Below are positions 1 to 64,000 of a DNA stretch of 64,000 bases, piece by piece. Origin of the DNA: Bacteroidota bacterium (GTDB lineage: Bacteria > Bacteroidota > Bacteroidia > B-17B0 > Aurantibacillaceae); assembly GCA_013298715.1 (NCBI GenBank), contig JAAFIQ010000016.1:1-64000 (forward strand), given 5' to 3'. The number at the start of each line of letters is the position of its first letter. Position 1 is the first letter of the stretch. The translations under genes and the position numbers were made by a program. The notes beneath the pieces are model-generated. The model did no database searches and was not told the origin of the DNA. It was given only the letters and a program-made list of their open reading frames with translations.

Positions 1-123
1 TATTATCCTCATTCTTTATTGCGTTGGTGTCTCGATACGTTTTTGCCAAAGAATCATATTCAAGCAAAAACTACTCGACAAGACTAATTAAATTATTGGA
101 CTATTTAATATTTGGATTTGGTA

Positions 124-2346
124 TTAAACCTTCAGAACAAACACTAATATATCATCGGTTTGTTCGTACTTACCTTTCCAGTTTTCAAAAGTCATGTTCA
201 AATAATTTGTAATTTCTTTCGGATTTAGATTACTGTTTTCAACTAAAATTGACTTAAACTTTTTAGTAGATAATTTCTTTTCTTTTAATCCGCCAAATTG
301 ATCTGCAAATCCATCAGAAGAAATTATAACTAAATCACCTTTTTGTAATTGAATTTTTTTTAATTCATATTCTTGAATTAAGGGTATTTGTCCGCCAATG
401 GATACCTTAGTTGGTTTATATTCTAATAGATTTTTATTTGTATCTATTTTATATATAGGCCTATTTGCACCAGAATATAAAAGTTCATTGGTTATATTAT
501 TAAACATACAAAAAGCAATATCCATGCCATCGTTGGCAATAACATCCTCTTGTTGTCTTAAAGTAAGTTTAACTAAGCGATTAAGCTCGGTTAAAACCAA
601 ATTAGGTTGATGAATATGCTTAACATAAAAAATTTCATTTAATAACATACAGCCTATCATATTCGTAATTGCTCCAGGCACTCCATGCCCTGTGCAATCA
701 GCTATGGCAAGCAAAGAAAATTCGTTATAAGAAGCTGCCCAATAAAAATCACCGCTCACAATATCCTTAGGTTTAAATAAAATACTATGGTTTTTAAAGT
801 AAGTGGTTAGTTCTTCTAATTTTGGTGTGGTGGCGGTTTGTATTCTTAAAGCATAATTAATACTATCTTTTATTTCTAAATTTTTCTCATCTACTAATTT
901 TTTTTGAAGTTCAATTTCTATCTTTTGTTTTTGTAAAATTAAATTCGCTTTACGAGACGTTCTGTAACTTTTAATAGTTAAAATTAATAAGCCACTAATA
1001 ATTAAAAATCCTATAAGGTAATATTTGCGTTTAATTCGCTCTTTTTCTAATTCAAGCGTATTTTGTAATTCTTTTGATCTAGCTTCATCTTCTATCTTTT
1101 TTTGAACTTTTTCAAATTCATAATTTAGTTTCAATTCTGTTTGCTTTTTTGTTTCGTTGATATTGTAAGATGAATCTGACCATGCTTTGTATTGTATATA
1201 ATTATTTAAAGCTTGCTTGTAATCTCCTTTGTTAATATAAATATTTGCTATTTTTTTATATTTAAGCATCATTGATTCTTTAGAAATTAGCCTTTGGTTT
1301 GTGTATGCCAAAGATTTTTCATAAAAACTTAACGCTTTGTCATTTAAATTCATTTTAGCGTATAGGTCTGCCAAAGAAGCATATATTAAATTAATTTTTA
1401 AACTGTCTTTTATTTCAAAAGCTAAATTAAGTGCCATATTATAGTTTTTTTCGGCTTCCTTATACTTTGCTACATCCAAATCAAAACTAGCCAAATTACT
1501 GTAATCAAAAATTAGTCCATCTTTATCGTTTAGTTTTAAATGTATTTGCAATGTTTTATATAAATAAGCCTTTGCACTATCTTTAATTCCTATATTTTGA
1601 AATAGCTTTCCAATTTTAAAATAACAAATTGCAAAATCATTTTCAATTTTCGGAGTTTCAGAATTTACAATAGATAAGGCCATTTTATAACAATTCATAG
1701 CTTTTGCATTATCCTTAGTACGCTCATACATAGTACCTAAATTAATACAGGTAGTATATTTTACTTTTAAATCGTTTATTTCATCAGCAATACTCATTGC
1801 TCTTAATAAATGAAACAATGCAAAAGTTGCTTTATCGTGTTTTTTAAAGTATATTCCTAAATGTAGATGAGCAGTTGCGATTTCTTTTTTGAGATTAGGT
1901 TTACCATCAAAATTTAGAGTTGCTTGAAAGTATTTAATTGCAGAGTCTTGTTTACCTAATTGTTCATAGATTATCCCAATTAAATTTTGTGCATTGGCTT
2001 GTACTTCAAAATTATTATACTTTTTTGAAATAAGTAAGCTTCTGCGTGCAGTAAAAAGCGCCGAGTCAATTTTTTTATGTTTGCGAAATAATTCTGCCTT
2101 ATAATAAATTGCACTATAAGAATAGAATTCGTATTTATTGTTTTGGCAAATTTTTAAACATTGTTTGTTAAATAATTCAGCTGAATCGGGGTTTGTATTA
2201 AGGTATGCTTTGGTTAAACTATTTAATAGGGTTATTTTCTGAGTATCTGTTTCGACAATTTTAAGATTCCTCAGCAGAAAGGTATTATTTTGCGACAAAA
2301 CTAACGCGGATAGTAAAGCAAATACTAGTATAAAATTAGATCGCAT
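124..2346 (-). CDS. TPR-repeat membrane protein with SpoIIE/PP2C phosphatase domain
   Basis: The protein has 740 residues. A signal peptide (about 1-19) is followed by tandem tetratricopeptide repeats to about residue 400, a charged coiled coil, one membrane helix (about 443-461), a second coiled coil and a C-terminal SpoIIE-type serine phosphatase domain. The PP2C metal-site acids are visible: D533 in SGDFYW, D550 in ADCTGHG, and D678 and D682 in DGFAD. The family relays signals by dephosphorylating a partner such as an anti-sigma antagonist. Here the sensor would be periplasmic and the phosphatase cytoplasmic. It reads out alone on the minus strand and no partner gene is adjacent. A second SpoIIE phosphatase lies at 60949-62190. 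Domain calls are firm; the target is unknown. Confidence 0.88.
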   Translation of the reverse strand: MRSNFILVFALLSALVLSQNNTFLLRNLKIVETDTQKITLLNSLTKAYLNTNPDSAELFNKQCLKICQNNKYEFYSYSAIYYKAELFRKHKKIDSALFTARRSLLISKKYNNFEVQANAQNLIGIIYEQLGKQDSAIKYFQATLNFDGKPNLKKEIATAHLHLGIYFKKHDKATFALFHLLRAMSIADEINDLKVKYTTCINLGTMYERTKDNAKAMNCYKMALSIVNSETPKIENDFAICYFKIGKLFQNIGIKDSAKAYLYKTLQIHLKLNDKDGLIFDYSNLASFDLDVAKYKEAEKNYNMALNLAFEIKDSLKINLIYASLADLYAKMNLNDKALSFYEKSLAYTNQRLISKESMMLKYKKIANIYINKGDYKQALNNYIQYKAWSDSSYNINETKKQTELKLNYEFEKVQKKIEDEARSKELQNTLELEKERIKRKYYLIGFLIISGLLILTIKSYRTSRKANLILQKQKIEIELQKKLVDEKNLEIKDSINYALRIQTATTPKLEELTTYFKNHSILFKPKDIVSGDFYWAASYNEFSLLAIADCTGHGVPGAITNMIGCMLLNEIFYVKHIHQPNLVLTELNRLVKLTLRQQEDVIANDGMDIAFCMFNNITNELLYSGANRPIYKIDTNKNLLEYKPTKVSIGGQIPLIQEYELKKIQLQKGDLVIISSDGFADQFGGLKEKKLSTKKFKSILVENSNLNPKEITNYLNMTFENWKGKYEQTDDILVFVLKV

Positions 2347-2739
2347 TATAACTTAAGAAATTATACATCATAATTATCAAATATAAATATTTTTTAATGA
2401 CCCATTTAGACTATTAGCTGAATAATCGAATTATAATTTTTATGGGGTCTAATCTAATTGTTCTTTTTCATTTATACTTCATTAAAAAAACGGAAATTAT
2501 AACCATGCAAGATTTTTTTATAATCATCTAAATAAAAATAACCTAGCTTTTATTTGAACTACATTTTAATTAAAATTCATGTAGAAAAAGACGATTTGTG
2601 TTAGAATTTTCGAGCAACACCAACATTAAAATAGATAACTAAGAAAAATTTTGTTTAATTACACACTTTCTAATTGGCTTAAAATGTCATTTATTTGGCT
2701 TAATTTAGAGTTTAATACACATTAATATTGTATATTGAA
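2347..2739. other. Divergent intergenic region, no gene seen
   Basis: This AT-rich gap of about 390 bases separates the leftward SpoIIE gene from the rightward regulator and must hold both promoters. A weak inverted pair (GACCCAT near 2400, ATGGGGTC near 2440) is present, but I see no convincing RNA or reading frame. Confidence 0.5.
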
Positions 2740-3675
2740 ATGACAAAAAAAACAAATACTAGACAATTGATTTTTGTAATTCCACCAAACGCCAATCTAT
2801 TTGATTTTGCTGGATCTGCTCAGGTTTTTCATGAAGCTAAAGAACAAGGCTTAGACATAATAATAAAGTTCTGCACTTTTGAAAACAAGTTAACTACATC
2901 CACAAAAATACCATTAGGCAAAATTGAAAATTTCAAAAAAATTAAGGCTGAAAAAGGCGACTATATTTTTATCACAAGTGCAGATACAAAGTTTGTGCTG
3001 TCGCAAAAATTTAATCCATCTCCTTCGTTCTTAAACTGGATTGTTAAATGTTACGAAATTGGAGCAACCGTTGGCTCTTTTTGTGTCGGTATTTTTATTT
3101 TGGCAAAAACTGGCTTGCTAAATAACAAACAATGCACCACACATTTTAACTACACACAACTCTTACAAGATTTATACCCACAAACCAAAGTGAATGAAAA
3201 TATAATTTACATTGAGGATAAAGGTATCATAACCAGTGCTGGTGCTACATCTGGGATTGATGTGGCCTTGTATGTTCTAAATAAAATAACAAATGATGTA
3301 TTTACAAGTAAAGTAGCACGAGAACTTGTGATTTACAACCGTAGAAATGGTGCTTCTCCACAAAAAAATATTGCGTTAGAATACAGAAACCACGTACATG
3401 CTGGCATACACAAAGTACAAAATTGGCTACAAGAAAATTTAAATAAACCAGTAAATATGCCTGATTTAGCCGAAATTGCCTTAATGAGCGAAAGAAATTT
3501 TACACGTGTATTTAAAAAAGAAACGCAGCTTACCGTAAACGAATACATTACTATTTTAAGAAAAGAAAAAATAAATGAATTACTAAAAAAATCAAATTTA
3601 ACAAGAGAACAGATTGCCAACCAATGCGGACTGCAAAGTGTTAGGCACCTAATTAGACTAATGCATGATAATTAA
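2740..3675 (+). CDS. GlxA-family transcriptional regulator (DJ-1/PfpI-like domain plus AraC HTH)
   Basis: The 311-residue protein has an N-terminal DJ-1/PfpI-like domain (about 10-190), with C115 in the nucleophile-elbow motif GSFCVG and H135 in CTTHFNY. A C-terminal AraC-type double helix-turn-helix follows (about 220-311). This is the order seen in GlxA-like activators, where the first domain senses a ligand rather than acting as an enzyme. I chose the ATG at 2740; an in-frame TTG at 2728 would add four residues. The C-terminus is slightly short for AraC proteins. The next gene overlaps its 3' end by 11 bases, so the run to 7741 may be one transcript. The target is unknown. Confidence 0.85.
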   Translation: MTKKTNTRQLIFVIPPNANLFDFAGSAQVFHEAKEQGLDIIIKFCTFENKLTTSTKIPLGKIENFKKIKAEKGDYIFITSADTKFVLSQKFNPSPSFLNWIVKCYEIGATVGSFCVGIFILAKTGLLNNKQCTTHFNYTQLLQDLYPQTKVNENIIYIEDKGIITSAGATSGIDVALYVLNKITNDVFTSKVARELVIYNRRNGASPQKNIALEYRNHVHAGIHKVQNWLQENLNKPVNMPDLAEIALMSERNFTRVFKKETQLTVNEYITILRKEKINELLKKSNLTREQIANQCGLQSVRHLIRLMHDN

Positions 3676-4132
3676 AAGCGCATATTCTCCACGTCCAGTA
3701 AGGTTTATAGAGCTTTACGAAATTAATAGCTGGCGGATAAAGATTTATAGTATTTCGTTAAAAGCTGAAACAGTTTCTGAAAGAACTATTAAACACGCAA
3801 AAAAAAACATTATTGAATGGCTTAAAAAAACGGAGAATTGTAACTTACCCACCTACAAGATAGCGACCTTAATTTTACACGAAGGAAAAGAGGGTTGCTT
3901 TGCAATAATTAATTGGTGGATTGATGAAAACATGCTTCAGTTATTTGTATACCTAGCATCAACAGAAAACCCTGATGGGTTTAAACTTTTTTCTAACAAT
4001 GGAATTATAACCTGTGTTTGGGAGTTAGAAATACTTTGGTTTGAACGGAATGCTTGGATTAAACATGTCTTATCGAAGCACGAAAATCCTGATATAAAAA
4101 ACTATTTGCTTGAAAAACTTAATAAAGATTAA
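3665..4132 (+). CDS. Conserved hypothetical protein
   Basis: The 155-residue soluble protein has no signal peptide and no membrane segment. It is rich in Trp, Glu and Lys and has the look of a small alpha/beta cytoplasmic protein (for example ELYEINSWRIKIY near the N-terminus). It starts 11 bases inside the regulator gene and its stop is one base before the next ATG, so translation is probably coupled. I do not recognise a family and assign no function. The tight packing and normal codon use support it as a real gene. Confidence 0.7.
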   Translation: MIIKSAYSPRPVRFIELYEINSWRIKIYSISLKAETVSERTIKHAKKNIIEWLKKTENCNLPTYKIATLILHEGKEGCFAIINWWIDENMLQLFVYLASTENPDGFKLFSNNGIITCVWELEILWFERNAWIKHVLSKHENPDIKNYLLEKLNKD

Positions 4133-4133
4133 T

Positions 4134-4610
4134 ATGAATTATATAATTAGAAACGCCGTTAAAACTGATATTTCAACTATTTTAAGTTTGTGTTCTGAGC
4201 ATGCTGTCTATGAACGTATTCCTTTCTCGCCAGAAAATAAAGCTGATAAACTATCGAAGTTACTTTTTAATGATAAACCGTATGGATTTTGTTTAATTGC
4301 AGAGTGCGAAGGAAAAGCTGTGGGCTATGCAACCTATAGTTTTGAATTTTCTACCTGGGATTCGGAAATGTATGTGCACATGGATTGCCTGTATTTACAG
4401 GAGAATTTTCGCGGATATGGTATTGGGGAAGCTTTAGTTAAGAGAATTGCACAAAATGCCTCAGAAAATAACATCCGCTTATTACAGTGGCATACTCCGC
4501 CATTCAATGAGAGAGCCATTAAATTTTATAAAAGAATTGGAGCCACTTCAAGAGAAAAAGTTCGCTTCTATTTAAACGAAGGCGCAATTAAACAACTTAT
4601 TCAAAACTGA
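4134..4610 (+). CDS. GNAT family N-acetyltransferase
   Basis: The 158-residue protein begins IIRNAVKTDI and carries the GNAT core: an acceptor strand with MDCLYL, the acetyl-CoA pyrophosphate loop in ENFRGYGIGEAL, and the late motif WHTPPFNERAIKFYKRIGA. GNAT enzymes move an acetyl group from acetyl-CoA to an amine; the layout resembles diamine or small-molecule acetyltransferases, but the substrate cannot be read. I start at ATG 4134 because the upstream TTG (4110) lies inside the previous gene and adds an unrelated tail. It is the third gene of the 2740-7741 run. Confidence 0.85.
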   Translation: MNYIIRNAVKTDISTILSLCSEHAVYERIPFSPENKADKLSKLLFNDKPYGFCLIAECEGKAVGYATYSFEFSTWDSEMYVHMDCLYLQENFRGYGIGEALVKRIAQNASENNIRLLQWHTPPFNERAIKFYKRIGATSREKVRFYLNEGAIKQLIQN

Positions 4611-4617
4611 TCTAAAA

Positions 4618-7218
4618 ATGAAAACTAAATTTGTATTGTTCTGTCTATTCCTTCTATCGTTAAGGATACTCTCGCAAACGCCCAACTCGGTGCAGCAACT
4701 ACCTCCACATCAATCTGAAAGAGTTTCAAACATTGACATAAAACACATACTATTAAATTTAAAATTTGATTGGGGAAAAAAACAGGCCTTTGGAAGCGCT
4801 GAACTTTCACTTTCATTAAAAACTGAAAGTAATATTATTTATTTAGATGGCGCTCATCTTAATATTCAAAAAGTTACACTAAAAAACGGAGAGAAGCTTA
4901 ATTACATTTATGACGGTTCTGAAAAAGATAACGCTCTGCAAATTACACTTAATAAAACCTATACTAACTTGGATACGATTAGTGTAATTGTTTATTATAA
5001 TACAAAATGGAAAAACAACATAGACCCAAATTACTTGAGTGGCAACAATGGTAAAGGTTTGCGTTTTTCTCAACCAACAACCAACGATTCTTTAAAACCA
5101 AATGAGATTTGGAGTTTTGGCGAACCTCAATCAAACCGATATTGGTTTCCATGTTACGACTCACCAAATGATTTAAGGACAACCGAATTTATTGCAACCC
5201 TTGATAAAAACCTAACAATGGTATCGAATGGAAAACGAAGACCCGTTAAAACTAATCCCGAAGGAACCAAAACTTGGCATTGGAAAACAGAGATACCTTA
5301 CGCTAATCACTTAACTGCATTTGTAGTTGGCGAATTTTTAGATGTTGCTGAAAGTGATGTTGAAAATAAATTAACAACTCATAACTATGGATCACCTAAA
5401 GAAGTTGATTGGGTTATAGCAAGCACAGAGCGACTAAAAGATATGATGAACTATTTTTCTAAAGTGATTGGAATAAAATATCCTTTTGAAGATTATTCAC
5501 AAGTTTTTGTTCAAGATATAGGCTCATTTTCAGGAAATACAGGCTTTTCAACCATATCAGAAAACATGATTGATGACAAAGGTACACATGCAGATTTTTT
5601 TTATTTGTGGGATCAGGTTGAGGCTGAGGCATTGGCTCAACAATGGTTTGGAAATTACATTTCGATAAAAAACTGGAAAGATGTATGGCTTACCAAAGCA
5701 CTTGCACGAAGAATGCAACAATTATACAACGAACAAAAAAATGGGAGCGATGAATTTCTTCTTTACCAACTTTCGTTTGACCAATCAGCCTATTTTAGCG
5801 ATTGGAATGCAGATTACAGACATCCGCTTTGTACTGAAAATTATGAAAATATAAGTAATTTCACTACAGATAATTATGCAACTTATAGAGGAAACCTTGT
5901 AATTAATATGCTTCACAAACAACTAGGCGATGCTGTTTGGTGGAAAGCAATACTAAAGTTTGCAAACGTCCACGCAGGAAAACAAGCAACAACAAAGGAT
6001 TTTGAAAATATTATTAATACCGTTGCGCAACAAGATTTGTCATGGTTTTTTAATCAATGGATTTACAAAATGGGACATCCACTTTTTGAAGCAACAAAAA
6101 CCTATAATGAAAAAACGAGGGAATTGACGCTAACACTCATTCAAAAACAAATGATTGATAGCACAAATAAATACCCACAGGTTTTGTATTTTGAGGGGAA
6201 AATGGAAATTGAAATTGATGGGAAAATTGAAACTATTCAGCTTGCGCCCAAAAAAGAAAACATGTTTAAATTTATTTTACCAAAAAAGCCAAGCTTTGTA
6301 AATATCGATTTTGCTAGTACATGGATTAAAGAATTAAGTTACGAAAACACATTAGATGAATTAATTGCCATAAGTCTTAACTCCAAAGACGCCTTGGCAA
6401 GACAAAACGCATTTGTAAAACTAGGAGAGATTGCAAATAGCGAAAAAACAAGTTTAGCAGATAATGAAAAAATAATTTCAGTATTCAAACAAATTATTGT
6501 AAGCAAAGCCTATTGGAGATTAAGAGTAGCTGCGCTTTTCCAACTGCGTACTGTACTTTTAACAACATCAAAAAAAATTGATTCAAGTACAAGTAATATG
6601 CTTTTAAAATTAATTGCAACAGAGCAATCTTATTTAAAAGCAAGTGCTATTAACTTTTTAGGATTTACACAAGATAAAAAATATGCGCCAATTTACATGC
6701 GCGCATTATCTGATAAAAGCGATAGAGTAATTAACCTCGCCGCTATAGCCTTAGGGAAAACAAAAGATGAAAAAGCCTTTGATGCACTTGTAAAATTAAT
6801 TGACCGACCATCCATGAAAAGTCAAAGTTTATTAAGTGCAATTAGTGGCTTTAAAGAATTAAATGATGTGCGCTGCTTTGATATAATTTATAAAGTACTA
6901 GCAAACACGAACCTTCCACGTTGGCGACTCCCTGACGCTTCTGTTTGGGATTACAGAATTGTTGCTGCTGAACTCCTTCATCAAATTGGGAAATCAGCCG
7001 ATACTTATCCATTAATAATTTCACGCTTTAAAAAATCAGTTGAAGAAGATGATTTAGGTGGAATATTTAATAATATACTCTTAATAAACAAGCTAGCCGA
7101 TGAACGAGGACAGGAGGCTTTTGATATATTAAAAGAAAAATACAAAAACGATACCTTGTTATTAGAAGCCACACTTAATTACGAAACACAATTTAAATCA
7201 CAACTAAAAAATAAATAA
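4618..7218 (+). CDS. M1-aminopeptidase-like protein lacking the catalytic zinc site, with HEAT-like C-terminus
   Basis: The 866-residue exported protein has a signal peptide (about 1-19, ending SQT). The M1 architecture follows: an N-terminal beta domain with SNRYWFPCYDSPND, a catalytic-type domain (about 230-480) and a helical HEAT/PBS-lyase-like repeat region (about 580-860). In active M1 enzymes zinc is held by HEXXH-x18-E. Here the aligned residues are E337, A338 and Q341 (EALAQQWFGN) and K360 (WLTKALA), in exact register, so both His ligands, the general-base Glu and the Glu ligand are all replaced. The GxMEN exopeptidase loop is also lost (SFSGNTGFS). The fold-keeping motifs QQWFGN and YATYRGNLVINML remain. 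It is therefore probably a non-enzymatic binding or scaffold protein. The frame is open throughout. Confidence 0.85.
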   Translation: MKTKFVLFCLFLLSLRILSQTPNSVQQLPPHQSERVSNIDIKHILLNLKFDWGKKQAFGSAELSLSLKTESNIIYLDGAHLNIQKVTLKNGEKLNYIYDGSEKDNALQITLNKTYTNLDTISVIVYYNTKWKNNIDPNYLSGNNGKGLRFSQPTTNDSLKPNEIWSFGEPQSNRYWFPCYDSPNDLRTTEFIATLDKNLTMVSNGKRRPVKTNPEGTKTWHWKTEIPYANHLTAFVVGEFLDVAESDVENKLTTHNYGSPKEVDWVIASTERLKDMMNYFSKVIGIKYPFEDYSQVFVQDIGSFSGNTGFSTISENMIDDKGTHADFFYLWDQVEAEALAQQWFGNYISIKNWKDVWLTKALARRMQQLYNEQKNGSDEFLLYQLSFDQSAYFSDWNADYRHPLCTENYENISNFTTDNYATYRGNLVINMLHKQLGDAVWWKAILKFANVHAGKQATTKDFENIINTVAQQDLSWFFNQWIYKMGHPLFEATKTYNEKTRELTLTLIQKQMIDSTNKYPQVLYFEGKMEIEIDGKIETIQLAPKKENMFKFILPKKPSFVNIDFASTWIKELSYENTLDELIAISLNSKDALARQNAFVKLGEIANSEKTSLADNEKIISVFKQIIVSKAYWRLRVAALFQLRTVLLTTSKKIDSSTSNMLLKLIATEQSYLKASAINFLGFTQDKKYAPIYMRALSDKSDRVINLAAIALGKTKDEKAFDALVKLIDRPSMKSQSLLSAISGFKELNDVRCFDIIYKVLANTNLPRWRLPDASVWDYRIVAAELLHQIGKSADTYPLIISRFKKSVEEDDLGGIFNNILLINKLADERGQEAFDILKEKYKNDTLLLEATLNYETQFKSQLKNK

Positions 7219-7219
7219 A

Positions 7220-7741
7220 ATGAAAAAATCAGATATTAAAAAAATGCCCGAATACTTTGATAGATACATAAATCTAACCGATGATGTAGCTTATATGGAA
7301 GCGCTTGAAATAAGTTTAAAAGAACTACAAAACTTACCATTAGAAAAATTTAAAGCCATTGGAGATAAAACCTATGCATCAAATAAATGGACTATTAAAG
7401 ATATTTTACAACATTTCATTGATACAGAGCGTGTTTTTAGTTATAGAGTAACAGCCTTTGCGCGAGAAGATGGGCAGAATATGTTATCGTATAACGAAGA
7501 TTTATATGCAAAAAACGCACATGCCAACTTACGCAGTTTTGAAGATTTAATTGAAGAATTAATTCTAGTTCGCAAAAGTTATATAGCCCAATATAAATCA
7601 TACACACCTCAAATGCTTTTAAAATCTGGCAAAGGTTATAATGGTTCAGAGTACTGCGTTTTATCTATGGCTTTTATGATTCCAGGACACCAACGCTGGC
7701 ATTTAAGAGTGATTGAAGAAACTTATTTTCCTTTAGTTTGA
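7220..7741 (+). CDS. DinB superfamily protein
   Basis: The 173-residue four-helix-bundle protein has the DinB/YfiT metal-site pattern: H65 in DILQHFIDTE, and H157 and H161 in PGHQRWHL. Members bind a divalent metal and many are thiol transferases (bacillithiol or mycothiol dependent), but the substrate here is not readable. The name DinB comes from a Bacillus DNA-damage gene and does not mean polymerase IV. The ATG lies one base after the stop of the M1-like gene, so the two are co-translated. It is the last gene of the plus-strand run. Confidence 0.8.
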   Translation: MKKSDIKKMPEYFDRYINLTDDVAYMEALEISLKELQNLPLEKFKAIGDKTYASNKWTIKDILQHFIDTERVFSYRVTAFAREDGQNMLSYNEDLYAKNAHANLRSFEDLIEELILVRKSYIAQYKSYTPQMLLKSGKGYNGSEYCVLSMAFMIPGHQRWHLRVIEETYFPLV

Positions 7742-7796
7742 TATAGATAAGCTGTTGAGAATAAAATTTAAATATTTCAAAAATTATTTAAAGAAA

Positions 7797-9524
7797 TTAC
7801 TTCTTAACCAAAAAATTACCAATTACAAGAGCATCCAAATCGCTTTCAACAAAAGATCTAATCGCATCTTTTGGGCTACACACTATTGGCTCACCCTTAA
7901 TATTAAACGACGTGTTTAAAACAACAGGATGGCCAGTAATAACCTTAAACGCTTCTAATAATTGATACATTTGAGGGTTTTCATCGGTATTAACTGTTTG
8001 AATTCTTACCGTTCCATCAACGTGTGTTATTGCTGGCATTAATTTTTGGTACTCTTCTTTAACGCCATAAACTAACAACATGTATGGATTTGGTAAATGA
8101 AACGTAAAATACTTACTGCACTCTTCTTCATTTACAATTGCAGCAAATGGTCTAAAGCCTTCTCTAAACTTAATGCGGCTATTAATTTTATCTTTCATGT
8201 CTGCTGGAAATGGGCTGGCTAAAATACTTCTATTGCCTAAAGCTCTTGGACCATATTCCATTGCGCCTTGAAACCAGCCTATTATTTTTCCTTCGTTTAA
8301 AATTTTTGCAGTTTCACTATAAATCGAATTTCCTAAATCTTTATAATTAAGCTTAACGTTTTTTAATTCTTCTTCGTATTTGCTTGTTGGGTAATTCATT
8401 CCTAAAAATGCACTTTTCATAGTGTACTTTCTTGGTCGGTTCAATTCATTATGCAAAAGCAACAAAGCGCTTCCTAACGATGTGCCAGAATCGCCCGCAG
8501 CAGGCTGAATAAATATATTTTCGAATAAACCCGATTGAATTAATTTTCCATTAGCAACGCTATTTAAAGCTACGCCACCCGCCAAACAAATATTTTTGCA
8601 ATTGGTTGCTTTTTTTAAATAGGTAGCCATGTGTATAAATAATTCCTCCACAATACGCTGTGCGCTTGCTGCTAGGTCGTATTCAGCTTTGTTCCAATTT
8701 TTACCTTCTGTTTTTGATTGGCCAAACAAATTGGTAAATTTTTTAGTTACACCACTTTTTCTTGAGTAATGATAACTAAAGTACGACATATCAAAACTAT
8801 ATTTTCCATTATCTAAAAATTGAAACAAGCTTCTTAAATCTTTATATATTCTGCCATCTGCATTTCCGAAAGAAGCCAAGGCCATCAATTTACCTGGACC
8901 TTCAATCAACTTAAAACCTAAGTGCATAGATATTGCTTGATAAAATGCGCCCAAAGAGTATGGTGTATCAACGGTACCCAATTTAGCAATTCTATTTCCT
9001 TTACCGTGGCCTAGTAAAGTAGTCGACCACTCCCCTGCTCCATCAATTGTAAGAATTGCCGCCTCTTCAAAACCTGAAGGATAAAATGTACTCGCTGCAT
9101 GACACATGTGGTGTTGCATGTAATGGAACTCAAATTTTGTTTTTTCTGTTTCACCAAAAAGTGTTTTCATTTTTTTTGGCAAGGCATACATATCCTTTAA
9201 ATAGTTTAGCATGCCTAAATTTTCTTCCACCGAAAATGATTTTTGCTCTTTAAGAAGCTTTGGAACTTTATCAAAAAATTTAATAAAATAATGCGGTATG
9301 TGTTTTAAAGTAAGTGTAGGGTTCCAAAAAAAAGTTACATGATCTATATCGCTAAATTTTATTTTACCAAACGCTAAACACGCTTTAATAGCATTAATAG
9401 GGAATTGGCCATCGTGTTTTTTTCTGGTAAGGCGTTCTTCTTCAACTGCAAAAACTAAAACATCATCTACTATAAGCGCCGCAGATGAATCATGACCAAA
9501 AGCATTTAAACCTAAAACTATCAT
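7797..9524 (-). CDS. Carbamoyltransferase (NodU/CmcH family)
   Basis: The 575-residue protein opens with GLNAFGHDSSAAL and has the HHMCHAAS metal motif (residues 138-145) and DGAGEW (161-166). It ends in a YrdC-like domain with YGPRALGNRS, which in this family makes carbamoyl-adenylate from carbamoyl phosphate and ATP. The N-terminal Kae1-like domain then transfers the carbamoyl group to a hydroxyl of a sugar or natural product. It is the last gene of a four-gene minus-strand operon, three bases after the TMTC-like gene, so a glycan acceptor is likely. The family is certain; the acceptor is inferred. Confidence 0.9.
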   Translation of the reverse strand: MIVLGLNAFGHDSSAALIVDDVLVFAVEEERLTRKKHDGQFPINAIKACLAFGKIKFSDIDHVTFFWNPTLTLKHIPHYFIKFFDKVPKLLKEQKSFSVEENLGMLNYLKDMYALPKKMKTLFGETEKTKFEFHYMQHHMCHAASTFYPSGFEEAAILTIDGAGEWSTTLLGHGKGNRIAKLGTVDTPYSLGAFYQAISMHLGFKLIEGPGKLMALASFGNADGRIYKDLRSLFQFLDNGKYSFDMSYFSYHYSRKSGVTKKFTNLFGQSKTEGKNWNKAEYDLAASAQRIVEELFIHMATYLKKATNCKNICLAGGVALNSVANGKLIQSGLFENIFIQPAAGDSGTSLGSALLLLHNELNRPRKYTMKSAFLGMNYPTSKYEEELKNVKLNYKDLGNSIYSETAKILNEGKIIGWFQGAMEYGPRALGNRSILASPFPADMKDKINSRIKFREGFRPFAAIVNEEECSKYFTFHLPNPYMLLVYGVKEEYQKLMPAITHVDGTVRIQTVNTDENPQMYQLLEAFKVITGHPVVLNTSFNIKGEPIVCSPKDAIRSFVESDLDALVIGNFLVKK

Positions 9525-9527
9525 ATT

Positions 9528-11486
9528 TTATTTTTCTTTTTTCTTTTCTTGTAAGGCTACGTTTAAATTGCCTTTTAATAATTCGTTTGTTGGATCTACC
9601 AATAGTCCTTTATTTCCTGCTTCTATGGCTTTATCCCATTGTTTTAGTTCGTTATAAGATGAACAAATGTTGTTATACGCCAATGAATAATCTGGTTTTA
9701 ATTTTAAAGCCTCATTGCAAGCAACTATGCACTCATTAAACTGTTTAGCATTGTAATACGCTAAACTTAATTCTATATAATTTTCGGGAGTTGGATTAGT
9801 TTTCACTTTATCCATTTCTTCCTTAATTTTTGCCTGCAATAGTTTATCAGGATTTCCAACCAATAATTCAATTTCATTTCTTAAACTTAATAAACCACCG
9901 TGCATACGGCTTTTTTGAATACCAGTATTTACTAATGTTGCAGCTTCGGTAAAACGCTTTTGTTTTATCAAAAACTTTCCGTAGTAAAAATAAAATTCAG
10001 GATTTTCTGAATCAAGATTTAATGCCTTTTTAAAATCCATTTCTGCTTCGATGAATCTATTTGTAACAGATTTTAAAATACCAAAGTTTATAAATAGATA
10101 AGGATATTCGGGCCAAACTTTTAACGCAGAATTATAAGCAACCTCTGCCTCCGCATAAGCTCCTCTGCTCATTAATGAATTGGCGTAATTCATCCAAACG
10201 CGTCCGTTTTTAGGAGATTTTAATGTGGCTTCCTTCCAAAGACCTTCTGCTGTTTGCCATATCGCGTTTTGCTTATAAGTACCAACACTATGTAAAATTA
10301 AAACTGCCACAATGCCAATTTTAAAAACTGCTTTTAAGTTGGTTTTTATTGCGTAAAGATTGTATAGTAACATAAGTAAATAAGCAGAAGATAGCGTTAA
10401 ACCTATATATGCAAAAAATGGTCGGTGATCGTTTAAAACTTCTGCTAAAGGAATAATGCTGGATGATGGCAGTAAAGCAAGAATAAACCAAGATAAGCCA
10501 AATGAAAGCAAAGGATGTTTTTTAGCACACTTAACAATTATTACAATTAAAGCTACTAAAAATCCTAAGCCAATTAAAAATCTATCATCGGTAATTTTAG
10601 TTACAAATTCCCAATCGGTATCAACTACCAAATTAAATGGTAAGAAAAAATTATTAAAGTAATGAATGAAAACAAAAGGTTGTGAGATTAAATAGTTCCA
10701 CCTATCCAAGTTACCCGAAGTCCAAGTGGCTGGAGTCATTGATTGAGAGAACGCAAAAAGAAGAGCAGCCATGATAAATGCTAATGAAGATGATAAAAAC
10801 ACAGCAATCAAATTTTTAAACTTAAATATAGATTGTTCTTTGTATTTTGATTCGAAAAATAATTTATAAACCGTCAAGAGTGGCGCAAACATAATAGCTG
10901 GCTCTTTGACCATAAAACCGATAACCATAGGCAACAAATACAAATAAAACTTTTTAGCCAAAGGAGAATAAAAATAAAGTAAAAAACCAACCACTACCAT
11001 TAAGGTAGAAAAAGAATCATCGCGCGAGATGATGTAATTGATTGTTTGTGTATTGGCGGTATGCACACAAAACAAAGTAGCAACCAATAAAGAGGCATAA
11101 AAGCTTAATGTGTTGCTAAAATAGTTTTGAAATAAAAATTTAGAAAAATAAAATAAACAAATTCCAAGCACAATAAAACTTACAAAAATTGAAAAATGAA
11201 AATAAAATGGAACTGGCTTATCTTGCCCACCAATTGCATAATCGATAGCATTTAGAGTGGTTAAGCCTGGTCGGTATGCTTGACTTTTTGGAAGTGTGCT
11301 TGTAGTACGGGCATCTTTAAAAAAAGTAGGAATGTTTTTTAATTCTCTAATTGCAGTATTATTTACAATTGTATGCTCATCATCAAACTCAAACGGATTA
11401 TTAAAATGATTTGAATAAGCAATGCACACCAGCAAAGCTGCTAATAGGCAAATTGCCAGTTTTGTTATTTTTCCATTGGCTGACAT
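9528..11486 (-). CDS. TMTC-like multispanning protein with C-terminal TPRs (putative GT-C glycosyltransferase)
   Basis: The 652-residue protein has about ten membrane helices in residues 1-410 and TPR repeats from about 420 to 645. The first outside loop carries an acidic motif, EFDDEHTI (D35, D36, E37), followed by a Tyr-Arg-Pro motif (QAYRPGL). This is the layout of GT-C fold transferases, in which the first-loop acids act on a polyprenyl-phosphate sugar. The membrane plus TPR arrangement matches the eukaryotic TMTC1-4 O-mannosyltransferases. In the operon it sits beside a DPM1-like enzyme that could make its lipid-linked donor. A non-enzymatic TPR membrane protein is the alternative. Confidence 0.72.
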   Translation of the reverse strand: MSANGKITKLAICLLAALLVCIAYSNHFNNPFEFDDEHTIVNNTAIRELKNIPTFFKDARTTSTLPKSQAYRPGLTTLNAIDYAIGGQDKPVPFYFHFSIFVSFIVLGICLFYFSKFLFQNYFSNTLSFYASLLVATLFCVHTANTQTINYIISRDDSFSTLMVVVGFLLYFYSPLAKKFYLYLLPMVIGFMVKEPAIMFAPLLTVYKLFFESKYKEQSIFKFKNLIAVFLSSSLAFIMAALLFAFSQSMTPATWTSGNLDRWNYLISQPFVFIHYFNNFFLPFNLVVDTDWEFVTKITDDRFLIGLGFLVALIVIIVKCAKKHPLLSFGLSWFILALLPSSSIIPLAEVLNDHRPFFAYIGLTLSSAYLLMLLYNLYAIKTNLKAVFKIGIVAVLILHSVGTYKQNAIWQTAEGLWKEATLKSPKNGRVWMNYANSLMSRGAYAEAEVAYNSALKVWPEYPYLFINFGILKSVTNRFIEAEMDFKKALNLDSENPEFYFYYGKFLIKQKRFTEAATLVNTGIQKSRMHGGLLSLRNEIELLVGNPDKLLQAKIKEEMDKVKTNPTPENYIELSLAYYNAKQFNECIVACNEALKLKPDYSLAYNNICSSYNELKQWDKAIEAGNKGLLVDPTNELLKGNLNVALQEKKKEK

Positions 11487-11493
11487 AATTTTT

Positions 11494-11859
11494 CTATTCA
11501 GTACCTGTTTTATTACCTTCTTCTAACTTTGTTAGTCGATCATTTAAAATGGCTACTTCTTGAGTCAAGTTTTTTATTTGCAGGCGTTGTTTTGATATGA
11601 GTATGCTTAGGTGTAAACAATAAATAATTAGCAATAAAAATAAGGCAATAAATAACAGCGATGGCGCATAATACACACCAAAAAAACTGGCCATAATTTC
11701 AATGCTATTTCGCCAAAAAGCAACAATATTTAAGAAGATAGCACTTAGTACCCAAATGATACTAAACTCTTCGCGTAATTTTTTTTTTGCTATTAGCTTA
11801 AATACTACAAATAAAAATACTAACGTAACAAAAATGCTTATGTACTGTATAAACGACAT
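11494..11859 (-). CDS. DUF2304 family small membrane protein
   Basis: The 121-residue protein has three predicted membrane helices (about 5-23, 34-52 and 66-90) and a C-terminal coiled coil (LTQEVAILNDRLTKLEEG). DUF2304 proteins are usually encoded directly after a DPM1-like family-2 glycosyltransferase and are thought to anchor or regulate it. That is the arrangement here: the gene begins one base after the glycosyltransferase stop and ends seven bases before the TMTC-like start. The family call is good; the role is by association. Confidence 0.8.
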   Translation of the reverse strand: MSFIQYISIFVTLVFLFVVFKLIAKKKLREEFSIIWVLSAIFLNIVAFWRNSIEIMASFFGVYYAPSLLFIALFLLLIIYCLHLSILISKQRLQIKNLTQEVAILNDRLTKLEEGNKTGTE

Positions 11860-11860
11860 A

Positions 11861-12586
11861 TTACTTCGATTTAAAAAAAACGTAATTTAATTTTAAAAAA
11901 AATATTGCCAAACTTACCTTTAACATGTAATAAATAGAGTTTGTTATACCACTTATTGAGGACTTGCCCTCTTCTCTTTCTTTCATAATTACAGGCACTT
12001 CGGTAATAGTAAGTCCATTCAGTTTTGCATAAACAATTGCTTCGGGTTCAGGATATTTATCGGGGTAGTAATTTGCAAATAGTTGAATTGCTTTAGAATT
12101 AAATAATCTAAATCCTGAGGTGCAATCAAAAACTTTTTGTTTTGTACTTAATCTAATTAAAACATTTAACACTCTAATTCCTATTCTGCGGGCGGCAGAT
12201 GATTGAAATCCTTCCCATTTAATGTACCGCGAACCTAAGCAAATATCGCAATTGGAATCCATTGCGCCTTTCAGTATTTTTTCTACCTCAGATGGCGGAT
12301 GCTGACCATCACCATCCATTTGCATTGCAAAATCAAACTTATTTTTAAATGCGTACTTAATGCCACTTTGCACGGCGCCGCCAATGCCTAAATTATTTGG
12401 TAAGTTTAAATACTGTTTTGAGCTGTTGCTGATTTTTTCTAATGTATCGTCAGCAGAACAATCGTTAACTGGAAGTGTAGTAAATTCATAACCTTGAACG
12501 TTTAATTTATTCACTTCATCCAACAACTTTGCAATATTTTGCCCTTCGTTATAACAGGGTATAATTATTAATACTTTTTTTGTCAA
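11861..12586 (-). CDS. Family 2 glycosyltransferase, dolichyl/polyprenyl-phosphate mannose synthase-like
   Basis: The 241-residue GT-A enzyme begins VLIIIPCYNEGQNI and has the nucleotide-sugar/metal motif MDGDGQHPP, the acceptor motif GSRY, and a C-terminal hydrophobic segment (about 218-236) that should hold it to the membrane. DPM1-like enzymes load a hexose from a nucleotide sugar onto a polyprenyl phosphate on the cytoplasmic face. It is the first gene of the four-gene operon, so the product may be the donor for the TMTC-like protein downstream. The sugar cannot be read from the sequence. Confidence 0.87.
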   Translation of the reverse strand: MTKKVLIIIPCYNEGQNIAKLLDEVNKLNVQGYEFTTLPVNDCSADDTLEKISNSSKQYLNLPNNLGIGGAVQSGIKYAFKNKFDFAMQMDGDGQHPPSEVEKILKGAMDSNCDICLGSRYIKWEGFQSSAARRIGIRVLNVLIRLSTKQKVFDCTSGFRLFNSKAIQLFANYYPDKYPEPEAIVYAKLNGLTITEVPVIMKEREEGKSSISGITNSIYYMLKVSLAIFFLKLNYVFFKSK

Positions 12587-12640
12587 TTTAAAAACTCTTG
12601 TTAAATAACATGGTAAATATAAACTTATATTGCATAAAAT

Positions 12641-13573
12641 TTATTTACTAAAATAGTAACTTTTTAGCAACCACTCCTCTACAACTTTTTGAATTAAATA
12701 AATACCTTCATATTTAATGTATTCGGCATCGTCATCGGGTTTGTGGTAATCGTTATGCGTACCCGACGTTATGGATAAAGATTTGATATTATTTTTATAA
12801 AATATTTTACAATCGGTTAATAAAATATCATCCGATTTATCTAAATACAATTTAACCTTACCGTTAGGGCTTCTGTACTGTTTTAATTTACTTCTAAAAC
12901 CCAAATCAAATTGATGTATTCCAAGAAATGAAAGATTTGATTCATTATAAACATCTAACCTACCCACCATATCAAAATTAATACATCCCTTTATAGGCGG
13001 GAATTTCGTCTTGGCAAAATCATAAAATGCCAATGAACCAAATAAACCAATTTCGTGTGCTGAATAAGCCACAAATAAATAATTCACTTTTTTATTCCCC
13101 CAAATGTTATAACTTTTTGCTAAACCAAGCAACAGGGCAACTCCAGATGCGTTATCATCCGCTCCATTGTGAATTTGATTTTTTTTATTGTAACCCAAAG
13201 ATAATTTGCCACCTAAACCAATATGCTCGTAATGTGCGCCAATTACAACTGTGCTATCTGCCTTGTTATTAATAAAACAATAAATATTGTTGGATGACCT
13301 AGCTACACTTGTATCGTATTTTTGATAGATAAATGATTGCCATTGAGGTTTAAACTTCTTAATCTTTTTAAACTCGTTGGCAACAAAGTTAGCAGCTTTT
13401 AGTTCATGTGCTGTAGAAACTTCTCTCCCCATAAAACTATCATTTGCCAAGGTATAAACAATATGCTTGTAATAATTAATTGCTGCTAACGAATCTTTAG
13501 TTTGGGCAATAATCAAATTCCCGCAACTAAACTTAATGAGCGTGATAACTAAAATAAAGTTCCTCAATTTCAT
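12641..13573 (-). CDS. M28 family zinc metallopeptidase
   Basis: The 310-residue exported protein has a signal peptide (about 1-23, ending IIAQ). Zinc-binding motifs of M28 are visible: GAHYEH (H114 or H117), GADDNASG (D139/D140), AHEIGLFGS (E174), NFDMVGR (D201) and a late GTHNDYH. M28 enzymes are di-zinc aminopeptidases, here probably periplasmic or surface facing. Many members have Glu-Glu at the position of H173-E174, the first Glu being the general base; His here is worth checking. I start at ATG 13573, because the in-frame start at 13609 lies inside the terminator hairpin of the upstream gene. Confidence 0.85.
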   Translation of the reverse strand: MKLRNFILVITLIKFSCGNLIIAQTKDSLAAINYYKHIVYTLANDSFMGREVSTAHELKAANFVANEFKKIKKFKPQWQSFIYQKYDTSVARSSNNIYCFINNKADSTVVIGAHYEHIGLGGKLSLGYNKKNQIHNGADDNASGVALLLGLAKSYNIWGNKKVNYLFVAYSAHEIGLFGSLAFYDFAKTKFPPIKGCINFDMVGRLDVYNESNLSFLGIHQFDLGFRSKLKQYRSPNGKVKLYLDKSDDILLTDCKIFYKNNIKSLSITSGTHNDYHKPDDDAEYIKYEGIYLIQKVVEEWLLKSYYFSK

Positions 13574-13593
13574 TGTTAAAAGCTGTTTTAAAC

Positions 13594-13627
13594 AAAAAAG
13601 GTTTCTCATGTATGAGAAACCTTTTTT
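13594..13627 (-). terminator. Rho-independent terminator of the collagen-like gene
   Basis: A perfect 16-base inverted repeat (AAAAAAGGTTTCTCAT and its complement) has only two bases between the arms. On the minus strand it forms a strong hairpin ending in six T, 18 bases after the stop of the collagen-like gene. It also rules out the longer start of the M28 gene. Confidence 0.85.
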
Positions 13628-13644
13628 ATAAAAATTAATTTAAA

Positions 13645-15594
13645 TTATCTGTTTTGATTTTGTAACATCTGAGTTTTTTGCTCACGAGTTGGGTTTAATG
13701 AAGAAGGTAAATCTTTACCAAACTTAATTGTTTGACCATCCCACCAGAAAGCTTCTCCGTTTTGTTTTTTGTTACCATCGTTAAATAACACGTTACCTAA
13801 GTTACGGTCAAACGATTTAGTTTTTACAAACGCAGGAACTTCAGTATTAGCAACATCAACACGGTTACCAACTGAAATCCAAGAGATTTGAACATTTGAG
13901 TTACCGTTGTTTAATTCTTTTACAGTAAAGCCAGTTTTAGTTACAGCAGTAACGTAAACACCATTACACTCACCCATAGCAGAAACAGTTACAACTGGCT
14001 CTTCGCCTAATAATTTAGCATAGCTTGCGTCAAATTCAATTGTAGCCGTACCATTTACTAAATTAATTTTTCCTTTTTTGTAAACTGTAGCTTCAGTTGA
14101 AGTAGCAGCAAAAGCAGGCACCATTTCTTCGCCAGATTTTACTAATTCAATATTTTTACCAGAAGTATAAACATCACCAATATTGTAAGCAGCAAATAAA
14201 TCACCACTATTGATATGACCAATAACCGAACCTTTTGATAAAGTACCAAATGTTCCAAAGAAACCACCACCAACGCCATTAGCTTCGGCAGTAGGTACTA
14301 AACCTGCTCCACTTGTATAAGCACCAGAACCATATACACCATAGTTTAATAAACCACTACTTCTGTAGCCTAATGAACCCCAATATGTACCATTTACATC
14401 AGCTCCTAATGAACCACCTGTACGGCTGTAATCGTTGTAACTATAACTTGCATCACCAAAGGTATAAACATCACCCCAGAAATTAAATCCACTACTTGCA
14501 CGGTTGGTTGATATTTGAGAGTAGTTTGTACCATCATTTTGGCTATCGCGTGTACGGTAACCATATAAAGTAGTTTGTCCATCACCATTAACTGTTAATT
14601 GTTGACGGTAAGCATATAATTGATAAATAAGACTTGGTGTTATTAAACCAAGACTAACACTTGTACCATTATCTTGCATTAAAGAGTTACCTAAGCCAGT
14701 AGCACTTGTAAACTTAGAGATATAGTTAGTAGTACCAGCAACTGAACCAGGACCAGTAGGACCAGTTACACCATTAGCACCTGTTGCTCCAGTAGCACCA
14801 TTTGTTCCGTTAGTACCAGCAGCACCAGTTGGACCTACAGGACCTGCTACACCAGCAGCACCTGTTGCGCCAGTAGTGCCATTTGTTCCGTTAGTTCCAT
14901 TAGCTCCAGCAGCACCTGTTGCGCCAGTAGCACCATTCGTTCCATTTGTTCCGTTAGTTCCGTTAGTTCCGTTTGCTCCAGCAGCGCCAGTTGGACCCGC
15001 AGGACCTGCTACACCAGCAGCGCCCGTTGCACCAGTTGCTCCAACAGTACCATTGGTTCCGTTAGTACCATTAGCTCCAGTAGCACCTGTTGCACCGTTA
15101 GTTCCATTGGTTCCGTTTGCTCCAGCAGCACCTGTTGGACCCGCAGGACCAGCTACACCAGCAGCTCCAGTTGGACCAGTAGCTCCACCTGTACCCGAAG
15201 TTTCAGCATATAATGCATATGGTACACTTAAAAATTGTGATGCTCCCATGTTAACTAAACCTGAACCAAAATCAATTTCTTGCTCAATAAATTTAGAACC
15301 AGAGCCCCAGTTAATTGCATTAAATGTTCCACTAATTACAGTTCCTAAACCAATATTAACGTTATATAAACCAAATGAATTGGTTGTAACAGCGTGAGTT
15401 TCTTGGTAAATTACTGGACCATTGGGAGCATTGTTGCGAATAGTTAATTGCAAAGTTAGCGGTTGCCCAGCTAAAACTGCTCCAGCTGCGTTTCTTGCCA
15501 CGCCCTGGTACTTGATGCTCTGAGGCGCTTGTGCGCTCATAAATGTAATTAACCCAAATAAGGATAGAATTACTGCAATTGTTTGTTTTCTCAT
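13645..15594 (-). CDS. Secreted protein with collagen-like Gly-X-Y region
   Basis: The 649-residue protein has a signal peptide (1-21). A conserved Bacteroidota N-terminal domain follows (about 22-130; [36 protein letters not shown]). Residues about 133-283 are a collagen-like stretch of Gly-Ala-Thr, Gly-Pro-Thr, Gly-Thr-Asn and similar triplets. A C-terminal region rich in Gly, Tyr and Ser follows, with a beta-rich end. Such proteins form surface or matrix filaments. It follows the T9SS-tail gene by 25 bases and may share its transcript, but it has no clear T9SS tail of its own; its last residues are polar ([12 protein letters not shown]). Function beyond a structural or adhesive role is unknown. 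Confidence 0.82.
14745..15195 (-). repeat. Degenerate repeat region coding for the collagen-like triplets
   Basis: About 450 bases of 9-base-unit repetition encode the Gly-X-Y stretch. Longer blocks are duplicated inside it: the peptide block [18 protein letters not shown] occurs twice, and a variant with [12 protein letters not shown] once. This points to growth by slippage or unequal recombination, and the length is likely to differ between strains. Confidence 0.8.
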
Positions 15595-15619
15595 TTCTGT
15601 TTTTGTTTTTTATTTGTTA

Positions 15620-16126
15620 TTAATTACTTTTTACAATTTTAAATGTTTTATTTACACCGTTAGAGGCATTACTGATTGTTACAAAATAATTTGCATTTGC
15701 CAATTCAGTAAAACTAAGATTCATTTTTTTATTACTGCCAACGTCTACTTTAGTATTTGATTGATAAATTAATTTACCTACAGCATCAGTAAGTTGTACG
15801 TTGTAATTACCGCTTTCAACTCCCGTAAAATCTATAACTAACTCGTTAAAAACAGGATTTGGGTAAACAAAAAGGCTGATATTTTTATTATTTCCTTTAA
15901 TGAAGGTTACCACATCCAGTGAATTTGGTTGTTGAAATCCCATTGTGGCAATATTGTTAGAAGCAGTTGAAGTACCTGATATAGGTTCTCCTATTGTCCA
16001 CGAGTTGTTTCCTTGAGAAGAAGAATTATAATCTCCTTGACTACTAAACACTGTAGGGGTAACTGTTTGTGCCTTTACGTAAAAACTTGCAAAAACAATA
16101 AGTGTTAAAATAAATTTTGATTTCAT
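15620..16126 (-). CDS. Small T9SS type A sorting-domain protein
   Basis: The 168-residue protein has a signal peptide (about 1-19, ending KAQ), a short Ser/Gly-rich domain with SWTIGEPISGT, and a type A T9SS sorting tail (about 85-168: VYPNPVFNELVIDF, NYNVQLTDAVGKLI, NYFVTISN). The tail directs export through the outer membrane. The passenger is only about 65 residues, so the protein may act as a surface cap or adhesin subunit. I chose the ATG at 16126 in front of the signal peptide. It lies directly upstream of the collagen-like gene in the same direction, which suggests joint expression. Confidence 0.82.
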   Translation of the reverse strand: MKSKFILTLIVFASFYVKAQTVTPTVFSSQGDYNSSSQGNNSWTIGEPISGTSTASNNIATMGFQQPNSLDVVTFIKGNNKNISLFVYPNPVFNELVIDFTGVESGNYNVQLTDAVGKLIYQSNTKVDVGSNKKMNLSFTELANANYFVTISNASNGVNKTFKIVKSN

Positions 16127-16428
16127 GATTTGATTTAATTTATGCAAAAATATAATTTTTATTTATATTAACAAATCAAATGTGATGAAAGTGGCAAAAA
16201 ATGTTTTAAACATTACTAATTAATTTAGATAACTACCATTAACATTTAATTAAAAAAGCGCCTTTAATCCCAAAGTATTGATTATCGGAGGGTTATTTAT
16301 AGAAGCTACCTCAAGTTTTAAACGCTTCTGTTTAAATTGAAAATTTTTGAAATCCTCAAATTTTAATTCAAGATCTAGGGGAAATTGGCAATTCAGAAAA
16401 AAATAAACACACTATTTATAAATATAAT
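16127..16428. other. Divergent intergenic region, no gene seen
   Basis: About 300 AT-rich bases separate the leftward T9SS gene from the rightward TTG-start operon. Apart from the -7 element at its right end I see no reading frame, repeat or structured RNA. Confidence 0.5.
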
Positions 16429-16436
16429 TAGTTTTG
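16429..16436 (+). promoter_or_regulatory. Bacteroidota -7 promoter element
   Basis: TAGTTTTG matches the TAnnTTTG consensus exactly and lies 18 bases before the TTG start at 16455. No good -33 TTTG is seen at the expected distance, so this is half a promoter. It supports the TTG as the true start because the transcript would begin just before it. Confidence 0.5.
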
Positions 16437-16454
16437 CGTTGAATTATTTAAAAT

Positions 16455-16859
16455 TTGAACGAAGAACATATAAAGTTGGCCTTGTTGGATTGTTATTTGA
16501 AGCGCAACAAAATTAATACAGAAAGAAACTGGTTTTGTAAGGCTTTTGAGCAATCTTTAAAAAAATTAGACATCAACTTTAATAAACTTGATGTGGAGAT
16601 TGCTAATTACATTTTTAAAAACCCAAATAAAATTAATGTTGTGGATAGCGGATTATCTTTGTTTAGGAAGGAATCTGAACTACGCAAATTTTTTCTTTTG
16701 ATTAATGCCTTAATAGAATGTGATGTGAAAAATAATATTCGGTATATGAATGATAGTTATGCACATTTCGTTTTTTTTAATCTTTTTACCAACTTTATAA
16801 TAGCAAGTTTTAATTCTATAAACGCAATTATTTTATTTAAAATTAAAGGTTGGAGATAA
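16455..16859 (+). CDS. Hypothetical protein, first gene of a TTG-start operon
   Basis: The 134-residue protein is mostly helical, rich in Asn, Lys and Phe, and has a hydrophobic C-terminal segment (about 105-128: FVFFNLFTNFIIASFNSINAI) that could be a membrane helix. No family is recognised. Translation must start at TTG 16455 or very near it, since a stop lies at 16449-16451 and the next Met is far inside. It overlaps the GMC oxidoreductase gene by ten bases. Small proteins next to GMC oxidoreductases are sometimes partner subunits, but I see no sequence match to such subunits, so this is only position-based. Confidence 0.6.
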   Translation: MNEEHIKLALLDCYLKRNKINTERNWFCKAFEQSLKKLDINFNKLDVEIANYIFKNPNKINVVDSGLSLFRKESELRKFFLLINALIECDVKNNIRYMNDSYAHFVFFNLFTNFIIASFNSINAIILFKIKGWR

Positions 16860-18463
16860 ACGACATTATAGTTATTGGCTCTGGATGTTGCGGTAGTATT
16901 GTTGCTAAAACAATTATTGAAAATGGCGGTAAAGTTACTCTACTAGATGTTGGGATTGAGCAAACAAAAAAATACACATCACCCGAAAATAATTTTGTTG
17001 ATATAAGGAGTAAAGATTCAGAGCAATGGAAATATTTGCTAGGAGAAAATTTTGAAGCTTTAAAAGTTTTAAATACAGAAGATCCTTTACACTTAACCCC
17101 AAATAGATTTTTTGTTACAGATAAAGTTTCTGAATTCTATCATTGGATAGATAACACGTTTAACGGCGTTGAATCACTTGCCATTGGCGGTTTAGGAAAC
17201 GCTTGGGGCTTAGGAAGCTACATTTATTCAAAAGAAGAACTCCTTAAAACTGGTTTACCAGTAAATGAAATAAACCAGGCTTATTTATGGTTGCACAAAC
17301 ATATTGGGATAAGTGGCGGTAACGATTCTGCCGCAAAGTATTCTAATGGAAATCTGTTTCAAGCGCAAAACGCCATCCCCTTGGATTATAATGGTGAACG
17401 CCTCTATAAAAAATCGCAACAATTTCAAAAAAAGTTTGAAGCTCAAAACGTTTATATTGGCAGAGCGCCATTGGCCGTGAGCACAGATAATGACTTAAAT
17501 GGCGAAAAACATTTGGCAAACGATTTAGAATTTTACGAAATAGAAAACGCTTCTGCTTTCAGACCAATAAATATTATTAAAGACTTAATAAAAAAACACG
17601 AGGTTAGTTTTAATTATATCCCAAATCAGCTTGTTTTAAAATTTATTGAGTTGGAAGATAGCACTATTAAAATAGAATCGCTAAACATTAAAACAAATAT
17701 TATTGAAATTAATTATTGCAAAAAATTAATTATAGCTAGCGGCGCACTTGCTACAGCCAGGATTGTAATGCGCTCAACGAATATCACTCAGTTACCAATC
17801 TTGTGCAATCCTTACAGTTATATTCCTTCTATACAACCCAAACTTTTAGGTTCTAAAAACGATGGTTATCAAACTGGTTTAGCGCAATTGAGCATTTATT
17901 ATGATAAGGAAAAAGCTAATACACTTATAGCAATGGGTTCGGTTTATAGTTACAGAGCATTAATGAACTACAGACTGTTGCGCGAATTTCCGATTGGAAT
18001 GAACGATGGCACAAAACTTTTAAAATATTTACAGCCTGCTTTAAATATAACAGGTATCTTTCATCCTGAGGAGTCTGGAAATGGAAAAAATATTAGTTTA
18101 ATAAACGATTCATCAAGTAGAACCGGTGATAAATTAAAATGCAATTATCCATTAAGCGAAACTGAAAAACAAGAAATAGAGCGGACTACCAAAAAATATA
18201 AATCTGTTTTAAGAAAGCTAGGAACATTGCCATTGATGGTAAAACACAACAAAATTGGTTCGAGTATACATTATGGAGGCACATTACCATTTAATGAAAA
18301 TTATAATAATCCTATTGCACACAACTCGGATGGGAAGCTCCTAAAATATAAAAATGTCTATATAGCTGATGGTTCTGGTTTTAAATTTTTATCAGGAAAA
18401 GGATTAACTTTAACTTTGATGGCCTATGCACATCATGTAACAAAAAAAGTAATTGGAAAATAA
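16850..18463 (+). CDS. GMC-type FAD-dependent oxidoreductase
   Basis: The 537-residue protein starts with a Rossmann FAD motif (IIVIGSGCCGS, residues 6-16) and an acidic strand end (LLDVG). A GGLGNAWG motif follows, and the C-terminal GMC motifs are GSSIHYGGT (H474 as the likely catalytic His) and VYIADGSGF. GMC enzymes oxidise alcohols or sugars with FAD. There is no signal peptide, so it is probably cytoplasmic. Translation starts at TTG 16850, inside the previous gene, and the next gene starts inside its own 3' end. With the epimerase downstream, a sugar or lipid-alcohol substrate is plausible but not proven. Confidence 0.82.
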   Translation: MEINDIIVIGSGCCGSIVAKTIIENGGKVTLLDVGIEQTKKYTSPENNFVDIRSKDSEQWKYLLGENFEALKVLNTEDPLHLTPNRFFVTDKVSEFYHWIDNTFNGVESLAIGGLGNAWGLGSYIYSKEELLKTGLPVNEINQAYLWLHKHIGISGGNDSAAKYSNGNLFQAQNAIPLDYNGERLYKKSQQFQKKFEAQNVYIGRAPLAVSTDNDLNGEKHLANDLEFYEIENASAFRPINIIKDLIKKHEVSFNYIPNQLVLKFIELEDSTIKIESLNIKTNIIEINYCKKLIIASGALATARIVMRSTNITQLPILCNPYSYIPSIQPKLLGSKNDGYQTGLAQLSIYYDKEKANTLIAMGSVYSYRALMNYRLLREFPIGMNDGTKLLKYLQPALNITGIFHPEESGNGKNISLINDSSSRTGDKLKCNYPLSETEKQEIERTTKKYKSVLRKLGTLPLMVKHNKIGSSIHYGGTLPFNENYNNPIAHNSDGKLLKYKNVYIADGSGFKFLSGKGLTLTLMAYAHHVTKKVIGK

Positions 18464-19316
18464 ACCTACCATTATAATAACAGGCGCCACTGGCTTTGTA
18501 GGAAATGAAATCCTAAGGTTTTTTCATTCAAAAAATTTTAAAATAATTGTATTAGCGCGCGAAATTCCTTCAACAAAATTAAACAACGTAAGCTATTACA
18601 ATTATGATTTAGCGAAACCTATTAATGAAACTATTAATTTTAAAAATTCAGTTGTAATACACTGCGCTTACAGCAAAAACAATACACTCCAAAATACAGA
18701 TGTAAATGAATTGGCTTTAAACAATATCCTTTCAAAAGTAAAAAACGAAACTACTGCACATTTAATTTTTTTATCGAGTATAGCCATAAACTTTAACTCT
18801 AATACTTATTACGCACGTCAAAAGAAAAAATCAGAAGAGATCTTGAACTCATTTAATTGCTCTATACTAAGATTAGGACTGGTAGTTGGTAAAGGTGGTT
18901 TGTTTTATAAAACCGTAAAATTCATAAAAAAATTTAGAATTCTTCCTTTTGTAAACGGTGGCAAACAGCCCATTTACTATGTGTTTGTGCAAGATGTTTT
19001 AAATTGCATTGAGCAAATAATCAACAACAAAACCTTCGGCACTTTTTTCTTATTTAACCAAAATCCTTTGGAGTATAAAATTTTCTACAAATTAATCGCT
19101 GAAAAAATTAACGTAAAAATAATTTGTATCAATATCCCGTTTTGGTTAATAAAGTTTACCTATACCCTTTTTAGTTTTGCCCTAAAAAATTATTTTACAA
19201 TGGATAGCTTAAACGGACTAAAAAAGGCTAGTACAATTAATACAGAACAAATTGTGAATCAAAACTTCGACTATAACTTTAAAAATTTAGGTGAGTTAAA
19301 ACCCGCTGATTTATAA
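18453..19316 (+). CDS. NAD-dependent epimerase/dehydratase family protein
   Basis: The 287-residue short-chain (extended SDR) protein has the nucleotide-binding motif GATGFVG (11-17) and the catalytic Tyr-Lys pair in YARQK (Y120, K124). The family alters nucleotide sugars, such as epimerases and dehydratases, or reduces related metabolites. It begins with TTG, 11 bases before the end of the GMC gene. A hydrophobic stretch near residues 225-250 (IPFWLIKFTYTLFSFAL) is unusual and may touch the membrane. It is the last gene of the three-gene operon. Confidence 0.82.
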   Translation: MENKPTIIITGATGFVGNEILRFFHSKNFKIIVLAREIPSTKLNNVSYYNYDLAKPINETINFKNSVVIHCAYSKNNTLQNTDVNELALNNILSKVKNETTAHLIFLSSIAINFNSNTYYARQKKKSEEILNSFNCSILRLGLVVGKGGLFYKTVKFIKKFRILPFVNGGKQPIYYVFVQDVLNCIEQIINNKTFGTFFLFNQNPLEYKIFYKLIAEKINVKIICINIPFWLIKFTYTLFSFALKNYFTMDSLNGLKKASTINTEQIVNQNFDYNFKNLGELKPADL

Positions 19317-19330
19317 TTCAATAAAGTTAA

Positions 19331-19368
19331 CGGAATATTTATTCCGAAATATTTGGAATAATTGTTCC
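19331..19368. promoter_or_regulatory. Two palindromic operator-like sites before the TetR gene
   Basis: Site 1 (19331-19346) is CGGAATA-TT-TATTCCG, perfect 7-base arms. Site 2 (19355-19368) is GGAATAATTGTTCC, palindromic except for one pair. The two share GGAATA/TTCC half-sites, and site 2 lies between the -33 and -7 boxes, where a bound TetR dimer would block transcription. Autoregulation is inferred. Confidence 0.65.
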
Positions 19369-19383
19369 GATATATTAATTTTG
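19352..19383 (+). promoter_or_regulatory. Bacteroidota promoter of the TetR gene
   Basis: TTTG (19352-19355), a 20-base spacer and TAATTTTG (19376-19383) fit the TTTG/TAnnTTTG consensus. The ATG at 19392 is only eight bases after the -7 box, so the message is nearly or fully leaderless. Confidence 0.65.
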
Positions 19384-19391
19384 TATCCATT

Positions 19392-19973
19392 ATGCCACGA
19401 CAAAAAAATTTTAATCAAGAAGAAATTCTAGAAAAAGCCGCAACGCTTTTTCAACAAAAAGGATTTAATGGTACTTCTATGGATGAAGTACTTAATGTTA
19501 CAGGTCTTAGTAGAAGTAGCCTGTATGACACCTTTAAAGATAAACATACGCTATATCTTAAATCTTTAGAACATTACAACTCAAAAGGAAAGACAAAAAT
19601 TGATCAACTTGACGAAAAAAAATTAGACGGCCTAAAAAAAATTGAGGTACTATTTAAAGAAGTTGTAAATCACCTTGCAGACAATCCTAATGATAACGGT
19701 TGTCTTTTGGTAAACGCAGCTGCCGAAATGAGTAAGCAGTGTTTTAAAACGCAACAAGTGATTTGTAACAATAAAAACGATGTGCAAAACTTGCTCGAAG
19801 AATGGTTGAAGGATGCTCAAGAGCAAAAAGTAGTGAAACTAAAATTACCAGTTTCGCACTATGCACAATTTTTATACAACACTTTATTAGGTTTAAGAGT
19901 AATGAGCCAAGGCGGAGCAGTTAAGCAAGAAATGACAAATGTTGTAAAAGTGAGTTTATCCTCAATAAATTAG
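19392..19973 (+). CDS. TetR/AcrR family transcriptional regulator
   Basis: The 193-residue protein has an N-terminal TetR helix-turn-helix (about 8-55: EEILEKAATLFQQKGF, TSMDEVLNVTGLSRSSLYDTF) and a helical ligand domain with NGCLLVNAAAE, typical of the AcrR/YxaF-like branch. I use ATG 19392 rather than an upstream in-frame start, because the earlier one lies within the promoter. Two palindromes in the promoter suggest self-repression. It follows the GMC/epimerase operon on the same strand with its own promoter and may also control those genes; that link is inference. Confidence 0.87.
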   Translation: MPRQKNFNQEEILEKAATLFQQKGFNGTSMDEVLNVTGLSRSSLYDTFKDKHTLYLKSLEHYNSKGKTKIDQLDEKKLDGLKKIEVLFKEVVNHLADNPNDNGCLLVNAAAEMSKQCFKTQQVICNNKNDVQNLLEEWLKDAQEQKVVKLKLPVSHYAQFLYNTLLGLRVMSQGGAVKQEMTNVVKVSLSSIN

Positions 19974-19976
19974 GAA

Positions 19977-20495
19977 TTAAGGTACGGTTATAGTTGGAGT
20001 TGTAACTTTGTTTGATTTGTTACCAGCTCTATCAATTATATAATACGTGTAAAAGAAAGTTTTAATTCTATTACTTGGTCTGTATTCTTTTGATGGAACT
20101 AAAATTGTACCATTAATTGATTGATCTTTAAAACTTATATCCTTTGGATTTACAACCGTTTGAGAAATACCAAAAGTATCCCTAAAAATTACAGTATCGG
20201 TCTTTCCAGGCTCAACCAACTTTTTTATTGTTACAAATGGAATGAATTGTTTAGTAACAGAATCTAAATAAAAAAAATTGCTTACAAAGTTTGGTCCGTC
20301 TCCCACTTGATTTCTAAACAAATCTCCATCGCCATCTAAAAATTTAAACAAATGGTAGCTTGCATCATTTCCATCATCGGTTTTGTAGGCATTAAATTCT
20401 ATATATTCAATCTCAGGCGTTGGGCTTCCCTTTTGGCGTTTAACACAACTAAATGAAAACACTAAAACTGTTATGAATAAAATTATTTTTTTCAT
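19977..20495 (-). CDS. Putative lipoprotein, unknown function
   Basis: The 172-residue protein has a lipoprotein signal with lipid-attachment C17 (VFSFSC). The mature part is beta-rich, contains a DGDGDLF motif that could bind calcium, and ends with DRAGNKSNKVTTPTI, like an Ig-type strand. Similar small lipoproteins are common in Bacteroidota outer membranes. I start at the ATG in front of the signal (20495). The gene converges on the TetR gene with only three bases between the stops. No specific role can be given. Confidence 0.72.
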   Translation of the reverse strand: MKKIILFITVLVFSFSCVKRQKGSPTPEIEYIEFNAYKTDDGNDASYHLFKFLDGDGDLFRNQVGDGPNFVSNFFYLDSVTKQFIPFVTIKKLVEPGKTDTVIFRDTFGISQTVVNPKDISFKDQSINGTILVPSKEYRPSNRIKTFFYTYYIIDRAGNKSNKVTTPTITVP

Positions 20496-20672
20496 TTTAA
20501 TACTAACGTAAATATACAAAAAAAATTACACTCTAAAAAACATAACTGAAAAAAAGTCTGAAAACAGTGTAAATAAAAGACATTTTAGCATTAATTAAAT
20601 AATTTTCGCGACGTTATTGCCGAATTTTCAAAGTGGAATGTAATGTGCTTATATCATAAAAAATATTATAAC

Positions 20673-23267
20673 ATGAACTTAAATAATTATACCATCAAAT
20701 CGCAAGAAGTGTTGCAACAAGCTGTACAATTGGTTACAGAAAAACAACAACAAGCCATTGAACCAGCACACCTTTTAAAAAGTATTTTGTTGGTTGATGA
20801 AAACGTAACACCATTTCTTTTCAAAAAATTAAATATTAATTCCAACTCCATTTCAAAAATAATTGATAAAGAAATTAGCTCTTACCCAACTGTAAGCGGC
20901 GGCAATCCTTACCTTTCGCAAAACTCAAACGCTGTTGTTGCAAAAGCCACTGGCTATTTAAAAGAATTTAAAGATGAATTTATTTCTATTGAACATTTGT
21001 TGTTAGGAATACTTTCTGCAAAAAATTCTGCATCTGATTTATTAAAAGATTCTGGCATTACCGAATCTGCTTTAAAAAGTGCAATTACTGAACTGAGAAA
21101 AGGAGAACGCGTAACATCACAAAGCCAAGAAGAAACGTATAATTCTTTAAACAAATACGCTATTAACTTAAACGCACAAGCCTCTAATGGAAAGCTAGAC
21201 CCAGTTATTGGAAGAGACGAAGAGATTAGGAGGGTACTTCAAATTTTATCGCGTAGAACAAAAAACAACCCAATCTTAGTTGGCGAACCAGGTGTTGGGA
21301 AAACAGCAATTGCCGAAGGTTTAGCGCATAGAATTGTAAGTGGTGATGTACCAGAAAATTTAAAATCAAAACAAGTGTTTAGTTTAGATATGGGTGCATT
21401 AATTGCTGGTGCTAAATTTAAAGGGGAATTTGAAGAGCGATTAAAAGCAGTAATTAAGGAAGTTACAAACAGCAGTGGCGAAATTATTTTGTTTATTGAT
21501 GAGATTCACACCCTTGTTGGTGCTGGTGGAAATGGCGAAGGCGCAATGGATGCTGCTAACATTTTAAAACCTGCCTTAGCACGTGGCGAATTAAGAGCAA
21601 TCGGCGCTACAACATTAAACGAGTTTCAAAAATATTTCGAAAAAGATAAAGCGTTAGAACGTCGATTTCAAAAGGTAATGGTAGATGAACCGAGTTCCGA
21701 AGATGCAATATCTATACTTAGAGGTATAAAAGAAAAATACGAAACACATCATAAAGTAAGAATTAAAGATGAAGCAATAATTGCTGCTGTAGAACTTAGT
21801 CAACGCTATATCAACGAACGTTTTTTGCCCGATAAGGCAATTGACTTAATGGATGAAGCTGCAAGCAAATTGCGCATGCAAATTAATAGCATGCCAATTG
21901 AATTGGATGAATTAGAAAGAAAAATTATGCAGCTTGAAATTGAACGTGAAGCAATGAAACGCGAAAATGAGACCTCAAAAGTAGAACTTTTAAATAAAGA
22001 GATATCTAACTTACAAGAAACCAGAAATAGTCTAAAAGCAAAGTGGCAAGACGAGAAAGAATTAATTGAAGGTGTTCAAAAAATAAAATTACAAATTGAG
22101 GAATTAAAACAACACGCTACAAATTTTGAAAAACTTGGCGACTATGGAAAAGTAGCCGAAATACGCTATGGCAAAGTAAAAGAAGCAGAAACACAACTCA
22201 TTGCTTTAGAAGAAAAATTAAGCACTGCAAAATTAAACGGCTCACAATTAGTTAAAGAAGAGGTGGACAGTGAAGACATAGCTTCTGTAATTAGCGCTTG
22301 GACTGGGATTCCGCTTAAGAGCATGTTGCAAAGCGAAAAGGAAAAATTATTATCATTAGAATTAGAATTACACAAACGTGTAATTGGGCAAGATGAAGCC
22401 ATTGAGAGTATTGCAGATGCTGTTAGAAGAAGTAGAGCTGGCTTACAAGATAAAAAACGCCCAATAGGTTCGTTTATATTTTTAGGAACCACCGGCGTTG
22501 GTAAAACTGAATTAGCAAAGGCCTTGGCTGAAGTGTTATTTAATAACGAAAACGCCATTACAAGAATAGACATGAGTGAGTTTCAGGAACGCCATGCCGT
22601 AAGCCGCTTAATCGGTGCGCCTCCGGGCTATGTTGGTTTTGATGATGGCGGGCAACTTACTGAAGCTGTAAGAAGAAAACCTTATAGTATTGTTTTACTA
22701 GATGAAATTGAAAAAGCGCATCCTGATGTATTTAATATTCTTTTACAAGTTTTAGATGATGGTAGATTGACAGATAACAAAGGTAGAGTAGTAAATTTCA
22801 AAAACACAATTGTAATAATGACGAGTAATATTGGAGCGCATTTAATTCAAGAAAATTTTGAAGGACTTAATGAAATTAATAAGGACAGTATTCTTGCAAA
22901 AACAAAAAATGAAGTATTTGAACTACTAAAAAAATCAATTCGCCCTGAATTTTTAAATAGAATTGACGATGTGATGATGTTTGAACCTTTAAGCAGAGCC
23001 CAAGTTACTGAGATTGTAAAATTACAATTTGAAATAATTAAAAAGAGCTTAGCCGAACAAGGTATAGAAATAACCGCAACCGCGGAAGCGTTAGATTGGT
23101 TAGCCCAACTGGGTTACGACCCACAATTTGGCGCAAGACCTGTAAAACGCGTATTTCATAAACAAGTGTTGAATGAATTAAGTAAGCAATTACTAGCAGG
23201 CACTATAAATAGAGATGCACCACTTATTTTAGATATGTTTGAGAATAAGTTTGTTTTTAGAAATTGA
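20673..23267 (+). CDS. clpB: ATP-dependent chaperone ClpB
   Basis: The 864-residue Hsp100 protein has a Clp N-domain (1-145), a first AAA domain with Walker A GEPGVGKTA (about 206-214) and Walker B LFIDEIH, a long coiled-coil middle domain (about 400-525), and a second AAA domain with GTTGVGKTE (about 604) and VLLDEIEKAHPD. It lacks a ClpP-binding loop, as ClpB should, and works with DnaK to rescue aggregated proteins. I chose ATG 20673 because NLNNYTIKSQEVL is the usual ClpB N-terminus; the earlier in-frame start adds ten odd residues. A 15-base-stem hairpin follows the stop. It stands alone. Confidence 0.97.
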   Translation: MNLNNYTIKSQEVLQQAVQLVTEKQQQAIEPAHLLKSILLVDENVTPFLFKKLNINSNSISKIIDKEISSYPTVSGGNPYLSQNSNAVVAKATGYLKEFKDEFISIEHLLLGILSAKNSASDLLKDSGITESALKSAITELRKGERVTSQSQEETYNSLNKYAINLNAQASNGKLDPVIGRDEEIRRVLQILSRRTKNNPILVGEPGVGKTAIAEGLAHRIVSGDVPENLKSKQVFSLDMGALIAGAKFKGEFEERLKAVIKEVTNSSGEIILFIDEIHTLVGAGGNGEGAMDAANILKPALARGELRAIGATTLNEFQKYFEKDKALERRFQKVMVDEPSSEDAISILRGIKEKYETHHKVRIKDEAIIAAVELSQRYINERFLPDKAIDLMDEAASKLRMQINSMPIELDELERKIMQLEIEREAMKRENETSKVELLNKEISNLQETRNSLKAKWQDEKELIEGVQKIKLQIEELKQHATNFEKLGDYGKVAEIRYGKVKEAETQLIALEEKLSTAKLNGSQLVKEEVDSEDIASVISAWTGIPLKSMLQSEKEKLLSLELELHKRVIGQDEAIESIADAVRRSRAGLQDKKRPIGSFIFLGTTGVGKTELAKALAEVLFNNENAITRIDMSEFQERHAVSRLIGAPPGYVGFDDGGQLTEAVRRKPYSIVLLDEIEKAHPDVFNILLQVLDDGRLTDNKGRVVNFKNTIVIMTSNIGAHLIQENFEGLNEINKDSILAKTKNEVFELLKKSIRPEFLNRIDDVMMFEPLSRAQVTEIVKLQFEIIKKSLAEQGIEITATAEALDWLAQLGYDPQFGARPVKRVFHKQVLNELSKQLLAGTINRDAPLILDMFENKFVFRN

Positions 23268-23282
23268 TAACATTTTTTTTAA

Positions 23283-23317
23283 AATTAGCTTGAATTGCCA
23301 ATCAATTCAAGCTAATT
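23283..23317. terminator. Bidirectional terminator between clpB and the acyltransferase gene
   Basis: A perfect 15-base stem, AATTAGCTTGAATTG with its complement, has a five-base loop and AT-rich flanks. It sits between two converging genes and can serve both. Confidence 0.75.
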
Positions 23318-23349
23318 ATTATTCTATTATTTAAAGATTAAAAAACATT

Positions 23350-24423
23350 TTAAGAAAAGTACTTTTTTAAATAGTTAATCGGCTCTTCAACAAACTTAAA
23401 ACTAATTTCTGCGGCCAGCCAAGTAAAGATAAAATATATAAACCAAGCCGTTTGCTTTTTGTTTACTATTAGTTGTATCTCAGGCGAAATGTAGTCGAAA
23501 AAAACTGTTAGTGCAAAAAGATGGTATAAATAAAGCCCATAAGAAATTTTTCCTAAATGGCTAAAGTATTTATTTTCTAAAATAAATTTCCCAATAAATG
23601 TAAAACCATTGCCTACAGCTCTTGCTATTACAACAAATGAAAGTAAACAAAAAATAAAATCATCAAACAAAAAATTGGTAGAATTAAAAATTTTGTTCTT
23701 ATAAATTAAAAAGAAACTTAAAAAGTAAACTACAATTGCTGTTGTAACAATCCAATTTGAATTAGTAACGTAAGTAAAAAGTTTATGCTTTTGTTTTTTT
23801 AGCAGCGCTAATAAAGCTCCTATACCAAGAGCATACATGGCATTATGCATCAAATAATTTGTAGCCATCCACCCATCGGGATTTATTTTTCCATAACAAA
23901 TTTTTGAGATGATTGATAAACCTATTGCTGCAACTATAACCTTAAATAAATACTTGTTTGGAGCAATTAGAATAATTATTGGCCACAATAAATAAAATTG
24001 TTCTTCAACAGCCAAGGACCAAAAATGATTAAAATCTTGAATGTATTCATTTGTGTTTGCTTGTAAAATATTAGTTGTATAAGTTACTAAATAAGGAAAA
24101 ATTTGATGCGTGTTTTTATAATTATTAGTATATAACAAATACAACAAGAGGTAATATGCTGGAAAAATTCTCAACGTACGCCTTACATAAAAATTAAAAA
24201 TTCCTTTTTTAAAAGTTATTTTTTTCTCAGCAATTTCATCCTTTGTTTTTAAAAGAATTTCTGTAATTAAAAAACCGCTGAGTACAAAAAAGAAAAGAAC
24301 ACCATTGCCCCAATGCAAATTTTTAACTAAGTAGTTAGTTGTATCCCAAGAAATCCAATGACCAATCATTACCGATAAAACGGCGAAAAAACGCAAACTA
24401 TCTAGTTGGTTATAATATTTCAT
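23350..24423 (-). CDS. Acyltransferase 3 family membrane protein (OafA/YrhL-like)
   Basis: The 357-residue protein has about ten membrane helices and the family motifs: LDSLRFFAVLSVMIGHW at the N-terminus with the key His (H22), FFFVLSGFLITEIL, RRTLRIFPAYY, and FNHFWSLAVEEQFYLLWP. These enzymes O-acetylate or otherwise acylate surface polysaccharides, using an acyl donor from the cytoplasm. There is no SGNH domain, so it is the short form. It faces clpB and is followed on the right by the icd terminator. The acceptor glycan is unknown. Confidence 0.9.
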   Translation of the reverse strand: MKYYNQLDSLRFFAVLSVMIGHWISWDTTNYLVKNLHWGNGVLFFFVLSGFLITEILLKTKDEIAEKKITFKKGIFNFYVRRTLRIFPAYYLLLYLLYTNNYKNTHQIFPYLVTYTTNILQANTNEYIQDFNHFWSLAVEEQFYLLWPIIILIAPNKYLFKVIVAAIGLSIISKICYGKINPDGWMATNYLMHNAMYALGIGALLALLKKQKHKLFTYVTNSNWIVTTAIVVYFLSFFLIYKNKIFNSTNFLFDDFIFCLLSFVVIARAVGNGFTFIGKFILENKYFSHLGKISYGLYLYHLFALTVFFDYISPEIQLIVNKKQTAWFIYFIFTWLAAEISFKFVEEPINYLKKYFS

Positions 24424-24445
24424 TTAAACAAAGTTCTAAAATACA

Positions 24446-24470
24446 AAATGCCCGCTTAATGCAGGCATTT
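24446..24470 (-). terminator. Rho-independent terminator of icd
   Basis: AAATGCC and GGCATTT arms (with inner GC pairs around TTAAT) form a hairpin. On the minus strand it is followed by TTTTG. It lies about 20 bases after the icd stop. Confidence 0.7.
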
Positions 24471-24490
24471 CTTTTAAAGTACTATATATT

Positions 24491-25720
24491 TTATTTCGCT
24501 AAAGCAGCTTTTAAATTAGTATCCAAGGCTGCTAAAAATTCTTCGGTATATAAATAATGTTCGCCATGATTTACTTTGTTACCAAAAGCGCAAACTGCTA
24601 AATCCTTGGTCATTTTACCACTCTCAACTGTTTCAACACATACCTTTTCTAAAGTTTGAGCAAAGTGGATTAATTCTTTATTTCCATCCAACTCACCTCT
24701 AAATTCCAATCCTCTGGTCCAAGCAAAGATACTTGCTATTGGGTTAGTGCTTGTTGGTTTGCCAGCTTGATGATCGCGGAAATGGCGTGTTACAGTTCCG
24801 TGTGCCGCTTCTGATTCCATAATTTTACCATCTGGCGTTACCAATACGGATGTCATTAAACCCAAGCTACCAAAGCCTTGTGCAACAGAATCAGATTGAA
24901 CATCGCCATCGTAATTTTTACAAGCCCAAACAAAACTTCCATTCCATTTTAAAGCACTTGCAACCATGTCATCAATTAAACGGTGTTCGTAAACGATACC
25001 AGCAGCTTCGTATTTAGATTTATAATCTGCAACATAAATTTCTTCAAAAATATCTTTAAAACGACCATCGTATTTTTTAAGAATGGTATTTTTTGTAGAT
25101 AAGTATAATGGCCATTTTTTATTTAACGCTACCTTAAAGCAAGAATGAGCAAAACCACGAATACTATCCTCTAAGTTGTACATACCCATTGCCACACCTG
25201 CACCTTTAAAATTAAACACTTCGTGCTCAATTACTTTACCATCTTCGCCTTCAAATTTCATGGTTAATTTTCCTTTTCCTGGTATTACCATATCCGTTGC
25301 ACGGTACTGATCTCCAAACGCATGACGACCAACAATAATTGGACTTGTCCAGTTAGTAACTAAACGTGGTACATTTTTACATACGATTGGTTCGCGAAAA
25401 ACTGTACCATCTAAAATATTACGAATAGTGCCGTTTGGCGACTTCCACATTTGTTTTAAATTAAATTCCTTTACACGGGCTTCATCTGGTGTAATCGTGG
25501 CGCATTTAATACCAACTTGGTATTTTTTAATTGCTTCAGCAGCATCAATAGTAACTTGATCGTTGGTTTGGTCGCGGTACTCGATACCTAAATCAAAATA
25601 TTTAATATCAAGATCTAAATATGGAACAATTAATTTATCTTTAATAAATTTCCAAATAATTCGGGTCATTTCATCCCCGTCTAATTCAACCACAGGGTTT
25701 GCAACTTTAATTTTTGTCAT
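24491..25720 (-). CDS. icd: NADP-dependent isocitrate dehydrogenase
   Basis: The 409-residue enzyme converts isocitrate to 2-oxoglutarate with NADP in the TCA cycle. The sequence shows the dimeric, eukaryote-like subfamily: [12 protein letters not shown] near the N-terminus, [19 protein letters not shown] for isocitrate binding, [13 protein letters not shown], and [15 protein letters not shown] with [10 protein letters not shown] near the metal and cofactor site. I start at ATG 25720; the longer in-frame start adds 20 hydrophobic residues and lies upstream of the -7 promoter box. The length fits the family. It is monocistronic, with its own promoter and terminator. Confidence 0.95.
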
Positions 25721-25750
25721 GTTAAGGTTTGTAATAATTTTAAGTGATTG

Positions 25751-25781
25751 CAAATATAAAAAAGTAATGTTAATTGCCAAT
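25751..25781 (-). promoter_or_regulatory. Bacteroidota promoter of icd
   Basis: On the minus strand, ATTG, a 19-base spacer and TATATTTG (an exact TAnnTTTG match, plus-strand 25751-25758) precede the icd ATG by about 30 bases. Its position also supports the shorter icd start. Confidence 0.6.
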
Positions 25782-25802
25782 TTATAATTGCTATTTATGT
25801 GT

Positions 25803-26366
25803 TCACTTTTTCAACAACTTTGATAATTTAAGGTAGCCGATGTTTAAAGTATCTTCGGTGCCTGGCGCGGCAGTATCAATTAGTATTCTAAACTGAGATT
25901 TGAATTCGTTTCCTAAAACGTCTTCAATTTCAAACACATCGTCCACATCTACTCCGTATTTATCATCTATGTGGGATTCTGCACCTTTAAAACCAACGTG
26001 TTTGTAAAATGCACTTTGCTTAGCCTGCTTAATAGCGGCACTTTTGTTAGGCGCCACACATAACAATTTGTAATGATATTCTTCAAACTCCTTATCTTTA
26101 TAACCTCCTAAATTTAGAAAGAAGAGTTTTAAATCATTGCTTGGTTGTTTTGCATTTCTTTTTCCAATACTAATTGAGTAATTATCAACTTTGGTTATCG
26201 TACGCCAGCAATCAATGTGCATTATTTTATTTGCTTCTGGCCAAAAATTGTAAAAGTCTGGAACTAGGTCGCTTAATTGGTTTGCAATTCCAAAAAAAAC
26301 GTCGTGTTGTTCTGTTAATCTGCCTTTTGGCGTACAGCCTAGTAAAACTAAAAAAAGTTGTGGCAT
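25803..26366 (-). CDS. DUF1543 domain-containing protein
   Basis: The 187-residue cytoplasmic protein has the DUF1543 core twice in outline: [26 protein letters not shown] in the middle, and an N-terminal [28 protein letters not shown] half. This domain is conserved in Bacteroidota and Proteobacteria, and I know of no assigned activity. It begins two bases before the end of the aminotransferase gene's neighbourhood and probably shares its transcript. The domain call is confident; the role is unknown. Confidence 0.82.
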
Positions 26367-26368
26367 AA

Positions 26369-27625
26369 TTATTTTGCTAGTTGTGTTAATGCGTTTACCA
26401 AAGCATCTAATTCCTGCGTAGTTGTATAAACATTTGGAGTAATCCTTACACCTTTAACTGTGGGTGTATCAATTGCAACTGTATAAATTTTATAATTTTC
26501 CATTAACAACGAAGCTAATTTAGCAGGTGTAATATTTTTAACACCTACATTGCCTATGCTACAAGCACGTTGGTTTTGCAAAGGAGAATTAAAAATAATG
26601 TTTGGTAAACCTTTTACTTTCTCTACCCAATAATTTCGTAAAAATAGTAAACGTTGCTGTTTTTTGTCGGCACCAATTTTATTGTAATAATCTATGGCAG
26701 CATTTATTGCCAAATCTGTATGAACTGGAATTGTGCCTGTGTGGTTTAAACTTAAAATATTGTTTTTGTTTTTATCCGCACTTTCAGCAAACAAAGGCCA
26801 AAACGCACCTATATTTTCTTTTTTCACATACAAAAAACCAGCACCTAATGGTGCACTAAGCCATTTGTGCAGACTGCAACCATAAAAATCACACTCTAAG
26901 TCGTTTAATTTAAACTGTATGTGTGCAAAGGCATGTGCGCCATCAACCAAGGTTTTTATTCCTTTTTGTTTAGCTAAAGAGCAAATCTTTTTTATTGGGA
27001 GTGCATGACCCGTAATATTGATAATATGGCTTACAAGCAATAATTTAGTTTTACTTGAAAATGCCTTTTCATAAATACTTAAAATTTCTTCATCTGTTGC
27101 AGGATTATTTGGTATTGAAACAATTTTTGAAACAACGCCATAACGCTTTACAACCTGCTCTATCATATCTTTCATGGCGCCGTAATCTTGTTCGGCGTAA
27201 ATTACTTCATCGCCAGCTTGCCAATTAAAACCACTAATAACCATGTTTAGCGATTCGGTGGTGTTTCGAGTAATAATTAATTCTTCTGCGCTACATCCTG
27301 CAATTTCCGCCAATCTGTTACTTACCTTTTGTTTGTTTTCAAATTGCACTGTGCGCATATAATAAGCCCCATCCTTATTAATTTCAGATATATGTTTTTG
27401 AAACGCCTTTAAAATAGGTTGAGGTTGTATGCAATAATAACCGTTCTCTAAATTTATAAATTTTGGATTAAGCTCATAATCCTTTCTAATTATTTCCCAA
27501 AAATCTGTTTCGTTTTCTGTAGAATTATTTTCTAAATCCTCAAAACGTCCATTCGCTTTAATTGGATTAAACAGCATCCCAAGCCCAAGTGCGGCGGTAC
27601 TTTTCAAAAATTCTCGTTTTTCCAT
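26369..27625 (-). CDS. Class V aminotransferase-like PLP enzyme (isopenicillin N epimerase-type)
   Basis: The 418-residue protein has the class V fold: TRNTTESLN for cofactor phosphate binding, VDGAHA (D228, H231), and the PLP lysine K254 in GCSLHKWLSAPLG. The N-terminus EKREFLKSTAALGLG resembles a Tat signal, but with Lys-Arg in place of Arg-Arg, so export is uncertain. Relatives include isopenicillin N epimerase-like and cysteine desulfurase-like enzymes; the SLHKW motif favours the former. The substrate is unknown. It precedes the DUF1543 gene by two bases. Confidence 0.85.
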   Translation of the reverse strand: MEKREFLKSTAALGLGMLFNPIKANGRFEDLENNSTENETDFWEIIRKDYELNPKFINLENGYYCIQPQPILKAFQKHISEINKDGAYYMRTVQFENKQKVSNRLAEIAGCSAEELIITRNTTESLNMVISGFNWQAGDEVIYAEQDYGAMKDMIEQVVKRYGVVSKIVSIPNNPATDEEILSIYEKAFSSKTKLLLVSHIINITGHALPIKKICSLAKQKGIKTLVDGAHAFAHIQFKLNDLECDFYGCSLHKWLSAPLGAGFLYVKKENIGAFWPLFAESADKNKNNILSLNHTGTIPVHTDLAINAAIDYYNKIGADKKQQRLLFLRNYWVEKVKGLPNIIFNSPLQNQRACSIGNVGVKNITPAKLASLLMENYKIYTVAIDTPTVKGVRITPNVYTTTQELDALVNALTQLAK

Positions 27626-27647
27626 GGATTATTTTTTTAAGGATTTT

Positions 27648-28352
27648 TTAAACCTTTTCCACTAACAATTGCATGTCAGTAATAAGTTTTAACACAAACT
27701 CTAATTGTTCTTCTCTACTTAAATCGGTATTATCAATCACAATAGCATCTTTAGCCTTAATCAACGGATTTTCTTTTCTGTGTGTATCATCATAATCGCG
27801 TTGCATTAAATTTATCTTTACTTCCTCATGTGTAAAATATTGCCCTTTGCTACTTAGCTCATCTAGCCTGCGCTGTGCACGTACGTCATAGTCCGCAGTC
27901 ATAAATAATTTTAATTCAGCATCCGGAAAAACATTGGTACCAATATCTCTTCCATCCAACACTACTTCTTTATTTTTACCCATTTTACGCTGCAAAGCAA
28001 CCATTTTTTCGCGCACTTCTTTAATAGAACTTACTTTGCTCACATTCTCGTTAACCAACATCGTTCTAATTTCTTTTTCAATATTTTCTCCGTTTAAAAG
28101 TGTTTCAGAACTTTTTGTATTAGCATTAAAATGAAAAGCTACATCTATTCTATTAAGCTGGGCAACGAGTTCTACCTCGTTAATTTTATGTTTAGCATTT
28201 ATTAAATTATTTCTTAGTGCGTAAACGGTTACCGCCCTGTACATGGCGCCAGTATCAATGTAATTGTAATTAATTTTTTGTGCTATTGCTTTAGCCAAGG
28301 TACTTTTACCGCAACTGCTGTAGCCATCTATTGCAATTGTAATTTTTTGCAT
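27648..28352 (-). CDS. cmk: Cytidylate kinase
   Basis: The 234-residue NMP kinase phosphorylates CMP and dCMP from ATP. It has the P-loop GYSSCGKS (10-17), DTGAMYRAVT for nucleotide binding, and DGRDIGTNVFPDAELKLF with the later RAQRRL lid region. The family usually shows a PAGSGKS-type loop; SSCGKS is a common Bacteroidota form. The length is typical. It is divergent from the E2 gene, and the 110-base gap between them holds a good E2 promoter. Confidence 0.94.
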   Translation of the reverse strand: MQKITIAIDGYSSCGKSTLAKAIAQKINYNYIDTGAMYRAVTVYALRNNLINAKHKINEVELVAQLNRIDVAFHFNANTKSSETLLNGENIEKEIRTMLVNENVSKVSSIKEVREKMVALQRKMGKNKEVVLDGRDIGTNVFPDAELKLFMTADYDVRAQRRLDELSSKGQYFTHEEVKINLMQRDYDDTHRKENPLIKAKDAIVIDNTDLSREEQLEFVLKLITDMQLLVEKV

Positions 28353-28415
28353 TAGGGTAAAAATAACATTCTACTCAATAAAAAACAAAGAAAAAGCTAT
28401 TTTTTAGTTTAATTT

Positions 28416-28446
28416 TTTGCTAGTGTAATTTATAAGCCTATTTTTG
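28416..28446 (+). promoter_or_regulatory. Bacteroidota promoter of the E2 gene
   Basis: TTTG (28416-28419), a 19-base spacer and TATTTTTG (28439-28446) match the TTTG/TAnnTTTG consensus exactly. The ATG at 28466 is 19 bases after the -7 box. Confidence 0.7.
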
Positions 28447-28465
28447 TAACTCTATAAAAAACACA

Positions 28466-29809
28466 ATGGCAACTTTTGATTTGATTATGCCTAAAATGGG
28501 CGAAAGTGTAGCAGAAGCTACAATTATAAAATGGACAAAAAACGAAGGCGATTTTATAAAATTGGATGAAACCGTTTTAGAAATAGCAACAGATAAGGTG
28601 GATAGCGAGATTCCTTCGCCATTTGAAGGCACTTTGGTTAAAAAATTATTTAAAGAAGGAGATGTAGTGCAGGTAGGTGCTGTAATTGCTAGCATTAGTA
28701 GCGATGCCGCAGGTGCAAAAACAGAAGCACCTAAGACAGAAACTCCTGCCACAAGCACACAAACTACTACTGTTGTAGCAAGTAATACCTCTACTCCAGC
28801 TCATAATGTAGACTTTAGTAGTTCTTCAAAATTTTATTCACCTTTGGTTAAAAGTATTGCTAAAGAAGAAGGAATAACTATGGCTGAGTTAGATGCCATA
28901 AGAGGTACTGGGCAAGATGGAAGAGTTACTAAAGCAGATATTTTAGCATACATTCCTAACAAAGGAAAACAAGGAACGACTGCGCCTGCAACTCAAGAAA
29001 AATCAGTTACAAGTTCGGAAACTAAAACAATAAGTACGGTAAGTGTTGGCGATAATGCAGTTATTGTAAATCGCCCGGCTGTTTCGGTAAATGCAGGAGA
29101 CGAAATTGTTGATATGGACAGAATGCGCAAACTTATTGCCGACCACATGGTAATGAGTAAGCACGTTAGTCCGCACGTAACCTCCTTTGTAGAGGCAGAT
29201 GTTACGAATTTAGTATTGTGGAGAGATAAAGCTAAAAAAGAATTTGAAAAACGTGAAGGAGAAAAATTAACCTTTACTCCTTTATTTATTGAGGCTGTTG
29301 CTAAAGCTATAAAAGATTTTCCGCTCATTAATGTAAGCGTAGACCAAACTGGAACAAAAATTATTAAACGAAAAAACATTAATATTGGTATGGCTGCTGC
29401 TTTACCAAGCGGTAATTTAATTGTACCTGTTATTAAAAATGCCGATGAGAAAAATTTATTAGGCATTACAAAAGCTGTAAATGATTTAGCGGCACGCGCA
29501 AGAGCTAACAAATTAGCACCAGATGAAATTGCAGGTGGTACATTTACTTTAACGAATGTAGGTAACTTTGGAAATGTAATGGGCACACCAATTATTAATC
29601 AACCACAAGTAGCAATTATGGCGGTAGGTACTATAAAGAAGAAACCAGCTGTAATTGAAACCCCACAAGGCGATATGATTGGGATAAGACATTTTATGTT
29701 TTTGAGTCTAAGTTACGATCACCGTGTGGTAGATGGAAGCTTAGGAGGAAGTTTTTTACGCAAGGTTGCAGATTACTTAGAGCAATTTGATACTTCAAGA
29801 ACTGTATAA
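28466..29809 (+). CDS. Dihydrolipoamide acyltransferase (E2) of a 2-oxo acid dehydrogenase complex
   Basis: The 447-residue protein has one lipoyl domain (1-78, lipoyl lysine K44 in TDKVDSE), a Thr/Ala/Pro linker, a peripheral-subunit-binding domain (about 122-162: SPLVKSIAKEEGI, GTGQDGRVTKADIL), a second linker and the catalytic domain (about 215-447) ending with SYDHRVVDGSLGG. E2 passes acyl groups from the E1 decarboxylase to CoA. DKVDSE and the single lipoyl domain favour a branched-chain or mixed-substrate complex over pyruvate, but this is not settled. No E1 or E3 gene is nearby. Confidence 0.9.
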   Translation: MATFDLIMPKMGESVAEATIIKWTKNEGDFIKLDETVLEIATDKVDSEIPSPFEGTLVKKLFKEGDVVQVGAVIASISSDAAGAKTEAPKTETPATSTQTTTVVASNTSTPAHNVDFSSSSKFYSPLVKSIAKEEGITMAELDAIRGTGQDGRVTKADILAYIPNKGKQGTTAPATQEKSVTSSETKTISTVSVGDNAVIVNRPAVSVNAGDEIVDMDRMRKLIADHMVMSKHVSPHVTSFVEADVTNLVLWRDKAKKEFEKREGEKLTFTPLFIEAVAKAIKDFPLINVSVDQTGTKIIKRKNINIGMAAALPSGNLIVPVIKNADEKNLLGITKAVNDLAARARANKLAPDEIAGGTFTLTNVGNFGNVMGTPIINQPQVAIMAVGTIKKKPAVIETPQGDMIGIRHFMFLSLSYDHRVVDGSLGGSFLRKVADYLEQFDTSRTV

Positions 29810-29888
29810 GGGTATTTTTCAGAAATGATACATTCTGAAATACTATGAGTGATATGAAAGAATTAATGATAAGCATTAAATATTAAAC

Positions 29889-30251
29889 ATGAAAAAATCG
29901 TTTGTAATTTTAGCAGTTATTGTATTAGCAATTTTAAGTTGTAAAAAAGACAGAACTTGTAGCTGTGCCGAAACAAAAACAGGTACATCAAAAACAATAG
30001 GAAAAGCGGAAATTAATTTAGGATTTCCAATACCGTTAGCAGATACAACTTTTTCAAATCCTTTAAATGAATATAGAACTTACGATAGGGTTTATAAAGA
30101 TACCAGAAAAGGTGCGGCTAAGAACAATTGTTTGAGTTATTCTGAGCCATTTAAAGAAACAGTAATTACTTCTGTTCCAGCATCCTCATTTCAATTATCC
30201 GTTGTGGTTGAAAAAGAAGGTACTGCGGTTTATGACTGCAAATTGAAATAG
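29889..30251 (+). CDS. Small lipoprotein, unknown function
   Basis: The 120-residue protein has a lipoprotein signal with C18 (LAILSC) followed by KKDRTCSCAE. Four Cys in the mature part (about residues 24, 26, 81 and 117) could form two disulfides. The rest is a short beta-type domain. No family is recognised. It follows the E2 gene by 80 bases, which contain a weak imperfect hairpin without a T run. Confidence 0.65.
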   Translation: MKKSFVILAVIVLAILSCKKDRTCSCAETKTGTSKTIGKAEINLGFPIPLADTTFSNPLNEYRTYDRVYKDTRKGAAKNNCLSYSEPFKETVITSVPASSFQLSVVVEKEGTAVYDCKLK

Positions 30252-30304
30252 TTTAGTTTACTTTATATCTAAAAATTGTTTATGAATTACGCGTGTAGTT
30301 AATT

Positions 30305-30763
30305 ATGGAGACCAAGAAAATAGAGTTTGAGAAACTTAGATATGCTTACATAACTATCAAACATTTCTTAGAAACCGAGACTTATGAGAAAATAAATTCA
30401 TTAAATGACAAAATTGAAAAAGACCTAGCACTTAGCGGAGATGACAATTTAGAACTTCTTGAAAAATTTGTAAAAAAGTTTGAACTAGACCACAAAGGCT
30501 TTAATTACAGCAAATATTTTCTTTCAGAAGGTGAGTTGTTTGATCCGGGAGCCGTAATTGTAAATCTTCTGGCAGTATCTGTTTGGCTACCATTAAAAAC
30601 TATTGAATTACTTACCCTGAATAAGATTAATTTGGATAAACCAAAACTTCCTATTAGACCTGACAGGCACGTATTAGACTTAACTTTTAAGGACTTGATT
30701 ACGTGGTATCTCGAAAAAGAATTTAAAACAAGTGCTGAAATAAAATACGAAATAGTAAAATGA
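30305..30763 (+). CDS. DUF1493-like cytoplasmic protein
   Basis: The 152-residue protein has no signal peptide. Its middle (DLALSGDDNLELLEKFVKKF, then FNYSKYFLSEGELF) resembles DUF1493 proteins, which have a GDD-[AN]-x-E core and are poorly understood. The match is from pattern memory and should be confirmed by a profile search. The stop overlaps the start of the next gene by four bases (ATGA), so the two are translationally coupled. Confidence 0.6.
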   Translation: METKKIEFEKLRYAYITIKHFLETETYEKINSLNDKIEKDLALSGDDNLELLEKFVKKFELDHKGFNYSKYFLSEGELFDPGAVIVNLLAVSVWLPLKTIELLTLNKINLDKPKLPIRPDRHVLDLTFKDLITWYLEKEFKTSAEIKYEIVK

Positions 30764-31143
30764 AAATACTTAAATTTATCTTTCTAACCTTAACGGCATC
30801 AATAATAATATCCTGCAGTGGTTCTGATTTTTATAGAGGTTCTTGGAATGCTTTAAATGCAAAGGGCGAAAAGTACACTATAATATTTGATGAGAAAAAA
30901 TTTGCAGTGAAAGATAGTGCCGGTGCAACTAAAGATTATACTTACTCACAAAATTCTGTAGCAATCAAAAATTCAACTAAAACGTATGGCATAAGATTAG
31001 GTGATGGCAGAAATTTTGAAATACACTTCCCAACCGCCAATAACGATGGCGTAGGGCTAATTAAAGATGAGAATGGAATGCCATTATTCACCATTAGTAG
31101 AAATAACTTTGTGAGCTATGAGGATATTTATAAGTTGGAATAG
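30760..31143 (+). CDS. Small lipoprotein, unknown function
   Basis: The 127-residue protein has a lipoprotein signal with C19 (SIIISC) and a compact beta-rich mature domain (GSWNALNAKGEKYTIIFD, then FAVKDSAGATKDYTYS) that resembles small lipocalin-like or META-like folds. The family is not recognised. Its ATGA overlap with the DUF1493-like gene pairs a cytoplasmic and an envelope protein. Confidence 0.65.
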   Translation: MKILKFIFLTLTASIIISCSGSDFYRGSWNALNAKGEKYTIIFDEKKFAVKDSAGATKDYTYSQNSVAIKNSTKTYGIRLGDGRNFEIHFPTANNDGVGLIKDENGMPLFTISRNNFVSYEDIYKLE

Positions 31144-31224
31144 TCTCAATGACGTTGCTCAAACCTTTTCTAATTGTTAATTCTCAAAATCTTTTAGTTT
31201 TAGTTTTACTTTACTGAAATTGTT

Positions 31225-31232
31225 TATCTTTG
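31225..31232 (+). promoter_or_regulatory. Bacteroidota -7 promoter element
   Basis: TATCTTTG is an exact TAnnTTTG match that ends seven bases before the ATG at 31240, giving a nearly leaderless message. The -33 region is only T-rich. Confidence 0.45.
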
Positions 31233-31239
31233 AAGAGAC

Positions 31240-32028
31240 ATGCGTTTATATTGGCTAATATATATTTTTGTTTTCGGAGTTCTATTTTGGAATTGCAAAA
31301 AAGATAAAAAGCAGGAGCCAATTCCGCCAACACCAGAGAGTCCGTTAATAAAATCTGATACCGTAAATTATGTTAATTTGGACATAAGATATATCCATTC
31401 ATTTGATTATTCTAAAGCATCAAATTCGAGCAAGTTGGTTAGTAATTACAACGCCATTTTTATGAGTCCAATTGCAACTCACAGGGATAGTTCATTTGCA
31501 AAAGCAAATCTCTTAAACGGTGGCGATTTTTATATCAATAAAAATAACATACCATTTAATGTAAGTGTAAATAGTTATTTTCAATCATTTGCTACAAATA
31601 CTGTTATTCCTTTAAGTGAAATAGGCTTTGTTCCAAGTATCAACACATTGTTTAAAAAATTTGAACATTTTCCAACTAGTTTTATACTCCCTAATTATAG
31701 CAATCAGTCTGCTATTACTTATACAATTTCAAAAAGTGCTGGTTACATAATAAATTTAACTGGATACGTAAATTGTAATCGGATTCTGGCATATTTATCC
31801 AACCCTTCAAATCCGCAACAAATCGCGATTAGAAAGGTGGTTTCTTCGATTGGCGATAATGTTATTATAAATTTCTCTTCGAACGAGTTTGTTAATTTTC
31901 CGATAGGTAGCTCATTAAACTTAGAACTTTATTTTTATAATGATGAGACCTATAGACTTGATGGAAGAAATGTCAGAATCTCAATTGGACGGGTGGATAA
32001 ATTCTCATCCATAATTTTGAATCCATAA
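31240..32028 (+). CDS. Putative lipoprotein, unknown function
   Basis: The 262-residue protein has a lipoprotein signal with C19 (LFWNC), then a Lys/Pro-rich linker (KKDKKQEPIPPTPESP) and a beta-rich domain of about 220 residues with no Cys apart from one near residue 178. It may be a small surface-layer or binding lipoprotein. I recognise no family. It has its own promoter element and converges on the diiron gene at 32056. Confidence 0.65.
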   Translation: MRLYWLIYIFVFGVLFWNCKKDKKQEPIPPTPESPLIKSDTVNYVNLDIRYIHSFDYSKASNSSKLVSNYNAIFMSPIATHRDSSFAKANLLNGGDFYINKNNIPFNVSVNSYFQSFATNTVIPLSEIGFVPSINTLFKKFEHFPTSFILPNYSNQSAITYTISKSAGYIINLTGYVNCNRILAYLSNPSNPQQIAIRKVVSSIGDNVIINFSSNEFVNFPIGSSLNLELYFYNDETYRLDGRNVRISIGRVDKFSSIILNP

Positions 32029-32055
32029 GAGTTAAATTGTAAACAACTCAAAAAC

Positions 32056-32619
32056 TTATTTCTTACAATAAACATCCGATTTTTCAACTGGTAATTTATT
32101 TTCTAAATCAACATTATTTAAACTTTTTCTTCTTCCCCATAAAAATATTTTCTCAAAAAAAGACATTGCTTTTTTATCTTTTATGGCATTTAAAAAAAAC
32201 ACTTCATGTTCTTTTTCTTTTATTCCCATTTCGTATAAAACAACATCATGTTTGGTAATACCCAAGGCATTAAAATACTGTTTCATTCTAAAGTACTCAC
32301 AAACGTTTCCACTCTCTAAGTTACCAGCAAAATAATACGGCATAAACCAACCAAGCACATAACACGATGCGGAGATAATTTTTCCAATTACATGATATTT
32401 AAATTCGTACCATTTTGAAATTGGAATGTTGTAGTGTTGCATTATTTTTAGCACATCAGCCCTATGGTTCCACTCATCAAGTTCTATTTGTTTTATTTTT
32501 AATTTCTCAGTTTTATCCTTTACAGAACCCGCATGACCAATGTAGGCAAAGGCTGCAGCTTTTTCGGCAGAATAAGCTTGTTGAAGTAAGGTGATGAGCT
32601 CTTTATTTAATTGTATCAT
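32056..32619 (-). CDS. COQ7-like/ferritin-like diiron protein
   Basis: The 187-residue helical protein carries a ferritin-like diiron pattern: E19 (SAEKAAAF), E49 and H52 (DEWNH), E108 (NVCEYF), and E135 with H138 (KEKEHEVFF). The spacing of the two ExxH motifs fits demethoxyubiquinone hydroxylase (COQ7) relatives. A hydrophobic middle helix (about 78-97) could dip into the membrane, as COQ7 does. Bacteroidota normally use menaquinone, so hydroxylation of a ubiquinone precursor is unlikely and another oxidation is possible. The diiron call is good; the reaction is unknown. Confidence 0.7.
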   Translation of the reverse strand: MIQLNKELITLLQQAYSAEKAAAFAYIGHAGSVKDKTEKLKIKQIELDEWNHRADVLKIMQHYNIPISKWYEFKYHVIGKIISASCYVLGWFMPYYFAGNLESGNVCEYFRMKQYFNALGITKHDVVLYEMGIKEKEHEVFFLNAIKDKKAMSFFEKIFLWGRRKSLNNVDLENKLPVEKSDVYCKK

Positions 32620-32697
32620 TTAAGAATCTAAAATTAACCAAAAGTAGTGAATTGCCTATCACTTTTCGCTGTAATTTAAAAACGTAAGTGAACTATT

Positions 32698-33219
32698 CTA
32701 TTTACCCTTGGATGACGCCCTTCTTAATCTTGTTTGGCTAACCGGTGGACTATATTTCACAATTGGTAAATCTAATTTTGCGCTAAGTTTTTCAATCAAA
32801 GCCTCAGTTTCTTGAGGTGTTACTGTATATTTTATAAATAGTTTTTTGTTTTGACCTTCGTTTATTAAAAAAACTTTTGTCTGTGTAACAGCATTTAAGT
32901 CAACAGATGCTCTCGAGCGAGTACTTATAGTTTTTCTTAGAGTTACGCCATGATAAGATAAAGAATTGTAATCGGTGTAGGATTTCCATTTACCAAATTT
33001 AACAAATAACAAGGTGTAATATTCTCGGTATTCTTTATTTTGCAAATTAAATTCTATTCCAGTACTACTTATTGCAATAAGTAACATGATTACTCCAAAT
33101 ATGCCAATAATCCACAAGCCTCCAAATAATTGGGTTGAAAAGGCAAAGCCAATTATTCCGAAAAGAATCGACGTGCCAATAGAGACGAAAGTACCTCTAT
33201 AAATTTGTAAAGTATTCAA
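32698..33219 (-). CDS. Two-helix membrane protein, unknown function
   Basis: The 173-residue protein has two adjacent membrane helices (about 10-30 and 33-51), then a soluble domain of about 120 residues ending in a basic tail (SQTRLRRASSKGK). The domain resembles bacterial PH-like photosystem or YdbT-type modules in outline (helices followed by a beta-rich domain), but this is not a firm match. It stands between the diiron gene and a GNAT gene on the same strand. Confidence 0.6.
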   Translation of the reverse strand: MNTLQIYRGTFVSIGTSILFGIIGFAFSTQLFGGLWIIGIFGVIMLLIAISSTGIEFNLQNKEYREYYTLLFVKFGKWKSYTDYNSLSYHGVTLRKTISTRSRASVDLNAVTQTKVFLINEGQNKKLFIKYTVTPQETEALIEKLSAKLDLPIVKYSPPVSQTRLRRASSKGK

Positions 33220-33255
33220 TTATTTATAATTTATGTAAATGTTTTGCGGGAAGAT

Positions 33256-33759
33256 TCAGCTTTTTTCTATTTTATACACTACGCCCTCTTGACCATTAAA
33301 GTCAAAAGAATTATTAAATACTAGGCCAATTTTTTCTAAAACTTTTATCGAGCCAATATTTTTTTTCATTGCGCGACCAACAATTTCCTTCATACCAAAC
33401 TTATAAAACCCTAAGTCTATAAATGCTTTTGCAGTTTCTGTAGCATAACCCAAATTCCAATATTTTTTAAAAAACCTAAATCCAATCTCAAATTCATTAA
33501 GTTCTTGGGTGAATTTTAGCCCACACCAACCTAAAAATTCATTGTCAATTTTATTTATCACAGCCCAACGCCCAAAACCATATTTTTTATAATGGTTGTA
33601 GTTTTCCAAAAACTCTCTTGCTTTTTCAATACTTTCAAACGAACCGTAGCCAGTATATTTAATTACCTCCGGATCTAAATTGAGTAAATACGCGTTTTCA
33701 GAATCATCAACCGTTATTTCTCTTAGAAAAGTTCTTCTTGTTTCAAGAATTATTGTCAT
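33256..33759 (-). CDS. GNAT acetyltransferase, RimJ/RimL-type
   Basis: The 167-residue protein opens with ILETRRTFLREITVDD and has FGRWAVINKIDNEFLGWCGL, EIGFRFFKKYWNLGYATETAKAFI (acetyl-CoA loop) and NIGSIKVLEKIGLVF, the standard layout of RimJ/RimL-like GNAT enzymes. These often acetylate protein N-termini, but many members act on small molecules. No partner is adjacent. The substrate is unknown. Confidence 0.85.
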   Translation of the reverse strand: MTIILETRRTFLREITVDDSENAYLLNLDPEVIKYTGYGSFESIEKAREFLENYNHYKKYGFGRWAVINKIDNEFLGWCGLKFTQELNEFEIGFRFFKKYWNLGYATETAKAFIDLGFYKFGMKEIVGRAMKKNIGSIKVLEKIGLVFNNSFDFNGQEGVVYKIEKS

Positions 33760-33842
33760 TATTTATTCTCTGCAAAGCTGAAGGCTAAAAAAGTATTTTT
33801 CTTAAATCACGTTTCATAAAAAATTAAATTTAACTTTTAAAA

Positions 33843-34856
33843 TTAATTCCCTTTCTCCAAAAACTCATTCAACTCTTCGGTAGTTGTGCTAAACGAAAAT
33901 ACAGAACTTACTTGGTAGTAGTTTGCTTTGTCTATACAGCTGTTATATGCATATTTTGCAAAGGCTAGCTTGTCATCATCCATACTGAACAACTTACAAA
34001 GTTCTTGTATTTGCTCAACGCTTAAACATGCATTTTTAGTAGCAACTTTTGCGGTACTCATTTTAGTATCGCTAAATGGTTTATCAGCAATTGTTTTTTT
34101 CATTTTATCAAAAGCAACACTGTTCATTGCAACCGAACAGCCGCCACCGTTAGCAACTGGATTAGCTGTGGCAGGTGGATTTTGAACTGGCATTGTAGTG
34201 TTTTGATTAGTGTATTTTGGGTTACCGCTATTAGTGCTCGTTCGGGTGTAACTGCTTGTGGAGCTTATTACCGTTGTACTTGTTGTAGTTTGCATACCAG
34301 GATCATTAATGTTTACACCTACTCCCATGCCACCAAAGTTTATATTTATACCACCATTACCATTGTTTTGCGTTTGCGTGGTGGTGGTGCTTGTGGTAAA
34401 TGTTCCGTTACTAGGCATAGATTCGTTTGGTGGAGCAATGTTAATATTTCCATTATCGTTTGTGTTTAAAGGATTTTCAGAGGTATGGTAAGGAATTGAA
34501 GTGATGTTGTTAGAAGTTGCATTTGCTAATTCTGTTTTTCCAAAATAGCGAATCTTTAATTCTTTTTTCATATTACGTTTGATATTTATACTGTGTTCAA
34601 AGCCTTTTTCAGGATACATATTTTGTTTTAAAGTTGGTAAGGCTTTGTTTTCGAACATAATTCGCAGGTTACAAATTTCAGAATTCAAATCGGTAACTTT
34701 AATATTAGTTTCGGGTTTATCATTCTGCCTAATGCCATTTACGTAGGCGTAAAAAGGGTCACCATCTTCGGCAAAAATTACTACGTTGTAGGTGTTTTGT
34801 GCTTTAGCTGCAAATTGCGCAACTATCACTAATAGAATAAAAGTAAATTTTTTCAT
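33843..34856 (-). CDS. DUF4476 domain-containing exported protein
   Basis: The 337-residue protein has a signal peptide (1-19, ending AKA), an N-terminal beta domain (about 22-105: YNVVIFAEDGDPFYAYVNG), a long low-complexity middle rich in Thr, Ser, Asn and Gly (about 115-235), and a C-terminal DUF4476 domain (about 245-335: FDKMKKTIADKPFSDTKM, KLFSMDDDKLAFAKYAY). DUF4476 is largely confined to Bacteroidota and has no known activity. The middle looks like a flexible spacer. It is alone on its transcript. Confidence 0.82.
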   Translation of the reverse strand: MKKFTFILLVIVAQFAAKAQNTYNVVIFAEDGDPFYAYVNGIRQNDKPETNIKVTDLNSEICNLRIMFENKALPTLKQNMYPEKGFEHSINIKRNMKKELKIRYFGKTELANATSNNITSIPYHTSENPLNTNDNGNINIAPPNESMPSNGTFTTSTTTTQTQNNGNGGININFGGMGVGVNINDPGMQTTTSTTVISSTSSYTRTSTNSGNPKYTNQNTTMPVQNPPATANPVANGGGCSVAMNSVAFDKMKKTIADKPFSDTKMSTAKVATKNACLSVEQIQELCKLFSMDDDKLAFAKYAYNSCIDKANYYQVSSVFSFSTTTEELNEFLEKGN

Positions 34857-35021
34857 ACGTTTTGATTTTAATTGTTTGTAAAACTAAACAAATAATCATG
34901 CTAAAAATTGAATTTGAATGTTGATTTAACTTTTTATTTGTAAAAAATTGTTACAAAGTTGATTTTAAATAAACTATTTGCTTCTAAACTTATTGAGCAC
35001 AATCCTATAAATTAACCCTGG

Positions 35022-38000
35022 CTATCTTCCTGAAACCACAACAAGTTTTCCATTTTGAATTTTATCTTCTGAGATAATTCTGTAAAAATAGGTCCCAGCA
35101 CTTAAATTATAAGTTTCTAAAGAAATTTTTGAGTCAAATTTCGTTGAAATAATGTCTATCAATTTTCCGTCTACACCGTATAAATAAATTTTTATATCCT
35201 TGTTACTGTTTCCTTTAACAGTAATGTTTCCTTTGCTAATCACAGGATTTGGGAAAAGGGAAATTAAATTTTCAGTGTTTTGTTTATTCGATTCATTAAC
35301 AATTATTCCTCCGGTAAAATTGATATTATCAACAAAAAGCGATTGGCCATAAGCATTTATATTTCTTAACTTCACAAAAACGTTTGAATTTCCTAAATAA
35401 GAAGCTAAACTTACAGAATCTTTTCGCCACTGAGAAGAGGTTGGCACAAATTGATTTTGAGTTGAAGGGGCAGTGCTGAGCGTAGCTCCTCCTTTTGAAT
35501 AAACTTGTGTGTAATTTAAACCACAATCGGTAGAAACAAGAACTTGTAATGTATCCGCGTAATTAGGTGCATATAAAGCATAAGCAACATCAAAGGTTAA
35601 AAACGAATTTGCTGGACTAACAGCCGACAAATTTACTGGCATAATTATATCAGCGTACTTGGCAGTTTGGGCTATATTAAAATTATCAACCCACATACAT
35701 TTAGAACTTTGACCAAAAGCTCCTAAGGTATTATTTTGCGACCAGGCAAAACTTCCGTTTCCGTCTAAAGACCATCCTGGTTGCAAAAAGTTTGTTTCAA
35801 AATTTTGACTGATACTTCCTGCATTTGGTGAACTAACTATTGAAATAACTAATGTATCGCTGGCCGATACTTGATTTGCATCAGTAACAGTTAGTGTTAC
35901 CGTATGATTACCAACCGAATTAAAAGTTACTGTTGGGTTAGGAATAGAGGATGTAGCAATAGATGCGTTTTGAAAGGTCCAAGCCCATGTAGCGCCTGAA
36001 TGGTTTAGCATGGAATAATCATCGAAATAAAAAACATTGCAATTCAAATTTGAACTTAATTTATCTACCGTAATTTTGGCTACTGGCCTAGTAGGGGTTT
36101 CGTACAAGGCACTTTCCCAAATACCTTTACCGTAGCTTGCTAATCTTATTTTCCCGTCTCTGTAAAAAGGGCGTATACCTGTTGCAGAAATACTTGCAGG
36201 TAAATTTGTATTATCTGCAACCCAATTTGGCATATTAAAATTTCTATAAAAACAACTTAAGTTTGTGGCAATGTAAACGCCACCGTTTGTTCCACCAATA
36301 GTTTGCATAGCTTGTATTGTTTGAGCATTTAATAAACTAGTAGTTTGATTAATCCAGTTTGTACCTCCATTAGTGGATTTATAAATTTTATTCCCGTTAC
36401 CTCCTTGTGGATAAGCTATCCAAAGCGCCTGATCGTTTTCAGGATCAATACTCAACAATACAACGTTACTTCCGCCATTAGGAAGCGAAATGGTGCTGGT
36501 TGTTAACCAATCGTTCGTTGTTCTTACCAAATAGGCACTGCCTGATGTTGGTCTTACCACAATATAGGCCTTATTTGTGTTTGTTCGCGAAATCTCAATC
36601 CCTAAAACCTTTGTGTTGGCACTAGCTGTATACACCATCGAAAAATTATTTCCACCATCAGTGCTTTTATACAATTTATTTTGATCGCCTAGGTATAGAT
36701 GGTTGTAGCAACTTGGGTTAAACTCAATTTCTGATGACTCGCCAAACCAAGCATCTTCATTAATTGTCATTTGAAAGGGTGCACTGGCAACTGAACCACT
36801 AATAGTTGAAGGAATAATTCTACTTCCTACATTGGTTGAGTATACACGGGCCTGGGCCGCTTGGTTACCCGGATTTACATATCCGGAAGCGGGCTCACCA
36901 CCACCCAAATCTAAAAATTCTCCTGCCGGAAAACCTTCAGCGTAAACATCCACACCGTTATGAAAAGTTCCGCCAATTAAAATATCTCTGTTCCAACCAG
37001 AACCAAATCCCCAAAAATCAGTTCCATTTACGCCATCCATTTTAAATTGAGGTTGGGTATTAAATAAATCTGAAGATTTATAAATTCCACCATCGGTTGT
37101 TGCCCAATAAGTATTTCCAAAAGCTCTAAAGTCTTGCATATCTACGTGCATAGGATTATAATTACCACAAGAATAATTATAAATACATTGAAAGGATTGC
37201 CCACCATTGCTAGAACGCCACATACCTATACCACCTACTAACAACTCATTAGCATTGGTGTTTGAAGCCATAATTGCACAGTTGTAAAAACCTTGATTAA
37301 AGCCCCCGCTTACTGGGTTTGAAGAAATTAAATTAGGATGTGTTGTGGCATTATATGGAGCTCCATCGTAACCCATAGTATTTGCCCACGTTAAACCACC
37401 GTCATTACTTGCATACACACCAATAAACCCGTTATCACCTGGTTTAGAATCTCCAATCAAAAAAGCGTAAATTCTATTCGTGTTTGCATTACTTACTGCT
37501 ATCCTTGCCCCTTCTACAGTTCTGGCAGGGTTTGTAGATGTATACCAACCATTGGTTTGAACAGTCCATGTTAATCCTGCATCCGCCGAAATAAGAAATT
37601 GATGTGTATTGGTGGCTGTATTTGTTCTTATGGTATAGTTTGTATTAGGACTTCCAGGCTTGGCTTTAATATCAAAACATGCATTTGAGAGTACTTGATT
37701 CCAGGTTGAGCCACCATCCGCTGTTCGGTAAATGCCCTCTTTACCAGCAACCATAACAATTTGTGGATCAGTTGTGTTAATAAATAATTCCGCTGGGTTT
37801 TCCATATAGCCAGATAAAGGGATGTTGCTGTTGAAAATTGAAGCCCATGTATTACCACCATTTATTGTTTTGTAAATAATACTACCAGCACCAACGTAAA
37901 CAATGTTAGGATCGGTAGGGTGAACTGCCAAAGCATTAATACCTATATTGGCTGTTATAGCCTGTGGTGTTTCTGGAGTAACTAAAGTCATTGACACATT

Positions 38001-38525
38001 AAACCAATTATCTCCACCGTCAATACTTTTATAAACCTCACCAGGCTCTGTACCGCAATACATAACGTTAGGCGAACCATTACACCTACCAATTGTGTAT
38101 ACGTTTGCTTGTGCTCCGCTCTGTAAAACACCTCCAGGCTCATAATTTTTAAACGGGCCTAGTGGCGTCCAATTGCCAATCTGCTTGGCCTTAGAGGAAG
38201 TTTGCAAACTTTTAATCTGATTTGCAAAATTTGGCAACTCTTGTAATTTGTTTTTGTCGATAAAGCCATCATTATTCAAGTATGGATTAATAGCTCTTCT
38301 CCAGCGCTTATAATACTGTGTATACTGCGATTTTTTGTAAGGCGTTTCGCGAAAATAGGATTGATACTTTTTATCAACCTCATACACATTTGGATTTTCT
38401 GAATACATTAACTTTGCCCATTCTGGTGCATTTTTATATAAATCGCTGTATTTATTTATTTCTGAAAATTGCCCGTAACTAAATGCAACGAGACTTAAAC
38501 AAAATAGGAGTAGTAATTTTTTCAT
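35022..38525 (-). CDS. Large T9SS-exported BNR/sortilin-like beta-propeller protein with PKD domain
   Basis: The 1167-residue protein has a signal peptide (1-19). A propeller-type region with repeated Ser/Ala-Asp-Gly-Gly-x-Thr/Asn-Trp boxes (SIDGGDNW, TINGGNTW, TADGGSTW, SNDGGLTW, STDGGNNF, STNGGTNW) spans about 120-800. A PKD domain (about 820-910) comes next, then a jelly-roll-like domain and a type A T9SS tail (about 1085-1167: LFPNPVISKGN, LSAGTYFYRI). Such proteins are secreted hydrolases or binding proteins; no catalytic residues are evident. I start at ATG 38525, just before the signal peptide. Confidence 0.88.
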   Translation of the reverse strand: MKKLLLLFCLSLVAFSYGQFSEINKYSDLYKNAPEWAKLMYSENPNVYEVDKKYQSYFRETPYKKSQYTQYYKRWRRAINPYLNNDGFIDKNKLQELPNFANQIKSLQTSSKAKQIGNWTPLGPFKNYEPGGVLQSGAQANVYTIGRCNGSPNVMYCGTEPGEVYKSIDGGDNWFNVSMTLVTPETPQAITANIGINALAVHPTDPNIVYVGAGSIIYKTINGGNTWASIFNSNIPLSGYMENPAELFINTTDPQIVMVAGKEGIYRTADGGSTWNQVLSNACFDIKAKPGSPNTNYTIRTNTATNTHQFLISADAGLTWTVQTNGWYTSTNPARTVEGARIAVSNANTNRIYAFLIGDSKPGDNGFIGVYASNDGGLTWANTMGYDGAPYNATTHPNLISSNPVSGGFNQGFYNCAIMASNTNANELLVGGIGMWRSSNGGQSFQCIYNYSCGNYNPMHVDMQDFRAFGNTYWATTDGGIYKSSDLFNTQPQFKMDGVNGTDFWGFGSGWNRDILIGGTFHNGVDVYAEGFPAGEFLDLGGGEPASGYVNPGNQAAQARVYSTNVGSRIIPSTISGSVASAPFQMTINEDAWFGESSEIEFNPSCYNHLYLGDQNKLYKSTDGGNNFSMVYTASANTKVLGIEISRTNTNKAYIVVRPTSGSAYLVRTTNDWLTTSTISLPNGGSNVVLLSIDPENDQALWIAYPQGGNGNKIYKSTNGGTNWINQTTSLLNAQTIQAMQTIGGTNGGVYIATNLSCFYRNFNMPNWVADNTNLPASISATGIRPFYRDGKIRLASYGKGIWESALYETPTRPVAKITVDKLSSNLNCNVFYFDDYSMLNHSGATWAWTFQNASIATSSIPNPTVTFNSVGNHTVTLTVTDANQVSASDTLVISIVSSPNAGSISQNFETNFLQPGWSLDGNGSFAWSQNNTLGAFGQSSKCMWVDNFNIAQTAKYADIIMPVNLSAVSPANSFLTFDVAYALYAPNYADTLQVLVSTDCGLNYTQVYSKGGATLSTAPSTQNQFVPTSSQWRKDSVSLASYLGNSNVFVKLRNINAYGQSLFVDNINFTGGIIVNESNKQNTENLISLFPNPVISKGNITVKGNSNKDIKIYLYGVDGKLIDIISTKFDSKISLETYNLSAGTYFYRIISEDKIQNGKLVVVSGR

Positions 38526-38850
38526 TCTTCTATTATTCAATTTTAATTAGTGCTAATTAGATTTATAAAGATAGTTTCTTTTCGATTTCAAAGCAAGAAG
38601 TGCTATCGTTAACAGAAATATTTTAGGAAAAAAATTATACAAGCACCAAAATTTTATACCAAGATGAAGTATATTTTAACCGCATTTAGAAAGTAGAAGT
38701 CGAGTTATAGACGAACTATCTGTCATATTGCGGGTTATCCTGATTTAGCAACTCTTAGGATTTCTTACCAAGGATTTTTCTGGGAATTCTTACAGTTGCT
38801 TAATCATAGACAGTTCTTTTTCGGAACCGTTTGTTAAGGGTTTAGGGATT
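38526..38850. other. Intergenic region, no gene seen
   Basis: About 325 bases upstream of the T9SS gene contain no credible reading frame. A short ATACCAA-like word near 38657 faintly recalls the MITE end at 63244 but does not extend, so I make no call. Confidence 0.45.
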
Positions 38851-38886
38851 AAAACAAAAAACGCCTATCTTTTTTAGAGATAAGCG
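38851..38886 (-). terminator. Rho-independent terminator of the GAPDH gene
   Basis: CGCCTATCT (38862-38870) and AGATAAGCG (38878-38886) pair with one mismatch. On the minus strand a T-rich tract (TTTTTTGTTTT) follows. It lies about 22 bases after the GAPDH stop. Confidence 0.75.
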
Positions 38887-38907
38887 CTCTTAAATCAAAA
38901 AAAATGA

Positions 38908-40371
38908 TTAATAATATACTGGTCTTCTAACCTCGCTAATGTGTTTGCTAAAGCGTATTACTTGACGTGTGTAACCATACTCATTATCATACCAAACATA
39001 AAGTACTATGCTTTTTTTATCGGGCGAAATAATTGTTGCTTGACTATCAAACACGCTTGGGCAAGGGTTTCCAATAACATCGGTACTTACTAACTCATTG
39101 CTAAATGCGTATTGAATTTGTTCTACCAAACTTCCTTCTAAAGCATACTTACGAATTATTTCATTTACTTCATCGCGTGTAACTTCTTTATTAATATTTA
39201 AATTTAATATTGCTAAGCTTACATTTGGGGTTGGTACACGTACCGAGTTTGCTGTAAATTTTCCGGCCAAATGTGGTAATACTTTTTTCAAAGCGCTTTC
39301 GGCACCAGTTTCGGTAATAACCATATTTAAAGCAGCGCTGCGTCCGCGGCGGTATTTTTTATGATAGTTATCTAATAAATTCTGATCGTTTGTATACGAG
39401 TGAACCGTTTCAATATGTCCTTTTTGTATGCCTAATTCTTTATCTATTACATATAAAATTGGCATAATAGCGTTAGTGGTACAACTTGCCGCCGAAAATA
39501 TTTTTTGTGTTTTTAAATCAATCGTTTGATGATTTACCCCATGCACTACATTAGGAACATCGCCTTTAGCGGGTGCAGTTAATAACACTTTATCAATTCC
39601 TTTTGCATTTAAATGGCGACTTAATTCTTTGTCATCTCTAAAAACACCAGTGTTATCAATTAACAAGGCATTATCAATTCCGTAAGCACTATAATCCACA
39701 TCCTCAGGATTTTTAGAATCAATCATGTGAACCTTGTGCCCATTGATGATTAAGGCTTTGTTTTCTAAGTCTTCAATTACAGTTCCTGGAAAAGGGCCAT
39801 GAACAGAGTCTGTGCGTAATAAATCTGCCCGTTTTACAATCTCTTCATCGCTGTTACCTCTCGTTACAATTGCACGCAAGCGTAATTGTTCTCCTTTACC
39901 TGCAAGTGTAATTAACTCACGAGCGGCCAAACGACCAATTCTACCAAAACCAAATAGCACAACATCTTTAGGTGTTACCGTGGTATTGGAGTTAATTAAA
40001 TCTTTTAATTTGTTTGCAATAAAATCAGCACTTGACTTAAAGTTATTTTTTTCTTGGTGCCATTCGTAAGCTAATTTTCCAATATCTATGCGGCTTGCAC
40101 CAACATTAGAATTTAAAATGTCGTTAGCTAACATTACGGTATCATATACTGTTATTGGTTTTTTTACAATATTTTTAGCATACAAGTGTAAGTTCATAAT
40201 TTCGCTGGCACTTCTATCAAACAATTGATTTCTAAATAAAATAAGTTCAATAGATTTCTCGAACCAAAGTTTACCAACTGCACTAATCAAATCAATGGCG
40301 GCTTTTTCGTGTTGAATCCAATCGTTTAATTGGGTTTTGTAATCGGCGTTTACTTTCTCTAATGATTCCAT
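38908..40371 (-). CDS. gap: Long-form glyceraldehyde-3-phosphate dehydrogenase
   Basis: The 487-residue protein has an N-terminal helical extension of about 130 residues and then a GAPDH core: GFGRIGR (141-147), DNTGVFRD, the active-site SAASCTTN (C297), H324 in ETVHSYT, and WYDNEYGYTRQV near the C-terminus. It oxidises glyceraldehyde-3-phosphate in glycolysis or gluconeogenesis. The usual core is about 335 residues; the long form is known in flavobacterial relatives, and the extension has no assigned role. SAASCTTNAIMP differs slightly from the common SNASCTTNCLAP. A -7 box (TACTTTTG, 40387-40394 reversed) is seen upstream. Confidence 0.92.
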   Translation of the reverse strand: MESLEKVNADYKTQLNDWIQHEKAAIDLISAVGKLWFEKSIELILFRNQLFDRSASEIMNLHLYAKNIVKKPITVYDTVMLANDILNSNVGASRIDIGKLAYEWHQEKNNFKSSADFIANKLKDLINSNTTVTPKDVVLFGFGRIGRLAARELITLAGKGEQLRLRAIVTRGNSDEEIVKRADLLRTDSVHGPFPGTVIEDLENKALIINGHKVHMIDSKNPEDVDYSAYGIDNALLIDNTGVFRDDKELSRHLNAKGIDKVLLTAPAKGDVPNVVHGVNHQTIDLKTQKIFSAASCTTNAIMPILYVIDKELGIQKGHIETVHSYTNDQNLLDNYHKKYRRGRSAALNMVITETGAESALKKVLPHLAGKFTANSVRVPTPNVSLAILNLNINKEVTRDEVNEIIRKYALEGSLVEQIQYAFSNELVSTDVIGNPCPSVFDSQATIISPDKKSIVLYVWYDNEYGYTRQVIRFSKHISEVRRPVYY

Positions 40372-40507
40372 GTTTTAAAATTTGCCCAAAAGTAATAAAT
40401 TTGACTTTGTTTGAGCTGAAAATGTTAATAAACTAACAAAACTTTCTTAACACGTTTTATAAATATTCAAGTTTTTTAAAACCATAATTTTTTAATTTTA
40501 CCTTCTT

Positions 40508-40963
40508 ATGATTCAAAGAAAACAAACTTTATTTTTAGCTGGTGGCGCTTTGCTTTCTCTACTATTATTATTCGTTCCAAACCATGTTGTTACTTTACAA
40601 AAAATGAATTACAGTTTATGTTTAATGCCTCCAACAACTCCAGATTTTATTGGTACTTTAGGGTTTAATACCGCAGTAGCAATTAATTTTTTAATGATGG
40701 TGCTAAGTTTTTTAGCCATTTTTTTATATAAGAAACGTGAGTTACAGGTTAAGTTAAGCTATGGCATTTGTTTACTTGGTCTGGTTTTGGCAGCTATGTG
40801 CCAATTTTGTCCCTTTGTGGTTATAGATGAACAAGTATCAGGAGTTAAAAATACTTTTGTAGGACTATTTATTGGATTGAGTATAGCGCTTTTTGGCTTT
40901 ATGGCTCAATTTTTTATTAAAAAAGACATTGAATTGTTAAAAAGTGCCGATAGAATTAGATAA
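40508..40963 (+). CDS. DUF4293 family membrane protein
   Basis: The 151-residue protein has four membrane helices (about 8-26, 53-74, 82-100 and 116-135) and begins MIQRKQTLFL and ends SADRIR, both marks of DUF4293. This family is found in Bacteroidota and its function is not known. It is followed by the M23 peptidase gene on the same strand after 55 bases. Confidence 0.85.
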   Translation: MIQRKQTLFLAGGALLSLLLLFVPNHVVTLQKMNYSLCLMPPTTPDFIGTLGFNTAVAINFLMMVLSFLAIFLYKKRELQVKLSYGICLLGLVLAAMCQFCPFVVIDEQVSGVKNTFVGLFIGLSIALFGFMAQFFIKKDIELLKSADRIR

Positions 40964-41018
40964 TTTGTTGGATTTAACTTTCTAGTAACCAATCTTTTTC
41001 TATTTTTATGGCTTTCTA

Positions 41019-41966
41019 TTGAAGAAAGTTATTAACATACTCTATTTAATTACTGTAATTGGAATTACTCACCATAATTCTTATGCAACTAATTTTGTTA
41101 ATAATGACAGCATTAGAGGCTATAAACTCATTACAAAATTAAGATTGGTAAAGTTGATAGATTCTGTTTTGGAATTAGAAGAGGTTACCTGTAAAGAATT
41201 AGATGAATTGAATTATTACGCAAGTGTATTGGCTTCTTCTAAAACGGATTCGGTAAAAATTTTCGATAATTTAAGCGAATTAAGCATTTATTCAAAAGCA
41301 GATGAAACCGTTTTGTTTCCTACCGTTGCATTGGATAGTTTGCCATCGAGCTTTGAGTTAATATTAGAAAATAATTATTTGAGTTTTTATAATTCTCCGT
41401 GCAAAGGAATTGTAACAAGTAATTTTGGTTGGCGTGATGGTCGCATGCACAAAGGAATTGATATTGATTTAAAAAGAGGGGATCCTGTAACCGCAGCGTT
41501 TGATGGCAAAGTGCGTGTTGCAAGGCGGCAAGGTGGTTTTGGAAATGTAGTTATTTTGGTGCATCCAAATGGATTAGAAACTGTTTATGCACATTTACAT
41601 AAACTAAAAGTAAAACCTGGCGATGCTGTTTTAAGCGGACAAACTATAGGTTTGGGCGGAAACACAGGGCATAGCAGAGGGAATCATTTACACTTTGAAA
41701 TGCGTTACAAAGGGCATCCAATAAACCCAGGGGCGGTGTTATCGTTTACTGAGCATAAGGTATTTTATAGTACCATAACATTAAAGGTGAGAAAAACTGG
41801 TTTATGCGCCTTCCCAAGCAATTCGAGTGTGCATGAGGTTGCGCGCGGTGATAGCTGGCATTTAATTGCAAATAAGTATGGCTTAAGCACTAAGGAATTA
41901 ATGGCACTTAACGGAATTGGCAAACGTTATTATTTAAAGGTTGGGCAGTTAATCAGGGTTAACTAG
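41019..41966 (+). CDS. M23 peptidase with C-terminal LysM domain
   Basis: The 315-residue exported protein has a signal peptide (about 1-23). An M23 LytM domain (about 128-240) has zinc residues H144 and D148 (HKGIDID) and H225 (HLHFEM), with H192 in YAHLH. A LysM peptidoglycan-binding domain follows (about 271-314). It should cut peptidoglycan cross-bridges in the periplasm. The start is TTG at 41019: the only nearby ATG (41008) runs into a stop after four codons, and the TTG leads straight into the signal peptide. Confidence 0.9.
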   Translation: MKKVINILYLITVIGITHHNSYATNFVNNDSIRGYKLITKLRLVKLIDSVLELEEVTCKELDELNYYASVLASSKTDSVKIFDNLSELSIYSKADETVLFPTVALDSLPSSFELILENNYLSFYNSPCKGIVTSNFGWRDGRMHKGIDIDLKRGDPVTAAFDGKVRVARRQGGFGNVVILVHPNGLETVYAHLHKLKVKPGDAVLSGQTIGLGGNTGHSRGNHLHFEMRYKGHPINPGAVLSFTEHKVFYSTITLKVRKTGLCAFPSNSSVHEVARGDSWHLIANKYGLSTKELMALNGIGKRYYLKVGQLIRVN

Positions 41967-42290
41967 TGGTTTTGAGAGGAGCACTTATTGCTAAGAAGCA
42001 TTTTAAATCGCATATTCAAAGTTGAAAAGGTTAATTAAATTATAGAGAACGGTTGGATTTCATTAGCCATTTAGGTAACAACCTCTCGAATCTAAATTGA
42101 AGGAATTTCAATATAAGAGCACTGCCTCAAGAATTTATTCCTCTTATTTTTTTATGACCTGTAATTCACCAAGAAAGAAAAACGTTTATAATCCAAAGCT
42201 GAAGTATTATTTCACTTTCTCTAATTTCAGTAATATTAAAACTGCGGAATTGCTTTGATTCGCTAACTTAAATTTTTAATTTCGTAAACT
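41967..42290. other. Intergenic region, no gene seen
   Basis: About 320 AT-rich bases lie between the peptidase and the histidine kinase. I see no reading frame, terminator with a T run or repeat shared with the rest of the window. Confidence 0.45.
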
Positions 42291-44258
42291 ATGTTTCATA
42301 AAAAGATAAAAATCAAAACAGCGTCGTTTCAGCATTTATTAATTTATTTTTCTTTTATTTTTCTGTGCGGTAGTATTAAATCGCAATCTGTTGCAGATAG
42401 TTTGATAGCTGTTGTTAACTCAAAAAACATTACTGATACAATAAAAATTAAGCTATATGGGGATATTGTTTGGGAATCAATGTCGAATAACATTGAGCAA
42501 TCTGTTGAGTACGCCAAGAAAGCGCTAATCCTTTCAAAAAAATTAAATAGAAAATCAGATATCGCTCAGGCAGAGAGCGACCTTGGAAACGTGTATAACC
42601 GACAAAGCTTTTTTGACTCAGCCTTAGTGCATTATAAAAATTCGTTGGTGCTAAGAAAGGAGTTAAACCAAGCCAAAAAAGTGGCAGGAGTTTATGCCAA
42701 CATTTCAACTATTTACCTGCGCCAAAGTAAATTTTCAGAGGCTCTTGAGTTAAATTTTGATGCATTAAAACTTTTTGAAAAAATAAATGATGAAGTCAAT
42801 CAAGCATCCACACTTGGCAATATTGGAATTATTTATGAAGAATTGGACCAGTTACAACTAGCAGAAGAATTTGCATTAAAGGCTTTGAACCTATCAAAAA
42901 AAACTAAATCGTCGTTACTCGAAGGAAGTGTGCTTGTTCTGCTAGGTGGATTAAAATATGACCAAGCCGTTAAATACGATTCTATAGTTGTTCATACTTT
43001 AAAACTAGATACAGCACTAAACTATTTACTGGATGCTGAAAAAATATTTGAAGCATTTAACTCGGATTATAAATTAAGCTCAGTGCACAATAATATTGGT
43101 AGAATTTATGCCATTCAAAAAAAATACCCTAAGGCACTTGTTTATTATTCAAAAGCTTTAAAAGAACGAGAAAAAGTGAATGATTTATTTGGTGTAGGGC
43201 TTTGTTATTTGAACATTGGGAACATTTTAAGAAATCAAAACAAATTAGAAGAAAGTATTCTTTACCACAAAAAGAGCGTTGCAATTTTTATAGAACTTAA
43301 AAGCTATATTAACATTAAACAAGTTTATGGTAATTTGGCCATAATTTATGAGAGCAAAAAAGAGTATGCTACTGCTTTAAAATACATACAGCTTTATAGT
43401 GCTTACAAAGATTCGATTTACAACGAAACAAACGCCAAAAAAATGGCAGAAATGCAAACACTTTATGAAACTGAAAAGAAAGAAAACGAAAACCAACGAT
43501 TGGTGCAAGAAAATAAAATTAGTAAACTTGAAATAAATAACTCCAACCAAAAAATTGAAAAAAGAAATCAATTAATTATCCTTTTAATTGTTAGTTTATT
43601 ATTTGTTATCAGTATTGTGCTTTGGCAAGTTAATAGAGTGCGGTTAAGAAAACAACAAGCCGAAATAGAAACTAATAAGCGCATACAAATTGAAAAAGAA
43701 AAAATATCTAGAGACTTGCACGATAGTGTTGGTGGGCAACTCTCTTTTGTTTTGTATTCGTTAGAAGACGATGAGTTGATTAAAAACAAAAGTTCGTTAA
43801 ACAACATTGCTAACTCAGTACGAAACGTTATAGCCGATTTACGGCAAACCATTTGGGCCATGAGCGATGACAAATTGAGTTTACAAAGCATGAGCGATAA
43901 ACTTAAAGTTTATACCCGAAATTTATTTAGTAACAAAAAAGTAAAAATTACGTTTGAAGAAGATATTCCCGAAACTTACTTTAGAAGTTCATTAGTAATC
44001 TTAAATCTTTTCAGAGCTTGTCAAGAAATTATTAATAATGCTTACAAGCATTCGCAATGCGACAGTATAACTTTAAAAATTAGTTATGCTACTCAAATTG
44101 AAATAGAGATTTTAGATAATGGCGTTGGTTTAAATTCTTCTAACTCAAATACAAGTGGCTATGGCTTAGGTAATATTAAACACCGTATTAACGAAATAAA
44201 TGGAAACCTTATCATTAAAAGTGAGACTGGAGAAACCTGTTTTAAAATTACGGTTTAG
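42291..44258 (+). CDS. TPR-sensor histidine kinase (HisKA_3 type)
   Basis: The 655-residue protein has a signal peptide, periplasmic TPR repeats (about 50-380), a coiled coil, one membrane helix (about 427-446) and a cytoplasmic kinase. The phospho-accepting His is H477 in SRDLHDSVGGQL, and the ATPase domain shows EIINNAYKHS (N box), DNGVG and GYGLGNI. NarL/LuxR-type response regulators usually pair with HisKA_3 kinases, but none is adjacent, so this is an orphan here. The ligand is unknown. Confidence 0.92.
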   Translation: MFHKKIKIKTASFQHLLIYFSFIFLCGSIKSQSVADSLIAVVNSKNITDTIKIKLYGDIVWESMSNNIEQSVEYAKKALILSKKLNRKSDIAQAESDLGNVYNRQSFFDSALVHYKNSLVLRKELNQAKKVAGVYANISTIYLRQSKFSEALELNFDALKLFEKINDEVNQASTLGNIGIIYEELDQLQLAEEFALKALNLSKKTKSSLLEGSVLVLLGGLKYDQAVKYDSIVVHTLKLDTALNYLLDAEKIFEAFNSDYKLSSVHNNIGRIYAIQKKYPKALVYYSKALKEREKVNDLFGVGLCYLNIGNILRNQNKLEESILYHKKSVAIFIELKSYINIKQVYGNLAIIYESKKEYATALKYIQLYSAYKDSIYNETNAKKMAEMQTLYETEKKENENQRLVQENKISKLEINNSNQKIEKRNQLIILLIVSLLFVISIVLWQVNRVRLRKQQAEIETNKRIQIEKEKISRDLHDSVGGQLSFVLYSLEDDELIKNKSSLNNIANSVRNVIADLRQTIWAMSDDKLSLQSMSDKLKVYTRNLFSNKKVKITFEEDIPETYFRSSLVILNLFRACQEIINNAYKHSQCDSITLKISYATQIEIEILDNGVGLNSSNSNTSGYGLGNIKHRINEINGNLIIKSETGETCFKITV

Positions 44259-44314
44259 AAATCACTAGTAATCAAAATTTCTAAAGGCAATAACTTCTTT
44301 ATTCAATCTAACCA

Positions 44315-47197
44315 TCACTTCATCAACACCACATGGCCTAACTTGGTTTTTACTTTGGATGAGTTTTTGGTGTAAGTAATTTTATAATTATACACATCTG
44401 GCTTAATAGTTTCATCGCTATTGGCGTTTGTTTTGCCACTCCACCCTACTGTTATATCATTTGTTTTAAACACAAGTATTCCCCAACGGTCGTATACAAG
44501 CAATTCGTAAGTCCTTAGGTTAGATGCCACTGGCATAAACACATCATTTAAATTATCGCCATTGGGGGTAAATGCATTGGGTACATACAAATCCGTTTCG
44601 TCTTGTATTTCTAATTGTTTTGTTAGTTGTGCAGTACAACCAAAATTATTTTTTACTTCTAACTTTACAAAGTACTCACCAACATTGCTAAACGAATAAT
44701 TTATATTCTGTTCTACATACTGATTTGCTAATCCTTCTGGGTTGGTTATTTCCCAATTCCAGCTAGTTATACTACCACCACTGGTGGTTGATTTATCAAG
44801 TAATATTACACCTGGTATTAAATACGTTGGTATATCTGGACTATACTTAAAATCTGCTACTGGTCTTGGGTTTACTTGAATCTTTTGCCCTTTGCTTCCT
44901 TTACAACCATTTGTACTTTGTAATACCAATTGTAAATTATAAACACCTGCATTGCTAATACAATAATTACTTAATTGTACCGCGTTTGAAATGGTTGCCC
45001 CATTTAACATCCAATTGGCTGATGCTATGGCTAAATTTGAATACGCTTTGGTGCTTATGCAATAAGGTTCGCAACCGCTGGGTATACTATCAAACTGCAC
45101 AAGTGGGCTTTGGTTTACTGGTACGTAAACCGTGCCATAGCTGCTACAACCAAAATTATTTGTTACAACCAAAGTATATGTTCCTTCTGCATTTGTGGTA
45201 AGGTTGCTGAGTGTTGGGTTGGCTTGATTGCTTGTAAAATTATTAGGACCAAACCACGTGTAACTACTAGCGCTATTTAAGGCATTTAGCTGCACATTAC
45301 TACCAACACAGGCTAAACCATTTGTGGTGGGTGTAAATGTGTTTAATGGATGTACTGTTACATTGGCTGAGCCCTTGTTTAAGCATCCGTTTTGCAAAGT
45401 GGTAGTAACTGAATATACGCCGCTCATATTAAACTCTAGTGGGTTTAAAAAAACAGATTGTGTGTTAGCTTCATAATTGTTTGGCCCTACCCACGTATAG
45501 GTTAAAGCTACTGGGGCTGTAATGCTTAAACTACCTGTTATACAACTGGGGCTGCTGGTTAAAACAGGCACCATGGAAGGGCCAATTACAAACAGTGTTT
45601 TTATAACTGAATCTACACTAATGCAATTTGATGTTTTTAACTTTATTTGATACACCCCGGCTGTATTAAAACAAACTGAATTTACTGTTGGCGTTTGATG
45701 AGTGGTAACGCCGCCTGGGCCGATAATAGTCCAATTCCAACTAAGTGGATTAGTTAATGAAGAATCGCGTAAGCTAATACATTTATTTAAGCAGAGGCTT
45801 GGAGGGAGGTTGAATTGGGCGTTAAAAATTGGTGCGCAAATTAAAGAATTAGTTCTTGAAACAGTTGCCGTAGATAATGAAGGTGCAGGTGTTGTAGTAA
45901 AACCATTAATTACATAATTTGCATTAACAGGATTAAGAGTATAATTACTTACCAAAAAAGTTGGAGTGTAAACGGAACAGGCTGTAGAATTTTGATCGAA
46001 AAAATTATTAAAAAAAGTTTTACCAATAATTACGGAGAACAAACCTCCGAATTGCGCACCTCCATTAAAATACAAAGAATTATTGATTAGTAAATTATTC
46101 GACATGAACATGTTATTGATATTTCCAGAGATTGCTTTTGAATTGACAACATTTCCATTAGAACCATTAACTTCAAGCATCATAATATCTGATTGAGAAT
46201 TGCTTGCTGCTTTGTAATAAGTACCCGTAAAAATTAAGTTACCATTTGGTTTTGTAATTGCAGAAACACTATTTATTATATTTCCAAATTGACTTTGATA
46301 AATTTTAGACCAAACAATATTTCCAAAAGTATCAAGTTTGTATATGATAGATTCATTTTGACCCATACCAGCAAATGCTCTAGTTCCAAAAACATAAATA
46401 GCATTATTGTAATATTTAACTCCATATATTTCCTCTACTTGAGCATTATTGAATTGATAAGCCCAAACAACGTTTCCATTAACATCCGTTTTAGTTAAGG
46501 TTAAATCATTATTTGGAGGAGATAGAAAAGTTGAAGTTCTACCAGCAGTATATATATTTCCGCTTCCATCTTGATCAATACTATAACCCATATCATAGGC
46601 TCCAGTGCTTATACTGCTTGGCTTATAAAATAAATTGCTCCATAAAACGTTACCAGTAATATCTGTTTTTAACTCCCAAACTCTACCTGCTCCCATATAT
46701 TCTGTAGTACCTGAAATTATATGATTACCAAGATTATCTCGTTCGGCGCAATAAATACCCATGTTAGTTGAATTAGGAAAACTAATACAAGGACTAACGC
46801 TTAAAACGTTACCTATTTGATCTATATTTACAATATTAAAAGCTCCTTTTCCTGCCCCAATAACTCTATCAATGTAAACAGAATAAATTCCATTATAATA
46901 AGTTATTGTGCCGGATTGGCCTTGCGCATTATGAGTAATTTCTTTTTCCCAAATCACATTTAAGCATGTGTCTAACTTCGTTAAAAAAACAGAGTGACTG
47001 TTAGAGCCAAAAGTATAATATAAATTCGTAGTACTGTAAACTATTATGGTTTTGTCTGTTGGGTCATAAATCATTTTCCAACTATAATCATCTCTGTTAT
47101 TGTATTTTTTTCCTAGTCTCTTTATTACTGTTTCGTTCTGAGAAAAAATTGAAACCGCTAAAACAAAAAATACAACTATGATTTTGAGTCTAGACAT
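44315..47197 (-). CDS. Large secreted protein with T9SS type B (gliding-motility type) C-terminus
   Basis: The 960-residue protein has a signal peptide (1-19), a beta-propeller-like region (about 25-430) with repeats such as GNIVWSKIYQS and GNVLWSNLFYK, several Ig/PKD-like domains (about 455-865; for example GVYSVTTTLQNGC and GTYTLVVTNNFGC), and a C-terminal domain starting VPNAFTPNGDNLND. That motif marks type B T9SS substrates, which are secreted or become surface adhesins. The protein is probably a large surface protein. Its gene converges on the histidine kinase gene. Confidence 0.88.
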   Translation of the reverse strand: MSRLKIIVVFFVLAVSIFSQNETVIKRLGKKYNNRDDYSWKMIYDPTDKTIIVYSTTNLYYTFGSNSHSVFLTKLDTCLNVIWEKEITHNAQGQSGTITYYNGIYSVYIDRVIGAGKGAFNIVNIDQIGNVLSVSPCISFPNSTNMGIYCAERDNLGNHIISGTTEYMGAGRVWELKTDITGNVLWSNLFYKPSSISTGAYDMGYSIDQDGSGNIYTAGRTSTFLSPPNNDLTLTKTDVNGNVVWAYQFNNAQVEEIYGVKYYNNAIYVFGTRAFAGMGQNESIIYKLDTFGNIVWSKIYQSQFGNIINSVSAITKPNGNLIFTGTYYKAASNSQSDIMMLEVNGSNGNVVNSKAISGNINNMFMSNNLLINNSLYFNGGAQFGGLFSVIIGKTFFNNFFDQNSTACSVYTPTFLVSNYTLNPVNANYVINGFTTTPAPSLSTATVSRTNSLICAPIFNAQFNLPPSLCLNKCISLRDSSLTNPLSWNWTIIGPGGVTTHQTPTVNSVCFNTAGVYQIKLKTSNCISVDSVIKTLFVIGPSMVPVLTSSPSCITGSLSITAPVALTYTWVGPNNYEANTQSVFLNPLEFNMSGVYSVTTTLQNGCLNKGSANVTVHPLNTFTPTTNGLACVGSNVQLNALNSASSYTWFGPNNFTSNQANPTLSNLTTNAEGTYTLVVTNNFGCSSYGTVYVPVNQSPLVQFDSIPSGCEPYCISTKAYSNLAIASANWMLNGATISNAVQLSNYCISNAGVYNLQLVLQSTNGCKGSKGQKIQVNPRPVADFKYSPDIPTYLIPGVILLDKSTTSGGSITSWNWEITNPEGLANQYVEQNINYSFSNVGEYFVKLEVKNNFGCTAQLTKQLEIQDETDLYVPNAFTPNGDNLNDVFMPVASNLRTYELLVYDRWGILVFKTNDITVGWSGKTNANSDETIKPDVYNYKITYTKNSSKVKTKLGHVVLMK

Positions 47198-47316
47198 TAA
47201 AACAAATTTAAATATATGAAGTTGAAAAACCTAATTATATCAAGTAATTGGCATTTGTTTTTTTATAAGTGGTAAAAATCAAAAACATAGAATTAGAATT
47301 GTAAACTTCTCAAACT

Positions 47317-47440
47317 ACTTTCTCATACAACCCAATCAGCACCCTAATAAACTCGCCCCACTCGTATTTTTTCTTTTCTAATTTTACATTACCTGTAAAC
47401 TCTGCTTCTTTGTTTTGCGAAAAATATTCTGCTATCTTTT
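47317..47440 (-). pseudogene. Detached, diverged copy of the 3' end of the family-4 glycosyltransferase gene
   Basis: These 124 bases align without gaps to the end of the glycosyltransferase gene at 48446-48569, with 111 identical by my count (about 90%). The reverse-complement reading keeps the same frame: it encodes SQNKEAEFTGNVKLEKKKYE and then a GEFIRVLIGLYEKVV end with its own stop at about 47313-47315. The intact gene reads EQEFTQ, VLMG and KVG at the matching places. No start and no body of the gene is left on its right, so this is the remnant of a second, related gene. Both copies have the same orientation and flank the protease gene. Confidence 0.8.
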
Positions 47441-47532
47441 ATTAACCTTAATTCTAGTTAAATTTTGAAACTACGTAAAAAGGATAATCCAATTAAATCC
47501 CTTCTAATAGAAAATAAATTACCTTTATTGTT

Positions 47533-47552
47533 GTACAAACATCAATTTGTAC
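47533..47552. promoter_or_regulatory. Short inverted repeat before the protease gene
   Basis: GTACAAA (47533-47539) and TTTGTAC (47546-47552) form a perfect 7-base inverted repeat with a six-base gap, 25 bases before the ATG. It could be an operator or part of the promoter; function is a guess. Confidence 0.35.
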
Positions 47553-47577
47553 TAAATTGCGTTACATAATTTAGAGA

Positions 47578-48411
47578 ATGCTAACAAAAGATCAAATAAA
47601 AAAAGAAAAAGAGAGAATCCGTAATCACATTGCAAAAGCAAGAGAGATTATACCAATAACGCCTCCAGAAATAAAACTCCCTGAAGGTTTTAATCCTGAT
47701 TTAGTGATTAATACCCAACCTGACTCAATTGCATCAGATATTAATGAACTAGGCATTGTAAAGCTTATTACCACTTGGTCGGACGGATCAACAGGACAAT
47801 GCACTGGGTTTATTAGTGGTGACCAATATTTAACAACCTCAGCGCATTGTATAATTAATAATTCTACAACAGGTAAAAGCAACATAACTTGTACTGGTGC
47901 CGAAGTTGCACGTGCCGACGAGGCATATCAATTTTTACCTAAATATATGGCTTACCCACAAGCATATCCTTTCACTGGTTCAATATTTTTGGATATGGCT
48001 ACCTTAGTTTGTGACGAGAAATTTCCAGCCGAGGCAATTATTCCTATCTCTTACGCATCAGTTGCTCCAGACCAAGGAGAAAATTTTACAGCAATAGTGG
48101 CCGGATATCCAAGCGGAAATTATGTTAAAACTTCTATTAAAGCATATGAGGATAAAGATAATGATAGATACGTTGGCATAGATATAAATAATTTATTGTT
48201 ACCTGGTGCTTCTGGCAGTCCTTGGTTATTTAAATTTTCTGACGAAGGCGAATATAAAGCGATATCAGTATTCTACGGAGGATATTATAAAAATTCGCCA
48301 CCACCATATTGTTGGATAAGATTTGCCCCATTCTTTTGTAGAAATGATATTGCAATGCAAATGATGGACCTAGCTGATAAATATAAAAAAGAAATTAACG
48401 GAGCTTTATAG
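47578..48411 (+). CDS. Trypsin/V8-like serine protease without signal peptide
   Basis: The 277-residue protein has a full catalytic triad of chymotrypsin-fold proteases: H90 in LTTSAHC, D139 in FLDMATL and S212 in GASGSP (V8-like GxSGSP form). Cys at about 75, 91, 105 and 145 could pair. The N-terminus (about 1-25) is a charged amphipathic helix rather than a signal peptide, and no longer start is available, so the enzyme may be cytoplasmic or exported in another way. It is the only plus-strand gene between the T9SS gene and the glycosyltransferase, set between two copies of the glycosyltransferase 3' end. Acquisition by insertion is inferred. Confidence 0.82.
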   Translation: MLTKDQIKKEKERIRNHIAKAREIIPITPPEIKLPEGFNPDLVINTQPDSIASDINELGIVKLITTWSDGSTGQCTGFISGDQYLTTSAHCIINNSTTGKSNITCTGAEVARADEAYQFLPKYMAYPQAYPFTGSIFLDMATLVCDEKFPAEAIIPISYASVAPDQGENFTAIVAGYPSGNYVKTSIKAYEDKDNDRYVGIDINNLLLPGASGSPWLFKFSDEGEYKAISVFYGGYYKNSPPPYCWIRFAPFFCRNDIAMQMMDLADKYKKEINGAL

Positions 48412-48438
48412 ATCTACAGTTTCAGAATAAAAAGAGGT

Positions 48439-49590
48439 TTACCCCACTTTCTCATACAACCCCATCAACACCCTTATAAACTCACCCCACTCGTATTTTT
48501 TCTTTTCTAGTTTTACATTTTGTGTAAACTCTTGTTCTTTGTTTTGCGAAAAATATTGTACTAACTTTTCTGAAATTTCGTTCACGTTTAAATTCACAAC
48601 ATAGCCACACCTATTGTTAGGTACTATTTCTGCTAAGCCGCCTACGTTTGTTACCAACATTGGTTTTTCGTAATTATAGCCAACCATGGTTACACCACTA
48701 TTTGTTGCATTGCGGTAAGTTTGGGCAACTAAATTGCTGGCGCAAAAATAATAACGTACCAAATCGTTTGGTATAAATTTATCGTGAAAAATTACAGCGT
48801 TTTGTAATCCATGCTTTTCTATTATATCAAAATAGGTTTGTTTGTTTTGATTGGCATCTTCATAAACTTCGCCAGCAATAAGTAACTTAATATTTTGTTT
48901 TTTCAACTCATTAGTTGCAAATACTTCTAACAAAATATCTAAACCTTTGTAATGGCGAATTAACCCAAAAAATAAAACAAGTTTATCCTCATTGTTTAAC
49001 CCTAATTTTTCTCTTGCTTCTTCTTTTGTAACAGGCGCTCCATACGTTTCGTACATAGGGTGAGGACTGTAAGCTTTATTTGTTGTAGAAGAAAATTTTG
49101 AAATATCATTCAACACTGTTTTACTCATAGCAATAAAACCGTGGCAATTTTTAATAAAATAATTTGTAAATGGTTTGTCTCCAAAACGCTTTTCGTGCGG
49201 AATAACATTATCAGTTAACGCCAAAACTTTTGTTGTTGATTTTACTAGCTTAGCAATAGTGCCTAAACTAGGTCCAAAAAAAGGTAACCAAAATCGAAAT
49301 AAAATAAAATCGGGCTTTTCCTTTTTTATAAACCGCGCAACTTTAAACCAATTAAACGGATTAACCGTGTTAATGAGTGTGTGTATTTTTAAGCCTTCTG
49401 GCGCTTGTCCACTTGTTTCAAACTGACTTGAACCTGGAAATAAAAAGTTAGGATACTGCAACGAATACGAAATTATTTGTGCATCATGACCTGCTTTAAT
49501 TAACTCAGTGCACAAGTTCTGATTAAACTCCGCAGGCCCTCCGCGTAAAGGAAAAGCCGGACCAATTATAAATATTTTTTTTGAAGTCAA
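48439..49590 (-). CDS. Family 4 glycosyltransferase (GT-B)
   Basis: The 383-residue GT-B enzyme begins IFIIGPAFPLRGGPAEF (donor/acceptor loop) and has KLVLFFGLIRHYKGLDILLE and NSGVTMVGYNYEKPMLVTNVGGLAEIV, the C-terminal nucleotide-sugar site of GT4. It adds a sugar to an acceptor on the cytoplasmic side during glycan or glycolipid assembly; the sugar is not readable. The last 41 codons have a diverged twin at 47317-47440. It is followed on the left by the protease in the opposite direction. Confidence 0.88.
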   Translation of the reverse strand: MTSKKIFIIGPAFPLRGGPAEFNQNLCTELIKAGHDAQIISYSLQYPNFLFPGSSQFETSGQAPEGLKIHTLINTVNPFNWFKVARFIKKEKPDFILFRFWLPFFGPSLGTIAKLVKSTTKVLALTDNVIPHEKRFGDKPFTNYFIKNCHGFIAMSKTVLNDISKFSSTTNKAYSPHPMYETYGAPVTKEEAREKLGLNNEDKLVLFFGLIRHYKGLDILLEVFATNELKKQNIKLLIAGEVYEDANQNKQTYFDIIEKHGLQNAVIFHDKFIPNDLVRYYFCASNLVAQTYRNATNSGVTMVGYNYEKPMLVTNVGGLAEIVPNNRCGYVVNLNVNEISEKLVQYFSQNKEQEFTQNVKLEKKKYEWGEFIRVLMGLYEKVG

Positions 49591-49607
49591 GCTACAAAAA
49601 TTAATTT

Positions 49608-50939
49608 TTACTTTAAAAAACTTGCCATCTCCGCAATAACATTTGCACTTACATGGTTTGGTCTCGTAGCTGCGTCGGGCGTTGCAAGACCATTTCCCAT
49701 AAAATAAAAATGATCCAAGCCATCAAACAATTTACCTTTAAAGTTTGATTTATCCTTCATCCCTTCTAACCACAAATTATAATCGGTAAGTGTTACATTG
49801 TAATCTCTGCTACCTTGTAATAATAACATAGGAGTTGCTAGGCTTTTCGCAGTTTCTATGGCTTTAAAATTTTTATCGGTTAACCAGTATTTTGGTTTTG
49901 TGCCAGGCAATACTTCTTTGCTTTTTAAACTGTATTTATCGTTCATCACTTTATCTTTGAACCAATTTAATTGGGTTATTTGAGTTTGTTCTGCTTCGCT
50001 TACTTTACCATCAATTTTTGCTATGTAACTTATTTGCTCTGGTAATAGTTCAACCAAACGACGAGCAGGCGCGGCAAGCATCACCACTTTATTTACTCTT
50101 ACTTTTTTTGCAATGGTAGATGAACATAAAGCACCTAGGCTATGTCCGGCTAAATTAATTTTTGTACTATCTAATTCTGGTTGTTTTTTTAAATAGTTAA
50201 TTGCAGCTACGGCATCTTCAATCGTTTCTTGGTAATAATCCATACTATCCAACGGAAACGGATTGTTGGCGGTATAAACATAAGTACGTTTATCATAACA
50301 CAATACTGCAAAACCTTTCTCTACCAAACCCATAGCAATATCCATAAATACTTTATTAGGACCAATGCTTTCGTGTCTATCACTAGGGCCACTGCCATGC
50401 ACCAACACAATGGCCGCTTGCTTTTTTACGTTTGTTATTGGCAGGTACAAATAGCCCGGAAGTTTTATAAATGGATTTGGTTCAAGCAACACATCTTTAC
50501 GGGTGTATTTTGGCAAAGGTGTTTCATGCTTGTAAAACCAAGCTTGTTTATCAACAAATGTATCAATGCTAAAGCGTTCTATACGCTGTGCTTGATCAAA
50601 TAAAATACGCCAAAGGGTTTTACCTTTAAGTGTTTTAATTGCAGTGCAAGTAGCCATTTTACAACCTTGCGTATCAACTTCTGTTTTTTCGATAGTTGCA
50701 ATTGGTCCGTAAGTTTTTTTAAAATTTTCTAACTCCCTATCTACGCTTGCCTCTATAATTTTTCCGTAAAAAGTAGAATCAAAAAAAGAAGAATTTTTAT
50801 TTGGTTCGTTGCGTTTTATAGCACCAATAAATTTTTTTGTAAGCTTTTTGTAAGGATGCATCTCGGTTTCTTCTTGAGCTGTTAAACTGAATACGCCAAA
50901 ACTTAACAGGACTATAAAGAGGTTTAATTTAATCTTCAT
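49608..50939 (-). CDS. Exported alpha/beta hydrolase
   Basis: The 443-residue protein has a signal peptide (about 1-21, ending LTAQ), an N-terminal NTF2-like or DUF3887-type domain (about 25-135) and an alpha/beta hydrolase domain. The oxyanion strand is AAIVLVHGSGPSDRHES, the nucleophile Ser is about residue 268 in AGHSLG, and the late acid and His lie in GSRDYNV and GLDHFYF. Family members are periplasmic esterases or peptidase-like hydrolases. I start at ATG 50939, since the earlier in-frame start adds a 20-residue non-signal stretch. The substrate is unknown. Confidence 0.85.
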   Translation of the reverse strand: MKIKLNLFIVLLSFGVFSLTAQEETEMHPYKKLTKKFIGAIKRNEPNKNSSFFDSTFYGKIIEASVDRELENFKKTYGPIATIEKTEVDTQGCKMATCTAIKTLKGKTLWRILFDQAQRIERFSIDTFVDKQAWFYKHETPLPKYTRKDVLLEPNPFIKLPGYLYLPITNVKKQAAIVLVHGSGPSDRHESIGPNKVFMDIAMGLVEKGFAVLCYDKRTYVYTANNPFPLDSMDYYQETIEDAVAAINYLKKQPELDSTKINLAGHSLGALCSSTIAKKVRVNKVVMLAAPARRLVELLPEQISYIAKIDGKVSEAEQTQITQLNWFKDKVMNDKYSLKSKEVLPGTKPKYWLTDKNFKAIETAKSLATPMLLLQGSRDYNVTLTDYNLWLEGMKDKSNFKGKLFDGLDHFYFMGNGLATPDAATRPNHVSANVIAEMASFLK

Positions 50940-51066
50940 TAATAAAATTTTCTCTAAAATTACTATTCCTTTTTTATTAAATAACAAGAATTTATTCAAC
51001 CTAGTTTATGAAGTATAATTAACCTGAATTTATAAATTTAAAATTAAAAGAAAAAATAGAATCCAA

Positions 51067-51097
51067 TTTCTTTAACCAATTAGCAATTGTATCTTTG
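51067..51097 (+). promoter_or_regulatory. Bacteroidota promoter of dnaG
   Basis: TTTC (51067-51070, one base off TTTG), a 19-base spacer and TATCTTTG (51090-51097, exact TAnnTTTG) lie about 47 bases before the TTG start of dnaG. Confidence 0.55.
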
Positions 51098-51143
51098 GTT
51101 AGTTTAAATATTAATAAAAAACTCAATTAGTCGTTAATACACT

Positions 51144-53138
51144 TTGATACCTAGAGATACCGTTGATAAAATTATTGATGCCGCCCGAGTTGAGGAGGTA
51201 ATTGGTGAGTTTGTAACCTTAAAAAAACGTGGTGCAAATTTACTTGGCCTTTGTCCTTTTCATGGCGAAAAATCCCCTTCCTTCACTGTTTCTCCTGTAA
51301 AAGGTATTTACAAATGTTTTGGTTGCAGCAAAGCAGGCAATTCTGTAAACTTTGTAATGGATCATTTGCAACTCACCTACCCTGAGGCATTAAAATGGTT
51401 GGCAAAAAAATATGCTATTGAGGTAATTGAAAAAGAATTAACCAGCCAAGAAAAAGAGCAGCAAACCGAGCGAGAGAGCCAGTTAATAGTGATGCAATAC
51501 GCACAACGCTATTTTACTGAGGTGATGACAAATACCGACGAGGGCAAATCTGTTGGTTTTGGTTATTTTTCACAACGCGAATTAAGCCATGCTCTTATTG
51601 AAAAATTTCAGTTAGGGTATAGTTTAGAAGAACGTAAAGCATTTAGTGTTGCTGCAATAAAAGCAGGCTATGCCCCAAAATATTTGGTTAGCACTGGTAT
51701 GAGTATTTTAAGCAACAGTTTTGTTGAAGGAAGCACAATTACGGAAAAAGATATTTTTGACAGATACGCCGGAAGGGTTATGTTTCCTATACACGATGAT
51801 GGTGGACGTGTAGTTGCCTTTGGAGGAAGAACCCTTAGCAACGATAAAAAAGTTGCAAAATACATCAATAGCCCCGAAACGCCTATTTACAATAAGAGTA
51901 AGGTGTTGTATGGTTTGTGGCACGGAAAAAAAGCAATTCAAAAAGTAGATAGGTGTTATTTGGTTGAAGGATATATGGATGTGATTGCCATGCACCAAGC
52001 AGGATTTGAGAACGTTGTAGCAAGTAGCGGCACTTCGCTCACTGTAGAACAAATAAAATCTATTCACCGTTTTACAAAAAATGTGGTGGTGTTATATGAT
52101 GGTGATGAAGCAGGACAGAAAGCCAGTGCACGTGCAATACCAATGCTTTTAGAAGAAGGTATGAATGTGCGTTTGTTATTTTTTCCGAATAACGACGACC
52201 CAGATTCTTATAGCAGAAAAGTAACAGCAGATGATTTTACGAATTATGTTCATAATAAAACCGAAGACTTTTTATACTACAAAGCAAATAAATTAAATAC
52301 TGAGACCAAAAACGATCCAATAAAAAAAGCTGGTGTAATAAAAGATATTGTTGAAAGTATTGCTATTATTCCAGATAATATTATTAGAAGTGTTTACGTG
52401 AAAGAATGCGCCTCAATCATGCAGATTGAAGAAGCGATACTACAGCAAGAAACAAATAAGGTTCGAAAAAAATTATTAGGAAAAATTTTTCAAAGTAAAC
52501 AAGAAAGTGAATCACCTGAAAATGCCTTAGATACTTTACCTCCGGAAGAATTAGAAACTAAGGTTGAAGAAAAAGAAGAACTTTTAAAATTAGATGCTGA
52601 AGAAAAGGAATTATTGCGTTTACTAATTGCTTATGGAAACGCTTATGTAACCATAGAAGCAGAAGATGAAAATTTAGAAAAATTTGACCTAGAAATTACC
52701 TTAGGTGAATACATTTTTTTTGAATTGATGCGCGATAATATAAAATTTGAAAATCCGGTTTATGCAGAATTATATGATGAGTACGTGAACGAACTTAGCA
52801 ACCAGCGCTTACCAGACTTAAAATATTTCGCAAATCATCAAAATCCATTATTTAGCAGTTTTGTTATTAATCACGTTTACCAAAAAGATGAATTAAGTGT
52901 GCATTGGAAAAACTTTGGCGTTATTGTAGAAGCTGAAATAAAAAAATTAATTAACGGTACACAAAAAACACTATTCAGCTACAAAGCCCGTAAAATAAGT
53001 GCTTTGATTGACGATAGTTTAGTGCTGTTAAAAGAAAGTGATGATAATCAAACAGAGCTAATTCAAAACGAAATGAAACAGTTGCTTGAAATGAAAAAGC
53101 GTGTGAATAAATTGTTAGGTAGAATTGTGATAAAGTAA
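51144..53138 (+). CDS. dnaG: DNA primase
   Basis: The 664-residue primase makes RNA primers at the replication fork. It has a CHC2 zinc site (C37, H40, C58, C61; CPFH and CFGC), a core with GRVMFPIHDDGGRVVAFGGR, a Toprim domain with VEGYMDV (E near 275) and YDGDEAG (about 315-320), and a C-terminal helicase-binding region (about 450-664). The start is TTG: it yields MIPRDTVDKI, which matches the usual DnaG N-terminus, and no upstream ATG fits. The frame is intact. Confidence 0.96.
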   Translation: MIPRDTVDKIIDAARVEEVIGEFVTLKKRGANLLGLCPFHGEKSPSFTVSPVKGIYKCFGCSKAGNSVNFVMDHLQLTYPEALKWLAKKYAIEVIEKELTSQEKEQQTERESQLIVMQYAQRYFTEVMTNTDEGKSVGFGYFSQRELSHALIEKFQLGYSLEERKAFSVAAIKAGYAPKYLVSTGMSILSNSFVEGSTITEKDIFDRYAGRVMFPIHDDGGRVVAFGGRTLSNDKKVAKYINSPETPIYNKSKVLYGLWHGKKAIQKVDRCYLVEGYMDVIAMHQAGFENVVASSGTSLTVEQIKSIHRFTKNVVVLYDGDEAGQKASARAIPMLLEEGMNVRLLFFPNNDDPDSYSRKVTADDFTNYVHNKTEDFLYYKANKLNTETKNDPIKKAGVIKDIVESIAIIPDNIIRSVYVKECASIMQIEEAILQQETNKVRKKLLGKIFQSKQESESPENALDTLPPEELETKVEEKEELLKLDAEEKELLRLLIAYGNAYVTIEAEDENLEKFDLEITLGEYIFFELMRDNIKFENPVYAELYDEYVNELSNQRLPDLKYFANHQNPLFSSFVINHVYQKDELSVHWKNFGVIVEAEIKKLINGTQKTLFSYKARKISALIDDSLVLLKESDDNQTELIQNEMKQLLEMKKRVNKLLGRIVIK

Positions 53139-53205
53139 TACTTTACCAAAATCATATTTCATCTCAAACTATTATCTCCCTATCATTAGTAAGTCTTTTT
53201 TTTAT

Positions 53206-53234
53206 TAACTTTTTTTCTTGGATAAAAAAAGTTA
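53206..53234. terminator. Terminator-like hairpin after dnaG
   Basis: TAACTTTTTTT and AAAAAAAGTTA make a perfect 11-base stem with a seven-base loop (CTTGGAT), about 70 bases after the dnaG stop. The A/T-only stem is weak, but the T/A runs on both sides suit termination in either direction. Confidence 0.5.
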
Positions 53235-53246
53235 GAAAAAAATCAA

Positions 53247-53412
53247 GTCGCCGCAAACGCCTCCACGCACTTAATTTTTCTTGAAAATTCAATCGACGTA
53301 ACTTTTATTTTGCCATGAATATTTCTCGGAAGCAAAATAAAAAAACGTCAAACGCCCTCGATGAATTTTCTAATAAAAATTAATTCTCGCTTACCTTGCC
53401 CCGCGCGGCGAC
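53247..53412. repeat. 166-bp nested imperfect palindrome (MITE-like or structured RNA)
   Basis: Six pairs of arms are nested in order: GTCGCCGC 53247/GCGGCGAC 53405; TTAATTTTT 53271/AAAAATTAA 53375; GAAAATTC 53283/GAATTTTC 53363; ATCGA 53292/TCGAT 53358; CGT 53297 with ACG near 53345; and TTTTATTTTGC 53303/GCAAAATAAAA 53332, closing an 18-base loop. The outer arms are GC-rich, unlike the flanks. It contains no gene and lies between the converging dnaG and ruvX genes. A miniature transposable element or a folded RNA are both possible. Confidence 0.65.
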
Positions 53413-53509
53413 AACCCAACATACACAATCCGTCATTAACCAAAATTCATAAAAACAAAATATTAAATTCAAAGATGCAATTTCAGTAAAATAACTAAGC
53501 AAATTCAAA

Positions 53510-53923
53510 CTAATCCAAAGTTCCTAAATAATCTTGTAATATAATAATTGCACTTATTAAATCAACCGTCTCTTTATTTTGTCTATCTGTTTTTTTTAAG
53601 CCGCTTTGCAACATCGTTTGTTGTGCTATTTTACTTGTAAAGCGCTCGTCTAAGCGTTCGATTTTTTTATCAGGAAACACTTTTTGTAAATGTTTTACGA
53701 AGGGCTCAATAAAGCGTGCGCTATCGCTGGGTTTATTGGCTAAGGTTTTTGGCTCGCCAACCACAATAATTTCAACCACTTCTTTAGCACAATATGTTTT
53801 TAAAAACTCAATCACATCTTTACTGTGAATGGTGGTGAGTCCTGTAGCAATTATCCGTAACGGATCGCTAACAGCAATACCTACACGTTTGCTCCCATAA
53901 TCAATGGCTAAAATTCTTCCCAC
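53510..53923 (-). CDS. ruvX: Putative Holliday junction resolvase YqgF/RuvX
   Basis: The 137-residue RNase H-fold protein has GRILAIDYGSKRVGIAVSD (D8), VVGEPKT, LDERFTSKIA (E93) and a late NKETVDLISA (D121), the family acids. YqgF/RuvX proteins act in resolving recombination junctions and in 16S rRNA 5' processing. The length is typical. It follows the cytochrome gene by seven bases on the minus strand. Confidence 0.92.
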   Translation of the reverse strand: MGRILAIDYGSKRVGIAVSDPLRIIATGLTTIHSKDVIEFLKTYCAKEVVEIIVVGEPKTLANKPSDSARFIEPFVKHLQKVFPDKKIERLDERFTSKIAQQTMLQSGLKKTDRQNKETVDLISAIIILQDYLGTLD

Positions 53924-53930
53924 TTAAAAA

Positions 53931-54299
53931 TTAACTTGGTTTGTTCGTTTTTAAATACGAAATAATGTATTGCGTTAATTTAGTTTTCTCAGCAGCCGAT
54001 AATTCTGCCTTAGGGCTCATGTCATCAATTTCATGGTACCATTTTTTTTCGCTGAATTTTACAATTTCAAAATTTTCGTGGCAGGTATTACATTTTGTAA
54101 AATAAATTAATTGTCCGGCTTTTAATTCCTCTATTGTTGATTGTGCCCAAATAGTTTTTGCGGTAGTAAGTTCTTTATCTGTAGGTACCATTTTGGTAAG
54201 GTTGGTGGCAGATGATGTAGCACTCGCTGTTGTTAATTTTTTTGATTTACAAGCCAAAACGAAAGCCAAAATTGATAAAGCCAATAGTATTTTTTTCAT
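53931..54299 (-). CDS. c-type cytochrome lipoprotein
   Basis: The 122-residue protein has a lipoprotein signal (C17 in FVLAC) and one heme-binding motif, CNTCH (C70-H74), with M94 in IDDMSP as the likely sixth ligand. The mature protein is a small soluble electron carrier held in the membrane by lipid. The neighbours (YfiT-like and ruvX) give no clue to its redox partner. Confidence 0.8.
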   Translation of the reverse strand: MKKILLALSILAFVLACKSKKLTTASATSSATNLTKMVPTDKELTTAKTIWAQSTIEELKAGQLIYFTKCNTCHENFEIVKFSEKKWYHEIDDMSPKAELSAAEKTKLTQYIISYLKTNKPS

Positions 54300-54315
54300 G
54301 AACTAAATGTAAGAA

Positions 54316-54852
54316 TTATTTTTGTTTAGCAATTTTAATATGTGCCAAATGATGCAAACAATGCCAGCTATACAGACCTAAAAAATCAAATAGTTTAAAT
54401 TCTTTTTGGTATTGCGGATGAAGGTAACTTTTATGAAAATCCGTCTCACTCATTGAGTTAAATAGGGTTGTTAAGCGTTTATGCACACCATTTATTATTT
54501 GCAAACTTGATTCAATGGGTTCATTCACGGTATCTGCCAATTCTGCAAACAATTGTTCGGGGTATGGTTTTATTGTTGGTTCATCTTCTGTTAATGCCAA
54601 CTTTAACCGAATCAATCCATTCATATGGCTATCGGCGCAATGGTGTGCTACTTGCATAATATTCCAGCCATTTGGGCGATACGTTTTTTTTAAATCGTTT
54701 TCGCTCAAATCTTTTGTTTCATTTAAAATCAATTCATAAAAATTTGAAATAATTTTAATTTCATTTTCTACTTTTTGTTTATCAAAAACTAGAGTGGCTT
54801 TATAGTCGCCAATGGGGTAGCGTAGTTTATCGGTATCGTTGGTGGTGTGCAT
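54316..54852 (-). CDS. DinB/YfiT-like metal-dependent protein
   Basis: The 178-residue four-helix bundle matches the YfiT branch: it begins LRYPIGDYKA and has GWNIMQVAHHCADSH (H70 or H71) and YSWHCLHHLAHI (H164 and H168), the three His ligands of the metal site. YfiT-like proteins are bacillithiol transferases in Firmicutes; in Bacteroidota the thiol and substrate are not settled. A second DinB-type protein lies at 7220-7741. Confidence 0.87.
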   Translation of the reverse strand: MHTTNDTDKLRYPIGDYKATLVFDKQKVENEIKIISNFYELILNETKDLSENDLKKTYRPNGWNIMQVAHHCADSHMNGLIRLKLALTEDEPTIKPYPEQLFAELADTVNEPIESSLQIINGVHKRLTTLFNSMSETDFHKSYLHPQYQKEFKLFDFLGLYSWHCLHHLAHIKIAKQK

Positions 54853-54872
54853 GGTATAGTTTCAGTAATTAG

Positions 54873-55262
54873 TTAATTTAGCAAATGGTTGTTATGATGT
54901 TTCTCTTGATTTAGAATGTAATTTGCAACGTTATCAATTTGACTTCTCGAATAAGAAAAAGCACCGAACCCCTCCTGCCAACTGAATTTACCTTTAATCC
55001 AATTTTGCTCATTAATAAATTTAGAGGATCCCGCTTTGATATCGCGAACTAAATCAGAAATCGAAACGGAAGGTTTTATACTTACTAATAAATGTATGTG
55101 ATCGGGCATACAAAAAATACTTAATAATTTTTGTTCCCTATTTTTTATAATGCCTGTTATAAATTTGTGCAACTCTTCACGATTATTTTTTGAAATCAAA
55201 CTTTGTCGACCTTTTACGGCAAAAACAATTTGGATGTATAATTGCGTGTATGTGTTTGGCAT
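54873..55262 (-). CDS. IS200-like REP-associated tyrosine transposase (RAYT), C-terminally short
   Basis: The 129-residue Y1 transposase has the HUH motif DHIHLLVS and the tyrosine helix QIDNVANYILNQEKHH, in which the Tyr of NYI is the usual nucleophile. It begins MPNTYTQLYIQIVFAVKGR, as in the Bacteroidota group. Family members normally run about 20 more residues after the HH; here the protein ends NNHLLN, so it may be truncated. Hairpin repeats that match the RAYT pattern touch its 5' end (55261-55337) and lie at 57121-57683. No second ORF or TnpB is present. Confidence 0.85.
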   Translation of the reverse strand: MPNTYTQLYIQIVFAVKGRQSLISKNNREELHKFITGIIKNREQKLLSIFCMPDHIHLLVSIKPSVSISDLVRDIKAGSSKFINEQNWIKGKFSWQEGFGAFSYSRSQIDNVANYILNQEKHHNNHLLN

Positions 55263-55337
55263 TTTACGGGTCGCTCCTATGGAGCTCGTTTTATGGCACT
55301 TTACTATTCTAAATACAGTTAGACCCTATGGGACTAT
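55261..55337 (-). repeat. Two-hairpin REP element, copy 1 (touching the RAYT start)
   Basis: The 77 bases hold a first hairpin (GCTCC TAT GGAGC, 55273-55285) and a second (CCC TAT GGG, 55324-55332), with 38 bases between them. They align without gaps to 57121-57197 with 56 of 77 identical by my count. The minus-strand form reads CGAGCTCCATAGGAGCGACC, close to the array units at 57503-57683. It overlaps the RAYT start codon by two bases. Confidence 0.75.
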
Positions 55338-55761
55338 TTTAAATAAAAAATAGTTGATTTAATTATTGCTATTTACTTAAAGTTGAACATGTTCATGCAA
55401 ACTTAAAAAAATTTGGAGGCAAATCAAAATATTAAAGTTTCCTTCCTCTGTGATAAATTTATTAATTTGTTTTTTTATCAAGCCCTGTTATTTGTTTAAA
55501 AATTGATTTAATTTTTTGGTTATACCATTTGTAATAGTTCATGAGTTCAAACATTCGAAATAATTATTTATTTGGACAACGAAAAAAAACTTGAATTTCT
55601 ATTAAATACTAAGGATTTTTTGAGGAAGTATATATGAATTAAGGCTTTTGAAGGCTCTAGCTGTTCTTTACAATGTTATAGTTAAACATTTGAGGGCTAA
55701 CATGTAAAAATTCGCCTAACTAATGATAGGTTCTTGTTGGCCGCACACTGATGCACCTCGT
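55338..55761. other. Intergenic region, no gene seen
   Basis: About 420 AT-rich bases between the REP element and the next gene show no credible reading frame or repeat. Confidence 0.45.
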
Positions 55762-56238
55762 TTAAGTTTCTGCGGTTATGGAACTTAACTCTTTTGTCTT
55801 TTTATTTTTTATTGCTAATAATTTTTTTTTAAGTTCATTGTAATCAATGTCATAATTACTTGCGTCAAGAATAATGTCGTCAGCGCCTGAAAAAACAAAT
55901 CTAATATATTTGCGTGGGCTACGTCGTCCAAGAGGAATTTCGCTGAATGTCTCAATTAATGTAATATCTTCTAAATGAAATGTACCATGTTTTCTTATTG
56001 TAACAGAGTCGGCCGTCGCTGTCAATACGTAAACTTCATCATAACGCTTGAGTTGGTTCACGAAAAATATCCCGAAAATAGAATAGATTAAAAAAGTTAT
56101 TACTATTGATATAATGAAATTATCGTTGAGAGAAGTAACAAGCAAAAAAAAGATGATTGGAAAAATACAAAATGCGACAATTATGATCATTACGAAACTT
56201 GTATCTTTTACCGTTAATATGTTTTCTGACTTTTTCAT
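55762..56238 (-). CDS. Two-helix membrane protein, unknown function
   Basis: The 158-residue protein has a short cytoplasmic start, two membrane helices (about 16-38 and 41-61) and a soluble beta-rich domain of about 95 residues (ADSVTIRKHGTFHLEDITLI, RSPRKYIRFVFSGAD) that looks like a small PH-like domain. No family is recognised. It lies in the accessory stretch with the inverted repeat on its right; real-gene status rests on the clean frame. Confidence 0.6.
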   Translation of the reverse strand: MKKSENILTVKDTSFVMIIIVAFCIFPIIFFLLVTSLNDNFIISIVITFLIYSIFGIFFVNQLKRYDEVYVLTATADSVTIRKHGTFHLEDITLIETFSEIPLGRRSPRKYIRFVFSGADDIILDASNYDIDYNELKKKLLAIKNKKTKELSSITAET

Positions 56239-56266
56239 GATTTTTTGCTAAACGGTAAACCTTGTC

Positions 56267-56512
56267 CGCCACTTGCGTATAACGGTTTGCAAGCAGGTGT
56301 AGGCACCATTTTGAAAATTTATGTGTCTACTTGCACCAAACATATTTACGAAGATACATGTTTTTTTAGCAAGGCAAAAGTGCAGTGCAGTTTTGAGAGA
56401 GGTTGCACGCAAACAAAATAAAAAACGGTCTGACTGAAGAGAAGGCAAAAATGTAAGCCGAAGCCCATGTTGTCCCGCTGCTTGAGCTTGCTTGCTGTTA
56501 GAACAAGTGGCG
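56267..56512. repeat. Long inverted repeat between two accessory genes (attC-like or MITE-like)
   Basis: CGCCACTTG (56267-56275) returns as CAAGTGGCG (56504-56512). Just inside, TATAACGG on the left and CTGTTAGA on the right also correspond in part, and GCAAGCAG (56289) has near-complements around 56478-56497. A smaller imperfect palindrome (GTTTGCAAG to CTTGCACCAAAC) spans about 56285-56340. The whole of 246 bases is longer than usual integron attC sites, so a non-autonomous element is as likely. Confidence 0.45.
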
Positions 56513-56549
56513 AAGATAATATATTATTCTTAACAGGTCTCTGCCGAAA

Positions 56550-57020
56550 CTACTCTTTTATCAGCGAGGGATAATATTTTTTAATATTTATTTTATTTTT
56601 AAGAGAAAACTTTATAATTATATCTTCGTAGCTTGTCGAGTAGCCCATTTCAAGGCCTTCTAGAAGTTCGATGAGAGTCGTCTTGTAACTTTTTGCACTA
56701 TTTTTTTGTAAATATCTGTCTAACTCTTTAATCGCTAGTTTGTATTTACGTAGTTTTACAAGTTCAATATATGCACACATTGAGGAGATCTCGTCTTCTG
56801 GATAAAAAATTGTAGACTTTTTAAAAAATTTATATGCGTTTTTATGGTCTTTATGACGTCTAAAATACTGTCCATTTTTTAAATAAAAGAAACGGTCTTT
56901 TTTGATAGAATTGTCCGAAAACGTTTTTAGAGCGAGTTTTATCGCTTCTGTATAATTATTTTTTGACCAAAGCAAAAGAAGCCTGTCGTTTATTACAGAA
57001 ATATTTTTTTCAGTAGTCAT
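56550..57020 (-). CDS. TPR-like cytoplasmic protein, unknown function
   Basis: The 156-residue helical protein has no signal peptide and shows at least two TPR-type units (NNYTEAIKLALKTF, KNAYKFFKKSTIFYPEDE, KYKLAIKELDRYLQKN). It is basic and rich in Lys, Tyr and Ile. TPR proteins bind partners and have no enzymatic role of their own. It sits in the accessory stretch between the inverted repeat and the REP copies, and no partner is apparent. Confidence 0.6.
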   Translation of the reverse strand: MTTEKNISVINDRLLLLWSKNNYTEAIKLALKTFSDNSIKKDRFFYLKNGQYFRRHKDHKNAYKFFKKSTIFYPEDEISSMCAYIELVKLRKYKLAIKELDRYLQKNSAKSYKTTLIELLEGLEMGYSTSYEDIIIKFSLKNKINIKKYYPSLIKE

Positions 57021-57120
57021 GCTGTCCTAAAGTTTAGAGTCCATTGCCATTGCTAATAACAAGTAGATTGAATTATATTTAACTTACGATAAACTTAATA
57101 AAATTTATAAACTAATGAAG

Positions 57121-57197
57121 ATTTTACAGGTCACTCATATGGAGCTTAGCTTATTTATCTGTATTTTTCTATCTACGGTTAGTTCCTTCGGGACTAT
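57121..57197. repeat. Two-hairpin REP element, copy 2
   Basis: This 77-base copy aligns end to end with 55261-55337 (about 73% identity, no gaps). It keeps both hairpin places: ACTCATATGGAGCT, now imperfect, and TTCCTTCGGGAC. It is a non-autonomous relative of the element at the RAYT 5' end. The rest of 57021-57746 holds no gene. Confidence 0.7.
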
Positions 57198-57325
57198 ATC
57201 TTATTAATTTAAAATACAATTTTTAAATTTAATGATTATAATTCAATAAATATTTACCTACCAATATAGAAAACAGTTTTTTTCTTTCATCAGAGTGTAT
57301 ATTACATTTTGTATTTACATTTCTT

Positions 57326-57395
57326 GCTCCCTAGGAGTAACCTCTTTTTTAAAAACAATACACGTCATTTTACTTCAAGCTCAATAGGAACGACC
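57326..57395. repeat. Two decayed hairpin units, 53 bases apart
   Basis: GCTCCCTAGGAGTAACC begins at 57326 and GCTCAATAGGAACGACC begins at 57379, exactly 53 bases later. The spacing equals the period of the intact array at 57503-57683, so these look like older units of the same tandem repeat. Confidence 0.6.
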
Positions 57396-57502
57396 TATTT
57401 TAATTAAACTATTAATTTAAATTAAGTATAATTTTTATTTACAAAAGTATTTGTGTTCTTTAGTTTATTACAATGTAAATTTTAGTTTGTATTAACATTT
57501 TT

Positions 57503-57683
57503 TTGCTCCGTAGGAGCAACCTGTTTGTAAAAATCAATGCGCCTGGATTAACCTCGAGCTCCGTAGGAGCGACCTGTTTGTAAAAAACAATGCATCTCGT
57601 TTAACCTCGAGCTCCGTAGGAGCGACCTGTTTGTAAAAAACAATGCATCTCGTTTAACCTCGAGCTCCGTAGGAGCGACCTGT
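57503..57683 (+). repeat. Tandem REP array, 53-base period, four units
   Basis: The hairpin GCTCCGTAGGAGC starts at 57505, 57558, 57611 and 57664, so the period is exactly 53. The last three units begin CGAGCTCCGTAGGAGCGACC, and units two and three also share the spacer (CAATGCATCTCGTTTAACCT); the first is slightly changed. Identical spacers mean a true tandem duplication. The unit is the same hairpin family as the RAYT-linked elements. Confidence 0.85.
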
Positions 57684-57746
57684 CTTTGTTGTAAAATTAT
57701 TTAAAATTAATTGTAGTTATAACGTTTATAATCACTATCAAACATA

Positions 57747-60563
57747 TTACTTACTCAAATACAAATTTCGCTCACTGTACACATTTTGAAAATACTCATC
57801 GTACAAATCTTCAATAAAATAAATGGCTTCGCCAGTACTCTTCATTTCTGGCCCAAGTTCTTTTTGTATTTCAGGGAATTTCTCATAACTGAATACAGGT
57901 ACTTTTATCGCATAACCTTTTTGTTTAGGCGCAAAATTAAAATCTTTAATTTTCTTTTCGCCTAACATTACTTTAGTGGCGTAATTTACATAAGGCTCAT
58001 CATAAGCTTTAGCTATAAAAGGCACTGTACGGCTTGCTCGTGGGTTAGCTTCTATTATATAAACAACTTCATCTTTTATTGCAAATTGTATATTTAGTAA
58101 ACCAACCGTGTTTAAAGCCAAAGCAATGGTGCGTGTGTGTTGTTCCATTTGTTTAAGCACATTTTCACTTAAATCAAAAGGTGGTAAAACAGCATAACTA
58201 TCGCCACTGTGAATACCTGCTGGCTCAATATGCTCCATCATACCAATAATGTAAACATCTTCACCATCGCAAATACTATCACTTTCAGCTTCAATTGCAC
58301 CTTCTAAAAAATGGTCTAATAAAACTTTGTTATCTGGTAAATCGTTTAATAATTTTACTACGTGTTGTTCTAACTCATCTTCGTTAATAACAATTTTCAT
58401 ACTTTGCCCGCCAAGTACATAACTAGGGCGCACCAATAAAGGAAATCCTAATTCTTTTGATAATGTAATTGCCTCCTCCGCGTCATTTATTACGCCAAAC
58501 TTCGGGTAAGGGATATTATTCTCTTTTAGTAAGGTCGAAAAACTTCCTCTATCCTCAGCTAAATCCAACGATTTAAAATCGGTACCAATAATTTTTATAC
58601 CATACTTCTCAAGCTTCTCTGCTAATTTTAAAGCAGTTTGTCCACCTAATTGCACAATCACACCTTCTGGCTGCTCGTGTTGAATAATATCATAAATATG
58701 TTCCCAAAAAACGGGTTCAAAATACAATTTATCTGCTGTGCTAAAATCGGTACTCACAGTCTCGGGGTTACAGTTAATCATTATAGTTTCGTAGCCACAC
58801 TCTTTTGCAGCCAACACACCATGCACACAACTATAATCAAACTCTATCCCCTGCCCAATTCTATTTGGTCCGCTACCAAGTATTACAACTTTTTTCTTAT
58901 CAGATCTTATACTTTCATTCTCCGTTTCAAATGTAGAATAATAATACGGTGTTTTAGCTTCAAATTCTGCTGCACAGGTATCTACTAATTTAAATGTGCG
59001 TTTAATTCCCAATTCAATACGTTTTTTATAAACTTCACTTTCTAAACACTTTAAAACATGCGCTATTTGCCTATCCGCGTAGCCTTTTTGTTTTGCTTCG
59101 TATAATAAATCTTTGCTTATATTTTGTAAAGTATGTTTACCAATTTCATTTTCTAAAGCAATTAATTGTTCTATTTGTTCTAAAAACCAAATATCAATTT
59201 TAGTAAGTTTTTGAATTGTTTTTATTGAGATGCCTAATTTCATGGCATCGTAAATCATAAATAATCGGTTCCAACTTGGGCGCTCTAAGGCTTGTAACAA
59301 TTCTGCCTGATTTGTAATTTCTTTACCGTCAGCCCCCAAACCGTTACGTTTAATTTCTAAACTCTGACAAGCTTTTTGCAACGCCTCCTGAAAGCAACGG
59401 CCAATGCCCATTACCTCACCAACCGATTTCATTTGAAAACCTAATTCACGATTGCAACCTTTAAACTTATCAAAATTCCAACGAGGTATTTTTACAATAA
59501 CATAATCTAATGTAGGTTCAAAATAAGCTGAAGTTGATTTTGTAATTTGATTAATTAATTCATCTAAATGATAACCAATAGCCAATTTACTGGCAATGCG
59601 TGCAATTGGATAACCAGTAGCTTTGCTTGCTAATGCTGATGAGCGAGATACACGTGGATTAATTTCAATTGCAATTATTTCTTCTTTATCATCGTTACTT
59701 ACAGCAAATTGCACGTTACAACCACCTGCAAAATTACCAATACTACGCATCATTTTTATAGCCATGGTGCGCATGTTTTGATAGGTGCTATCACTCAACG
59801 TCATTGCTGGGGCTACTGTTATACTATCTCCAGTATGCACCCCCATTGGATCAAAATTCTCTATTGAACAAATAATGGCAACATTATCATTTTTATCACG
59901 TAATAATTCTAATTCATATTCCTTCCAACCAAGCACAGCCTTATCAATCAATACTTCGTGTATTGGCGAAGTTTGTAAACCACGATTCAACAATGCATCA
60001 AAATTTTCTTTCTCATAAACCACACTTCCTCCGCTGCCTCCAAGAGTAAACGAAGGACGAATAACCAATGGAAAACCAAATTCCTGCGCTATACCTTTAC
60101 CTTCTAAAAAACTCTTTGCAATTTTACTTGGCGCCATGCCTACGCCTATTTCATTCATTCTAATGCGAAATAAATCTCTATCTTCTGTAACCTTTATTGC
60201 ATCTATATCTACACCTATCATTCGCACGTTGTATTTTTTCCAAATACCCATATCATGACACTTAAGCGCTAGATTTAAAGCCGTTTGTCCACCCATTGTT
60301 GGTAAAACGGCATCAATATTTCTTTCTTCAAGGATTTTTACGATGGATTTAACTTCTAAAGGCAACAAATACACATTGTCGGCCGTTACCTTATCTGTCA
60401 TAATTGTTGCAGGATTTGAATTTATTAAACTCACTTCAATGCCTTCTTCACGAAGACTTTTGGCGGCTTGAGAGCCAGAGTAATCAAACTCACAGGCTTG
60501 CCCAATTACAATAGGCCCCGAACCAATAATTAAAACGTGTTTTATAGATGTATCTTTTGGCAT
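57747..60563 (-). CDS. carB: Carbamoyl-phosphate synthase large subunit
   Basis: The 938-residue protein has the two ATP-grasp halves of CarB: VLIIGSGPIVIGQACEFDYS (N-half) and VVILGSGPNRIGQGIEFDYS (second half), NLALKCHDMGIW and LKLAEKLEKYG, and EINPRVSRSSALASKATG and EANPRASRTVPFIAKAYD. It makes carbamoyl phosphate for pyrimidines and arginine from bicarbonate, ammonia and two ATP. E. coli CarB has about 1073 residues; this one ends where the C-terminal MGS regulatory domain would begin, as in other Bacteroidota. carA is not adjacent. The product is also the donor for carbamoyltransferases such as 7797-9524. Confidence 0.95.
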   Translation of the reverse strand: MPKDTSIKHVLIIGSGPIVIGQACEFDYSGSQAAKSLREEGIEVSLINSNPATIMTDKVTADNVYLLPLEVKSIVKILEERNIDAVLPTMGGQTALNLALKCHDMGIWKKYNVRMIGVDIDAIKVTEDRDLFRIRMNEIGVGMAPSKIAKSFLEGKGIAQEFGFPLVIRPSFTLGGSGGSVVYEKENFDALLNRGLQTSPIHEVLIDKAVLGWKEYELELLRDKNDNVAIICSIENFDPMGVHTGDSITVAPAMTLSDSTYQNMRTMAIKMMRSIGNFAGGCNVQFAVSNDDKEEIIAIEINPRVSRSSALASKATGYPIARIASKLAIGYHLDELINQITKSTSAYFEPTLDYVIVKIPRWNFDKFKGCNRELGFQMKSVGEVMGIGRCFQEALQKACQSLEIKRNGLGADGKEITNQAELLQALERPSWNRLFMIYDAMKLGISIKTIQKLTKIDIWFLEQIEQLIALENEIGKHTLQNISKDLLYEAKQKGYADRQIAHVLKCLESEVYKKRIELGIKRTFKLVDTCAAEFEAKTPYYYSTFETENESIRSDKKKVVILGSGPNRIGQGIEFDYSCVHGVLAAKECGYETIMINCNPETVSTDFSTADKLYFEPVFWEHIYDIIQHEQPEGVIVQLGGQTALKLAEKLEKYGIKIIGTDFKSLDLAEDRGSFSTLLKENNIPYPKFGVINDAEEAITLSKELGFPLLVRPSYVLGGQSMKIVINEDELEQHVVKLLNDLPDNKVLLDHFLEGAIEAESDSICDGEDVYIIGMMEHIEPAGIHSGDSYAVLPPFDLSENVLKQMEQHTRTIALALNTVGLLNIQFAIKDEVVYIIEANPRASRTVPFIAKAYDEPYVNYATKVMLGEKKIKDFNFAPKQKGYAIKVPVFSYEKFPEIQKELGPEMKSTGEAIYFIEDLYDEYFQNVYSERNLYLSK

Positions 60564-60735
60564 AATTTTTATTTAATTGTTGTGTTTTGTTTATTGAATG
60601 CGCGTCAAAAAAACAAACTTGGTAAAGATAACGGCTTAATTAAAATTTAATAAAATAAGATATTAATAAATTACCTTTGTTATTGACAAACCTTAACAAA
60701 ACGTAAATCAAAAAATTGTAACTTTACAAATTATT

Positions 60736-60948
60736 ATGAGAGACGTAATCTGGACTGTAATTGTAATTTGGTTAATTTATAAACTGGTCGATTTTTTCAA
60801 GAACAGTTCTGCTAAAAAATCTTACAACTATCACTCGCAAACCAATACACAAACAAATAATTATTCAACTCCTTCAAACAAAAAAGATGCCATTAGAAAA
60901 GGCGCAGATAACGAAGGTGAATATGTAGATTACGAAGAAATTAAATAG
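60736..60948 (+). CDS. DUF4834 family small membrane protein
   Basis: The 70-residue protein has one membrane helix (about 5-20: IWTVIVIWLIYKLVDFF), an Asn/Gln/Ser-rich linker and a conserved C-terminal DNEGEYVDYEEI end, which marks DUF4834. Function is unknown. The next gene starts at the base after its stop, so the two are probably co-translated. Confidence 0.8.
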   Translation: MRDVIWTVIVIWLIYKLVDFFKNSSAKKSYNYHSQTNTQTNNYSTPSNKKDAIRKGADNEGEYVDYEEIK

Positions 60949-62190
60949 TTGCTTTTGGAAAACGAATCTAAAATAACGCAACAAAAAAAAACGCAAGGTG
61001 TAAAACTAAACGCCTTACTTGAAGTTACAAAAGCTATAAATAGCAATATATCTACCTCTCAATTATTGGATATTTATCAAGAAATTCTTGAAAACCGACT
61101 TGGTGTTGGAAAACTTATCCTCTTTAGTTTTGATGAAGAGTGGAAATGTGTTTTGAAATATGGAGTAACTGCTGACTTTAATCATTTAACATTTGATACT
61201 GAACTCTTAAGCATTAATGAAATTGAAACAATTGCCTTCTCTAGCGGAGAATTAAGTAAGAGCTTTGAAATTGTAATTCCTGTTTTTCATAAACAAACAC
61301 CTTTGGCTTACGTATTGTTGGGCGACGTAAACCAACAAAAAGTAGAATTAAGCGCTGCAATAAAACATTTACCATTTATTCAAACCCTTACAAATATTAT
61401 AATTGTAGCAATAGAAAATAAGAAACTTTACAAAGACAATATCAACCGCGCACAAATAAAAAAAGAATTAGAACTAGCTCAGAACATGCAGCAAATGTTG
61501 TTTCCGAGCAAATTACCAAACAACGATTTGTTGCAGGCTGCAGCACACTATCTGCCTCATCAGCAAGTTGGCGGCGATTATTACGATTTTATTCAACTTA
61601 ATAATCACGAATTTATTTTTTGTATTGCAGATGTAAGCGGTAAAGGCGTTGCTGCGGCACTTTTAATGAGTAACATACAAGCAACTTTGCATAGCCTCAT
61701 AAATTACACCCATAATTTAAAAGATATAGTTTTAGAAATTAATAAACGCGTTTTAACCAACGCAAAACAAGAAAAATTTTTATCACTTTTTATAGCAAAA
61801 TTGAATACCAAAAGCCAACAACTCACTTATATAAATGCTGGCCACAATGCACCTATTTTTTATTACGAAAAAAAGTTTTCAGAGTTAAACAAAGGTTGTT
61901 CTTTGCTTGGTATTACAGAAAACTTAATGAACATTGATGTAGAAATAATTAATTACGCATCAGAATTTACACTGCTTTGCTTTACAGATGGATTAACAGA
62001 CATAGAAAACAATACTCAGCAGACTATTGACTTTACAAGACTCACCGAAATTATAACCAACAACGCCAAAACCTCTCCCGAATTTATAAATAAAGCCATC
62101 GTTTTTTATGCCCAAGAGTTTAAAGGTGAAATGGAATATCCTGATGATATTGCGTTATTAACCCTAAAAGTTAACGATTTAGGCTTTTAA
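60949..62190 (+). CDS. GAF-domain SpoIIE/RsbU-type phosphatase
   Basis: The 413-residue soluble protein has a GAF-like sensor (about 15-165), a short coiled coil (RAQIKKELELAQNMQQMLFP) and a SpoIIE PP2C domain (about 195-410). The metal-site acids are D210 in GGDYYDF, D228 in ADVSGKG and D347 in FTDGLTD. It is the cytoplasmic relative of the membrane phosphatase at 124-2346. The start is TTG 60949, directly after the DUF4834 stop, or the second TTG at 60955; no ATG fits. Its partner is unknown. Confidence 0.88.
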   Translation: MLLENESKITQQKKTQGVKLNALLEVTKAINSNISTSQLLDIYQEILENRLGVGKLILFSFDEEWKCVLKYGVTADFNHLTFDTELLSINEIETIAFSSGELSKSFEIVIPVFHKQTPLAYVLLGDVNQQKVELSAAIKHLPFIQTLTNIIIVAIENKKLYKDNINRAQIKKELELAQNMQQMLFPSKLPNNDLLQAAAHYLPHQQVGGDYYDFIQLNNHEFIFCIADVSGKGVAAALLMSNIQATLHSLINYTHNLKDIVLEINKRVLTNAKQEKFLSLFIAKLNTKSQQLTYINAGHNAPIFYYEKKFSELNKGCSLLGITENLMNIDVEIINYASEFTLLCFTDGLTDIENNTQQTIDFTRLTEIITNNAKTSPEFINKAIVFYAQEFKGEMEYPDDIALLTLKVNDLGF

Positions 62191-62246
62191 TTTATAAAAC
62201 ATTCTTTTATATTTGTTTCCAGAGTTATTTTTAAACCAAATTTAAA

Positions 62247-62627
62247 ATGAAAAAAATCATTAGCACTCCAAATGCACCTGCACCAATTGGCCCTTACAAC
62301 CAAGCTATTATTGTAGGCGATAGTATGTACATAAGTGGCACAATTGCTATGGATTTGCAAAGCAAGCAACTTGTAAAATGCGCCATAAAAGAAGAAACTA
62401 AAATGGTTATGGAATATATTGGCGAAATTTTAAAAGCTGGTGGTTGCACCTTCGATAATGTTGTAAAAACCACTATTTTTTTAAATGATATGAATAATTT
62501 TGTTCAGGTAAATGAGGTGTATGCATCTTACTTTACAAAAGATTTTCCGGCGCGAGCAACAATTCAAGCGGCGCGTTTACCAAAAGACGCAAATGTTGAA
62601 ATAAGTGTTGAAGCCAAACTCTTTTAA
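62247..62627 (+). CDS. ridA: RidA family reactive-imine deaminase
   Basis: The 126-residue protein matches YjgF/YER057c/RidA: TPNAPAPIGPYNQAII at the start, SGTIAMD, and FPARATIQAARLPKDANVEI with the conserved Arg and Glu that hold the substrate carboxylate. RidA hydrolyses reactive enamines and imines made by PLP enzymes. It acts as a cytoplasmic trimer. The length is typical. It follows the phosphatase by 56 bases. Confidence 0.92.
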   Translation: MKKIISTPNAPAPIGPYNQAIIVGDSMYISGTIAMDLQSKQLVKCAIKEETKMVMEYIGEILKAGGCTFDNVVKTTIFLNDMNNFVQVNEVYASYFTKDFPARATIQAARLPKDANVEISVEAKLF

Positions 62628-62657
62628 AGTTTTTGTTTAACGATTTTTGCCAAAAAA

Positions 62658-62688
62658 TTTGGCACTTTAAAAATTTTGTTTAACTTTG
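62658..62688 (+). promoter_or_regulatory. Bacteroidota promoter of the RRM gene
   Basis: TTTG (62658-62661), a 19-base spacer and TAACTTTG (62681-62688) match the consensus exactly. A GCCAAA-AAA-TTTGGC hairpin (62649-62663) overlaps the -33 box and may also end ridA transcription. Confidence 0.7.
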
Positions 62689-62708
62689 TTATACTAAAAC
62701 TCTAAACC

Positions 62709-62969
62709 ATGAACATTTTTGTAAGCAACATCAGCTTTAAAGTAAGAGAACAATCTCTAAGTGAACTATTCAGCCAATATGGCGAAGTTACAAGCGTACG
62801 CATAATTAAAGACAAAGAAACACGCAGAAGTAAAGGCTATGGCTTTGTTGAAATGTCAAACGACTCTGAAGCAAATGCAGCAATTGAAGCTCTAAACGGT
62901 ACTTTACATTTTGAAAGAAATATCGTAGTAGCCGAAGCAAAAGGTAAAAAAGAAGACGCTTCTGTTTAA
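62709..62969 (+). CDS. RRM-domain RNA-binding protein
   Basis: The 86-residue protein is a single RNA-recognition motif with RNP2 (IFVSNI, 3-8) and RNP1 (KGYGFVEM, 42-49), both with their aromatic residues. It ends in a basic Lys tail. Single-RRM proteins of Bacteroidota and cyanobacteria bind RNA and are often cold- or stress-linked, but the target here is unknown. It has its own promoter and a strong terminator. Confidence 0.93.
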   Translation: MNIFVSNISFKVREQSLSELFSQYGEVTSVRIIKDKETRRSKGYGFVEMSNDSEANAAIEALNGTLHFERNIVVAEAKGKKEDASV

Positions 62970-62989
62970 CCCTTTTTTAAACTCATTTT

Positions 62990-63023
62990 AAAAAACCATT
63001 TTACAAAAGTAAAATGGTTTTTT
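62990..63023 (+). terminator. Rho-independent terminator of the RRM gene
   Basis: A perfect 15-base stem (AAAAAACCATTTTAC and its complement) around an AAAA loop ends in at least seven T. Confidence 0.88.
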
Positions 63024-63243
63024 TGTTAATTAGGGATTTTCAAAAACTCAAGTCTTTTTTTTGAACTGTAGAAAGGCTTAAATGGTCATCTAAGATGACG
63101 GTATTTTAACCTTATATGACCTCAAATTCCTTATAACCTGTCAGCCAATAAGTAGATGGTTCAAATTTTCTAGTTATCCTTTTTACCATCAGAAACAAAA
63201 ACGTAAAACAATTCAATTATATTTAAAACTTTTTTGAGGTTTT

Positions 63244-63405
63244 ATACCAAATGTATATAATATATAGTCCAAAAATCTGATGAAAATTTTCAATTATACA
63301 AGGCGGAAAACGCAGGCATAGCTAGAAGCTACGTCGAGTATTTCCAACGAAGTAGAATTGGAAATTTTCGATGAGATTGGACTAGATATTATATATATTT
63401 GGTAT
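63244..63405. mobile_element. MITE-like palindromic element, copy 1 (162 bp)
   Basis: The ends are ATACCAAAT (63244) and ATTTGGTAT (63397), and the arms continue inward for about 50 bases with a few mismatches (TATAATATATAGTCC on the left; GGACTAGATATTATA on the right). The centre holds GCGGAAAACGCAGG and TAGCTAGAAGCTA. There is no reading frame. It fits a miniature inverted-repeat element, perhaps moved by a transposase elsewhere in the genome. Confidence 0.7.
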
Positions 63406-63414
63406 TATATCAGT

Positions 63415-63556
63415 TTGAAATATATTTTAGACTGAATATATGATAAGAAATTTTTTATTATTCAAGACGAAAAACGCAGGGATAGCAATTAGCTATCTCG
63501 AGTATTTTCAAAGAAGAAGAATGAAAAATTTCATCATAGATTGGACTAAATATAAT
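63415..63556. mobile_element. MITE-like element, copy 2 (decayed)
   Basis: The region repeats the core of copy 1: ACGAAAAACGCAGGGATAGC, CGAGTATTTTCAA and ATAGATTGGACTAAATATA match the parts of copy 1 in the same order and orientation. The outer ends are eroded, and the left arm is only recognisable as TTTAGACTGAATATATGAT. Two related copies lie in tandem, about 10 bases apart. Confidence 0.6.
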
Positions 63557-63591
63557 TCATCTTTATTCCAAATGTTTTCAGTATCTCCAAC

Positions 63592-63620
63592 AAAAAAGCC
63601 CCGCAATTGCGAGGCTTTAA
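63592..63620 (-). terminator. Rho-independent terminator of the L31 gene
   Basis: On the minus strand, AAAGCC-T-CGCAATTGCG-G-GGCTTT forms a long GC-containing hairpin followed by TTTTTT, about 17 bases after the L31 stop. Confidence 0.85.
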
Positions 63621-63636
63621 AAAATTTAATTTAAAA

Positions 63637-63885
63637 TTATTTTTTTGCGTAACGTGTACGGAATTTATCCACACGCCCTGCTGTATCCACAAGCACTTGT
63701 TTACCAGTATAAAAAGGGTGCGAAGTCATACTTATATCTAATTTCACTAAAGGATATTCATTTCCATCTTCATGCGTTATTGTGTCTTTTGTATCGGCAC
63801 AAGAACGTGTTAAAAAAGAGTAACCATTACTCATATCTTTAAACACGCATAATCTGTAGTTTTCTGGGTGTATTTCTTTTTTCAT
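63637..63885 (-). CDS. rpmE2: 50S ribosomal protein L31 type B
   Basis: The 82-residue protein begins [19 protein letters not shown] and ends [13 protein letters not shown], with [10 protein letters not shown] in the middle, all typical of L31. It lacks the zinc-binding CxxC pair, so it is the type B (zinc-free) form, which does not depend on zinc supply. The gene stands alone with its own terminator and a -7 promoter box upstream. Confidence 0.95.
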
Positions 63886-63922
63886 TGCTTATATAATTTA
63901 TTTTTCTTTAAAAATCGGGTGG

Positions 63923-63956
63923 CAAATATATAAAAACTTTTTTAATTCTAAACAAA
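63923..63956 (-). promoter_or_regulatory. Probable Bacteroidota promoter of the L31 gene
   Basis: On the minus strand TATATTTG (63923-63930) is an exact -7 match, with a TTTG (63953-63956) 22 bases further upstream, slightly longer spacing than the usual 19-20. Confidence 0.45.
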
Positions 63957-64000
63957 ATTCTTATTAAAATAAACGCACAGCGTAGTTTTCTATATTTTTA

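What the first reader, a model, noticed from the sequence alone, without database searches (positions are those of the whole stretch)
7797..12586. TMTC-like operon: DPM1-like synthase, DUF2304, GT-C/TPR protein and carbamoyltransferase
Four genes separated by one to seven bases combine a polyprenyl-phosphate-sugar synthase, its DUF2304 partner, a multispanning protein with a first-loop FDDE motif plus C-terminal TPRs (the layout of eukaryotic TMTC O-mannosyltransferases) and a NodU-type carbamoyltransferase. Together they could form a bacterial pathway that builds and carbamoylates a glycan on an exported protein or lipid. I do not know a described system with exactly this set.
Basis: partly seen in the sequence, partly recalled or inferred. 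Interest (0 to 1): 0.6.

Follow-up and report, generated by a model that had tools for sequence, protein, structure and literature searches.

The report
Bacterial sugar-transfer operon with carbamoyltransferase
Four linked bacterial genes look like a machine that loads a sugar onto a membrane lipid, probably caps it with a small carbamoyl group, and transfers it to something outside the inner membrane using a relative of the animal O-mannosyltransferases; each part is a known type, and I found no description of this combination.

Summary
In detail: four tightly packed minus-strand genes (12586 down to 7797) encode a GT2 polyprenyl-phosphate-sugar synthase, a GacJ-like DUF2304 protein, a GT-C/TPR membrane protein and an intact NodU/TobZ-type carbamoyltransferase. 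Neither refutation condition was met: the order recurs in 3 of 40 genus genomes, at two different sites, and the modelled membrane domain matches GT-C-fold proteins. The GT-C/TPR protein has the TMTC layout and most TMTC motifs, but is a separate subfamily (NDHR instead of ERxxY; no PF08409 hit). The most solid link is GT-C/TPR with carbamoyltransferase: 15 of 395 sampled genomes of the class have this carbamoyltransferase subfamily, all 15 have the GT-C/TPR gene, directly upstream in 11 (3 elsewhere, 1 undeterminable). The synthase pair is a looser module, often followed by an oxidoreductase and an epimerase whose relatives lie near the operon here. [quoted passage not shown] Sugar, acceptor, flippase and carbamoylation itself are unshown.

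The parts
11861..12586 (-). GT2 polyprenyl-phosphate-sugar synthase (DPM1/GacI/PpgS-like), first gene of the operon
   Evidence: Pfam Glycos_transf_2 2.3e-22; best solved relative is dolichol monophosphate mannose synthase 5mlz, 1.3e-14; NCBIfam PpgS 76 bits, far below its cut-off of 370; motifs PCYNE, NDCSAD, DGD, KEREEGKS present, no hydrophobic segment above the threshold used (patterns recalled)
11494..11859 (-). DUF2304 protein with three hydrophobic segments, GacJ-like partner of the synthase
   Evidence: PF10066 1.3e-23; three hydrophobic segments; DUF2304 is described as typical of GacJ-like proteins (PMC8327497 passage); a DUF2304 ORF beside the GT2 in 17 of 17 loci read (17 chosen of 56 genomes with this GT2)
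9528..11486 (-). GT-C membrane glycosyltransferase (residues 1-412) fused to TPRs (about 413-651), TMTC-like
   Evidence: Modelled membrane domain: best 25 VIA-align rows are 21 GT-C glycosyltransferase/OST rows and 4 GPI-transamidase subunit rows (PIG-U, recalled as GT-C-like), Z 12.1 to 6.5; TPR families in the C-terminal third; DD, YRP, RxD, K, DxDW and P..P positions conserved in 77 strong homologues to the degrees given in Membership tests
7797..9524 (-). NodU/TobZ/GdmN-type O-carbamoyltransferase, last gene of the operon
   Evidence: Carbam_trans_N 1.2e-69 and Carbam_trans_C 7.8e-71; match over residues 8-574 to decarbamoylnovobiocin carbamoyltransferase 9s2t, 7.2e-95, and to GdmN; TobZ matched in three stretches; motifs present (patterns recalled)
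16455..16859 (+). 134-aa protein without Pfam match, relative of the small gene that follows GT2-DUF2304 in other families
   Evidence: hmmsearch with a profile of 7 such proteins 4.2e-12; no Pfam family at E<=0.01
16850..18463 (+). 537-aa FAD/GMC-like oxidoreductase, probable further part of the pathway
   Evidence: Weak Pyr_redox_2 and GMC_oxred_C, below cut-offs; same cluster follows GT2-DUF2304 elsewhere; in the genus found in 3 of 40 genomes, the three that carry the operon
18453..19316 (+). 287-aa NAD-dependent epimerase/dehydratase, probable further part of the pathway
   Evidence: PF01370 3.7e-10; same cluster follows the oxidoreductase in other families and in both congeners
13645..15594 (-). 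Collagen-like protein with a signal-like N-terminus and 50 Gly-X-Y triplets rich in Thr; only a speculative candidate acceptor
   Evidence: PF01391 2.2e-20; residues 134-283 hold 50 triplets, 17 GXT and 15 GTX; part of a block conserved with the oxidoreductase/epimerase genes in two congeners, but a relative also lies in G013, where the GT-C/TPR gene and the oxidoreductase were not found

Best explanation
[quoted passage not shown] GT2 with DUF2304 puts a single sugar on undecaprenyl phosphate at the inner face of the membrane. The soluble carbamoyltransferase uses carbamoyl phosphate and ATP to cap a hydroxyl of that sugar while it is still on the cytosolic side, either as sugar nucleotide or as lipid-linked sugar. 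A flippase not encoded in the operon moves the lipid across. The GT-C domain then transfers the capped sugar to an exported acceptor, probably a protein or protein complex held by the periplasmic TPRs. In congeners within another family a methyltransferase takes the place of the carbamoyltransferase. Shown here: gene content, predicted GT-C fold, motifs, conserved linkage and the swap. Inferred: order of steps, sugar, flippase, carbamoylation of this glycan and acceptor.
For: Gene identities. Review passages describing GT-A plus small membrane protein, flippase and GT-C as one kind of system (PMC8035078), with DUF2304 typical of GacJ (PMC8327497). GT-C fold: best 25 VIA-align rows are GT-C proteins, next row unrelated. 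TMTC motifs in the matching loops. Profile match over 371 columns to four distant TPR GT-Cs, probability 99.9%. Of 395 genomes of the class, 15 carry this carbamoyltransferase subfamily and 15 of 15 carry the GT-C/TPR gene (72 of 395 overall), directly upstream in 11. GT2 relatives: 42 of 56 genomes also carry the GT-C/TPR gene. Swap with a methyltransferase at one syntenic site: flanking proteins 83-92% and GT-C/TPR 76% identical between L078 and L080. The four-gene block is kept together at two different sites in the genus.
Against: No activity is shown for any component. No flippase lies in the operon and I did not search the genome for one. In 3 of 15 genomes (G127, G162, G167) the carbamoyltransferase is not next to the GT-C/TPR gene, and in G235 it runs off a contig end so adjacency cannot be told. 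14 of 56 genomes with the GT2 have no GT-C/TPR match at E<=1e-60, so the synthase pair can serve something else. Genomes are related, so co-occurrence overstates independence; on the tree the carbamoyltransferase label needs as few as 6 changes and lies within one 34-row set. The operon sites of G026 and G027 are shared, not independent. The structural model is of modest confidence (pLDDT 62), Foldseek alone gave no E below 0.001, and VIA-align's own note warns that Z under about 13 can be common for helical bundles.
Confidence: 0.56

Rival explanations
1. The same machinery decorates lipopolysaccharide or another envelope glycolipid (as ArnT or GtrC do) and the TPRs only hold a partner protein.
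For: ArnT is among the closest folds (5f15 Z 11.6). In several of the fetched loci the GT-C/TPR gene lies near KdsD/KpsF-like and LptB-like genes (names recalled from the sequences; positions). A paper on the Pseudomonas syringae LPS core holds the word carbamoyltransferase (search listing only, PMC8005017).
Against: The KdsD/LptB/TatC/RecQ-like neighbours look like housekeeping genes and may be only an ancestral site. None of these clusters lies in window 1-20000. The TPR domain and the TMTC resemblance suggest a protein acceptor.
Confidence: 0.25
2. The carbamoyltransferase is merely co-located and acts on another molecule.
For: In 3 of 15 genomes it lies elsewhere. Carbamoyltransferases of the wider family are common in the class: 119 of 395 genomes have a match at E<=1e-100, 15 of them of the close subfamily.
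Against: 15 of 15 co-occurrence and 11 of 15 directly downstream on the same strand; kept at two different sites in the genus and found where congeners in another family have a methyltransferase.
Confidence: 0.12
3. It is the missing oligosaccharyltransferase of the general Bacteroidota O-glycosylation system.
For: That enzyme was stated to be unknown in a 2022 paper (PMC8729774 passage), and a GT-C/TPR protein would be a natural candidate.
Against: 72 of 395 sampled genomes of the class carry this family at E<=1e-60 and 3 of 40 of the genus at E<=1e-50, whereas that system is described for the phylum. GT2-DUF2304-type pairs make monosaccharide monophosphate lipids, not oligosaccharide diphosphate lipids (recalled).
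Confidence: 0.04

Closest known systems
GacI/GacJ/GacK/GacL and other multi-component transmembrane glycosylation systems (PMC8035078, PMC8327497; passages seen)
   Same: GT-A synthase plus small three-helix partner making a lipid-linked sugar, used outside by a GT-C enzyme with an acidic motif in an outer loop
   Different: Gram-negative Bacteroidota; GT-C carries a TPR domain; no flippase gene in the operon; a carbamoyltransferase is added; acceptor unknown
Eukaryotic TMTC1-4 O-mannosyltransferases and their uncharacterised prokaryotic full-length homologues (PMC7801869, passages seen)
   Same: 11-helix-type GT-C followed by TPRs; DD, YRP, RxD, K(E), DW and P..P motifs in the corresponding loops; the paper itself notes prokaryotic homologues
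   Different: M7 is NDHR instead of ERxxY; SHK part of M2 replaced by NQ in most homologues; E of M4 in 40 of 77; PF08409 not hit; bacterial polyprenyl donor (inferred) and unknown sugar
NodU/TobZ/GdmN O-carbamoyltransferases
   Same: Both domains and conserved motifs, matches to solved enzymes of the family
   Different: Genomic partner is a membrane glycosyltransferase, not a Nod-factor or antibiotic pathway; a distinct subfamily (in the class, identity drops from 60-78% to 42-44%)
Mycobacterial PpgS (Rv3631) with its small partner and a GT-C (recalled; NCBIfam model PpgS hit)
   Same: Polyprenyl-phosphate-sugar synthase feeding a GT-C
   Different: Score far below the PpgS cut-off, so the sugar cannot be transferred from it

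Membership tests
TMTC O-mannosyltransferases | GT-C fold of the membrane part | tested here: met
   VIA-align on the membrane-only model: of the 50 rows shown, the best 25 are GT-C glycosyltransferase/OST rows (21) or GPI-transamidase subunit rows (4, PIG-U, recalled as GT-C-like), Z 12.1-6.5; first unrelated row 6.1. Cautions: model pLDDT 62, Foldseek best PglB E 0.04 prob 0.99, tool's note on helical bundles
TMTC O-mannosyltransferases | C-terminal TPR domain on the outer (lumenal) side | tested here: inconclusive
   TPRs found; 11 helices fit the model if 184-193 and 197-216 are counted apart, which puts the TPRs outside; topology not measured
TMTC O-mannosyltransferases | Motifs M1 DD, M2 ..YRP, M3 RxD, M4 K(E), M5 DW, M6 PxxP | tested here: met
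   Motifs as listed in PMC7801869. Of 77 strong homologues: D35 75, D36 75, Y71 70, R72 74, P73 76, R155 74, D157 70 (E 6), K194 77, E195 only 40, D291 73, W292 57, P340 77, P346 71. Met for the core letters: M2's SHK part is NQ in most and the two prolines of M6 lie farther apart than PxxP
TMTC O-mannosyltransferases | Motif M7 ERxxY | tested here: not met
   NDHRxF in its place: N352 77, D353 71, H354 76, R355 77, F357 70 of 77; the 5 distant TPR GT-Cs have A, E/D, R at columns 352-354
TMTC O-mannosyltransferases | Pfam PF08409 (TMTC_DUF1736) | tested here: not met
   No hit for the window protein; 8 of 79 homologues hit at E<=0.1, the best being the distant L051 with 24.8 bits, under the cut-off of 27
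TMTC O-mannosyltransferases | Transfer of mannose to protein Ser/Thr | not testable with these tools
   Needs biochemistry
Multi-component transmembrane glycosylation system | GT-A synthase of lipid-linked sugar with membrane anchor or small partner | tested here: met
   GT2 and DUF2304, adjacent; by sequence only
Multi-component transmembrane glycosylation system | GT-C transferase with acidic motif in an outer loop | tested here: met
   D35 D36, GT-C fold
Multi-component transmembrane glycosylation system | Flippase (GtrA or Wzx type) | not tested
   None among the four operon genes; whole genome not searched. A PF03706 or same-cluster membrane protein lies directly upstream of the GT-C/TPR gene in eight fetched loci of other families
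NodU/TobZ carbamoyltransferase | N- and C-terminal carbamoyltransferase domains with motifs intact | tested here: met
   (motif patterns recalled)
NodU (nodulation protein, NCBIfam equivalog) | Equivalog cut-off 1000 bits | tested here: not met
   181 bits: a family member, not NodU itself
Polyprenyl-phospho-GalNAc synthase PpgS | Equivalog cut-off 370 bits | tested here: not met
   76 bits

The most novel reading that the evidence does not exclude
A bacterial O-glycosylation pathway with a swappable cap. A sugar is loaded on undecaprenyl phosphate and remodelled by the oxidoreductase/epimerase pair (oxidise, then reduce, in the manner recalled for DprE1/DprE2). It is capped by carbamate or, elsewhere, by methyl, and then moved by a TMTC-like enzyme onto Thr-rich collagen-like surface proteins such as the one beside the operon.
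Probability: 0.1. Interest if true: 0.78.

Novelty: new variant of a known kind. Interest (0 to 1): 0.5.

Why it matters
If true, it gives a genetically compact bacterial relative of the animal TMTC pathway, with its donor-making enzymes next to it, in which acceptor recognition by TPRs and donor choice could be tested. It would also be a case of carbamoylation built into a membrane glycosyltransferase pathway, and a natural experiment in which carbamate and methyl caps replace each other at one site.

Tried and rejected
General O-oligosaccharyltransferase of Bacteroidota: rejected because the gene is in 72 of 395 sampled genomes of the class at E<=1e-60 and in 3 of the 40 genus genomes at E<=1e-50 (among 87 order genomes). 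A phylum search drew 395 genomes and found 2; the 22 rows shown are all of the same class, so it says little about other classes.

Fold search with the full-length model was filled by TPR proteins, so the membrane part was modelled alone. A sequence profile of the membrane part matched no solved chain at E<=1. Foldseek alone gave no match at E<=0.001; the GT-C claim rests on VIA-align, the motifs and the profile comparison.

Collagen-like protein as acceptor: kept only as a speculation. A relative of its C-terminal part (53% identity) lies beside an M28 gene in G013, where neither the GT-C/TPR gene nor the oxidoreductase was found (G013 is 81% complete).

The operon sites of G026 and G027 share neighbours (a 735-755 aa protein 93% identical and a methyltransferase 58% identical, with one extra gene in G026); only the window site differs.

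Paper searches that found nothing with the combination: carbamoyltransferase, Bacteroidetes, glycosyltransferase, carbamoylated, O-glycan; 4 of 5 terms; 0 papers; tetratricopeptide, GT-C, Bacteroidetes, glycosyltransferase, DPM1, carbamoyl; 5 of 6; 0 papers; 4 of 6 terms; 0 papers; only PMC7801869. The library lacks most subscription journals.

Full report
The thing itself. Four minus-strand ORFs lie at 12586 to 7797 with gaps of 1, 7 and 3 bases: a GT2 of 241 aa, a DUF2304 protein of 121 aa, a 652-aa membrane protein with C-terminal TPRs and a 575-aa carbamoyltransferase. The GT2 has the usual motifs and no hydrophobic segment above the threshold used; the DUF2304 protein has three. The closest solved relative of the GT2 is dolichol monophosphate mannose synthase (1.3e-14). 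NCBIfam's best-scoring model is PpgS, but at 76 bits against a cut-off of 370, so the sugar cannot be named. The carbamoyltransferase matches decarbamoylnovobiocin carbamoyltransferase and GdmN over nearly its whole length, and TobZ in three stretches, and keeps its motifs (patterns recalled).

The membrane protein. Pfam gives TPR and other repeat families for the full protein, and PF08409 does not hit it. Seven motifs of human TMTCs are listed in PMC7801869 (passages). In 77 strong homologues (82 sequences aligned, 5 distant ones counted apart) the DD, YRP, RxD, K, DxDW and P..P positions are conserved to the degrees given in Membership tests, the E of M4 only in 40, and M7 is NDHR instead of ERxxY. 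In the models the motifs fall in the expected outer loops if the helices are read as in TMTCs. The membrane domain was modelled alone from 8 sequences (pLDDT 62). VIA-align's best 25 of 50 rows shown are GT-C proteins: 21 glycosyltransferase or oligosaccharyltransferase rows (yeast OST chain A Z 12.1, Pmt4 12.0, ArnT 11.6, down to ALG6 6.5) and 4 GPI-transamidase subunit rows, taken as PIG-U and recalled as GT-C-like; the next, unrelated, row is 6.1. Foldseek by itself gave weak E-values (PglB 0.04, prob 0.99). A profile of 75 relatives aligns over 371 columns with four distant TPR GT-Cs (probability 99.9%), one of which hits TMTC_DUF1736 below its cut-off. So it is GT-C and TMTC-like, but a subfamily of its own.

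Conservation. In the genus, 3 of 40 genomes carry the GT-C/TPR gene at E<=1e-50, and all three have the same four-gene order (identities to the window proteins GT2 67-70%, DUF2304 72-74%, GT-C/TPR 61%, carbamoyltransferase 77-78%). The sites of G026 and G027 share neighbours with each other but not with the window. The window's M28 neighbour lies on other contigs in both, and its DinB neighbour lies on another contig in G026 and was not found in G027 at E<=1e-30. So the block has been kept together at two different places. In the class (Bacteroidia, inferred from the record title of L036, which is the same contig as G060's), 72 of 395 genomes, drawn evenly from a larger group, carry the GT-C/TPR gene at E<=1e-60; only a few candidates per genome were scored, so this may be a lower bound. 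The carbamoyltransferase subfamily (743 bits or more; next best 466) is in 15 of 395 genomes, and all 15 carry the GT-C/TPR gene. In 11 of 15 it lies directly downstream. In G167, G127 and G162 it does not; in G235 it runs off the end of a 3.9-kb contig, and one of that genome's two GT-C/TPR genes ends at a contig edge, so adjacency cannot be told. The GT2 at E<=1e-50 is in 56 genomes, 42 of which carry the GT-C/TPR gene. The Fisher values ignore relatedness and are not quoted as probabilities. On a tree of 75 rows, 15 with the carbamoyltransferase next to them, 58 without and 2 at contig ends, the label needs 6 changes (shuffled mean 13.9, 0 of 500 as low) and all 15 fall in one 34-row set (quick method).

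A swap. In family f4, genus g4, the locus reads GT-C/TPR then a methyltransferase in L042, L056, L078 and L079 (G039, G203, G262, G135), but GT-C/TPR then the carbamoyltransferase in L080 (G171). In L078 and L080 five flanking proteins are 83 to 92% identical and the GT-C/TPR proteins 76% (methyltransferase by Pfam). Whether G171 has the methyltransferase elsewhere was not tested. Both are enzymes that add a small group to their substrates on the cytosolic side (recalled), so this is the best hint that they act on the same glycan. Other genes in the fetched loci around the GT-C/TPR gene include a sulfotransferase, a polysaccharide deacetylase and a PF03706 membrane protein (positions).

The wider module. 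GT2 and DUF2304 are neighbours in 17 of 17 loci read (17 of the 56 genomes: 12 of the 14 without a GT-C/TPR match and 5 with one). Among the earlier loci, L120 has this GT2 without a DUF2304 hit beside it, and L091 has the two on opposite strands. In L043, L077, L081 and L093 and in L212, L213, L220 and L221 the pair is followed by a 131-135 aa protein, a 534-557 aa FAD/GMC-like oxidoreductase (split in L221) and a NAD-dependent epimerase. Relatives of all three lie at 16455-19316 in the window. In the genus the oxidoreductase is in 3 of 40 genomes, the same three that have the operon, although in the two congeners it is on another contig. These three may be a subclade, so shared descent could explain part of this. 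In all three the block runs M28 peptidase, collagen-like protein, 164-175 aa protein, small protein, oxidoreductase, epimerase.

Reading. The parts match the scheme of multi-component transmembrane glycosylation (PMC8035078 passages), with GacJ-like DUF2304 (PMC8327497 passage). Because the carbamoyltransferase has no hydrophobic segment and its family uses carbamoyl phosphate and ATP (recalled), capping most likely precedes flipping. The acceptor is open. Protein is favoured by the TPRs and the TMTC likeness; LPS remains a real rival. PMC7801869 already notes full-length prokaryotic homologues of TMTCs, so the architecture is not new. The coupling to a carbamoyltransferase was not found.

Noticed in passing
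window 12641-19316: A six-gene block (M28 peptidase, collagen-like protein, 175-aa protein, 134-aa protein, FAD/GMC-like oxidoreductase, NAD-dependent epimerase) is syntenic in G026 (L227) and G027 (L228), on contigs other than those of the four-gene operon.
   Followed up: partly
window 13645-15594 (-): Collagen-like protein with 50 Gly-X-Y triplets, many with Thr; unusual next to sugar-modifying genes. Relatives of its C-terminal part are in 8 of 40 genus genomes at E<=1e-10.
   Followed up: partly
G000:C46:40927-41109 (L222): A second TMTC-like ORF (912 aa) in the same genome, with a sub-threshold PF08409 match (23 bits).
   Followed up: no
L045 7444-11354, L118 6535-10436, L081 6041-10698: Tandem pairs of the GT-C/TPR gene overlapping by four bases, suggesting two-enzyme versions of the system.
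   Followed up: no
L045 6452-7447 and genes in L096, L097, L104, L114, L118, L124, L126: A PF03706 (LPG_synthase_TM; checked in L045 and L096) or same-cluster membrane protein lies directly upstream of the GT-C/TPR gene, a possible lipid-sugar flippase.
   Followed up: partly
L039 10946-11620 and L040 2744-3385: In the two congeners a methyltransferase gene lies upstream of the operon on the same strand (in G026 with another gene between); the window has none there.
   Followed up: partly
G000:C42:129161-130669: A second, more distant carbamoyltransferase (43% identity) in the same genome.
   Followed up: no
window 35022-38540 and 44315-47197: Large proteins with PKD domains and type IX secretion C-terminal signals (Por_Secre_tail, CHU_C).
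   Followed up: no
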